From Candidatus Omnitrophota bacterium (GTDB taxonomy: Bacteria; Omnitrophota; Gorgyraeia; Zapsychrales; Zapsychraceae): a DNA stretch of 36,469 bases. The DNA lies in the NCBI GenBank assembly GCA_015233405.1, contig JADFXT010000004.1, positions 1 to 36,469 on the forward strand. The letters are read 5' to 3'. Shown here piece by piece: positions 1 to 36,469 of this stretch (positions within the stretch are counted from its first letter, which is position 1; each line of letters starts with the position of its first letter). The notes under the pieces were generated by a model, which had not been told where the DNA came from, made no database searches, and saw only the letters and a list, made by a program, of their open reading frames with translations. Both the position numbers and the translations under genes were made by a program.

Positions 1-771
1 GTTATACTCAATACGCCATTCTTCGATCTTGTCTTTTGCTTCCCGCATATCTAAGAAATAATTCTCATTTAAGAACTCATCACGGAATCTGCCATGAAAT
101 GATTCAGCATAGCAATTTTCGGTCGGCTTGCCTGGACGGATAAAGTCCAATTTAACGCCGTTACGATAAGCCCATTCATCCAGGACTTTTGAAATAAACT
201 CCGGGCCGTTGTCTACGCGGATCGACTCCGGTAAGCCTTGCCTACTATCGGCCAGGCGATCGAGCACTCGGACAACTCTATGCCCAGGCAATGATGTGTC
301 CGCTTCGACGGTTAAACATTCCCGGGAATAGGTATCGACAATGGACAGCGTCCTAAACTTCCGTCCACTCCATAATGAATCTTGAATGAAATCCATAGCC
401 CACCGCTCATTCTGTTTAGTTGCCGGAGGCAACGGGTTACGCGTAACAGCCGCGAATTTCCGACGGCGGCGAATCCTTAATGATAATCCTTCAGCCCGGT
501 AAATCCGTTCAGTCCGCTTATGGTTGACGATAAACCCTTCCCGCCGAATAAGCACATACAACCGGATGTGGCCGTAACGCCGGTGCTTCTCGGCAAGTTC
601 TTTCAAGCGTTGCCGAATCCGGTCATTCAAAACGTTCGGCCAGGATTTATAACACATCACGGTCCGCGACACATTGACCAGAGAGCAGGCCCGCCGCTGT
701 GACAAGCGGAACTGTTCAACCATCAGCAGCGCCGCTTGCTTCTTTGCTTTGGGCCTTAGAATTTTTTTGAG
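1..771 (-). CDS. IS3-family transposase OrfB (DDE integrase core), partial
   Basis: Catalytic subunit of the insertion sequence, cutting and joining DNA ends in the cytoplasm. I translated the complement by hand; the frame is open from about 771 to the window edge. It has an N-terminal HTH_21-like region (LSQRRACSLVNVSRTVMCYK), then the rve integrase core. The catalytic acidic residues are visible as the D of WAMDFIQD (about 380), the D of RVDNGPEF (about 217) and the E of CYAESFHGRFRDEF (about 110). It has no evident start codon of its own and is probably made only as an OrfAB fusion by -1 frameshifting. The C-terminal end lies beyond position 1. Confidence 0.9.
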
Positions 772-1019
772 AGCACCGCCTTTAACGCCTGAATGTCCAG
801 CGTCTGGTCAGCCACGATCTGCTTGAGCCGACGATTCTCATCCTCCAAGGTGCGCATCTTCTTTAAATCTGAAACTTCCAGGCCCGTATACTTGGCCTTC
901 CACTTGTAAAATGTCGCATCTGAAATCCCGTGTTGTCGGCAAAGCTCCCCGGTCTTGGTTCCGGCTTCTGCTTCCTTGAGTACTGCAATGATCTGTTCTT
1001 CGGTGTGCCTTTTTGCCAT
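756..1019 (-). CDS. IS3-family transposase OrfA (helix-turn-helix)
   Basis: An 87-residue DNA-binding subunit of the insertion sequence. It opens with MAKRHTEEQIIAVLKEAEAG and a Tnp_1/HTH_Tnp_1 helix-turn-helix (GELCRQHGISDATFYKWK, residues about 24-41), followed by a leucine-zipper-like helix (DLKKMRTLEDENRRLKQIV) of the kind used for multimerisation in IS3 OrfA proteins. The ATG is preceded by AAGGAGG in the complement, a strong ribosome site. Its stop codon overlaps the start of the orfB frame, as expected for an IS3 element. Length is typical for the family. Confidence 0.93.
   Translation of the reverse strand: MAKRHTEEQIIAVLKEAEAGTKTGELCRQHGISDATFYKWKAKYTGLEVSDLKKMRTLEDENRRLKQIVADQTLDIQALKAVLSKKF
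762..768 (-). other. Programmed -1 frameshift slippery site between orfA and orfB
   Basis: Seven consecutive A residues in the mRNA sense, phased A-AAA-AAA in the orfA frame four codons or fewer before its stop. Slipping back by one base enters the open orfB frame. This is the usual way IS3-family elements make the OrfAB transposase. The phase was checked codon by codon; slippage itself is inferred. Confidence 0.8.
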
Positions 1020-1070
1020 GTCCAGCCTCCTTGTTTAGGTGTTTTACACCCAAGAGACTCTACTGGCAAG

Positions 1071-1096
1071 TGGCTTTAATTTCGGGGGTGGGGTCA
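1071..1096 (-). repeat. Terminal inverted repeat (orfA-side end) of the IS3 element
   Basis: The stretch upstream of orfA ends GGGGGTGGGGTCA on the plus strand, that is, TGACCCC read inward from the tip. To its right the open frame of the interrupted YfhO-like gene begins at once, which sets the boundary at 1096/1097. The partner repeat is outside the window, so the exact repeat length is not known. Confidence 0.6.
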
Positions 1097-1097
1097 G

Positions 1098-2675
1098 GGA
1101 TACCAAACAATAATTCCTATAAAATATTGGTTTGAACTTTTCTTAGGGGCTTCTCCAAATTCTGATTATCCTATTTTTATCGGGTTTCTCTCACTACCTC
1201 TTATCTTAATAGGAATCATCAAGGGAGAAAGAAAGACAATCGCACCGTTTTTCTTTACAGGGCTTATTCTTTTGTTATTTAGTCTCGGGACCATAATTTC
1301 CATTCTCCTTTATTGTGTTTGGCCGCTCATGCAATACTACCGGCACCTTTTCTTTGCGATTCCGCTCATAAAATTATCCTTATGTTTTTTAGCTGGATTT
1401 GGCCTTGAAATATTATTCACAGGCTCAAAGTCTTCGCGTCCATCACTGACACTGGCCACTCTATTGTCAGGCCTTCTGATGCTTTTGTTATGCCTTGGAT
1501 TATCAACCATGTCCGTGCACATGGCAAAAGCGAAAGAAATACTCCTTCATACGATCATGCAGGAATCTTCTACAAACAATATCCTGCTCCCCCTATTTCT
1601 TAAAATGCCTCTTAAGAAAATATTCTTGCAAGGGGCTATTTTTACTTTCATTTTCTCCATCATTTTCTTTATATTGTCAGCGCCTATTGCCAAAAAATAT
1701 TTTAAGTTCATTCTTTATATTTTAATTCTTATTCATGTCATTAACATTGAATGTTACGCTTTTGACGAGAGTATGCGCCGATCATTTAAGCTCAGCAAAG
1801 ATGAATACAACCTGTTTTATTTTGAGAAAATGCCTTTTCAAGTCAAGCGACAAGATGTCTCTATCAATTCGAATCTACAGTATAACTTTACGACCTCTAA
1901 TCCACGATGCTTGCTCCTTTGCCAAAAGGAATTCTCCCCTTATGCGCGCTATAACCTAACAGATGCTTTATTACTCGACAATTTTCTATTTTCTTTATTT
2001 CGAACAGATACATGGCTAAAGCCGATCGATCAATTGTTTGAGGCCTATCATGGGAAACCCTTTTCAAACTCCATATTCATGGAAAAAAATTTTCAGATCA
2101 TGGATTTTTTAAAAAATAAGCGCGCTCTTCACCCTTCTTTCTTAAAAATCACCGGTGTTTCTGAAGACACCCTGCAAGTTTTCTCCCAGGCGCATGAAGT
2201 CGAAAATGAAAGCTTATTAAAAACTTTATTGACCCATACAACCTATTCCGGCGATATTCTTTTTGTTTCTCCAACCAAAGAACAAAACAAGACCATCAAA
2301 AAAACAATAACTGACCTTTCACAAATCGACTTATCTGGTAACGAGCGACTATCTATTCCTTGCAATGTAAAAAATTTCTCGGCGAACACCTTAGAGGTTA
2401 TCGTGAATATCGGGGAAATAAATTCTGCCTGGCTATATTACAGCGATGCCTGGCATCCTTTTTGGAAAGCAACCGTGAATAATCACCCCGTCGACATTTA
2501 CAAATCCAACCTGGCGTATAAAGCCGTCCCGCTAGAAAAAGGCCTAAACGTTGTCAAATTTCATTTTGAGAACAAAATGCTTAGGTGGATTCTTATTCTT
2601 TTTGGCTTAAATGCGATGTTTTGGGTGGGATGGATATTTTATCGACTAGGAAGATTGTGCCTATTCGCCTCTTGA
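1098..2675 (+). pseudogene. YfhO-like polytopic membrane protein, 5' end removed by the IS3 insertion
   Basis: The frame is open from the very edge of the insertion sequence (first codons GYQTIIPIKYWFELFLG) to the stop at 2675, about 525 codons. An annotation starting at the TTG at 1272 would be an artefact, since protein-like sequence continues upstream. Several membrane segments occupy the first half. The motif PLMQYYRHLFFAIPLIKL followed by LAGFGLEIL, and a C-terminal soluble part with WLYYSDAWHPFWKATVNN and GLNVVKFHFENK then a last membrane helix, match the YfhO family (GT-C-like proteins linked to glycosylation of cell-wall or surface polymers). The N-terminal catalytic half is missing here. 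Either the gene was broken by the element or its other part lies to the left. Function after truncation is doubtful. Confidence 0.65.
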
Positions 2676-2696
2676 CCCTCAGAGCCGGACAGAGGC

Positions 2697-3302
2697 CTAC
2701 TTTTCTAAAACCAGAACTTTCCTGCCTTGAATCTTTAGCTTCCCTTTTACAAACAATTGAATGGCCCTTGGATACATCTTATGTTCAATGGCATGAATAC
2801 GCGCTTCTAAGGATTCTAGCGGTTCTCCTTCTTTCACATCAAGCGCTTCCTGCATGATAATGGGCCCGTGGTCCATCTTGTCGTCGACAAAATGGACTGT
2901 CACGCCCGTCACTTTGGCGCCATAGGTGAAAGCGTCTTTAATGCCTTCGATTCCTTTAAAAGAAGGCAACAGCGACGGATGAATATTAATAACCTTGTCC
3001 GGGAATTCTTTGACGAAAAACGGCGTCAACAGTTTCATATATCCAGCTAAAACCACAAAATCAATATCATGTTCTTTAAGATAGATCACGATATCGCGGT
3101 CATAACTTTGCGGCGTTAGATAATCTTTAGCTTCGAGGCACAGCGTCGGAATACCAGCCTCTTCCGCCCTTTTAAGCGCATGGGCCTTGCGGCTGTTGGA
3201 AAAGACCAATGCCAATTCTGCCGAAATCTCTCCGTTTTTAACAGCGTCGATAATCGCTTGAAGATTAGAACCAAATCCTGATGCGAAGACTGCGAATTTC
3301 AT
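2697..3302 (-). CDS. purN: Phosphoribosylglycinamide formyltransferase (GART)
   Basis: Transfers a formyl group from 10-formyl-tetrahydrofolate to GAR in step 3 of de novo purine synthesis, in the cytoplasm. The 201-residue length is normal. The N-terminal phosphate-binding loop GFGSNLQAI (9-17), the catalytic trio N106 and H108 in VINIHPSLLPSF, and D144 in HFVDDKMDHGP are all present, at the same numbers as in the E. coli enzyme. The ATG has AAGGAT upstream. It lies 15 bases after the MFS gene on the same strand and probably shares its transcript. It converges on the truncated YfhO-like gene with only about 20 bases between stops. Confidence 0.97.
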   Translation of the reverse strand: MKFAVFASGFGSNLQAIIDAVKNGEISAELALVFSNSRKAHALKRAEEAGIPTLCLEAKDYLTPQSYDRDIVIYLKEHDIDFVVLAGYMKLLTPFFVKEFPDKVINIHPSLLPSFKGIEGIKDAFTYGAKVTGVTVHFVDDKMDHGPIIMQEALDVKEGEPLESLEARIHAIEHKMYPRAIQLFVKGKLKIQGRKVLVLEK

Positions 3303-3317
3303 AAGGCGTATCCTTTT

Positions 3318-4625
3318 TTAATTTGACTTCAATATATTATCCACATTTTTAGTGGTAAAGGCAAGCTGCCCCTTACGATTTTTCACAAAGCCCACAACGC
3401 CGACGATAGCGATCAAAAATCCCGCACCCAGCAAAATCCATAACTGTCCGATAAATTGCGACAGCCACGAGCTTAAAAGCATCGAAACCAAAAATGCGAA
3501 ATGGATCACGATCTCGAGCGCGCTAAAAACCTTTCCCCGCATGGCTTCGTCGCTCACTAAATGCACGATGGTGTTCGAGGCGATGAAAACGGGCCCGATG
3601 ACAAGCCCTAACACCGTAGCTAAGACCATAGTCAAAAAAACATTATGGATATTATGGACAAACAACGCGAAGCACATGAGCATCATCCCGCCGACGATCA
3701 AACAAAAGAAAATCACTTTATGCCACGCGAACTTCTTTCCATAACGGCCATAAAGGACCGCGCCTAAAAATAACCCCACGCCGAGGCAGACCGCCATGAC
3801 CCCCAAATGTTTCGTGATGCTTTTAAACTCGTGCTGGATAAAAACGATCATCGTGACATACACCGCTCCCGCCGAGGCCAAAAGGATAAAAAGCATATTG
3901 ATCACGAACCGGATGTCCTTTTGCTGGCGCAGATAAACTAACCCTTCTTTGATTTCCACCCAGACCGATTTGCGTTTTTCTTTGACCTGCTGCCAGATCT
4001 TTTCTTCCTTGAATTCTTTGATCTGTAACTTTAGCTGGCTAGGGAGCGCAATAAAGAAAATGATCGCGCCCGATATAAAAAATGTCAGCGAGTCAATAAT
4101 AAAACCGTTTCGAGCGCCGAACCAGTCGATCAAAAATCCACCTAAGGCGCAACCCATGACAAAAGCGATCATTCCCGTCGTCGAGACAAGCGAGTTTGCG
4201 ATCAAGAGCTCATCTTCTTGGACGATGTCCGGGATAATCGACATCTTGGCCGGCAGATAAAAACGGCTAAAGCAAAACACAAAGAAAACAATTATGTAAA
4301 TGGGAATAAGCGACTTCCAGAAAAAAAAGATAAAGGGGATCAAAAGGACCAGAAGCCCGCGAAAAATATCACAAATAAAAAGGGTCAAACGCCGGTCCCA
4401 CCGGTCGACAAAAACACCGGCAAAGGGTTGAATAATAAAAACAGGAATGATAGTAAAGGTGAGCAATTTAGCCAAAATGACCGGCGAGCCGGAGGCTTTT
4501 TCGTAAACTAGGCCGACCAGCGCCAATTGATGAATGCGGTCACCGAATTGCGAAATAAGTTGGGCAAACCACAGACGCTGAAAATTACGATTACGGGAAT
4601 GGGTGAGAAACTCGAGAATTTTCAC
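3318..4625 (-). CDS. MFS transporter, MFS_3/EntS-like exporter
   Basis: A 435-residue inner-membrane protein with about 12 predicted membrane helices. The N-terminus (NRNFQRLWFAQLISQFGDRI) and the loop between helices 2 and 3 (FAGVFVDRWDRRLTLFICD, the MFS motif A position) are typical of the MFS_3 branch that includes the enterobactin exporter EntS and macrolide exporters. A charged cytoplasmic loop (about residues 200-225) splits the two six-helix halves. The substrate cannot be read from the sequence. The start is a GTG with AAGG seven bases upstream. It lies 46 bases downstream of tRNA-Thr on the same strand and may be co-transcribed with it, and is followed by purN. Confidence 0.88.
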   Translation of the reverse strand: MKILEFLTHSRNRNFQRLWFAQLISQFGDRIHQLALVGLVYEKASGSPVILAKLLTFTIIPVFIIQPFAGVFVDRWDRRLTLFICDIFRGLLVLLIPFIFFFWKSLIPIYIIVFFVFCFSRFYLPAKMSIIPDIVQEDELLIANSLVSTTGMIAFVMGCALGGFLIDWFGARNGFIIDSLTFFISGAIIFFIALPSQLKLQIKEFKEEKIWQQVKEKRKSVWVEIKEGLVYLRQQKDIRFVINMLFILLASAGAVYVTMIVFIQHEFKSITKHLGVMAVCLGVGLFLGAVLYGRYGKKFAWHKVIFFCLIVGGMMLMCFALFVHNIHNVFLTMVLATVLGLVIGPVFIASNTIVHLVSDEAMRGKVFSALEIVIHFAFLVSMLLSSWLSQFIGQLWILLGAGFLIAIVGVVGFVKNRKGQLAFTTKNVDNILKSN

Positions 4626-4671
4626 TAAACGGCCTTAAACTGGTGGAATTACAAACGCAACTGAAATAAAA

Positions 4672-4744
4672 AGCCGACGAGAGGAATCGAACCCCCGGCC
4701 CGCGCTTTACGAAAGCGCTGCTCTACCATCTGAGCTACGTCGGC
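4672..4744 (-). tRNA. tRNA-Thr (anticodon CGT)
   Basis: The complement folds as a full cloverleaf: acceptor GCCGACG/CGTCGGC, D arm GCTC-AGATGGTA-GAGC, anticodon stem GCGCT/AGCGC with loop TTCGTAA (anticodon CGT, reads ACG), a five-base variable loop, and a T arm with loop TTCGAAT. CCA is not encoded; a T run follows directly. It sits at the end of a long transcript leader made of hairpin repeats (4781-5208). Confidence 0.96.
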
Positions 4745-4780
4745 GTAATCTACCGCTAAATCTTTTCGAGAGAAGATTGC

Positions 4781-5208
4781 GCCGTACCCAGTTTTCCTTT
4801 TAAAACCTTTAGAGGAAACAGGGTCGGCAAATAACCATCTTCAAAGAACATGCCGTTACCCAGTTTTCCTTTTAAAACCTTCAGAGGAAACAGGGCCTGC
4901 CCTGCGAAGCTGAACATATGAAAAATTCAGCGAAGCATGGGTCGGCAAATAGCCATCTTCAAAGAACCTGCCGTTACCCAGTTTTCCTTTAAAAACCTTC
5001 AGAGGAAACAGGGCCTGCCCTGCGAAGCTGAACATATGAAAAATTCAGCGAAGCATGGGTCGGCAAACAACCATCTTCAAAGAACCTGCCGTTACCCAGT
5101 TTCTTCTAAGAATTTTAAAAGGAAGACTGGGTCGGCGAATAACCATCTTCAGAGAACCTGCCGTTACCCAGTTTCTTCTAAGAATTTTAAAAGGAAAACT
5201 GGACCAGC
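4781..5208 (-). repeat. Five tandem hairpin units in the leader of tRNA-Thr
   Basis: In transcript sense each unit begins GCCGACCC and ends ACTGGGTAACGGC, so its ends pair into a 4+7 bp stem. Units lie at 4781-4828, 4852-4946, 4970-5064, 5088-5136 and 5160-5208, separated by 23-base spacers that share TTCTTTGAAGATGG (one A-to-G variant reads TTCTCTGAAGATGG). Units 2 and 3 are about 47 bases longer, carrying an extra hairpin (CTGAA/TTCAG stem, CATATG in the loop) just after GCCGACCC. The first-transcribed unit (5160-5208) has degenerate ends. Position 4745-4780 is a 36-base tRNA-proximal spacer. A sixth copy stands before tRNA-Phe. Any reading frame across this block is repeat translation, not a gene. 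Confidence 0.9.
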
Positions 5209-5231
5209 AAAAACTCTTCTAATATGCAAAC

Positions 5232-5259
5232 ATCATAAACGAAAAATGCACAGATTCAA
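5232..5259 (-). promoter_or_regulatory. Putative sigma70-type promoter of the hairpin-repeat/tRNA-Thr transcript
   Basis: In the complement: TTGAAT (5259-5254), 16 bases, TATGAT (5237-5232). Transcription would begin near 5225, about 15 bases before the first hairpin unit, so the whole repeat array would be the 5' leader of tRNA-Thr. Confidence 0.5.
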
Positions 5260-5301
5260 ATATTTTTTTGCTTCAAATATTCCGGTAATTAAAAAATACT
5301 A

Positions 5302-6339
5302 TTACGGAGCCGCGACCGCCATCAACAAAAAAAAGTAACTCGCCATAATCACTAGCCCCACGGGCACACCAAATTTCGCCCACTCGGAACTTTTGATCTT
5401 AAGTTTTCCTGCCGCAATAATATTGGGAATATTACCCGGAATCAACATCCCGCCGGAAATTAAGAGCCCCAAAAGGGCAGCCTTTATCTGTAACAATCCT
5501 AAACTCGGTCCTATTTCAGCAGCGGCGAGCGTCGCATTATCAAGAATCGCAGAAATCATATTGATCCAATAAAGCCCCTGATACGGAATATGCGAAATAT
5601 ACGCGTCGACGATCGGCTTAAATCCTTTTCCTAAAAAAACAAGCGCCAACACGAACAAATAAACTTTGGCGGCTCTAACCAATATACCTTTAACATCTTC
5701 TTCTCTGTCTTCCTCAAGGCCGTGCTTCTTTTGCCGCTTATCCGGCATTAAAATCATGCTTAAAATCCCGACAGCCAAAACTCCCGGAATAATATATTTC
5801 CATAACTGCTTCCATAAGAAAAAGAAATCCGCGAAATAAGGACCTTCTTTAAGTTTCGAGATAACGATCGTGGAAAGCGGCTCACCGATCGGCGTTAAAG
5901 CGGCGCCCAAGCCAATCGCAAAACACGCCAGAACAACAAAGACAATCTCATGTTTCCTGTCGAGCGTCAGCGATGTGATGATCTCAACTAGAACAAGCGC
6001 AGCAATGATGGCGGTTATCACGCTCGATAAAAGCCCGAGAAGAATGATAATGAAGAAAGTAAATAATTTTAAGCCAATTGTATCCGCTATTTGATTGACG
6101 TGACGCGCAATAGGTTTTTGTAACGCTTTAAATAAAAATCCCGCGATCAACACCGCCAAGGTTATTTTAATCGGTTCAATCAACGCCTCTGTTATTAAAG
6201 ATTTCCCCCATTGAGATGTGATCGTAACCGCTACACAGCCCATCACAAAAAGAAAAATCTCGAGCTCCTCCTCAACCTTTTTGACGAAGAAAGGAACAAA
6301 TAAAACAACTGCTAATATGATAGCTAATCCTACAAACAC
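5302..6339 (-). CDS. DUF1646 family membrane protein, putative cation transporter
   Basis: A 345-residue polytopic inner-membrane protein with about 10 helices. The signature stretches GLGAALTPIGEPLSTIV, the NMISAILDNATLAAAEIGP region, and GGMLIPGNIPNIIAAGKLKI match DUF1646, which belongs with the ion-transporter (NhaD/ArsB-like) superfamily; the ion is not known. I chose the GTG at 6339 because AAGGAG (6355-6350) stands ten bases before it and a TATAAT promoter lies between it and the upstream in-frame TTG at 6393, which would then be outside the transcript. The gene lies alone between two tRNA genes. Confidence 0.82.
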   Translation of the reverse strand: MFVGLAIILAVVLFVPFFVKKVEEELEIFLFVMGCVAVTITSQWGKSLITEALIEPIKITLAVLIAGFLFKALQKPIARHVNQIADTIGLKLFTFFIIILLGLLSSVITAIIAALVLVEIITSLTLDRKHEIVFVVLACFAIGLGAALTPIGEPLSTIVISKLKEGPYFADFFFLWKQLWKYIIPGVLAVGILSMILMPDKRQKKHGLEEDREEDVKGILVRAAKVYLFVLALVFLGKGFKPIVDAYISHIPYQGLYWINMISAILDNATLAAAEIGPSLGLLQIKAALLGLLISGGMLIPGNIPNIIAAGKLKIKSSEWAKFGVPVGLVIMASYFFLLMAVAAP

Positions 6340-6373
6340 CGCGATCAATCTCCTTGGTAAAACTTCTGGACTT

Positions 6374-6403
6374 ATTATACGCAAATTCCGCAAAATGAAA
6401 CAA
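6374..6403 (-). promoter_or_regulatory. Putative promoter of the DUF1646 gene
   Basis: Complement: TTGTTT (6403-6398), 18 bases, TATAAT (6379-6374). The -35 half overlaps the stem of the tRNA-Phe terminator. The predicted start near 6367 leaves a leader of about 28 bases to the GTG at 6339. The perfect -10 is the stronger part; the -35 is weak. Confidence 0.5.
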
Positions 6404-6435
6404 AAAAGAGGGAGTTACGAGAACCCCCTCTTTTT
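6403..6435 (-). terminator. Rho-independent terminator after tRNA-Phe
   Basis: A 10-bp stem AAAAAGAGGG/CCCTCTTTTT with a 13-base loop, followed in the minus direction by a run of T. It starts four bases after the encoded CCA of tRNA-Phe. The symmetrical A/T tails would also let it work on plus-strand transcripts. Confidence 0.82.
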
Positions 6436-6438
6436 ATA

Positions 6439-6514
6439 TGGTGCCGAGACCCAGAATTGAACTGGGGACACAAGGCTTTTCAGGCCTCTGCTCTACCAAC
6501 TGAGCTATCTCGGC
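6439..6514 (-). tRNA. tRNA-Phe (anticodon GAA)
   Basis: The complement folds as acceptor GCCGAGA/TCTCGGC, D arm GCTC-AGTTGGTA-GAGC, anticodon stem GAGGC/GCCTT with loop CTGAAAA (anticodon GAA), T arm CCCAG-TTCAATT-CTGGG, discriminator A and an encoded CCA. It has its own promoter (6664-6692), a 143-base leader with one hairpin unit (6551-6598), and a terminator directly behind. Confidence 0.97.
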
Positions 6515-6550
6515 GTCATTTACTACTAAATCTTTTCTAGAAAAAACTAT

Positions 6551-6598
6551 GCCGTTACCCAGTTTTCCTTTAAAAAATTGAGCGAAGCATGGGTCGGC
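6551..6598 (-). repeat. Single hairpin unit in the leader of tRNA-Phe
   Basis: Same family as the array at 4781-5208: in transcript sense it starts GCCGACCCATGCTTCGCT and ends AAAACTGGGTAACGGC. It carries only the left half of the extra hairpin seen in the long units, and looks like a long unit that lost the middle between two T runs. The 36 bases between it and the tRNA (6515-6550) match the equivalent 36 bases before tRNA-Thr at 26 positions, including GAAAAGATTTAG. Confidence 0.85.
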
Positions 6599-6663
6599 GT
6601 ATCAAATATCTTTTAAAAAATTTTCCTCATTGAATTAACAAGATCTTCTGCAAAGGCGGATAA

Positions 6664-6692
6664 ATTGTAATGGAGAGCTTTTTGATTGTCAA
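6664..6692 (-). promoter_or_regulatory. Sigma70-type promoter of the tRNA-Phe transcript
   Basis: Complement: perfect TTGACA (6692-6687), 17 bases, TACAAT (6669-6664). Predicted start near 6657 puts the hairpin unit 6551-6598 inside the precursor of tRNA-Phe. Confidence 0.75.
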
Positions 6693-6723
6693 GAGAAGAA
6701 ACTTACCCTTGGGGACTCTCTAT

Positions 6724-7125
6724 CTACTTATTTAAATGATTGCTGATCTTCACATAAATATCTTGTGCCAAGGACACTTTAGGAAGCCCAAGCTTTCGCG
6801 CTTTGATGCTGAGCTTAACCGCATTCTTGCCAGACTGTGTCACCGTTGCCGTAATCTTTGCGCCGGAAACTGTAGCCTGAATGGTCCCTTGAGCATGGTC
6901 CTCTTCCTGAATGACCCCCATAATAGAGATAACCTCGACAGAAGCATCCCAAACCGCGCTTTGTTCATTCTCGAGAATGCCTTCAAAAGTATCGGGGCTC
7001 GCGGCATATCCTCCGACGGCACCAACGGCGCCAACGGCTAGCCACACACAGCCGCTCAAGAGAAATATCAAGGGAACACATAAAACTTTTGCCCAAAGGC
7101 TCCGAGAAACCGATATTGCTTTCAA
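6724..7125 (-). CDS. DUF3568 family lipoprotein
   Basis: A 133-residue predicted lipoprotein of unknown function. The signal peptide ends in the lipobox LLSGC (C26), so the mature protein should be lipid-anchored; Lnt in this window would finish its acylation. After a Gly/Ala-rich stretch (AVGAVGGYAASPDTFEG) follows a small alpha/beta domain, with the pattern of DUF3568 (conserved in bacteria with complex envelopes). The start is a TTG with a very strong AAGGAGG six to seven bases upstream, which decides the call. A 26-codon ORF lies just upstream on the same strand and probably shares the transcript. Confidence 0.78.
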   Translation of the reverse strand: MKAISVSRSLWAKVLCVPLIFLLSGCVWLAVGAVGAVGGYAASPDTFEGILENEQSAVWDASVEVISIMGVIQEEDHAQGTIQATVSGAKITATVTQSGKNAVKLSIKARKLGLPKVSLAQDIYVKISNHLNK

Positions 7126-7152
7126 GGAACTCCTCCTTATTTAAGGCCCTGT

Positions 7153-7233
7153 TTATCCTAAGCAGGGTTTCGTGCCATGATTGGCTTTTTTAGACCGCCA
7201 GCTCAATTTTCCACGTCGTTTTCTTTTACTCAT
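7153..7233 (-). CDS. Tiny strongly basic protein, 26 residues
   Basis: Unrecognised. The frame reads MSKRKRRGKLSWRSKK then ANHGTKPCLG, with 9 Lys/Arg in the first 16 residues. Support: AAGGAAGG eight bases before the ATG, and a good sigma70-type promoter upstream at 7286-7314. The composition, and the ending with one Cys, suggest an RNA- or ribosome-binding peptide; small proteins with a KKANHG segment occur to my memory in other bacterial phyla, but I cannot name a family. It lies 27 bases before the DUF3568 gene. A CCCTG/CAGGG hairpin overlaps its stop codon and could reduce read-through. Confidence 0.55.
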   Translation of the reverse strand: MSKRKRRGKLSWRSKKANHGTKPCLG

Positions 7234-7285
7234 AATAACATCCTTCCTTTATTTGGAATATAATATTTTAAATTTTTTAGAGATT

Positions 7286-7314
7286 GTTATATACAATATC
7301 AGGAGAAAATGCAA
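7286..7314 (-). promoter_or_regulatory. Promoter of the tiny basic ORF and DUF3568 gene
   Basis: Complement: TTGCAT (7314-7309), 17 bases, TATAAC (7291-7286). The start would be near 7279, about 46 bases before the ATG at 7233. Confidence 0.6.
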
Positions 7315-7342
7315 CAAAAAAGTCTCTCCCGCCATTTTAAAA

Positions 7343-8017
7343 CTAACAGCCGACCGCTGAAACATTCAACTCATCAACGATTTTGGCAACGTCTAAAACA
7401 TAAGAAACGATTTTAAACGGTTTAGATAAAATAAGTTCGTCTTGGGTACTCGATCCCGTAGCGACGGCAACGGTCTTGACCAAGGCATTATGGCCGGTCT
7501 CGACATCCACCGTCATGTCCCCGACAAAAACAGCTTCGTCGGGCTTGAGGGAAAATTTTTGAAGGATCTGTGCCAGGATCTCGCCGTCAGGCTTTTGGCG
7601 TTTGACCATATCGCCAGAAACAACATACTGAAAATAATCCTGAATTTTAAGATGATGTAAAATCACCTGCGTCGACCACTGCGGCCGGTTGGTCGCCACC
7701 GCCAATAAAAGCCCGCGCTCTTTTAATATCTTAAGAAGGTCTTTGGCTCCAGGCATAAATTTCGTCCCGGATTTCAAAGACCGTTTATGATGCTGTCGGT
7801 AAATCGCGATGATCTTATCAACGTCCTCAGGCTTCACGAAACGGCTCATCAAATTCCGCTCACCCCAACCCACGCTTCGCTGAATCGTTTCATCATCCGC
7901 CGGAGGATATCCTAAAGTTTTAAGCGCATAATTGAGGCTCTCACAAACAGCCTTATAGGCATTCACGATGGTTCCGTCGAGGTCGAAGATGACAAGCTTG
8001 ATTGTGGACATATTCAT
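7343..8017 (-). CDS. HAD-superfamily hydrolase, phosphoglycolate-phosphatase-like
   Basis: A 224-residue cytosolic phosphatase. HAD motif I is DLDGT (D12, D14), a helical cap follows (about residues 20-85), motif II is VATNRPQW (about 106), motif III the Lys of KRQKPDGEI, and motif IV VFVGDMTVDVETG. This is the Gph/PGMB subclass, which removes phosphate from 2-phosphoglycolate or similar small phosphate esters; the real substrate cannot be told. It is the last gene of the long run that begins at prfB. A second possible start is the ATG two codons in; neither has a strong ribosome site. Confidence 0.85.
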   Translation of the reverse strand: MNMSTIKLVIFDLDGTIVNAYKAVCESLNYALKTLGYPPADDETIQRSVGWGERNLMSRFVKPEDVDKIIAIYRQHHKRSLKSGTKFMPGAKDLLKILKERGLLLAVATNRPQWSTQVILHHLKIQDYFQYVVSGDMVKRQKPDGEILAQILQKFSLKPDEAVFVGDMTVDVETGHNALVKTVAVATGSSTQDELILSKPFKIVSYVLDVAKIVDELNVSAVGC

Positions 8018-8062
8018 TTTATTGACCGGGTGTTCGCTCTTCTAAACCCTGCCCCTTGATGA

Positions 8063-8248
8063 TTATTTCTGCTGGCTAACGATAAAAAGCATCAGCATGC
8101 CGCCTAAGGCAAAGATCATGCCTATCGCGCCTCTAAACAAGATGACCACATCTTGCCACCACAAGAGGACGAGCATAATGCCAAAAATCAGGATGAGATT
8201 CCCGGCGAGAAATAATAAAAATTTTTTGTAATTGTTTTGGTCTGACAT
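8063..8248 (-). CDS. Small two-helix membrane protein, 61 residues
   Basis: Unrecognised. From MSDQNNYKKFLLFLAG it has two hydrophobic helices (about residues 9-31 and 36-57) separated by a short loop QDVVILFR, and ends VSQQK. I start it at the ATG at 8248 because AAAGG stands about seven bases before it; the frame stays open upstream into the AT-rich palindrome 8291-8357 but that part is repeat sequence. Located between lpxL and the HAD gene on the same strand. It could be a small envelope subunit. Confidence 0.6.
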   Translation of the reverse strand: MSDQNNYKKFLLFLAGNLILIFGIMLVLLWWQDVVILFRGAIGMIFALGGMLMLFIVSQQK

Positions 8249-8290
8249 AAAATTACCTTTTTGAAAAATTCGAATACCGAAATACGAAAT

Positions 8291-8357
8291 AAATTCCAAA
8301 CCCGAAATCCCAAATGGTGTCTTTTATTTTTGGGGATTTCAGATTTGTTTCGAATTT
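8291..8357. repeat. Imperfect palindrome of the GAAATCC/GGATTTC type
   Basis: Left arm 8291-8311 and right arm about 8333-8357 are imperfect inverted repeats built from AAATTC and GAAATCCC blocks; related GAAAT blocks continue on both sides (8270-8290, 8358-8374). The right arm supplies the last codons (KSEM) and the stop of lpxL. Translations of such repeats (EIRN/KSEI runs) appear in many uncultured-bacterium genomes. Confidence 0.6.
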
Positions 8358-9298
8358 CACATTTCGGATTTCGTGCTTGAAGATCCCTCCGGCTTTGTCT
8401 TCCAGCGCTTATGCATCCAGCCCCATTCATGAGGGTATTTACGAATATAACGCTCAATAATTTGTGTGATCTTTGCCGTATTGACCAAAAGCGTTTCGTC
8501 CTCGGTCTTTCCGGATATTAATTCCAATGGCGGCTCAATAATGACCCGGTGGAAATCTCCCTTTTCCCGAATAATGAACATCGGCAAAATGACGGCTTGG
8601 GTCCTTAAAGAAAAAACAACCGGGCCCGTGCCGGTGGCCGCTTTCTCGCCGAAGAAATCCACAAAAACCCCGCTGCCGTTGCCAAAATTCTGGTCGAGAA
8701 GAATAAACAATAGTTCATTATTGCGCAAGGCTTTCAGACAACTGGTCACGCACTCTCTGCGGGGAACCGCATAAATCGTTTTCAATCCTTCTTCAGTCCG
8801 GCGCCTCAACAGATCTGCCTCCAATTTCTCGTCGCGCGCCGGGCGGATAATCGCGTTAACCGCATATCCTTTTTTGGCCAGAGAAAACATCAACAAAGGA
8901 AAATTTCCAAAATGCGCCGTGACAATTATAACCCCACGGCCTTTGGCCACGGCTTGGTCCAAATACTCTAAGCCTTCATACTGGACCTTTTTTCCCAACA
9001 TCTTGGGATGAGCCATAAAAAATAACATCTCGACCATGCCCAGCCCAAAATGATCGAAACAGCGACGGATAATCTGCTTGATTTCTTTCTCGGACTTTTC
9101 TTTACCGAAAGCGATATGCAGGCTTTCTTCGGCAATACGCCTTTGACGGATCATAAAAACAAAACCGATCTTAAGGAACACAAACGTGATCCCCCGCATG
9201 ATAGAATAGGGCACCCAACGGAAGAACCATCCGAAAAAATATAGAGCATTGCGGGCCAAAGCCCTCTGAAAACTTCTGACTATTTTCTTTGAATCCAT
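8357..9298 (-). CDS. lpxL: Lipid A acyltransferase, LpxL/HtrB family
   Basis: A 313-residue inner-membrane enzyme of the LPS acyltransferase family, which adds a secondary acyl chain to Kdo-lipid A. An N-terminal membrane anchor (about residues 17-50) is followed by the catalytic region IIVTAHFGNFPLL with His129, then the conserved blocks AIIRPARDEKLEADLLRRR, FILLDQNFGNGSGVFVDFFG, GTGPVVFSLRT and HEWGWMHKRWKT near the C-terminus. In the usual H-x4-[D/E] motif the acid should be at residue 134, which is Pro here. The gene stops inside the palindrome 8291-8357. It follows the TPR/GT-C gene in the same direction, with AGGA about ten bases before the ATG. Confidence 0.88.
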   Translation of the reverse strand: MDSKKIVRSFQRALARNALYFFGWFFRWVPYSIMRGITFVFLKIGFVFMIRQRRIAEESLHIAFGKEKSEKEIKQIIRRCFDHFGLGMVEMLFFMAHPKMLGKKVQYEGLEYLDQAVAKGRGVIIVTAHFGNFPLLMFSLAKKGYAVNAIIRPARDEKLEADLLRRRTEEGLKTIYAVPRRECVTSCLKALRNNELLFILLDQNFGNGSGVFVDFFGEKAATGTGPVVFSLRTQAVILPMFIIREKGDFHRVIIEPPLELISGKTEDETLLVNTAKITQIIERYIRKYPHEWGWMHKRWKTKPEGSSSTKSEM

Positions 9299-9401
9299 AA
9301 AAGTTTTTTCCTATTGGCAGAACGACGATGACTTCCCTCTAAAAACGGTAATATGTTAACATAAACCTGAATTTCTCCATAGAAATTTTCTTTTAAAAGA
9401 A

Positions 9402-11450
9402 TTACGGTCGCCCGTTTTTTAAAACATTGGCCTGGTCGATAAGCATTGGGAAACGTTTATCTTTTGGGTACAACTTCGCTGCGTCCTGCCAAAGGCTAAT
9501 AGCCTTATCATATTCTTTGAGATTGGCTAAAAATTTTCCAAGACTAATCAAGGCTTCTTTATTTTTGGGATCAAGTTTTAAGGCCTTGGAAAAAAACTCA
9601 AAAGACATCTTCAGATAATTTCTCAGCGCAAACATATTGCCAATATCCACAAGAAGCGGGACATCGTCGCTGTGCGCCAACAATTCTTGGGCCGATTGCA
9701 CCACCAAATCCGGTTCTTTTCTTAGAAATTGGGTCTCCATCAGAAAAACCCACGTCAAACGATCTTTAGGCGCGATATTCAAATTTTCCCTGCATAATCT
9801 TTCCGCGTCGAGATATTTTTCTTGCCGATGATATATTTGAATCAAACCATAACGACCTTCTAACCCTAGAGGATCAAAATGAATTGACTGATAAAACGCC
9901 TTTTGCGCATCATTTTGTCGCCCTTGTTTCATATAGGCAGCGCCCAAATTATTACACACAACCGCTGAAGAAGGATAAAACTCCAAGGCCTTTTTAAAAT
10001 ATTTTATCGCCTTGTCCGGATCATTCTCGCCGAGCTCGATTAATCCCAGATTAGAAAGCGCCTGCCAATCGGTCGGACGGTTTTCTAAGGATCTCGAGAA
10101 ATATTCTTTAGCGAGTTCAAGATTTTTCTCTTCAAGATAGGCGCCGGCAAGCCAAAAATTAATACTTTTATAATTAGGAACCTGTTTTAACCAATATAAC
10201 GAATAACTCTTAGGGGTTTTCCAAACCTCATTCATGGCGCGTGAAATAAACAAAAAAGATAAAGCAAGGAAAATTATAACAGTCAGTCCTAGAATTTTTG
10301 ACCGTTTTTGATAAAGCCACAAACAGGACATCGCTAAAAGAGCAAAAAATCCTATCGACGGAAAAAATAACCAGTGCGGCTCAATGGTCAGTCCGGATTG
10401 AGACCGGATAAAACAACCTATCGTCACCGGCACTATCCCGATCATAAGCATCGCCCAACTCCAACCGGCGAACATAGACCGTTGGCGAAGATAAAAAAAC
10501 AAATAGACGGCTGCTATCGCTAAAGCTACAAATCCCAAATTCCATAATAATAGATGGTCTCGCACCGGCCAAGTCAGCCAAAAAAGGACAATATTATGAG
10601 GGAAAACCAGATTGGAGAAATACCAAAAAATCAACTTTAAGAAAGTGGCGATATACTCAAACAAATTAATATGTAAGACGGGGATCTTATCAATTAAAGA
10701 GCCCTGCACACTGGAAAACTTAAAACGAAAAAGGAGCTGCAACACAAATAAAAGAAAATAATACCGGCAGGCTTTTAAACTTTCTAGAAACGATTTCTTC
10801 TTTAAGATCCAGAAAGTCGCCAACAAATACAACGGCAAGATCATTGCGGATTCATGACACAGGCAGGCGCTACAGTAAGCTAATAGAGCCAACACATCAT
10901 AACGGAAAGACCTTGTGGGAGTTTTTCTTGCCTTTAGAAAGAACGCTAGCGCTATAATTTGAAATAAAAACTGAACGGCAAAAACATTGGTCGTAATATA
11001 ATTGACGACAAAACCATTCATGGGATGGACCAGAAAAAAAAGGCTGCCTAAGAAAGCCAAAATCCTTTTGCCCGTCACATCAAGCCAAAAGAAAAAGAGT
11101 GCCAACCCGCAAAGATAAAATAAAAATAAATTAAATGTATGATACCCAAATGGATTCTCTCGAAAGAGCGGATAACAAAGACTGGGCAAGATATCAACAA
11201 CCGGACGATAGAATTCCTTAGACCAGTTCTGCGTTTCGTCGGAGAAACTCCTCTCCGGAAGAAAACTTTGAGAAAGATATTTCAGATTTTGGGCCTTAGG
11301 ATTCTTTAAAAGAAGCGAAATATCGTCCATCATAAAGGCGTTATGAAGGCTGTTAGAATAGCATAGGATGGCCGCCAACAAAAGCACGGCCGCGATGATG
11401 GCATTTTGAACGGGTCCCCGACGGGTCATTGAACTGAAAGGAATTTTCAT
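9402..11450 (-). CDS. GT-C-like membrane protein with C-terminal TPR repeats
   Basis: A 682-residue protein of TMTC-like architecture: about 11 membrane helices (residues 17-410) followed by a TPR domain (about 430-670). The first large loop has the paired acids MMDD (42-43) and a downstream YRPVVDILPS segment, as in GT-C glycosyltransferases that use polyprenyl-phosphate sugars. TPR units are readable at NFWLAGAYLEEKNLELAKEY, ALSNLGLIELGENDPDKAI and AVVCNNLGAAYMKQGRQNDA. In GT-C fold enzymes of the TMTC kind the TPRs bind the acceptor protein. Its ATG follows the lnt stop with no gap, so translation is likely coupled. Substrate unknown; protein O-glycosylation in the periplasm is a guess. 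Confidence 0.8.
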   Translation of the reverse strand: MKIPFSSMTRRGPVQNAIIAAVLLLAAILCYSNSLHNAFMMDDISLLLKNPKAQNLKYLSQSFLPERSFSDETQNWSKEFYRPVVDILPSLCYPLFRENPFGYHTFNLFLFYLCGLALFFFWLDVTGKRILAFLGSLFFLVHPMNGFVVNYITTNVFAVQFLFQIIALAFFLKARKTPTRSFRYDVLALLAYCSACLCHESAMILPLYLLATFWILKKKSFLESLKACRYYFLLFVLQLLFRFKFSSVQGSLIDKIPVLHINLFEYIATFLKLIFWYFSNLVFPHNIVLFWLTWPVRDHLLLWNLGFVALAIAAVYLFFYLRQRSMFAGWSWAMLMIGIVPVTIGCFIRSQSGLTIEPHWLFFPSIGFFALLAMSCLWLYQKRSKILGLTVIIFLALSFLFISRAMNEVWKTPKSYSLYWLKQVPNYKSINFWLAGAYLEEKNLELAKEYFSRSLENRPTDWQALSNLGLIELGENDPDKAIKYFKKALEFYPSSAVVCNNLGAAYMKQGRQNDAQKAFYQSIHFDPLGLEGRYGLIQIYHRQEKYLDAERLCRENLNIAPKDRLTWVFLMETQFLRKEPDLVVQSAQELLAHSDDVPLLVDIGNMFALRNYLKMSFEFFSKALKLDPKNKEALISLGKFLANLKEYDKAISLWQDAAKLYPKDKRFPMLIDQANVLKNGRP

Positions 11451-12956
11451 TTAATTCGGACGTTTCCTTGTACTTATCATCCCTAGAATAACATAGCCCA
11501 CGCACAACCAGGCAAAAAGGTCTCCGAATTTTGTATAAAAAGTCTTTAAAGAATTTAAACTGACACTCTGGGCCGCAAAGCCTTGAACATAGGTCATTTT
11601 GCCATTTTTATCCGTAACCGCTTTGACCACTTTTCCCAAGGGATTGATAAAACAGCTCACGCCTGTATTAGCTGCGCGGACAACCATCTTTCGATTCTCG
11701 ACGGCACGAAAGACGCTTTCCTCAAGATGCAAAAACGGCGCTTGCGTGTCTTTAAACCAGTCGTCATTCGTGATATTAATCAAAACTTGTGCGCCGTTGT
11801 TGACAAACGCGCGAGATAAACCCGGCGAGCTGTCTTCAAAACAAATCAAGACGGAAAATCGACGGGCTCCCTTAAGATCAAAAACAGTAAATTCTTTTCC
11901 TGGAGTAAAATCGTCAATCGGGACGACATATTTTAAGAAAGGGAATATCCGTCGATACGGAATATATTCGCCGTACGGGACGAGTTTAAGCTTATCATAT
12001 CTTTTAACGGTCTGTCCTTCCTGGGACAGTAAAAGCGCGGAATTATAATAAATTCTTTCATCTTCACTAACAACCGCTCCCAACAAAAGAGGGATTTTCT
12101 CCTCGGATGCGAATCCTTTGACCTGCGTAAAAAGTTCCTCTTCTTCCGGAAGAACGCCAGGAACAGCCGATTCCGGCCAGATAATTAGCTCAGGATGAGA
12201 CGTTAAAGACTGTCGGCTTAATGAAATCTGGTTTTGAATAATATGGTCCCATGCGGCAACGCGCCATCGCTCCGTTAATCCAACCGAAGGCTGGATAATA
12301 GCAATTTTTATATTTCCCGTCGGAGTGATCCGGCATTTAAGCCGATATTGACCATAGCCTAACGCGAGGCCCAGGCAGACAACGACCGTCACGATGGCTG
12401 TCCATCTTTGAGAAATCTTTTCGCGCGAAAATAAAGATTCTTTAATGCCGATATTGATGAGCACGATCAAAAAAGACACGCCATACATGCCAGTGATATC
12501 GGAGATCTGAATGGCTGGCAAATTTTTATACTGGGACAATCCCAAAGACGCCCAACTCATCCCGGAGATCAAATGTGCCCGGGCGAATTCCAAAACCACC
12601 CAAGCAGCAGGAATAAGAAAAAGTTTCCAAAAAGATTTTTGTTTCTGAAAAAAACTCGTCGCCAGGCCAAAGAGGCCAAAAAAGATGGCAAAATAACAGG
12701 AAAGAATGACAGCGCCTAAAAACGTCACATAACATAACCAATAAAACGTAAACCCAAAAAAGATAAACCCGCAAAAATAGCCGATACGAAATGAATCTTT
12801 AAGAGATTTCCCGTCGATAGAAAATAAAAACGGGATGAGCCCGACCCATGCCAAAGCCCAAAAATCCGTTTTGGGAAAAGCCAGGATCAACAGGATGGAA
12901 GAAATGCCCGCAAGCAATCCGCTTCGGGATTTAAAGAATTTTAGGAAAGAGATCAT
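11451..12956 (-). CDS. lnt: Apolipoprotein N-acyltransferase
   Basis: Adds the third acyl chain to the N-terminal Cys of lipoproteins in the inner membrane, a step needed for Lol-type sorting to the outer membrane. The 501 residues hold an N-terminal set of membrane helices (about 1-200) and a nitrilase-fold periplasmic domain. The catalytic triad is visible: E262 in WPESAVPG, K322 in RYDKLKLVPYGEYIP, and C372 in LICFEDSSPG. A last membrane helix follows (about 478-495). The gene lies 36 bases after cbiM and abuts the TPR/GT-C gene. Clients in this window include the DUF3568 protein and LptE. Confidence 0.96.
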   Translation of the reverse strand: MISFLKFFKSRSGLLAGISSILLILAFPKTDFWALAWVGLIPFLFSIDGKSLKDSFRIGYFCGFIFFGFTFYWLCYVTFLGAVILSCYFAIFFGLFGLATSFFQKQKSFWKLFLIPAAWVVLEFARAHLISGMSWASLGLSQYKNLPAIQISDITGMYGVSFLIVLINIGIKESLFSREKISQRWTAIVTVVVCLGLALGYGQYRLKCRITPTGNIKIAIIQPSVGLTERWRVAAWDHIIQNQISLSRQSLTSHPELIIWPESAVPGVLPEEEELFTQVKGFASEEKIPLLLGAVVSEDERIYYNSALLLSQEGQTVKRYDKLKLVPYGEYIPYRRIFPFLKYVVPIDDFTPGKEFTVFDLKGARRFSVLICFEDSSPGLSRAFVNNGAQVLINITNDDWFKDTQAPFLHLEESVFRAVENRKMVVRAANTGVSCFINPLGKVVKAVTDKNGKMTYVQGFAAQSVSLNSLKTFYTKFGDLFAWLCVGYVILGMISTRKRPN

Positions 12957-12992
12957 CGTATCAATGCGCCCCTTAATGGGAGAGTCAATCTC

Positions 12993-13883
12993 TTAGGAAA
13001 CGATGCGTCGTCGGGCCAACACAATCCGTCCTGCCAAAAAGGTCACGGCAGAAACGATTCCCACACCCAAAAGACCGGCAATGATAGTTGAATAACCCGT
13101 CTGATGAATAAACGCCGTTTGATAATCCGGGAAAAGAACGGGCGTGTTCCATCCAGAAAATTGCTTAAAAGAAAGCGTCCCTGCTACCCATTCAAGTCCG
13201 TCGGGCAAACGGCTGGCAAACGGGCTTAAACTTGCCGCCATGATAGCTAAGGCGAAACTTCCCGCGGCAAAAGTTTTTTCCTTTAAATAAAACGATTTAA
13301 ACGCCGATACAACTAAAACAGTCAGGATGGATTCCCCTAAACCAATCAAAAGATGGACAGAAAGCATTGCAGGCAAAACTTTATTTAAAGCAACGACACC
13401 CGAAAATGCCACTTCAAACGAACAGGCCACAGCGCCTAAGATAACTGACATCAAAGCACCCAACCCGAGAGCCAAAGGTCTGGAAACACCTTTTTGTGTC
13501 ATACGGTTTAAAAGAAATCCGGCTAATCCAGCGCCGAGAAAGGCCATATTAATAATGTTAGCTCCTAAGGCATTGACGCCACCGTCGCCGAACAAAACCG
13601 CCTGCACCGCCAGGACAATCGTCATCGCCAAGACAGCAAACGGCACACCCAGAAAACTAACGGCCAGCATCGCGCCGACCAAATGGCCCGAGGTTCCGTT
13701 TAAAACAGGATAATTCAGCATCTGTAAGGCAAAGACCAAAGCCGCAATGGCAGAAAATTTCACCGCTGAAGGCTTTTGTTCTTGCCGACGGGCATAATAC
13801 GCCGCTAACCCTACACCAACAACGCCAACACTCAGAGTAACAGGGCAAACTTGCCCATGTAACATGGAACTTGGAATATGCAT
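12993..13883 (-). CDS. cbiM: CbiM/NikM-type metal uptake component with fused PDGLE domain
   Basis: Substrate-binding membrane subunit of an energy-coupling-factor transporter for Co2+ or Ni2+. It starts with the metal-binding N-terminus MHIPSSMLHG (H2), followed by about seven helices; conserved blocks include NGTSGHLVGAMLA and NALGANIINMAFLG. The C-terminal part carries SPFASRLPDGLEWVAG, the PDGLE motif normally found in CbiN or the separate NikN, and a final helix, so M and N are fused. There is a strong AAAGGAG before the ATG. No cbiQ or cbiO is nearby and there is no cobalamin or NiCo riboswitch: only 50 bases separate it from the secA stop, so it depends on the secA transcript. Confidence 0.88.
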   Translation of the reverse strand: MHIPSSMLHGQVCPVTLSVGVVGVGLAAYYARRQEQKPSAVKFSAIAALVFALQMLNYPVLNGTSGHLVGAMLAVSFLGVPFAVLAMTIVLAVQAVLFGDGGVNALGANIINMAFLGAGLAGFLLNRMTQKGVSRPLALGLGALMSVILGAVACSFEVAFSGVVALNKVLPAMLSVHLLIGLGESILTVLVVSAFKSFYLKEKTFAAGSFALAIMAASLSPFASRLPDGLEWVAGTLSFKQFSGWNTPVLFPDYQTAFIHQTGYSTIIAGLLGVGIVSAVTFLAGRIVLARRRIVS

Positions 13884-13933
13884 CTTGACTCCTTTGGTAT
13901 TTTTAATTTTTCTCTTTTATTTTTTAATAAATT

Positions 13934-16921
13934 TTAACGCCCACAGCATTTCTTATATTTTTTACCACTGCCGCACGGGCAAGGATCATTACGCCCGACT
14001 TTGGGTCCTTCTTTATGATACGGCGTTTGCTTCACAGGCTCTAATTGTTCCTCTTCTTCCCCAGACCCGCCGTATTCTGATGCGATCTGTTGCGGCATCG
14101 GCCTGGACATCCCGGAAACCTCGTCGTGAATCAATTTTTGCGGCAAAGACCCGAAGACGCTCTTGACCTGGCGTTTCGGCCCGGCAGATTGCACCTTAAA
14201 AATAATCTCCGCCACTTCCTGGTTAATGGAATAATACATCTCCTCGAACATTTGAAAGCCTTCTTTTTTATATTCCACCAACGGGTCGCGCTGGGCAAAA
14301 GAACGTAAACCGATCCCTTCCTTCATCTGATCCATCGCATACAAATGGTCTTTCCATTTCGAATCGATGGTGTGGAGCAAAAGCATCCGCTCGACTTGAC
14401 GAAGCTGGTCGGCGCCCATCTCTTTTTCTTTTTCTGTATAAAGCGCCAATAGAATTTCTAAAAGTTTTTCTTTTAAATCTTCAGGAGAAAGAGCTAAAAG
14501 CTCATCCTTTTTCTGAGTAACATCCAAATTGAATTTTTGTTTTAAGGCGAGGACAAATCCCTCGACGCGAACATCCGCATCATCTTGATTGTCGGAAGAA
14601 ACATGCTGTGTCACGACGGCGTTGATGCCTTCGGTAATAGCCTCAATAATCATATCTTTGACATCCATGCTTTCCAAGACGGCCCGGCGCATGTCATAAA
14701 TGACTTCCCGTTGACGGTTCATGACGTCGTCGTATTCTAGCAAATGTTTTCTGATCTCAAAGTTATGCGATTCGACCCTTTTCTGCGCCGTTTCAATAGA
14801 ACGGCTTAATAATGAATGCTCCAAAACTTGCCCTTCTTCCATCCCTAAAGTGTTCATGACGCCGATAATTCTGTCGGAGGCAAAAAGCCGCATCAGATCA
14901 TCCTCGAGCGAAACATAAAACCTCGATGAACCCGGGTCGCCCTGACGTCCTTGACGTCCGCGTAACTGATTATCAATACGACGAGACTCATGGCGTTCGG
15001 TCCCCAGAACATGGAGCCCGCCTAAGCCAACAACCTTGGCATGCTCTTCTTTGGTCTGCTGGCGAAATTGCGCGATAAATGTCTTGGTCTTTTCTTCCAG
15101 CTCTTCTTTATTCTTTGGGTCTTCCAATTTTTGCTGCGCCAGGCTCTTGGCCAAGAATTCCGCGTTCCCGCCGAGGAGAATATCCGTACCACGGCCCGCC
15201 ATGTTGGTCGCGATGGTGACCGCTTTATACCGCCCAGCCTGCGCGATGATCTGGGCCTCCATCTCATGATATTTAGCGTTTAAAACTTTATGGGCAATGC
15301 CACGCTGGGTCAACAGCTTGGACAAAACCTCAGACTTTTCAATAGAAATCGTACCGACTAAGACCGGCTGACCTTTTGCGTTACACTCTGCGATCTCATC
15401 GGTCACGGCCTTGAATTTTTCCTTAACGCTGCGATAAACAGCGTCGGGATAATTGTTGCGCTGCAACTTCTTATTTGTCGGAATCACAACCGTGTCCAAC
15501 TTATAGATCTGCGCGAACTCCGCAGCTTCCGTATAAGCCGTACCGGTCATCCCGGAGAGTTTTTCATAAAGACGAAAATAATTCTGGAACGTGATGGTCG
15601 CGAGCGTCTGATTTTCCCGCTCGATCTTAATGCCTTCCTTAGACTCAACGGCCTGATGAAGCCCGTCGGACCATCGGCGGCCGGGCATCAAACGCCCGGT
15701 AAACTCGTCGACAATAATCACTTCGCCCTCTTTAACCACATATTCCACATCACGCTTAAAAAACTCATGGGCCTTGATGGCCTGCAAAATGTGATGGCGG
15801 TATTCAATGGTTTCCATGTCGTGAAGGTTTGCAATCCCAAAAAGTTTTGCGGCCTTTTCTTCCCCTTTTTCCGTCATGGAAATGGACTTGGCTTTTTCAT
15901 CGGCCAGATAATCGTACCCTTCGCCTAAATTCACCCCACTATGTTTGGCCTGGATTTCATCCCCTTCGGTAATTCGTTTTCCTTTTAACTGCCTAGCGAT
16001 ATCATTGGCCCGGTAATATTTGTCCGTAGATTCCTCCGCCGGCCCGGAAATGATCAAAGGCGTCCTGGCCTCGTCAATCAAAATACTATCAACCTCGTCG
16101 ACAATCGCAAAATGATGCGGCCGCTGGACCATGTGTTCTTTAAAATTGACCATGTTATCCCGCAGATAATCAAACCCGTATTCGTTATTCGTCCCATAGG
16201 TGATGTCACAACCATATTCCGCTTGACGCTCTTCCGGCATCATATCGTGCTGGATAACCCCGACGGTAAGGCCTAAAAATTCATAAATCGGCCCCATCCA
16301 TTCCCGGTCGCGCTTGGCCAAATAATCGTTAACGGTAACCACATGCACACCTTCTCCGGTCAAGGCGTTTAAATACGCTGCCAGCGTCGCTACAAGCGTT
16401 TTACCTTCACCGGTGGTCATCTCCGAGATACATCCGCTATGAAGGACCATACCGCCTAAAAGCTGGACGTCAAAATGCCGCATATTAAGCGCACGTTTCC
16501 CCGCCTCACGCACAACCGCAAAGGCTTCAGGCAACATATCGTCGAGGACTTTCTTCTTGGCCTGCTTTAAAGTCTCTTTGGCTTTATCGATCTGAAGGTT
16601 CAAATCATCTTTTTCTTCATAAGATTTGGCTTCTCGAAGAAGACTCTTAAGCCTCGCCAATTCTTCCTTTTCCGGTTTGACCGCCTCTTCATACTTTAGT
16701 TTAAAAACGCCCGTTTTTTCTCTCAATTGCTCGTTAGACAATTTGCTGATCGTCTCTTCCATCCCGTTGATTTGAGAAACAACGCTGGAGAGCCTTTTTA
16801 ATAACCCGACCGACGGCAACGGCATTTCATGATTTAAATGGATCGTGACCGGAGGTTTTAATCCATCGATAAATTTCTGGGCGGAACTGATGACTTGTTT
16901 GCGAATTAGAAAATCTAACAT
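13934..16921 (-). CDS. secA: Preprotein translocase ATPase SecA
   Basis: The motor that drives unfolded preproteins through SecYEG. From [10 protein letters not shown] (ATG at 16921, AAAGGA upstream) it is 995 residues. The Walker A loop is MTTGEGKT (171-175 for GEGKT), the [13 protein letters not shown] block is Walker B, motif VI is found around [21 protein letters not shown], and the C-terminus carries the zinc finger [17 protein letters not shown]. Relative to E. coli the Walker A is about 65 residues further in, because of an acidic/basic coiled insertion (about residues 78-130, [20 protein letters not shown] onward). A longer upstream reading frame runs through the palindrome 16939-16994 and is not real. 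Second gene of the prfB run. Confidence 0.97.
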
Positions 16922-16938
16922 GTATTTTCCTTTGGTAT

Positions 16939-16994
16939 GTAGGGGCGGGTCTTGTGCCTGCCCTTTATCGGGCGCCCACAAGGGGCGCCCCTAC
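16939..16994. repeat. Dispersed GTAGGGGCG...CGCCCCTAC palindrome
   Basis: A 56-base inverted repeat with a perfect 9-bp outer stem (16939-16947 with 16986-16994), an inner TTGTG/CACAA match and a GCCC/GGGC tip. It fills the gap between the prfB stop and the secA ribosome site. From memory, near-identical GTAGGGGCG-type palindromes occur in intergenic gaps of many uncultured and cultured phyla. Confidence 0.75.
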
Positions 16995-16999
16995 GGTAT

Positions 17000-18089
17000 C
17001 TATTTTTTCGTCTTTAAGAACGCCTCCATAAACATGTCCAAATCTCCATCCATGACCTTAGCCACATTGCCCGTTTCTACGTCGGTGCGGTGATCCTTGA
17101 CCATACTATAGGGGTGCATGACGTAAGAGCGGATCTGACTGCCCCACTCGATCTTCTGCTTCTGGCCATATTCCTTGGACATCTTCTCGTCCTGCTCTTT
17201 ACGCTTAAGCTCATAAAGCCGCGCGCGTAAAATTTTCATTGCGGTCTGGCGGTTCTGCAACTGTGAGCGCTCGTTCTGGCACTGGACCACAATTCCCGTC
17301 GGTAAGTGCGTCATGCGCACCGCAGAATCTGTTGTGTTAACGCTTTGTCCTCCCGGGCCTGAAGAACGAAAAATATCAATGCGTAAATCGCTGGGATTCA
17401 CTTCCACTTCAACATCGTCTTCAATTTCCGGAATAACATCGACGGAAGCAAACGATGTGTGCCGGCGCTTATTAGAATCAAACGGTGAAATCCTGACTAA
17501 CCGATGCACGCCTTTTTCACTTTTCAAATACCCGTAAACCATATCGCCTTCAATACTTAAAGTGACATTCTTAATGCCTGCGCCTTCACCGGCTAAAATA
17601 TCGAGCGTGCTGACCTTGTAACCCTTGCTATCCGCCCAGCGGGTGTACATTCGTAAGAGCATATTGCTCCAATCGCAAGATTCCGTTCCGCCGGCACCAG
17701 CATTGATACTTAAAATCGCGTTATTCTTATCAAACGGCCCGCTTAATAAGCTTTGGGTTTCTAGTGTCGCCACATCTTTTTGAAGGCTGCCAAGCTCACT
17801 ATCAATCTGGGACAGCAGGGCGTCATCACCGTCGGCAAGTTCAGCTAATTCTTTTAAGTCCGCAACCTTCTTTAAACTGTTCTCAAAAGGCTCCAGGCAA
17901 CCTTTCAGATATTTCATTTCCTTCATCAGTTTATTGGATTTAGAGGAATCATCCCAGAAATTCGGCTGGTTCATGGCCTCCTGAATAGAGGCTACCGCTT
18001 TTTCCTTTTCAGGCAGGTCAAAGAAACCCCCTAAGCTGGTGGAGTTTCTCTTCAATATCGACGACTTTATTTTTAATATCAGCGAGCAT
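17000..18089 (-). CDS. prfB: Peptide chain release factor 2, with programmed +1 frameshift
   Basis: RF2 reads UGA and UAA and releases the finished peptide. The product is 362 residues. It starts at the ATG at 18089 (MLADIKNKVVDIEEKLHQLR), reads 23 codons to CTT followed by an in-frame TGA (18020-18018), then shifts +1 and continues as DLPEKEKAV. Calling it from the TTG at 18055 would misread the first residues. The catalytic GGQ loop is in RSSGPGGQSVNTTDSAVR. The recognition loop contains SPFDSNKRRHTSFASVD, where the SPF tripeptide is the known UGA-reading motif of RF2. First gene of the run prfB-secA-cbiM-lnt; a good promoter lies at 18127-18154. Confidence 0.96.
18018..18032 (-). promoter_or_regulatory. 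RF2 autoregulatory +1 frameshift site
   Basis: In mRNA sense: AGGGGG (18032-18027), TTT, CTT, TGA, C. A Shine-Dalgarno-like AGGGGG, the slippery CTT and the poorly terminating TGA-C are the known elements of the prfB feedback switch, in which low RF2 favours the shift into the second frame. All elements were read directly and their phase matches the downstream RF2 frame. Confidence 0.95.
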
Positions 18090-18126
18090 GATAGAAATTA
18101 TCCCATTAAAAAAATATTTGGTCGGT

Positions 18127-18154
18127 ATTATAACATAGAGGAAGGCAAATGCAA
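18127..18154 (-). promoter_or_regulatory. Promoter of the prfB-secA-cbiM-lnt run
   Basis: Complement: TTGCAT (18154-18149), 16 bases, perfect TATAAT (18132-18127). The start would be near 18120, about 31 bases before the prfB ATG. Confidence 0.68.
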
Positions 18155-18189
18155 TAGAATTGCAGAGTGTCTGGGAGGATAAACCATGA

Positions 18190-18222
18190 AAAAAATGCCT
18201 CTTTAAACTTTAAGAACTAGGC
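18190..18222 (-). terminator. Possible terminator of the giant-protein gene
   Basis: Around the stop codon the mRNA can fold GCC...TCTT/AAGA...GGC with a bulge, followed directly by A and a run of seven T. The stem is short and imperfect; the T run is the main support. Confidence 0.35.
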
Positions 18223-21200
18223 TTTTCGTCTTGGGATGGGTCAGCCAGTCCTAAAAGCTGAAAAACATTAGCTATAGGCGCCACATTAATAATGACCGGG
18301 GTGAAACCAGAGACGTTCTTTAAGCTTTCCAAGCTCATTTTAGGATTAAATTTAATCGGCGAACCCTTTTTTTCAATGGTCAAATTCTTCGAGTTTAAGT
18401 CGATACCACCATTGGTCCGCTCATCGCTTGTTGACATTGCCCGGTCTTTTTTATTCCAAGTAAGATTATATTTTGACTTATCAACATCATTCAAACGAAT
18501 CCCACCAGTCCCATCGTTAAACTCTTCATCAAGAGCCCTCATCATAGTGGCGAATTCCCCTTCTTGAATATTATGGCCTTTCCATCCCACCCAGTTGCTG
18601 ACTTCTTCCCAAGTTAAACCATTTGCCCCAGGAATAACATCAAATTGTGCTTTTAAGGCTCGCCGGATAAGAACATATTTGGCCATATAGCTTTCGTCAA
18701 TACCCTTGCTGTTTGCATAGGCCTGTAACTGAGCAATGGTTATTTTACCGGCCATAAGTTCGTTCTCCATAAAGTTTACTATCTTCTCAAAATAGCCGCT
18801 CGCGTCGTGTGGCAAATATTTCGGACCAGCAGGGGCTTGTTCAAAAGCAACATCCTCGCCTGCATATCCTCTCAAATCTGGGGCAGCAGCGACTTGTTCG
18901 CCTAAATGGAATATTGCATTAATGATATTTATAAGCCGTCCCTGCCTTTTCTCATAACCAGCCTTTATTTCTGGCGAGGCTTTTGTCTCTTTATCTAAAA
19001 TATCAAAAGAGCTTTGAACAGCTTCATTTAACGCCCCAAGTTTTTTTAGAAGAAGATTTCTCTGGTTAACCAAATCTTCCATTTTCTTTTGTTCTTCTGA
19101 AAGTAATTCTATATTTTTAGCTTTCTTTTTACCTCCCAACTCAATCATCTGCTCATATGCCCATATGCTTGTTTGAACATTAGCTGCTTTTCGCACAAGA
19201 GTATCAAATTGATCCTGGTAATTTTTAAGATTTCGCTCATAGGTCATGAGCACGACCGTATCCCCTCCCGTGCTCACAATCATACCGGTTTGAGCATTAA
19301 TCCGTTCAATGGCAGCGGACATATCGTCTTCTGCGGTCTTAATAACATCCAATACCTTTTGAATCTGGGCTAACTCTTCTAAAACTCTTTCTTCTGCTGC
19401 TACCAAGTCTAAATTATTTATAATAACGTATTGGGATTTTTTCGTTTGTCTCGCTAAAGCAATGTCTTTTAATTTCTTTTGTATCGGCCCAATTTCTGCT
19501 TTTATCTGCGCAACATTTGTTTTGATGATCGCCAAAGAGTCTCTGACGATTTCTTTATCTTTCTCGGATCCGTCGCCCTCAAGAAACTTGCTGGAGTCAA
19601 TAAACTTATATCCATCTTCAACCCGCAAGATTCCAGCATGCAACAGACCTAATGTACTATTAAAAATATTTTCGTCATCAAACGTAAACATGACGAGCGC
19701 GTTTCCATTTTCTGCAATAGTAGGCTGAATAACAAAACCATTATTAGCTGAATCTTGCGAAGCGCCATATAAAGATGCCATGAGGGCTCCCAATGCCACC
19801 ATACTAGACAGTTTGATAATGACCGTTGTCATAGCGGCATCAGCAAGATTCAATTCCATTGTGCGGCCTGTATACCGCGGAATAAAACTCATCTGATAAT
19901 TTCTTTGAAGGCCTTTCTGAGGAGCCGTTAATTTCACGACTTGAGGAGGCGCCAGAGGAGCTTTACCCGCCGTCAATTCTTCAGTGCGGGTTTGTGTAAA
20001 TGGATTCAGAGTCACAAAAGCATCACTATTCACCCCGGTTAGAGGAACATTCAGCTCCTCATGATCCGCTATCATGGCCTTGTCCATCTCAAAAGTTGCC
20101 TTCTCTAATTGTTGTTGGTATTTTGCATTGATTTGAATAATATTATCAGTTTTTACATTAAAATTCCTCAAGGTGTTCAACCATTCGTTCAAAATTTTCA
20201 GAATATTCCCGTTTCTTTTTAAGATAAATTGAGCATGGGCAATGGCCTCTAAATTCTGAGGTTTCTTCTTAAGCGCGTCCTGTAAATCTGTTTGTGCATA
20301 CTGCGTAAGCAATTGATAGATTGGAAGTGTTTTATTAATTGAAAGTACGACTTGCTTAACAGCTTCAAGTGTCTGGGCTGCAGAAGGATCAAGACTTTTA
20401 GACAACTTCTCAATGATCTTAACAATCTCTGTTTGTTCATCATTGACAATTTTTAATCCATCTTTAATCATGGCCAAATGTTGCGTAATAGAATCCCGTG
20501 CTTGTTGAAGTGCATCTGCTGTCATCGCCGTCCCGTTGAGATTGATAGCATTCAACTGGTTTTGAATAACCAAAACATTATTTGTTATATCATTAATGGC
20601 ATTGTTAATAATCACTAAAGAATCCCGAAGCTTTTGTTTATCCCCGTCGGACCCTCCATCAATAATCTTCCACTTGATAAGATCATCCGCATCCCAAATA
20701 AGCTTAACGGCGGTGCCCAGCAACTCTCCTGTCCGGTTAAAAAGACTGTCTGCGGTAGAATTATTGGGGTTCAAAATATATGGCTCTACCTGTGATTGTA
20801 AGGGCGGCAACGGATTAGAAGAAAAGCTTCCCGACGTACTTGTAGTTAATAGACTAACAACTACTCCTGTAATAAGGAAAGCAATTTGTGGCGCTGTCAA
20901 CATGGCTGCGTCGTATTGAGTCCATCCAAAACCAGCAATATAAATAAACTGATTAGGGACAAGTGAAGCATATTGAACAGAATTTCCCTTGGACAATCTC
21001 GGCAAATTAAAAGACTGTTGACCGCCATGAGTTCTAGTCCACTTTTCATGCTCTTTTAACTTTGGCAAATATTCCGTAAGGTCTGCGATTCTTCCTTCAA
21101 CGTCGGATCTCAACTGATTAGCCGCCTCTTGCACATTAGAATTTTTCAGTACAGGATCATTTAATCTTTTTAGAATATCTCGCAGCTTCTGAAGTTCAGT

Positions 21201-22769
21201 GGCAAGATGTTCAGATGACAAAGTGCCAGGGGCATCACTTTCAGTATTAATGACAGTAAAAATCGGTGCGACCTCTAAGCTAATTTCGTTAAAAACAATT
21301 CGCGGGGCCTGATTTTCAAGAAAATCCGCTGGACCACGCAATTGGGATGCATAGGACTCAGGAACCTCTCTTCCGGATCTTTCAATGGAATCAAGAATGG
21401 CTTTTATTTTATTATAAATTTCTCTAACCTGCTCGATAGTGCTCCTATCAAATGCCCCACTAGAAATAATATTCCTATACTCATTCGAAAGTTGAGTGAG
21501 CGGACCAGTATAAGGGTCGCTTGATTGCAGCATTATTTCATTCCCTCCAGGATTTTCACTTTGCTGGCCAAAAACCGTCGATACTCCGCCGGAAGCACCC
21601 AAGATTACGCCAACTAATGAAAAAAAGTAGGCTTTTGCAAGAAATGTTCTCCTAGCCATGGTTTTGTCGCGAGTCACAGACAGAGATTTTTCTGTAAATT
21701 TAAACTTTGCCCCACCAGAGAAATACTTTCTGGGAATCAAAGATTGCGTGACGGGGTCATACTCTTCCTTTATATAGTTATATGCGCCTTTCTTGAACGC
21801 TTCCAAATATCGGTTATAAATCTTCAGTTTCTCCTGCTTGTCCTTAATCTCAACACCGTTGGTTTTGTTCTGGTCCACATAAACCTTACCTAAAATACTT
21901 TCCTTTAAACTCTGCTTAAACCATGTGGCCAATATCATCGAATAATAAATTTGACGTAGCGGAGCAAAAGTCTTTCCGAAGTTCACTTCTTTCTCAAGTT
22001 CCGGAATGATGACTTCCTTAATAATAGCCGTGGCCATGGTTTGAGTGTTGGTCTTTGGCTTTGGAGCAATAGCTGACGGCTTTTGGCTAAGGGCAAAATA
22101 GTCTTCTTCCAACATGACTTTTAATTTTGCCTCGACCACAAATGCCGATGCCTGGCTTGCATCTTTTGTCGGGTTTTCATAAACAACCGCCTTATCCGGA
22201 ATGATCCACACTTTATTCAGTGTATCGACCGGCACATCCGTCGAACCATACATTTGATAAGCCTTCTTGTAAATCTTATCCCAGAACTGTTTGCCGGTTT
22301 CTTTTTCCGGATTCATCAAGGAGCTCGTGATCTGCTTAAGCAAATAATCCTGCGCCAATAAATCCCGGCCCATTTCTGTCTCGCCAAATTTCAAAGGAAC
22401 GATTCTATCGGGCTCTTTGGGATTTAAGTTCACCCACATATCGTCTTCCGGCGTGGTCAAGGATGCCAAAAAATATTTGATCAACCGGCTTGATTCATCC
22501 TTAAAAGCGTCTCCTTTTAAGCCAGACTGGGCGACATCCACAATAAAATCAAATTTAAGCGGATTATCCGGATAAATTTTGATGCCCTTAATAACTGCCG
22601 GATTAAAAGCTGGCGTCAATCCAATGGGCTGAATCACCGCTGTAGGAATAGCCTGCGCGTAAGATAACTGCGGAAGAATACTAAAATTGAGAGCAAAACT
22701 TATGATCAAGACCACATGGATGGCCTTGCCTACTCTATTATATCTACTGTTCTTTTTCTGGAAAGTCAT
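18210..22769 (-). CDS. Giant secreted multi-module protein, putative polyprotein (Omnitrophota-type)
   Basis: 1519 residues, function unknown. A Sec signal peptide ends near residue 40 (LPQLSYAQA). Residues 44-355 form a module I recognise from Omnitrophota giant proteins (LTPAFNPAVIKGIKIYPD, GETEMGRDLLAQDYLLKQ, TLNKVWIIPDKAVVYE, EYDPVTQSLIPRKYFSGG). D-x-[AT]-M occurs at M371 (DKTM), M623 (DAAM), M899 (DKAM), M980 (DAAM) and M1445 (DRAM). After M371 comes ARRTFLAKAYFFSLVGVIL, like a Tat signal; after M623 and M980 come signal-peptide-like helices then Ser/Asn-rich stretches. Coiled helical modules follow each and residues 675-733 resemble 1034-1092, so modules 623-870 and 980-1290 look duplicated. 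The tail (1445-1519, TNGGIDLNSKNL, FTPVIINVAPIANVFQLLG) is another recurring Omnitrophota domain. AAGGGGGG precedes the ATG. No enzyme motif was seen. Confidence 0.85.
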   Translation of the reverse strand: MTFQKKNSRYNRVGKAIHVVLIISFALNFSILPQLSYAQAIPTAVIQPIGLTPAFNPAVIKGIKIYPDNPLKFDFIVDVAQSGLKGDAFKDESSRLIKYFLASLTTPEDDMWVNLNPKEPDRIVPLKFGETEMGRDLLAQDYLLKQITSSLMNPEKETGKQFWDKIYKKAYQMYGSTDVPVDTLNKVWIIPDKAVVYENPTKDASQASAFVVEAKLKVMLEEDYFALSQKPSAIAPKPKTNTQTMATAIIKEVIIPELEKEVNFGKTFAPLRQIYYSMILATWFKQSLKESILGKVYVDQNKTNGVEIKDKQEKLKIYNRYLEAFKKGAYNYIKEEYDPVTQSLIPRKYFSGGAKFKFTEKSLSVTRDKTMARRTFLAKAYFFSLVGVILGASGGVSTVFGQQSENPGGNEIMLQSSDPYTGPLTQLSNEYRNIISSGAFDRSTIEQVREIYNKIKAILDSIERSGREVPESYASQLRGPADFLENQAPRIVFNEISLEVAPIFTVINTESDAPGTLSSEHLATELQKLRDILKRLNDPVLKNSNVQEAANQLRSDVEGRIADLTEYLPKLKEHEKWTRTHGGQQSFNLPRLSKGNSVQYASLVPNQFIYIAGFGWTQYDAAMLTAPQIAFLITGVVVSLLTTSTSGSFSSNPLPPLQSQVEPYILNPNNSTADSLFNRTGELLGTAVKLIWDADDLIKWKIIDGGSDGDKQKLRDSLVIINNAINDITNNVLVIQNQLNAINLNGTAMTADALQQARDSITQHLAMIKDGLKIVNDEQTEIVKIIEKLSKSLDPSAAQTLEAVKQVVLSINKTLPIYQLLTQYAQTDLQDALKKKPQNLEAIAHAQFILKRNGNILKILNEWLNTLRNFNVKTDNIIQINAKYQQQLEKATFEMDKAMIADHEELNVPLTGVNSDAFVTLNPFTQTRTEELTAGKAPLAPPQVVKLTAPQKGLQRNYQMSFIPRYTGRTMELNLADAAMTTVIIKLSSMVALGALMASLYGASQDSANNGFVIQPTIAENGNALVMFTFDDENIFNSTLGLLHAGILRVEDGYKFIDSSKFLEGDGSEKDKEIVRDSLAIIKTNVAQIKAEIGPIQKKLKDIALARQTKKSQYVIINNLDLVAAEERVLEELAQIQKVLDVIKTAEDDMSAAIERINAQTGMIVSTGGDTVVLMTYERNLKNYQDQFDTLVRKAANVQTSIWAYEQMIELGGKKKAKNIELLSEEQKKMEDLVNQRNLLLKKLGALNEAVQSSFDILDKETKASPEIKAGYEKRQGRLINIINAIFHLGEQVAAAPDLRGYAGEDVAFEQAPAGPKYLPHDASGYFEKIVNFMENELMAGKITIAQLQAYANSKGIDESYMAKYVLIRRALKAQFDVIPGANGLTWEEVSNWVGWKGHNIQEGEFATMMRALDEEFNDGTGGIRLNDVDKSKYNLTWNKKDRAMSTSDERTNGGIDLNSKNLTIEKKGSPIKFNPKMSLESLKNVSGFTPVIINVAPIANVFQLLGLADPSQDEKPSS

Positions 22770-22962
22770 GCTTCCCCCCTTTTGTTGGTCTTCAAATATG
22801 CCTAATACAAGTATACCCTATTTATTGGGAAAAACACCCTCCGAAGGAAGAAAAAAGGAAGCGTTTTCCGGAAAGTCAGCGACGAGGAAATAATTTCATT
22901 AAAAAAGAACCACAAAAGAAAATCGCGTAAAGACATTTTAAAACTGTTCTTTTCCTTCTTTT

Positions 22963-23268
22963 TCAACTTTTACCAATCATGGCGGCTAGGATGTTCTGTT
23001 CCTTGTTGAGCAAGATTTTCTTCCTACCGGTATGGTTACCAGCGTAACCGCCTAAGGAACCGTCAGATTTAATCACGCGATGACAAGGAATAATAACAGG
23101 ATAGGGATTTTTCTTTAAGGCTTGCCCAACGGCACGCACCGCTTTGGGACAACCGATTTGTTTGGCGACCCACTGATAGGTCCGGGTCTCGCCCAAAGGG
23201 ATTTTTAGGGTAGCCGAAAGGACCTTCCATTCAAATGCTGTCAATTTTTTAACTGATTTATTATTCAA
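22963..23268 (-). CDS. ogt: Methylated-DNA--protein-cysteine methyltransferase, short form
   Basis: Removes alkyl groups from O6-alkylguanine by moving them to its own Cys. Only the 101-residue DNA-binding/active-site domain is present, without the N-terminal RNase-H-like domain of Ada/Ogt. The active site is IIPCHRVIKSDGSLGGYAG with C62; the recognition helix is PKAVRAVGQALKKNP with the Arg finger. The intact Cys argues against an ATL (alkyltransferase-like) protein, in which Cys is replaced by Trp or Ala. The start is a TTG with AAGGAT six to seven bases upstream. It is the last gene of the run that begins at murJ. Confidence 0.9.
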   Translation of the reverse strand: MNNKSVKKLTAFEWKVLSATLKIPLGETRTYQWVAKQIGCPKAVRAVGQALKKNPYPVIIPCHRVIKSDGSLGGYAGNHTGRKKILLNKEQNILAAMIGKS

Positions 23269-23286
23269 GAGGATCCTTTCTCCCTT

Positions 23287-24753
23287 CTAATGATTCCTCA
23301 GATTCACTTTAAACAGTTTCTGATGATATAACTGGAACTCCAATTCCGGCCGGTGATAATCCTCTGAAATGGCTTCCCCGACCAGTTGCATATTGAAATA
23401 TCTTCGCATGCGCAAGAAAGAAACCTTCTCATAGATTTTGTCCAATGCAATATAAGTATAATAAACGGGCCTATGCTGGCGCAGAGATCCTTCAACCTCT
23501 TTGATAAAATGCTCCGGCTTATCATATTCCAAAGGAAAATAACAAGTTTCACGATGCCCATAATACTGAATAAACGAAGAATCGTCTCTTGTTAAGATCA
23601 AGGCATTTGGTTCAGTGTTAGCCTGGACAAATAAAGCAAAATGTTTTTCTCCGTTATATTGATGACGGAACTCAAGCATCGGATACATCAACATGATCAT
23701 GTTCCATACAAAATAGAGGATAAAAAATTTTGCCACTAGTCCATACTTCTCATGAAGAATAGCTAAAAAATAGGCGACAAATATATAAATAGGGATAATA
23801 ACAACATCTAAATAACGTAAACAATAAAGATTGATATTCCCATAATAAAAGATCGACATGGTCCAAAGCAGCAAAAACACCGCCAGGAAATGTTTGCCTT
23901 TGCGGACCATTTCGATAATGCCTAAAATCAATAATACAAAAAGCGGGGTTGGAAGCCCCATGAATAAGTCTTCCAGAGCCATCTTCAAGATATAAGAAAA
24001 TAAGCCGCGATATTCCATCGAGATTGATAACTGCTTGAAGGTATTATGGAGATAAGAAAAATATATTATGCCAATGCCTCCTAAAAGAGGCAAAGCAAAT
24101 GAGCATAGAATTTTCCAATTAAATCTTTCTTTAGGGATAACGATCTTAAACGGACGAAATGAAAACTCCGGATAAAAATACAGTAAGAAATACAGCGGGA
24201 TTGTTATCAAAATCGATTCCCTCACAGAAGCGGAAAGAACGTAGAGAAAACTGGCCAACGCTAACCACAGAGAGGATTCTTTTTTAACACCTCGACGGAC
24301 AACAATATAAAATGACATCAGAAGAAAAAACAGGCTCATCCCATGCTCTTTGCCGTATGTATTGGGAGAAAAATAAAACGGCGTGAATGAAAGCAAGAGC
24401 GCCCCTAAGACCGCCTGGATCTCATTTTCAAAAAGCTCATAGATAAATAGAAACAACGCCACGATCGATAAGGCATGAAAAAGGATACTAGAAAATCTTG
24501 TGATAAAATCCGCATTAAAGCCAAACAAGTAGGCGGGAAAATATAGCATGGAATTAACGATCACGGCGCCATACCGGCCATTGGCCGCCGGCTGCAATTG
24601 GCCCGTCTGATAAGTTTTCTCTACAGCCTGGGCCAAAGCAACGCTATCGGCATGAAACAGCCCTTCATTAATGAAAAACAACCCCATAAAAAGATTGATC
24701 AAGAATAATGAAATGGCCGTCAATTTTAAAACCTGGTTCTTTTCTAAAGACAT
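23287..24753 (-). CDS. GT-C-like polytopic membrane protein (ArnT/PMT_2-like)
   Basis: 488 residues with about 11 membrane helices and a soluble C-terminal domain (about 380-488). An early periplasmic loop has FFINEGLFHADSVALAQAVE, in the place where GT-C enzymes keep the acidic catalytic residues, then NGRYGAVIVNSMLYFPAY. Later FSPNTYGKEHGMSLFFLLMS resembles the second conserved loop of the PMT_2/ArnT group. It probably transfers a sugar from polyprenyl phosphate outside the inner membrane; donor and acceptor are not known. I start it at the ATG at 24753 (AAGGGG five bases upstream), which overlaps the preceding stop as TAATG, so translation is coupled. Confidence 0.72.
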   Translation of the reverse strand: MSLEKNQVLKLTAISLFLINLFMGLFFINEGLFHADSVALAQAVEKTYQTGQLQPAANGRYGAVIVNSMLYFPAYLFGFNADFITRFSSILFHALSIVALFLFIYELFENEIQAVLGALLLSFTPFYFSPNTYGKEHGMSLFFLLMSFYIVVRRGVKKESSLWLALASFLYVLSASVRESILITIPLYFLLYFYPEFSFRPFKIVIPKERFNWKILCSFALPLLGGIGIIYFSYLHNTFKQLSISMEYRGLFSYILKMALEDLFMGLPTPLFVLLILGIIEMVRKGKHFLAVFLLLWTMSIFYYGNINLYCLRYLDVVIIPIYIFVAYFLAILHEKYGLVAKFFILYFVWNMIMLMYPMLEFRHQYNGEKHFALFVQANTEPNALILTRDDSSFIQYYGHRETCYFPLEYDKPEHFIKEVEGSLRQHRPVYYTYIALDKIYEKVSFLRMRRYFNMQLVGEAISEDYHRPELEFQLYHQKLFKVNLRNH

Positions 24754-25295
24754 TAATTCCCCTTCAGTTGCCGGCAAGAACATGTTGCTGGCGCGGGTAA
24801 TTTCAAGTAATCATTTAATTTTTGCTCTAAAATCTTTGACTCCGATTCATCAAGGCTTAAATCTAGAAATGGTTTAAAAACATGGTCGTCATTTTTCATA
24901 AAAACCAACCCATCAAAAACGACCCTCTCGGCGCATTCGTGGCAATCGTAGCTCGCCTCATAATGAAGGTGCATGTTTTTCAAATCTTTTATGAGAACAA
25001 CCTTTTTTTGATACGTCCATTCTCCGACGAGCTCACTCAATTCCATCTGTTGAGCGGTCACCCGCAATTTCCTTTTTCCCCAGAGGGCCCATAATAAACC
25101 AAAAAATAAACAGAATAAGGGCAGCCCAAAAATAACCGCCGGGATAAGACTAAAATGAAGAATAAAAACAAACAATAGCGGCAAACCAAAAAGTAAGAGA
25201 AATGTCACAAGAAGAAAAGCCAGCCTTCCATGACGTTCTCGATAAAGAAAAATCAATTCGAGGAGACCTTCCTTTTCATTTATATGCGCGATCAT
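24753..25295 (-). CDS. Unknown membrane protein with two N-terminal helices
   Basis: 180 residues, not recognised. After a short start MIAHINEKEGLLELIFLY come two close membrane helices (about residues 22-45 and 48-66, FLLVTFLLLFGLPLLFVFI), then a beta-rich cytosolic region (KRKLRVTAQQMELSELVG) like a PH-type or photosynthesis-affected DUF domain, and a C-terminus with CSCRQLKGN. CHECAERVVF holds two more Cys. The ATG at 25295 has GGAG six bases upstream and lies 11 bases after the uvrC stop; the longer frame starting inside uvrC is not needed. Coupled by overlap to the GT-C-like gene. Confidence 0.6.
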   Translation of the reverse strand: MIAHINEKEGLLELIFLYRERHGRLAFLLVTFLLLFGLPLLFVFILHFSLIPAVIFGLPLFCLFFGLLWALWGKRKLRVTAQQMELSELVGEWTYQKKVVLIKDLKNMHLHYEASYDCHECAERVVFDGLVFMKNDDHVFKPFLDLSLDESESKILEQKLNDYLKLPAPATCSCRQLKGN

Positions 25296-25305
25296 TTTTT
25301 CTCCA

Positions 25306-26547
25306 TTAAGGCAATTTAAAAGTCTTTTTCGCCCTGAGCTTGCGATGGTAGGTAATGGCAAATCGGTGTGCCTCATCGCGCACACGCTGGACTAACTTTA
25401 ATGCCAGCGACTGCGCCGGGAGTTTTATCGAATCCCGTTTGCCCGGTAAAAAGATTTCCTCTTCCCTTTTCGCCAAAGACGCAATGGGAATGTCCACCTT
25501 AAGTTTCTTGAGCTCCTCGACCGCTGACGACAACTGGCCTTTGCCACCGTCAATTAAGACCAAATCCGGGAACGCCGCGCCTTCCTTTTTAAGCCTCGTA
25601 TACCGACGGCGTACGACCTCAGCGATCATCTGGAAATCGTCAATACCGGTGACCGTCTTAATACGAAACCGCCGGTAATTATTTTTATCCGGTCGGCCGT
25701 TTAAAAAAGAGACCATAGACCCGACGGATTGTTGTCCATATATAGTTGAAATATCAAAAGCCTCGATTCTCTCGGGCGGGCGCGGCAAGGATAACGCACG
25801 CTCAAGCTGTTCGACTTCCTTAAAATAATTGGCGTCTTTCGTTCCGGAATAAAGCGCCCCAATGGCGCGCAACTGGTCACGAGTTTTCGCAGCCTGTTCA
25901 TAGTCCTTATTTTGCGCGCAGTCCTCCATGGCGCGTTTTAAATCTCGATAAAGCTCGTCTTTTTTGCCTTCTAAAATGAGACGGATATTATGGATGTTGC
26001 GGGAATAATTTTCCCGGCAAACTTTTCCCACACACGGCGCCTCGCAAAGGCCCAGATGATAATTGAGGCACTCACTCGTCGGAAAAGTTTTGCAGGTGCA
26101 GAACGGAAAAATCTTTCGGATAATCACCAAAGCCTCACGGATCAATTTCGCATCCACATAAGGTCCGTAATACAAATACCCTGGCTGCCGATGACGAGGA
26201 CGCGCGATGGACACGCGCGGGAATTCATCGTCGGTGATGACAATATACGGATAGCTTTTATCGTCCTTAAGATCGATATTGTATTTCGGATTATATTGCT
26301 TAACAAGGCTGGCCTCAAGAATGAGCGCCTCGGCTTCGCTGGCGGTCTCAAGGATATCGATATCGGCGATCTCGCGGACAAGCTGATCGGTCTTGATATG
26401 CTCATGGCCGCTTGAGCGAAAATAGGATCCAACACGCTTACGCAGGCTCACGGCCTTGCCGACATAAATGATCTTGCCGGCGGCATCCTTCATCAGATAC
26501 ACGCCGCTCGTCAATGGAAGGGCTTTGATTTTCTCGCTTAAAGACAT
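25306..26547 (-). CDS. uvrC: Compact excinuclease ABC subunit C
   Basis: Makes the two incisions in nucleotide excision repair with UvrAB. The start is the ATG at 26547 (MSLSEKIKALPLTSGVYLMK). Domains: GIY-YIG nuclease (GVY 15-17, YVG 28-30); Cys cluster C152-x7-C160-x7-C168-x3-C172, as for the 4Fe-4S site; UVR helices (206-229); RNase-H-like 3' nuclease with D265 (EAFDIS), D333 (LIDGGKGQL) and H394 (RDEAHRFAI). At 413 residues it is far shorter than the usual 600: the linker between UVR and the second nuclease is missing, and so is the C-terminal helix-hairpin-helix domain, since the protein ends just after HRKLRAKKTF. All catalytic residues remain, so it is a compact form and not plainly a wreck. 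Confidence 0.92.
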   Translation of the reverse strand: MSLSEKIKALPLTSGVYLMKDAAGKIIYVGKAVSLRKRVGSYFRSSGHEHIKTDQLVREIADIDILETASEAEALILEASLVKQYNPKYNIDLKDDKSYPYIVITDDEFPRVSIARPRHRQPGYLYYGPYVDAKLIREALVIIRKIFPFCTCKTFPTSECLNYHLGLCEAPCVGKVCRENYSRNIHNIRLILEGKKDELYRDLKRAMEDCAQNKDYEQAAKTRDQLRAIGALYSGTKDANYFKEVEQLERALSLPRPPERIEAFDISTIYGQQSVGSMVSFLNGRPDKNNYRRFRIKTVTGIDDFQMIAEVVRRRYTRLKKEGAAFPDLVLIDGGKGQLSSAVEELKKLKVDIPIASLAKREEEIFLPGKRDSIKLPAQSLALKLVQRVRDEAHRFAITYHRKLRAKKTFKLP

Positions 26548-26566
26548 CAGCAGAACCACTTTAGGC

Positions 26567-27442
26567 TTAGATTTTTTCCAACAATTCTTTTTTCTTTTGT
26601 TCAAAATCTTTTTGGTTAATGACGCCTTCATCCAATAATTTCTTAAGCTCGCGTAATTGATCATACACGGACGAGGCCGCAGGACTCCCGACGACAGGAG
26701 GCAAATTCGGCAGATAAACGACCGGCGGCTCTGGCCGCGTGATGACGGTAGCCTTGCCGGTGGGCTTATATCGGCCTTGTCCGACATAAGCAATTTGTAT
26801 CGAAGCCTCTTGCGGTGTGGCTTTCTCTAATGTTACAGCAAATTCATAGCCTCTTTTTGTCTCACCGATCTTAAAAGGGACCGTGCCATAATCCATTCGC
26901 TCGTCATAGTAGGAATCCCAGCTTCCGTCGGCAATACACTGCTCATAAAATCGGCTGGCACCGGTAATATTTTTATAGCCGCTGCTTAGATCGTTGATCT
27001 CTTTTCCATTCTTCCAGCCAGTCGGATCCAAAGCTCCCGAGCACAAATAGTGCGTGCGATACATGATTTTGGCATAGTCCAATAAATCCGCGGATTGTAG
27101 GCCCGGATAGTTCGCCGGATTGGGAACATAACCATTATTCACTTTTGGGGCATAGCCACCGTCGTAATTGTCCTTGCCTGAAAAATTCATCTCCAGCTCA
27201 GCCTGCCCTTTTTCATTAAACCCTAGATATTTTATTTTCAAATCATACACCCCAACTGTAACCGCCACGTTCTTCAAAAGGCCAAGCTTTATATTATCGG
27301 GATTAGGTTCTTTGATATACTGCTCTCCTTGCACAGGCCCGCCTTGGGCCTCATGGCATCGAGAACCGGAACAACGGTCTTCGGCATAAACGGCAGTTGT
27401 CGTAAAAACCAATGCCACAAATAACATCATGATCTTTTTCAT
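26567..27442 (-). CDS. Secreted protein with C-terminal SHOCT domain
   Basis: 291 residues. A Sec signal peptide (MKKIMMLFVALVFTTTAVYA, cleaved before ED) is followed by a Cys pair (RCSGSRCHEA), a central beta-rich domain (about 60-230) with no family I can name, a Pro-rich linker (PEPPVVYLPNLPPVVG), and a SHOCT domain at the end (QLRELKKLLDEGVINQKDFE, then KKKELLEKI). SHOCT is a short helical module often found at protein ends and thought to aid oligomerisation. The ATG at 27442 has a strong GGAGG six bases upstream; starting further upstream would lose the signal peptide. Between murJ and uvrC on the same strand. Confidence 0.75.
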   Translation of the reverse strand: MKKIMMLFVALVFTTTAVYAEDRCSGSRCHEAQGGPVQGEQYIKEPNPDNIKLGLLKNVAVTVGVYDLKIKYLGFNEKGQAELEMNFSGKDNYDGGYAPKVNNGYVPNPANYPGLQSADLLDYAKIMYRTHYLCSGALDPTGWKNGKEINDLSSGYKNITGASRFYEQCIADGSWDSYYDERMDYGTVPFKIGETKRGYEFAVTLEKATPQEASIQIAYVGQGRYKPTGKATVITRPEPPVVYLPNLPPVVGSPAASSVYDQLRELKKLLDEGVINQKDFEQKKKELLEKI

Positions 27443-27507
27443 AACCGCCTCCTTTTTTAATCTCCCCTTCATCATTATAAACGCACCGGAATAAAAAAAG
27501 TTACACG

Positions 27508-29100
27508 TTATTTTTTCATGAACATGCCTTTTAGCGTCCATTGCATAAGTTTCTCGGCCTGTTCGATCTTAAGATACAAACAGATCAGCTCATACATCAA
27601 AAGCCCGCCGACCATGAGCAAAATTAATTTTAAAAATTCGTGGTGCCAGGGAAGAATGCGCCAGAAAAAGGCGATAAACCCTCCAATGATAAGAGAAGCT
27701 AGTGTGACCTTAAGAAAATATTTTAACAAGCCCGAGTCAATTCCTCCCAAACGTTTATTGAGAATAGTAAACAACACCAAAAAATCAATGGTCCCGGAAA
27801 TGGAGCTCGCCAAGGCAATGCCGCCGACTTTAAGCGGATACATCAGGATAAAATTCAGGACCGTATTAATCGCCAAACAAATCCCGGCGACAATCACAGT
27901 GGTCCGAGTGTCCTGCATCGCATAAAACGCCGTTACCAAGATCTTGATCCCGCCGAAGCTAAAAAGCCCCAAGGAATAAAAACACAAGGCATTGGCGGAA
28001 ATATCCGTCGAATACGCGTCAAATTGCCCGCGCTGGAAAAAGACCCGGATGATCGGATGGGCGAGGAACATAAAAATAATGGTCGTCGGGCACATAACGA
28101 AGAAAATATTTTCTAAAGAAAACGCCAAGGTCTTTTTTAAAGATTCATAATCTTTCCGGACGGCAAATCCCGATAAAGATGGAAGCACGGCGGAAGACAA
28201 GGCAAACGTAAAAATCCCCATGGGAAATTGAATCAAACGGTTGGCATAATAGATCGCAGAGATGCCGCCGGGGCCAATAATATTTGCCAATGACGCGCAA
28301 AAAGTATCAATCAAAACAGCCAGCTGATAAATTCCGTTTCCTATCATGCGGGGAATCAGAAGCCGTCCGATCTTAAACAGACCCGGATGAGACAACGATT
28401 TAGGCAGCCGATACGTCATCCCAGCCTTTAGCATCGACGGGATTTGCGCCACCAGTTGCAATACGCCTCCGACTAAGACGCCAATGGCAAGGCCAAAAAC
28501 CGGTTGCTTCATATACCGCGAAGCGAGAAACGCGCTAATGATCATCGCGATATTAAGCAAACACGGGCTAAATGCCGGCGCAAAAAAAGAACGGAACGTA
28601 AAAAGAATTCCCATACTGTAGGCGGTCAGGGCGATAAAAATAAGGTACGGGAACATGATTTGCGTCAGATGAATCGTCAACTGGAGCTTTCCGGGATCTG
28701 CCATAAAACCCGGCGCCGTTAAACGGATAAGGACCGGAGAAAAAACAATCCCTAAAGCCGTAATCAAACTTAAAATAATCATGGCCGCCGTGACAACCAC
28801 GCTCACAAAATTCCAGAAAGCAACCCTGTCTTTTTCTTCCAAATATTCCGAAAAAACAGGCACCAAAGCCGCGTTCGTTGCGCCCTCGCCTATCATATCC
28901 CTGAACAAATTGGGGATCCTAGAGGCCACAAAGAATGCATCGGCCGCCATCCCGGTCCCTAATAACCGCGCCAGAATGACATCACGCACAAAACCGATGG
29001 CACGGGAACTTAAGGTTCCTAAAGACAAAACAGAGGTCGATTTCATAATGGAATGCCTGGAATCTCGATGAGGAATGGCTTGTGATTTATCTATTGACAT
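27508..29100 (-). CDS. murJ: Lipid II flippase MurJ (MviN family)
   Basis: Flips undecaprenyl-linked peptidoglycan precursor (lipid II) across the inner membrane. 530 residues with about 14 helices. Early signature: SLGTLSSRAIGFVRDVILARLLGTG, then ADAFFVASRIPNLFRDMIGEGATNAALVPVFSEY, the most conserved stretch of the family, including the Arg/Asp residues lining the cavity. FFQRGQFDAYST and LVTAFYAMQDTRT in the second half are also typical. I choose the ATG at 29100 (AAGGAT upstream) over the adjacent TTG. First gene of the run murJ, SHOCT protein, uvrC, unknown, GT-C, ogt; divergent from rpsT. Confidence 0.96.
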   Translation of the reverse strand: MSIDKSQAIPHRDSRHSIMKSTSVLSLGTLSSRAIGFVRDVILARLLGTGMAADAFFVASRIPNLFRDMIGEGATNAALVPVFSEYLEEKDRVAFWNFVSVVVTAAMIILSLITALGIVFSPVLIRLTAPGFMADPGKLQLTIHLTQIMFPYLIFIALTAYSMGILFTFRSFFAPAFSPCLLNIAMIISAFLASRYMKQPVFGLAIGVLVGGVLQLVAQIPSMLKAGMTYRLPKSLSHPGLFKIGRLLIPRMIGNGIYQLAVLIDTFCASLANIIGPGGISAIYYANRLIQFPMGIFTFALSSAVLPSLSGFAVRKDYESLKKTLAFSLENIFFVMCPTTIIFMFLAHPIIRVFFQRGQFDAYSTDISANALCFYSLGLFSFGGIKILVTAFYAMQDTRTTVIVAGICLAINTVLNFILMYPLKVGGIALASSISGTIDFLVLFTILNKRLGGIDSGLLKYFLKVTLASLIIGGFIAFFWRILPWHHEFLKLILLMVGGLLMYELICLYLKIEQAEKLMQWTLKGMFMKK

Positions 29101-29229
29101 CAAATATCCTTGTCTGGTATATTGTGAACCTAAAAATAATAATATCTGGCCGTGAGTTGTAGGCCATAGATTTAATTAAAAGCCTAAAGTTCATAGCTCA
29201 ACAAAATTTTTTCAAAAAAGGAGTTCACC

Positions 29230-29493
29230 TTGCCACAAAGAAGAACAGCGATCAAAGACTTACGCAAAAATCATACCAATAAAATGCGTAATATGGACAT
29301 CAAAACAGACCTTAAGAAGGCTGAAAAAACATTTTTAAAGACGGTGGAAGACAAAAATAAAGGTGAAGCGGTCAAAGCCTTACAGATCCTTTATAAAAAG
29401 TTGGATAAAACCGCCAAAAGAAATATCCTCCACAAAAATACTGCCGCTAGAAAAAAAGCACGCTTCAGCAAGCTAGCAAACAGCATAGCTTAA
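29230..29493 (+). CDS. rpsT: 30S ribosomal protein S20
   Basis: Primary 16S rRNA-binding protein of the small subunit, here 87 residues, highly basic and helical. Typical stretches are MPQRRTAIKDLRKNHTNKMRN and the C-terminal GIIHKN-like box seen here as RNILHKNTAARKKARFSKL. The start codon is TTG, preceded by AAAGGAG six bases upstream. S20 with a non-ATG start is also known from E. coli (UUG), where it limits translation and allows autoregulation; the same could apply here. A GGCC/GGCC hairpin (29147-29166) lies in the upstream region. The last 29 bases overlap the end of holA on the other strand. Confidence 0.95.
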   Translation: MPQRRTAIKDLRKNHTNKMRNMDIKTDLKKAEKTFLKTVEDKNKGEAVKALQILYKKLDKTAKRNILHKNTAARKKARFSKLANSIA

Positions 29494-30121
29494 CCACTGC
29501 AAATTCAATCGCAGCGTCGGGTTCCATACGGCTGCGCTTAATATTTAAATCGGCCTCCTGTAGAACTTGGAGGCCTTTTTTAAATTGATCCGAAGACAAT
29601 CGTCTCTTCATCTTTTTACCCCAAAACCATACCAGCGCCCCCATCATCTTAAGCGGATATTCCCCCGCCTCCAAAAGTTCGGCTAAAATCTTTAAAGCTT
29701 CCGTCGATTTGCCGGCTTCCATTGCATTGGTCATCTGAAAAACATCGCTCTTCTGTCTGGCGGAAAAAGAAAAAACTTTTGCTTCCGGCAAAAGTTTATC
29801 AATAAAACTATTCTTTAACCCCGCCTCATCCGAATCAAGAATAACAACCGCATGGTCCTGCCCGCTCTTTAAAAAGTCTAAAATGATTTCTTTATTTTGT
29901 GGACTTAATTTCTGGATATTCCGAAGGACAATAACACGTTTGGGTGATACAACAGGCAAGGCGATCAAAGATTTTTTGAGCGTTGCAGGATCGAGCTTAA
30001 TACTCTGAAGGGCAATATAATCAAAGGCCAATGATTGATCAGACGGCAAATACTTCTTTTTAATCTCGTCAATCTTGCGGTCCTTCGCTGAACTATCCTC
30101 ACCCAAAAGAAGAAATATCAT
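29465..30121 (-). CDS. holA: DNA polymerase III delta subunit, short form
   Basis: Delta opens the sliding clamp ring as part of the clamp loader. The protein starts MIFLLLGEDSSAKDRKIDEI, and continues with PKRVIVLRNIQKLSPQNKEIIL (the VV.v...e.l box) and the middle DNA_pol3_delta region (ADLLEAGEYPLKMMGALVWF), ending in the C-terminal helical collar (LQEADLNIKRSRMEPDAAIE). At 218 residues it is about 120 shorter than usual delta (about 340), mostly from the AAA+ part. The clamp-binding front (SAKDRK) is kept. Third gene after bamD and lptE; this bamD-lptE-holA neighbourhood fits since lptE-holA are adjacent in many diderms. It converges with rpsT. Confidence 0.82.
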   Translation of the reverse strand: MIFLLLGEDSSAKDRKIDEIKKKYLPSDQSLAFDYIALQSIKLDPATLKKSLIALPVVSPKRVIVLRNIQKLSPQNKEIILDFLKSGQDHAVVILDSDEAGLKNSFIDKLLPEAKVFSFSARQKSDVFQMTNAMEAGKSTEALKILAELLEAGEYPLKMMGALVWFWGKKMKRRLSSDQFKKGLQVLQEADLNIKRSRMEPDAAIEFAVVKLCCLLAC

Positions 30122-30141
30122 ATATCAATCGCTTATCGCTG

Positions 30142-30191
30142 GTGACCTCTTATATTTTGTTAGTGGCCAGAGGTCACTGACCATTGGCCAC
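30142..30191. repeat. Two overlapping, mutually exclusive inverted repeats between lptE and holA
   Basis: Stem A: GTGACCTCT (30142-30150) with AGAGGTCAC (30169-30177), perfect 9 bp. Stem B: GTGGCCA (30163-30169) with TGGCCAC (30185-30191), perfect 7 bp. The inner arm of A lies inside the loop of B, so only one can form. It occupies the lptE-holA gap. Confidence 0.7.
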
Positions 30192-30199
30192 AGATCTTT

Positions 30200-30736
30200 C
30201 TACCAATATTCTACTGTTCGCTCCACAATACGACGGGCCAGATCCAAAACCGCCGCATTAACAGCGGATTCTTCGCTGGTCGCTTGAGCGCCGGAAATAA
30301 AATAAGTCGCCTCACCCACAAAGCCGGATTCTTCCCACATCGGTTCCTGCTTTTGAGCATCCCACATTTTTAAGGCCACGGTAACCTGCACACGGTATTC
30401 CAAGACATCATTATTTTCCGTATATCTTAACGGTTGGCGATTATAACTTTTTAATTCCCCTTTAAGGACGAGGTCTGCCACATCCGGGTCAACAATCTTC
30501 AAATGCCCGTCGAATAAGAACCGATTCACAATAGCGTTTCGCGCGCTGACTTCCAGCATAGGGAAATATAAATTATGCCCGTCATTGGTTTCCCCGAAAT
30601 TAATACTGTTCTTAAACAATTCCACATGGAGAGTCTTTAACCGGCTCGGCAGCGTTGAGCTGACGGTGTATCCGCAACTGATGCTGACAAAGGCCAGAAT
30701 TAAAACTAAGGGTAGCTGTAAAAATTTTTTCATCAT
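30200..30736 (-). CDS. lptE: LPS-assembly lipoprotein LptE
   Basis: Outer-membrane lipoprotein that plugs and helps assemble the LptD LPS translocon. 178 residues; signal peptide with lipobox VSISC (C21), then CGYTVSSTLPSRLKTLHVEL, the typical start of mature LptE, and a beta/alpha domain with VDPDVADLVLKGELKSYNRQ and EESAVNAAVLDLARRIVE. There are two adjacent ATG codons at 30736 and 30733; the first overlaps the bamD stop as TAATG, so expression is coupled. The presence of LptE with LpxL shows an LPS-bearing outer membrane. Confidence 0.87.
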   Translation of the reverse strand: MMKKFLQLPLVLILAFVSISCGYTVSSTLPSRLKTLHVELFKNSINFGETNDGHNLYFPMLEVSARNAIVNRFLFDGHLKIVDPDVADLVLKGELKSYNRQPLRYTENNDVLEYRVQVTVALKMWDAQKQEPMWEESGFVGEATYFISGAQATSEESAVNAAVLDLARRIVERTVEYW

Positions 30737-31704
30737 TATTCTTTCCCGCTCAGTTCACGGATCTTTTTTAAGGCTTGCGGCGCCCAGGATGATTCTGAAT
30801 AATCATCAACAATCGTTTGATAATAGATCTTTGCGGACTTGTAATTCTTTTGCTTTTCATAAAATTTCGCGGCCATAAAATTATTTTCGGCTTCTTTATC
30901 TCTCAGCTTATGGACTTGATCTTTGGCTTGTTTGGAAAGCTCGGCATCCGGGTTCGTCTTAAGGAATTCCTCATATTCTTTAACAGCGGACTGCGTTACT
31001 TTTTGATCATACGCCGCTTTGGTAGACCGCTGAGAATCCGTCTTCGCTATTTGATATTTCGCGGCTTTGGCCCATTCGCTCTCCGGATAATCATTGATGG
31101 TTTTTTCAAATTCATCGCGCGCTTCCTGATACATTTTCTTTTCTTGAAGATACAACGCAATTTTATATTGAGACTGGGCCGCCAACTCTCCATAAGGGGC
31201 GTTCTTAATAATGGTCCTAAAAATATCGACGACGCTATACTCATCTTTGAACACATCCAGGAATGTCCCTTTTTTGGTCTTCCCTTCAATGAGCTCAACG
31301 GCAATGGCATATTCTTTCTGAATGATCTTAGCCGAAAGCTCGCTAAACGGATATTTATCAATGACGGTCTGATATTCTTTGAAAGCCTGATAAAGATTGT
31401 CCTGGTCTTCGTAAACCTGGCCTAGATAAAACTGGGCTTCCGGGGCTTGTTTCGCTTTAGGATAATGCTGAAGAAGTTTTTGAAGCTCTCGAATGGTTTC
31501 TTTATAAGCCTTATTCTTATAAAATCCCAAGGCATAATCGAGCTGTTCCTGCGGCGTTTCTTTCACGTCATATTTAGGATTGACCCATTTATTGCTTTCA
31601 GGTGTCCACATCCAGAACGCAGACGACTGGCGCGGGATTAATAAAATAAATAATAAGGTTAATATTCTTAGAGATATTAGAGAGGATTTCCGTCTGATAA
31701 TCAT
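30736..31704 (-). CDS. bamD: BamD-like outer-membrane assembly TPR protein
   Basis: Periplasmic TPR protein of the YfiO/BamD family, which works with BamA to insert beta-barrel proteins. 322 residues; signal sequence (residues 1-29) ending IPRQSSAFW without a lipobox Cys, so it is probably soluble or anchored by its signal, unlike true BamD lipoproteins. About five TPRs follow: QLDYALGFYKNKAYKETIRE, APEAQFYLGQVYEDQDNLYQ, then SQYKIALYLQEKKMYQEARD, and a final NFMAAKFYEKQKNYKSAKIY. The length (322 versus about 245) means an extra TPR or two, so a CpoB/YbgF-like role is an alternative. The ATG has no ribosome site; see the promoter at 31712-31740. Coupled to lptE. Confidence 0.78.
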   Translation of the reverse strand: MIIRRKSSLISLRILTLLFILLIPRQSSAFWMWTPESNKWVNPKYDVKETPQEQLDYALGFYKNKAYKETIRELQKLLQHYPKAKQAPEAQFYLGQVYEDQDNLYQAFKEYQTVIDKYPFSELSAKIIQKEYAIAVELIEGKTKKGTFLDVFKDEYSVVDIFRTIIKNAPYGELAAQSQYKIALYLQEKKMYQEARDEFEKTINDYPESEWAKAAKYQIAKTDSQRSTKAAYDQKVTQSAVKEYEEFLKTNPDAELSKQAKDQVHKLRDKEAENNFMAAKFYEKQKNYKSAKIYYQTIVDDYSESSWAPQALKKIRELSGKE

Positions 31705-31711
31705 ATGGTCA

Positions 31712-31740
31712 ACTTTATCATAGGCTCAAGTCTTTGTCAA
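31712..31740 (-). promoter_or_regulatory. Promoter of bamD-lptE-holA, possibly giving a leaderless mRNA
   Basis: Complement: perfect TTGACA (31740-31735), 17 bases, TAAAGT (31717-31712, 4 of 6 to TATAAT). The start would fall at 31704-31706, at the bamD ATG, and there is no Shine-Dalgarno sequence in between. Confidence 0.5.
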
Positions 31741-31803
31741 TTCATCAGGAGGCTATTTGTCCTACGGGGTTATTCTCTTCTATTGAACTACTATAAATAT
31801 ATG

Positions 31804-33354
31804 TTATTTAACTTCAGAAAAAGAGTTTGGAACGGACTTAAAAAGAAAGATTTTCCAAAGGAGAAATAATGACAAAACAATAACATAGTAAACGATGACA
31901 TGCCAAGCTGTTATGTTATTGAGAGTGAAATACGCGCCTGGAATTTTACTAAATAAAAATATCAATCCTATTAATAAATTGAGGCTGATTTTGATACACA
32001 ATCCAAAAAATACTCCCAAGGGCGGAAAAACCACGGCCGTAAACAATAGTCCAAAACCTAAGACCACCAGCATGGAAGACAAAGGGATCACAATAAAATT
32101 AGCGATTACCGTCACAGGCGTGATGATCTTAAAATAATACGCGATCAGCCCCAAGACGCCAAGCCACACCGCCACCGATGAGCTTAAGGAATAGCTGATC
32201 CAATCCTCTTTTAAACTAAAGGCCTTTGACATGAGCTTAACGGCCTCGGGTGTAAATAAAATCATGCACAAAACGCAAACATAAGACAATTGAAAACCGA
32301 TATCAAAAAAGTTAAGCGGATTCCATAATAAAATCAGAAATGCCGAACATGCTAACGTATTTAAGGGATCCGTCTCCCGCTCGAGTATAAAACTCAACAG
32401 AAATATCACAGCCATAATGGTGGAACGGACCACTGACGGGCTTGAGCCGGTCAGAAAAGAATATCCCATGAGCAAGAACACCGTCAAAAGTAAGTGAGAG
32501 CGCCGTCCCAGCGGGAACAATTTAAAAAAGATTAAAAATAATCCGGCGACGATGCTGACGTTAAAACCGCTAATAGCGAGAATATGCGCGGTGCCGGTCT
32601 GGATAAAAAGATTATTGATATGCGGCGGGATGTTCGTCCGCTCGCCCAACAAAAACGCCTGCATCACGGCGGACTCATTAGGCGTTAAGTATTTGTTGAG
32701 AATGGCATTTAAACTTGCGCGTAATTTTAAAGATCTTCCCTTGAGAGGATTTCCTTGATCTTGGGCGAGGACTTTAAGCGGGGCATTCTTCTTAACGCTT
32801 AAGATCAGGTCAACGCCGCGTTGATGCAGATAATTGCGATAAGAAAATGTTTTGTCATGATTGAAATTATACGGCCGATGAAGTTTCCCTTCCACAAAAA
32901 GCTCGTCGCCATAATGAATATCCGGGGAACCGAACATCTCAACAAGGACTTTTCCTTTCGCCTTTTTCCATCCCCATTTCGCTTTGATTTGACAGGCCTG
33001 GAAATAAAAATTGATCTTCCTTCTATTAAACGATTCTTTATGTCCAATATCTGACACAACAATACCGCGGATTTGAAGAGGCTGTTTATAGTAATATCGA
33101 GCTTCATAAGAAATATCGTCCTTCGGTAATGCCTCGTGAGATTCGACCAAGATGGCCCCTAAGAACAAAAAAGTTAGCGAAAGAAATGCCGCGGATAAAA
33201 TGGCATTTTGAAAAACAAAAACCGCCAGCGTAAACGTAAGAACAATAGCGACATAAAAGATAATTCCGGGAACTGGAAAATATTTCCCGACCATAATCCC
33301 TAAGATCAGGCACAAGACTACGGAGACAAAAGGGCGGTGGATTTTTGCGCTCAT
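31804..33354 (-). CDS. comEC: ComEC/Rec2 DNA-uptake channel without the metallo-beta-lactamase domain
   Basis: Inner-membrane channel that takes up single-stranded DNA. 516 residues: N-terminal helices and a DUF4131/OB-like domain (about 60-190, QIRGIVVSDIGHKE, VEGKLHRPYNF), then the Competence domain with GERTNIPPHINNLFIQTGTA, HILAISGFNVSIVAG and FLTGSSPSVVRSTIMAV, all family hallmarks. It stops after the last helix (ITAWHVIVYYVIVLSLFLLW), without the C-terminal metallo-beta-lactamase nuclease domain of the full form (700 residues or more). No separate nuclease gene follows. Its ATG overlaps the comEA stop as ATGA. Confidence 0.94.
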   Translation of the reverse strand: MSAKIHRPFVSVVLCLILGIMVGKYFPVPGIIFYVAIVLTFTLAVFVFQNAILSAAFLSLTFLFLGAILVESHEALPKDDISYEARYYYKQPLQIRGIVVSDIGHKESFNRRKINFYFQACQIKAKWGWKKAKGKVLVEMFGSPDIHYGDELFVEGKLHRPYNFNHDKTFSYRNYLHQRGVDLILSVKKNAPLKVLAQDQGNPLKGRSLKLRASLNAILNKYLTPNESAVMQAFLLGERTNIPPHINNLFIQTGTAHILAISGFNVSIVAGLFLIFFKLFPLGRRSHLLLTVFLLMGYSFLTGSSPSVVRSTIMAVIFLLSFILERETDPLNTLACSAFLILLWNPLNFFDIGFQLSYVCVLCMILFTPEAVKLMSKAFSLKEDWISYSLSSSVAVWLGVLGLIAYYFKIITPVTVIANFIVIPLSSMLVVLGFGLLFTAVVFPPLGVFFGLCIKISLNLLIGLIFLFSKIPGAYFTLNNITAWHVIVYYVIVLSLFLLWKIFLFKSVPNSFSEVK

Positions 33355-33746
33355 CGGGCCTCCAGATATTTAGAAAAAATCTGGTAGTTCTTTTCCCGAA
33401 TACCTTTGACCTTTTTTATGTCCTCGAGATTTAGAAATCGGCCGTGTTCACTGCGGAAGGTAATAATATTCTTAGCGGTCTTCTCGCCGATATACGGAAG
33501 CGCTACAAGTTCTTCTGCGCTGGCCGTGTTGACATTCACCTTAGGATAAGCCCGAGGGCTATCGGCAAAATTGACAATGTCCTTAAGTTCAGGATATTTT
33601 AAAAAAGTAACATGCAAAGCCGAGCCAATAGAGACCACCGCGGCAAGAGAAAGTAAAACAGCTCTTTCCTGTTTGGTAAAATGAAACATACGAAGATTAT
33701 TATTGGGGGGATGGTTTCGCTGATGCTCAACCACTTCCTCGGACAT
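33351..33746 (-). CDS. comEA: ComEA-like helix-hairpin-helix DNA-binding protein
   Basis: Periplasmic DNA receptor for uptake. From the ATG at 33746 it has 131 residues: a short polar N-terminus, one membrane anchor (KQERAVLLSLAAVVSIGSAL, about 26-46), and a double helix-hairpin-helix domain (KVNVNTASAEELVALPYIGE, then RFLNLEDIKKVKGIREKN). I prefer this start because GAGGA lies four bases before it. A start at 33905 would overlap leuS by 70 bases and translate the duplicated repeat 33771-33831 with its LPAGRQ peptide; a start at the later Met (MFHFTKQER) has no ribosome site. It overlaps comEC by four bases. Confidence 0.9.
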   Translation of the reverse strand: MSEEVVEHQRNHPPNNNLRMFHFTKQERAVLLSLAAVVSIGSALHVTFLKYPELKDIVNFADSPRAYPKVNVNTASAEELVALPYIGEKTAKNIITFRSEHGRFLNLEDIKKVKGIREKNYQIFSKYLEAR

Positions 33747-33831
33747 TTCGTCCTCGGTCGTGATTTCTACTGATGCTTTAACCACTTCCTCGAACACCTG
33801 CCTGCCGGCAGGCAGATTTCGTCCTCGGTCG
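33721..33831. repeat. 40-nt direct duplication, one copy carrying a 20-nt palindromic insertion
   Basis: Copy A 33721-33760 and copy B 33771-33831 share TGATGCT, ACCACTTCCTCG and TTTCGTCCTCGGTCG. Copy B has an extra 20 bases (33797-33816) containing the perfect 18-base palindrome CTGCCTGCCGGCAGGCAG (33798-33815). Copy A covers the comEA start and its ribosome site; copy B lies in the leuS-comEA gap. Confidence 0.85.
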
Positions 33832-33835
33832 CGTG

Positions 33836-36313
33836 CTAAACAACGATATTGACTAATTTGCCCGGCAGATAAATAAATCTTTTGACGGGCTTGTCTGACA
33901 GCCATTTCTGAATACCTTCATCCGCCAGGACAATTTTCTTTAAATCCTCTTCGCTGCTGTGAGTTGGAACATCAAACTTTCCCCTAAGCCGGCCATTGAC
34001 CTGGACCACAACCGAAATAATATCCTGCACCAAGGCTTTTTCATCATACGTCGGCCAAGAGGCTTTGATGATGCTTGTTTCTTTGGAACCGATCTGATAC
34101 CAAAGCTCTTCGCAAAGATGCGGCGTAAAGGGAGCTAAAAGTAGAATGACAGTCCGTAGCGCACGATTATACACCGCCTGTTTTAACGCATTCTCCTGCT
34201 TAAACTGATATTTATCGACGCTATTCATCAGGACCATCAAACCGCTGATAGCTGTATTAAATTTATAATTCGTAAGGTCCTCCGTGACCTTTTTGATGGC
34301 CATATGGCATTCGCGTTCAAGCGCCTTATCCTCATCATCAAATTGCGCCCTGTCCACCATCTCGTCCACAGTGCGATATCGTCGTTCAACCGCGCTAAAG
34401 ATACGGCTTAAAAATTTCCAGGCACCATCGACCGCGCCGTCGTTCCATTCCAATTGATCTTCCGGCGGTGCCGTGAACAAAATACATAAGCGGAGCGAAT
34501 CCGCCCCGTAGCGTGCGATGACTTCGTCGGGATCGACGGTGTTGCCTTTAGACTTGGACATGACCTCGCCGTCTTTTAACACCATGCCCTGCGTCAAGAG
34601 CCGGATAAACGGCTCATCAAAATTTACCAACCCTAAATCTTTGAAAAATTTTGTAAAAAAACGGGAATACAACAAATGCAAAATAGCATGCTCAATCCCG
34701 CCGACATATTGGTCGACCGGCATCCAGTAACCGGCTTCTTTTTTGTCGAAAACTTGCGCGGCATCTTTCGGAGAGCAATAACGCAGATAATACCACGACG
34801 AATCAAAAAAGGTCGCCATCGTATCAGTCTCACGGACGGCCGCTTTGCCGCACAATGGGCAAGAAACGTTCACGAACTCTTTGCATTTTTTAAGCGGGCT
34901 TCCCCCTTCGCCGGTGATATCAATCTTCGCCGGAAGCTCGACGGGGAGTTGGTTCTCAGGCGCCGGAACAATGCCGCAAGACTCACAATAGATCATCGGG
35001 ATCGGCGTTCCCCAATATCTCTGACGGGAAATCAGCCAATCACGTAAACGCCAATGGACAGTCACTTTACCGTTACCGTTTTCCTCAAACCATTTTCCAA
35101 TTTGCTCAATCGCTTTACGGTTGTTAAGACCGTTGAACTGCGCAGAATGAATTAAAATCCCATCGCCTTCAAACGCTTCTGTCATATCCTCGACGTTCAC
35201 GCCGGGATGTTGAGCGTCCTCGATCACAATCTTTAAAGGAAGCTTGTGTTCTTTCGCGAACAGAAAATCCCGTTGATCGTGCGTCGGGACCGCCATGATC
35301 GCCCCTGTGCCGTATTCCATCAGAACATAATCCGCTATCCAAATCGGGATGGCTTCATGATTGGCAGGATTAATGGCGTAGCGCCCGGTAAACATCCCTT
35401 CTTTCTTTTGATCGCTGGAAACGCGCGCGCTTTTGCTTTCGTTCGCGACTTTCTTTATAAAACGGCGAATCGCCTCTTCATTCTTATCGCCTTTGATCAG
35501 TTTCTCGACCAAGGGATGTTCAGGGGCCAAGACCACGTAGGTTGCACCAAAAATAGTGTCTGCTCTCGTCGTAAAAACAGGAACGGGTTCGCCCGTATCT
35601 TTAACTTTAAAATAAATCTCGACGCCGCAGCTTTTGCCGATCCAATTTTCCTGCATGGCAATCACGCGGCTCGGCCAATCCTTAAGTTGTTTTAAATCTT
35701 CGAGCAACCGCTCGCTATAATCCGTGATTTTAAGATACCACTGGTCGAGGTCTTTCTGCACGACGGGTGTGTGGCATCGCCAGCATCCACCGTCAATGAC
35801 CTCTTCGTTGGCCAATGTTGTTTCACAACTCGGGCACCAATTGACCGACGAGGTTTTCTTGTACGCCAAGCCGCGCTCGAACATCTTGATAAAAATCCAC
35901 TGATTCCATTTATAATATTCTTTGTCACAGGTAGCGAACTCGCGGTCCCAGTCGTAGGAAAAACCCATGCGTTTTAACCCTTGGCGCATCTGGTCAATGC
36001 AGCTGTACGTCCACTCGGCGGGATCGATCTTGCGTTTGATGGCGGCGTTCTCGGCGGGCTGGCCGAAGGCATCATAGCCCATCGGATGAATGACATTAAA
36101 GCCCTGCATCATTTTAAACCGCGCAATGACGTCGGTGATGGTGTAATTGCGGACATGCCCCATGTGGATCTTGCCGGAAGGATACGGGAACATTTCCAGG
36201 CAATAATATTTAGGCCTTTGAGGATCCGGGCGGACATTAAAAATCTTTTGGCCTTCCCAGAACTTCTGCCATTTGGCTTCAATTCTTTGGATCTCTTGGG
36301 TGGTATACGGCAT
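33836..36313 (-). CDS. leuS: Leucyl-tRNA synthetase
   Basis: Class I aminoacyl-tRNA synthetase that charges tRNA-Leu and edits mischarged residues. 825 residues, normal for bacteria. The HIGH motif is HMGH (50-53) in [15 protein letters not shown]; the CP1 editing domain (about 220-400) includes [20 protein letters not shown], and the NYTI and [15 protein letters not shown] editing-pocket residues; a zinc-type CxxC pair is at CESCGIVP and CPLCGK; KMSKS is VMSKSKGNT (585-589), with Met-Ser-Lys-Ser-Lys. The C-terminal anticodon-binding helical domain and LeuS tail ([16 protein letters not shown]) are complete. ATG at 36313, with no clear ribosome site and 5 bases after the preceding stop, so translational coupling is likely. 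Confidence 0.98.
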
Positions 36314-36318
36314 TGGCT

Positions 36319-36469
36319 TTAGTAGGTATCCTGTCGCTTGAATTCCTTATAATAATCGAACCCGCGTTCAAAATATTGCTGGTCGATCTTTTGAGGCCTG
36401 AAAAATGATTGGCACATCTGGCGGGGGATATCAAGGTCAAACCTCTTGCAGCAGTACACGTCAACAGAG
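36319..36469 (-). CDS. Unknown protein, C-terminal fragment at the right window edge
   Basis: An open frame enters from beyond the window and stops at 36319. The 49 visible residues include [37 protein letters not shown] and end RQDTY. Three Cys and a Phe/Tyr/Gln-rich acidic tail make it look like a real protein end; the competing frame at 36279-36464 overlaps leuS and has poor composition. The family is not recognised. It ends five bases before leuS on the same strand and is probably in the same transcript. Confidence 0.5.

Follow-up and report, generated by a model that had tools for sequence, protein, structure and literature searches.

A hairpin array before tRNA-Thr in an Omnitrophota bacterium read as a probable pile of small insertions that regenerate the tRNA gene

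In an uncultured Omnitrophota bacterium, 5 hairpin units stand in tandem before a tRNA-Thr gene, and nearly all of them open with the first bases of the tRNA itself. The locus raises the question of whether these units are a working part of the precursor RNA or the trace of events at the DNA level. We analyzed the whole stretch of DNA that carries it (36,469 nucleotides of contig JADFXT010000004.1; hereafter the window) together with the rest of its genome and with related genomes. The original prediction of a 5-unit array was borne out by the repeats found, and both tRNAs were called by ARAGORN and Rfam (Table 1). No Rfam family other than tRNA matched at the gathering threshold in the window.

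Each unit of the Thr leader is composed, in order, of X1 (GCCGACCC), 1 or 2 hairpins, X' (GGGTAACGGC), and a box. All units had been expected to start with GCCGA-CCC and to share one end; 4 of the 5 do start in this way, but the outermost opens with GCTGGTCC, and the innermost ends with GGGTACGGC, one A short. The direct repeats are spaced by 118, 118, and 72 bases (overall range 72-118), with 2 hairpins in each of the 2 units of the 118-base type and a single hairpin in the other 3. The adjacent units 2 and 3 are 97% identical across 118 bases, so copy number changes by recombination, as had been proposed. The sequence GCCGACCC occurs in 4 copies before Thr and 1 before Phe, against 0.75 expected in the window, and none of 100 shuffles reached 5; CTGGGTAACGGC likewise has 4 copies before Thr and 1 before Phe, with 0.10 expected in the window. 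The proposed Thr promoter is plausible, with 9 of 12 consensus matches, but not distinctive, as 7 such sites were found against 3.8 expected in the 2.3-kb region. No ORF, and specifically no GIY-YIG ORF, was identified inside the Thr and Phe array units of the window. Elsewhere in the window, an ORF at 756-1019 on the minus strand resembles, by eye, the first reading frame of an IS3-type transposase.

Table 1. Features of the tRNA-Thr array and the tRNA-Phe leader, in window positions
Feature	Positions	Strand	Evidence and parts
Intact tRNA-Thr(CGU), putative regenerated copy closing the array	4672-4744	-	ARAGORN; Rfam tRNA 64.3 bits
Innermost hairpin B before Thr	4742-4783	-	R1 match, 47.9 bits; structure comparison; arm GGCGCAATCT; loop b TCTCTCGAAAAGATTTAGCGGT 4752-4773; arm AGATTACGCC continuing into tRNA 5' end
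Unit 1	4781-4828	-	X1 GCCGACCC 4821-4828; hairpin CCTGTTT...CTGG 4788-4822; X' GGGTACGGC 4781-4789
Unit 2	4852-4946	-	X1 4939-4946; hairpins 4900-4939 and 4860-4894; X' GGGTAACGGC 4852-4861
Box of unit 2, TTCTTTGAAGATGG, after X'	4835-4848	-	
Unit 3	4970-5064	-	X1 5057-5064; hairpins 5018-5057 and 4978-5012; X' 4970-4979; box 4953-4966
Unit 4	5088-5136	-	X1 5129-5136; hairpin 5097-5129; X' 5088-5097; box 5071-5084
Unit 5, outermost	5160-5208	-	Degenerate X1 GCTGGTCC 5201-5208; hairpin 5169-5201; X' 5160-5169; box 5143-5156
Candidate Thr promoter TTGAAT-16-TATGAT	5232-5259	-	Consensus match only, 9/12
Intact tRNA-Phe(GAA), single-unit leader	6439-6514	-	ARAGORN, Rfam
Phe hairpin B	6512-6553	-	Loop b TTTCTAGAAAAGATTTAGTAGT 6522-6543; 3' arm continues into tRNA; R1 48.8 bits
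Phe unit	6551-6598	-	X1 GCCGACCC 6591-6598; hairpin; X' GGGTAACGGC 6551-6560
Candidate Phe promoter TTGACA-17-TACAAT	6664-6692	-	Consensus match 11/12

What had been described as a 36-base conserved spacer before the tRNA is actually the loop of a further hairpin, hairpin B, in which X' forms the 5' arm and the start of the tRNA itself, with about 5 leader bases, forms the 3' arm. The module can accordingly be written as X1 (a copy of the tRNA 5' end), hairpin, X' (its complement), a conserved loop b of about 22 bases, and the intact tRNA. Among 16 aligned B hairpins from various tRNAs and genomes, 86% of cells were paired compared with 54% in shuffles, and 47 double-sided changes were counted compared with 15.6; several of the 16 had been chosen for their palindromes, so this result describes the anatomy of the hairpin and not a function. 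Loop b is kept across 7 families of the order. Of 31 hairpins abutting a tRNA upstream, 30 are in sense orientation, a count to be read with the fact that the search model, R1, was trained on upstream sense hairpins.

The modules are tied to tRNA genes well beyond the window. An 8-base copy of the gene's own 5' end was identified upstream of 12 of the 42 tRNA genes of the same genome, compared with 36 of 1,610 cross-pairs (2.2% expected; p = 9e-11), and shorter own-start copies, such as those at Thr and Phe, come on top of these 12. When all 42 leaders were read, modules or split copies were found at Thr(cgt), Thr(tgt), Phe, His, Ala(ggc), Gly(tcc), 5 Arg genes, Ser(gga), Ser(cga), Glu(ttc), Glu(ctc), Leu(gag), Pro(cgg), and one Met gene. 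Searching this genome with the leader DNA returned matches at tRNA loci only, one of them being a tRNA body itself. A common repeat like GACCGAGGACGAAATGTCCGAGGGAATGGTTGAGCATC, unrelated to loop b, was noted at Gly(tcc), at Thr(tgt), and downstream of Arg(acg).

The search of related genomes that had been suggested was performed with covariance model R1 and detected the module in 37 of 73 genomes from the order, next to tRNAs of most isotypes. When 285 genomes were drawn from across the phylum, R1 matched 11 of them at 1e-3, with 10 belonging to the same order and 1 to another family of the class (G245); in the latter (L230, 1350-1600), 2 b-modules stand directly before a tRNA-His-like sequence running into masked bases, and the module therefore reaches beyond the order. 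Equal numbers of units away from tRNAs, named beforehand as the outcome that would tell against a tie to these genes, were not what we found: 42 of the 58 model matches in the loci read stand in sense orientation fewer than 400 nt before a tRNA, and 30 of those abut it. Among the 8 matches without an annotated tRNA, 3 run into truncated tRNA sequences and 5 have no tRNA or tRNA fragment nearby. The claims that the units start with the tRNA's own first bases and lie between a candidate promoter and the tRNA also stand. Exact-pattern scans of genome contigs returned 0 and 2 loci, one of them in G018 (JAHFGK01, an Omnitrophota MAG). On either side of the tRNA-Phe gene of G018 run long series of palindromic hairpins connected by ACAG or ACTG linkers; some of those downstream are reversed. 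In another genome, a tRNA-Arg(CCT)-like sequence with hairpins in its anticodon loop and T-loop lies directly behind a b-hairpin (G023:C23, ~280,200); ARAGORN did not accept this sequence even with the hairpins left out, and it is thus probably a dead copy.

A genome of the same genus (G001) made it possible to compare module-bearing and module-free tRNA genes that have the same promoters. In the genome of the window (G000), tRNA-His, Ala(ggc), Glu(ttc), and Met are filled, and in G001 they are empty. From the -10 element to the tRNA, the empty genes measure 38 (Ala), 35 (Glu), 12 (Met), and 100 (His) bases; in the filled genes, the distance from -10 to X1 is 23, 20, 10, and 91 bases, respectively, whereas the intact tRNA lies 478, 197, 104, and 322 bases away. 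X1 thus sits where the tRNA of the empty gene starts, which identifies it as the original tRNA start and the downstream tRNA as a regenerated copy, and the array records insertions by which that start was displaced and then rebuilt downstream. All 4 filled and empty pairs combine a displaced native end, with X1 at the native promoter distance, and a supplied replacement end, and they show, as far as sequence comparison can, an insertion history of displaced start and regenerated tRNA. Ala(cgc) and Val(tac) have the opposite pattern of filled and empty genes between the 2 congeners. Both congeners have modules, with differing hairpins, at Thr(cgt), Arg(acg), Arg(tcg), Arg(tct), Glu(ctc), Ser(cga), and Pro(cgg), and upper hairpins are swapped wholesale between them. 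As in known hairpin elements, the units are small, palindromic, and present or absent between close relatives. Of the explanations offered at the outset, decayed remnants of a tRNA array came nearest to the truth: X1 is a displaced tRNA 5' end, and elsewhere in the order such copies extend as far as the D arm or the anticodon arm.

Arms kept for RNA folding should tolerate G.U pairs and not A.C mismatches. We counted both at the inner positions of 93 hairpins with at least 7 of 9 Watson-Crick pairs, taking the tRNA stems of the same loci as control. The arms had 12 G.T and 18 A.C, compared with 27 and 2 in the acceptor stems (Fisher p = 2e-5); the anticodon stems had 18 and 0. The chance background of the hairpin search was 8-18 per shuffle at 7 pairs and 0-3 at 8 pairs, and at the 8-pair threshold the arms still had 7 G.T and 10 A.C. 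As judged from these counts, the hairpin arms are palindromes without wobble tolerance. The compensatory stem changes that had been anticipated do occur, in that the arms covary, but G.T is no commoner than A.C, and the pairing of compensatory change with G.U tolerance that marks a structured leader RNA was not found in the modules. The proposals of a processing signal or of a buffer binding processing enzymes are not supported by these counts, nor by the same tRNA genes occurring with and without a module in congeners; an RNA decoy or processing module was rejected as the main reading by the wobble counts against the tRNA stems and by the empty orthologues. Folding prediction for the whole Thr leader gave probabilities of 0.89-0.99 for the acceptor pairs of tRNA-Thr; the predicted minimum-energy fold of the Phe leader invades its tRNA.

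Longer relatives of the modules were identified in other genomes, where displaced copies end or bear hairpins at the D-loop, anticodon arm, or T-loop, with split points at acceptor, D-arm, anticodon, and T-loop boundaries. At Gln(ttg) in 2 congeners and at Glu(ttc), Gln(ctg), and Val(tac), the intact tRNA is separated from the displaced 5' copy by a GIY-YIG ORF of about 85 codons; at Gln(ctg), the arrangement occurs twice in tandem. At Ser(tga), a GIY-YIG ORF lies beside the tRNA and its 5' copies. These ORFs matched Pfam PF01541 with E <= 1e-13 (52-59 bits). Across 15 genomes, 20 of 51 small GIY-YIG loci were within 300 nt of a tRNA, on either side, compared with about 1 expected (1.8%; p = 4e-22). 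The same split point in Glu(ttc) is found with the ORF in one genome (G004) and without it in the genome of the window, and in G018 a single tRNA-Ser(tga) gene has both b-hairpins and a GIY-YIG ORF. As in homing elements, the ORF of the long relatives lies at the target gene and is flanked by target sequence; an endonuclease ORF within the insertion is absent from the units of the window and present in other genomes. GIY-YIG action as the sole cause was rejected, as 20 of the 51 loci are tRNA-linked and yet the short units have no ORF. The genome of the window has a single tRNA-adjacent small GIY-YIG ORF (C42:144464-144777), about 30 nt downstream of tRNA-Leu(gag); upstream of this tRNA gene stands a split copy of it that contains a D-loop hairpin. 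In G018, GIY-YIG ORFs are followed by a tRNA-Asn 3' fragment, a mirror image of the displaced 5' copies.

The Thr array is probably a pile of small, target-regenerating mobile insertions into the tRNA-Thr gene. Each insertion would split off the first bases of the tRNA (X1, here GCCGA), add 1 or 2 palindromic hairpins, and close with a regenerated tRNA start. We infer that a nuclease-bearing element cuts an intact tRNA gene, into which it is then copied with a filled locus as the source and the flanking tRNA parts as homology; the ORF-less hairpin units would then be non-autonomous relatives or remnants of longer elements, and a GIY-YIG enzyme is the candidate for moving them. The fresh tRNA start at the end of such an element would keep the gene alive and open to re-invasion, and repeated insertion with unequal recombination would yield a tandem array. 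In the precursor RNA, the units may be passengers of the leader that a single RNase P cut would suffice to remove, given the normal fold predicted for the tRNA downstream of the Thr leader.

Several observations count against the insertion reading. No clean target-site duplication of constant length was found, the lengths varying from 7 to about 57 bases; the Thr and Phe units contain no ORF, and the one tRNA-adjacent GIY-YIG ORF of this genome is downstream of Leu(gag). The conservation of loop b and the 30 of 31 sense orientations are not predicted by a purely DNA-level model alone, and the occupancy of Thr(cgt) and several Arg genes in both congeners could also mean function. Together with X' copying the acceptor strand and about 5 leader bases, they leave room for an RNA role. 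The modules might thus be a functional leader RNA, in which alternative X1.X' and X'.tRNA pairings, making a four-strand exchange with the 3' acceptor strand, and a protein bound to loop b would control pre-tRNA folding, RNase P cleavage, or transcription. The co-changing arms and the placement between promoter and tRNA would also suit such a role, which we nevertheless consider unlikely given arms without wobble tolerance, module-free copies of the same tRNA genes and wholesale swapping of upper hairpins among congeners, acceptor pairs of tRNA-Thr predicted to form in the full leader, and no listing in Rfam. The sense bias and loop b conservation likewise leave room for a real RNA device, a tRNA-leader family that spread as insertions and was retained for use, in which each unit would mimic the acceptor stem of its own tRNA and switch the precursor between folded and sequestered states; we give this a rather low probability. 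A T-box-like reading, with UGGU of loop b pairing to the tRNA 3' end, was dropped, as UGGN is present in only part of the loops.

Other alternatives dispense with a leader RNA of this kind. Without any mobile element, replication slippage and template switching at palindromes might duplicate the tRNA 5' end time after time and perfect inverted copies, the hairpins being general intergenic palindromes. This process would be consistent with the arms that neighboring hairpins have in common (X, X', X, X'), with the location of split points at structural boundaries, with the 97% likeness of tandem units, and with generic GC-rich palindromes in other split copies; a specific conserved loop b and GIY-YIG ORFs placed between split copy and intact tRNA count against it, and we hold it to be improbable. 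Loop b might instead be a diverged boxA, the NusB/S10 antitermination site of rRNA leaders. The rRNA leaders and spacers of these genomes have a GTTCTTTGACA-like boxA, sometimes followed by ATTGTGG, and loop b reads TTCTnnAwAAA..TTGTGG, with 4 array units reading TTCTYTGAAGA; however, comparison by eye with the 16S leaders and spacers of 4 genomes found the CUUU core absent from most b loops, and a boxA explains neither X1 nor the empty orthologues, which makes this origin very unlikely. Displaced tRNA ends are also the classical scar of large integrative islands that use a tRNA gene as attachment site, and some relatives have displaced 3' parts too. Remnants of such islands would nonetheless be extremely improbable here: the units measure 50-120 bases, stand in tandem on the 5' side, and have split points between bases 7 and 45; no integrase was seen in the loci read or in the 50-120 base units, and no intermediate of kilobase size was seen. 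Integron attC sites (RYYYAAC/GTTRRRY) were rejected by eye on mismatching core sites.

If the insertion reading is correct, small elements have split the tRNA genes of most isotypes again and again in one uncultured bacterial group, each time leaving an intact tRNA, and both ORF-bearing and ORF-less forms occur at the same genes. Such elements would be a bacterial tRNA-gene counterpart of fungal elements that duplicate gene ends, would offer a natural test of how a nuclease can parasitize essential genes without splicing, and would give rise to long hairpin leaders and to truncated copies of tRNAs overlooked by annotation. Our literature search found no description of such elements in bacteria. 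Mobile DNA favors tRNA genes as landing sites, where it usually takes the form of large islands and enters at the 3' end. In the tyrT operon of Escherichia coli, the rtT repeats are tandem, lie in the tRNA transcript, and contain a piece of the tRNA; as generally described, they resemble the array in being tandem repeats with a tRNA piece and differ in lying downstream and carrying the 3' end.

Small palindromic units, known as double-hairpin or repetitive hairpin elements, occur beside tRNA genes and in RNA genes of mitochondria (PMC2800124 and the Allomyces work cited there). Like the modules, they often stand 2 in tandem in spacers and vary between close relatives; unlike the modules, they have no tie to the neighboring gene's own end and no endonuclease ORF. 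SegB, a small free-standing phage homing endonuclease of the GIY-YIG type, is tRNA-linked, has been implicated in cutting tRNA-containing DNA, and drives tandem amplification of a tRNA-containing segment, according to the part of the source drawn on here (PMC13096335). The 2 systems appear alike in a GIY-YIG enzyme at tRNA genes and in tandem repeats, with nuclease action presumed in ours; SegB acts in phage genomes, where the whole tRNA plus segB is amplified, and that part of the source describes neither split tRNA copies nor hairpin arrays. In gene architecture, a likeness is seen to the mobile ORFs of fungal mitochondria, in Allomyces atp6 and in Glomus atp6, atp9, cox2, and nad3, where endonuclease insertion displaces the end of the gene and supplies a replacement, so that an intact gene remains (PMC3630166). 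In both cases, the gene is split, its end displaced, and a replacement end supplied, but the Allomyces and Glomus elements concern the C-terminal ends of protein genes in mitochondria, whereas those described here concern bacterial tRNA genes, mostly their 5' ends, and are mostly ORF-less tandem hairpin units.

Follow-up and report, generated by a model that had tools for sequence, protein, structure and literature searches.

Putative exported polyproteins marked by D-x-A-M junctions in a protein family of Omnitrophota

Viral polyproteins are cut at a short fixed code that differs between lineages, and MARTX and other multi-effector toxins are exported as one chain from which several effectors are cut apart. 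Plastid polyproteins of Euglena, among them RBCS, light-harvesting proteins and chloroplast PGK, enter the organelle as chains and are cleaved there at decapeptide linkers; the linker of E. longa is NMAAMTGEKD, and cutting is attributed to a thiol protease (PMC4938576, PMC7729029). The polyvalent proteins of phages and conjugative elements carry up to 15 catalytic domains per chain and are in some cases self-processed; they are delivered with mobile DNA, often with a metallopeptidase of their own (Iyer et al. 2017, PMC5512222). Within Omnitrophota, Seymour et al. (2023, PMC10066038) described giant ORFs of >20 kb with few annotated domains, presumed to act in adhesion or predation, and did not mention polyproteins.

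We analysed a window of 36,469 nucleotides from a Candidatus Omnitrophota bacterium, in which an ORF for a 1519-aa protein lies among neighbours that, read from translation, resemble the housekeeping genes prfB, secA and leuS. A strong SD-like AGGGGGG is found upstream of its ATG, at 22774-22780, and the protein contains no cysteine. It is a member of a large, undescribed Omnitrophota family, whose recurring ends we call the N-module and the C-module (Table 1). Searches of Pfam, NCBIfam and PHROGs gave no family above cut-off for the whole protein, and units 1-4 matched no known family. AlphaFold2 models of the N-module (pLDDT 68; best E 0.15) and the C-module (pLDDT 75, pTM 0.25, no regular fold) had no PDB match.

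Table 1. Parts of the window protein and their positions in the window.
Feature	Residues	Position	Strand	Remarks
Polyprotein ORF	1519 aa	18210..22769	minus	start 22769, end 18210
Sec-type signal peptide	1-38	22656..22769	minus	cleavage region SYA↓Q
N-module	1-367	21669..22769	minus	end = RKYFSGG + spacer; alignment A1, 33 paralogs
Junction DKTM		21657..21668	minus	D-x-T-M form; N-module border, before RRxFL signal
Unit 1	371-622	20904..21659	minus	Tat-like signal ARRTFLAKAYFFSLVGVIL; no known domain
Junction DAAM	620-623	20901..20912	minus	
Unit 2	623-898	20076..20903	minus	hydrophobic start; homologue of unit 4
Junction DKAM	896-899	20073..20084	minus	
Unit 3	899-979	19833..20075	minus	short, without signal
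Junction DAAM	977-980	19830..19841	minus	
Unit 4	980-1444	18438..19832	minus	signal-like start; paralog of unit 2
Junction DRAM	1442-1445	18435..18446	minus	
C-module	1445-1519	18213..18437	minus	GGIDLN...GFTPVIIN...LLGL; alignments A2/A3

The window's genome (2.38 Mb) encodes about 39 family proteins, most of which combine a GGIDLN C-module with an N-module of ~365 aa that includes a Sec signal. Some 35 other long ORFs share the N-terminal ~365 residues, and the GGIDLN tail is found in more than 30. The tail, which in the window protein does begin after M1445, stands at the end of most paralogs. Together the 39 ORFs amount to 74,664 aa, the longest having 4007 aa. Of 55 genomes around that of the window, which itself was among them, 52 have the N-module. 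It also occurs in at least 500 stretches of a species-level collection (those named among the matches listed are Omnitrophota), and a sample of 193 genomes from the phylum gave 56 positives, those listed all belonging to the same class. Two long paralogs, L041 (3,535 aa) and L042 (4,007 aa), contain repeated ~290-aa units matching PRTase-CE (PF24390), with six such stretches in L041; most of these units are preceded by D-x-A-M. The same genome also holds an open frame of 30,644 aa that runs to a contig end (G000:C46:22825-114756, minus; L251-L255), with no N-module match, no excess of D-x-A-M (2 vs 2.7) and 0.28% Cys.

All five D-x-[AT]-M tetrapeptides that an initial annotation had picked out in the window protein are present at the residues given, against a mean of 0.26 in shuffled sequences, none of 20,000 of which reached five. 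Across the 39 own-genome family ORFs, D-x-A-M occurs 200 times vs 9.1 expected (22x), while D-x-T-M stays at chance (7 vs 6.0), so that the proposed mark holds in its alanine form only and DKTM at M371 counts by position alone. The mark is D-x-A-M-[TVLMI]-[TSAG]: M+1 is preferentially T/M/A/V/S in the own genome (L/V in relatives) and M+2 is T/A/S/V/G. Single-residue variants are found at about the chance rate (D-x-A-L 0.9x, D-x-T-M 1.2x), with D-x-S-M mildly enriched in relatives (2.3x); DxAL[VIL]T does precede some C-modules, though D-x-A-L overall is not enriched. In an unbiased scan of gapped tripeptides D-x-A-M ranked first in both sets. Enrichment in homologues, which the annotation had proposed as a check, was found as well: family ORFs of relatives contain 163 copies vs 16.8 expected and their other ORFs 6 vs 13.5, and the mark is conserved in homologues of other genera, 10-30x enriched in many.

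The marks avoid domains. None fell inside the 5,698 aa covered by Pfam domains, where 14.7 were expected, and embedded domains sit between successive copies: a GHMP kinase begins 20 aa after one D-x-A-M and ends 44 before the next, and the corresponding distances are 10 and 45 aa for adenylate kinase and 7 and 54 aa for HPr. L093, from Ca. Zapsychrus exili, runs N-module, D-x-A-M, two GAPDH, D-x-A-M, PGK, D-x-A-M, enolase, D-x-A-M, D-x-A-M, aldolase, D-x-A-M, C-module. Its PGK (residues 1201-1625) covers the full model, with homology that begins 4 residues after the Met of one mark and runs to 2 residues before the Asp of the next; its enolase (1657-2059) ends ~35 residues before the following mark. 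In L090, PGK homology ends directly before D-x-A-M. Units 2 and 4 of the window protein are homologous (E 1e-8), and their local alignment starts exactly at DAAM/DAAM despite ~60 and 76 extra residues upstream. In clear cases a unit retains its own start Met after the mark, as in DRAM-TS-MERREFLSALGG of L052_8975, so that the mark is an added tag and more than a retained start codon. Unmarked borders exist too, as in the single unit of L050:1597-7392 that joins five enzyme domains (NAD synthase, nucleotidyltransferase, nitrilase-type hydrolase, HAD hydrolase and methyltransferase) with no D-x-A-M between them. The family, the junction code and its location at unit borders are well supported by the sequences, and the evidence supports units that were formerly free-standing proteins fused into a chain. 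Fusion of separate proteins had been proposed from the window alone, with all of them secreted; the chain with border marks bears this out, but many units are related to cytosolic enzymes and were not secreted by origin.

Sister genomes carry chains of GAPDH-PGK-enolase-aldolase, and units of the own-genome paralogs include CoaD-like/CoaE, NAD synthase, adenylate and nucleoside diphosphate kinases, and HPr; the CoaE and HPr of the chains are divergent second copies of free-standing genes. A further family chain (L131) combines malate synthase and isocitrate lyase domains, the glyoxylate-shunt pair. The GAPDH (844-1175) and enolase (1656-2057) units of L093 gave strong matches to PHROG families 21942 and 35063.

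Family N-termini have a hydrophobic signal-type core in 135 of 138 cases and an x-x-A↓Q site in 118 of 138, and a Sec export signal in the N-module is well supported by sequence. Hydrophobic segments also lie within 30 aa of a mark more often than expected (21 vs 5.0), and the starts that follow include Tat signals (SRRNFLK, GRRDFLK) and lipoboxes (LAGAC, VPGC, CPGC, LSNC), with such signals found in relatives too. For the window protein, the RRxFL Tat-like signal claimed after M371 (ARRTFLAKAYFF...) was recovered, and the start at M980 (TTVIIKLSSMVALGALMASLYGAS) likewise resembles a signal peptide; that at M623, also described as signal-like, is hydrophobic but has no basic residues. M899 has no signal peptide.

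Cysteine is depleted throughout the family, to 0.12% in the own genome vs 1.35% in its other ORFs (those within the fetched stretches of the genome) and to 0.14% vs 1.11% in relatives. Embedded PGK units contain 1 Cys in ~3,600 aa, whereas standalone PGK averages 2.3 Cys per protein and none of 30 is Cys-free. The high-scoring genomes listed have one standalone PGK of ~400 aa each, and more than 12 of the listed genomes carry a divergent second PGK, mostly within a long ORF. All six embedded GAPDH copies whose sequence spans the active site keep the catalytic Cys, with no other in four and one more in two, compared with a mean of 4.6 Cys in 30 standalone copies. In the own genome, 84% complete, the only NDK match is embedded, and its HGSDS motif is intact. 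On these comparisons, a cysteine purge combined with catalytic-residue retention in GAPDH and NDK is well supported, and the Cys-poor environment together with the retained residues argues for enzymes active outside the cytoplasm. In an otherwise Cys-poor chain (L048), a deaminase domain at about residue 2646 of frame 2258-11470 keeps its paired zinc cysteines (SCENC). A search of 55 genomes for the ATP/ADP translocase (PF03219), a candidate companion of metabolism outside the cytoplasm, gave 0 matches; the control set was likewise without a match, so that this result does not establish absence.

Some genomes without D-x-A-M in their family proteins have SS[PAS][IVL] after the N-module and before GGIDLN. 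Eight family sets, which represent about seven genomes, show this pattern enriched 7-23x, and most D-x-A-M genomes show it at ~1-3x (control ORFs, 22 vs 23.8). Because the pattern was picked after viewing the same sequences, its enrichment stands on less firm ground than that of D-x-A-M. The two are almost mutually exclusive among genomes, and some genomes carry neither. Loci with SS[PAS][IVL] as the alternative mark include L066, L241, L243 and L249; in one genome (L092, L109), TTDSDTG[LI] before the GGID modules perhaps hints at a third code.

We consider it fairly likely that these proteins are polyproteins which bring sets of working enzymes out of the cytoplasm and are cut at D-x-A↓M by a putative protease. 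Translation would start once, at the first ATG of the chain, and the signal peptide of the N-module would take the whole chain through Sec, so that all units leave the cytoplasm. Outside, a putative endopeptidase would recognise D-x-A-M-[TVLMI]-[TSAG] and cut, most simply between A and M, releasing the N-module, the units and the C-module. The units would be former free-standing proteins, in part exported ones with their old signals and in part relatives of cytosolic enzymes, and lineages lacking D-x-A-M would often use SS[PAS][IVL], as though cutting had passed to a different protease. Inference here covers the cutting itself, its exact bond and compartment, the protease, whether export or cutting comes first, and how the enzymes are used. 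The earlier suggestion that the tetrapeptide is a junction mark or a cleavage site stands for the junction mark, and D-x-A-M is probably a cutting site. Pfam scans of most family proteins (several, e.g. L042, left out) showed no protease domain, and no recurrent neighbour gene was found as a protease candidate; the commonest neighbour cluster was rejected, as it resembles ORFs antisense to the N-module.

Other explanations account for some of these features. An ATG lies within the motif and natural-looking N-termini follow it, as expected of internal translation starts, but an SD-like sequence precedes only 20 of 200 family D-x-A-M ATGs, the rate of other internal ATGs (9.7%), and such starts give no reason for conservation of D and A upstream. 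Internal ribosome starts were rejected on this background rate, in line with the annotation, which had seen no ribosome site before these ATGs and thought independent starts unlikely. Chance as the origin of D-x-A-M is refuted by the 22x enrichment, and we give chance and internal starts together a nearly negligible probability. A DNA-level process, with D-x-A-M as the scar of a recombination site that shuffles units and has no role in the protein, would be in keeping with the own-genome codon bias at the mark (GAC 128 vs 72 expected; GCC/GCG 169 vs 110; NNG after ATG), and on account of this bias a nucleotide-level component may exist. However, third codon positions at D and A vary, the bias is much weaker in relatives, the flanks lack DNA conservation, and the residue preferences at x and at M+1/M+2 indicate selection on protein. 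Conservation of the mark is mostly at the protein level, with an extra own-genome bias, and a scar without a protein role is highly improbable.

A mark that stays uncut and serves as a linker or docking peptide, connecting the domains of a single long exported protein, would agree with the unmarked multi-enzyme stretches and with the lack of a protease in the scanned members. Yet few linkers hold exactly three residues constant while their single-residue variants stay near chance, D-x-A-M is replaced by another code in other genomes, and lipoprotein signals right after the mark make little sense in an uncut chain; we regard this reading as quite unlikely. The complete signals that begin a few residues after D-x-A-M, lipoboxes and twin-arginine motifs included, would be functional only if their N-terminus were freed on the cytoplasmic side, and prior passage of the entire chain through Sec is hard to reconcile with them. 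A better fit for these signals is a polyprotein for export that is cut while still in the cytoplasm, either as it is translated or afterwards, and whose products leave by their own Sec, Tat or lipoprotein signals while signal-less enzymes stay behind. Cytoplasmic cutting fits less well with the Cys purge of signal-less PGK and GAPDH units, which life in the cytoplasm does not explain, and a hydrophobic segment follows only about one in ten sites; we find it unlikely. On the reading we prefer, with cutting outside the cytoplasm, the Tat and lipoprotein signals within the chain could be vestigial, or part of the cutting may be cytoplasmic.

In the literature searched, no genome-scale cell-encoded polyprotein system (~39 chains; N-module in 52/55 genomes) has been described for bacteria, and our search, with a preprint on the giant genes of predatory bacteria outside its scope, found no comparable bacterial system. 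Enzymes that keep catalytic residues and lose other cysteines would imply a working metabolism in the periplasm, the extracellular space or a partner cell, and metabolism outside the cytoplasm bears on the lifestyle of the tiny, possibly predatory or parasitic Omnitrophota. More tentatively, and with rather less than even confidence, we suggest that these bacteria maintain a second metabolism outside the cytoplasm. It would comprise glycolysis from aldolase to enolase together with enzymes for NAD, CoA and nucleotide phosphates, each polyprotein leaving through a single Sec signal and its units being freed by a dedicated protease, whose recognition code would have changed from lineage to lineage. 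Such a system would be the bacterial counterpart of the import of polyproteins into plastids. The junction code offers a handle for finding a new protease, divides Omnitrophota ORFs that otherwise lack annotation into units that can be annotated, and predicts the exact positions of neo-N-termini, which can be checked in existing metaproteomes.

The window protein shares phylum, long ORFs and few annotated domains with the giant ORFs of Seymour et al., but its ORF measures 4.56 kb and not >20 kb. Unlike polyvalent proteins, the Omnitrophota chains have Sec signals and metabolic enzymes, with no peptidase domain in scanned members; unlike MARTX, the Pfam-scanned members have no RTX repeat or cysteine-protease domain (CPD); and unlike viral polyproteins, the chains are cell-encoded, many per genome, and exported. 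The nearest analogue is found in Euglena, where one N-terminal targeting signal also precedes several whole proteins, PGK among them. This likeness is one of mechanism, and we do not claim homology to the Omnitrophota modules: the Euglena chains are eukaryotic repeats of one protein, and their conserved decapeptide linker is absent here, its place taken by D-x-A-M plus two residues or by SS[PAS][IVL]. We regard this as a system new to bacteria, whose cleavage step is a prediction; elsewhere, the design is known from viruses and the plastids of algae and not from bacterial chromosomes.
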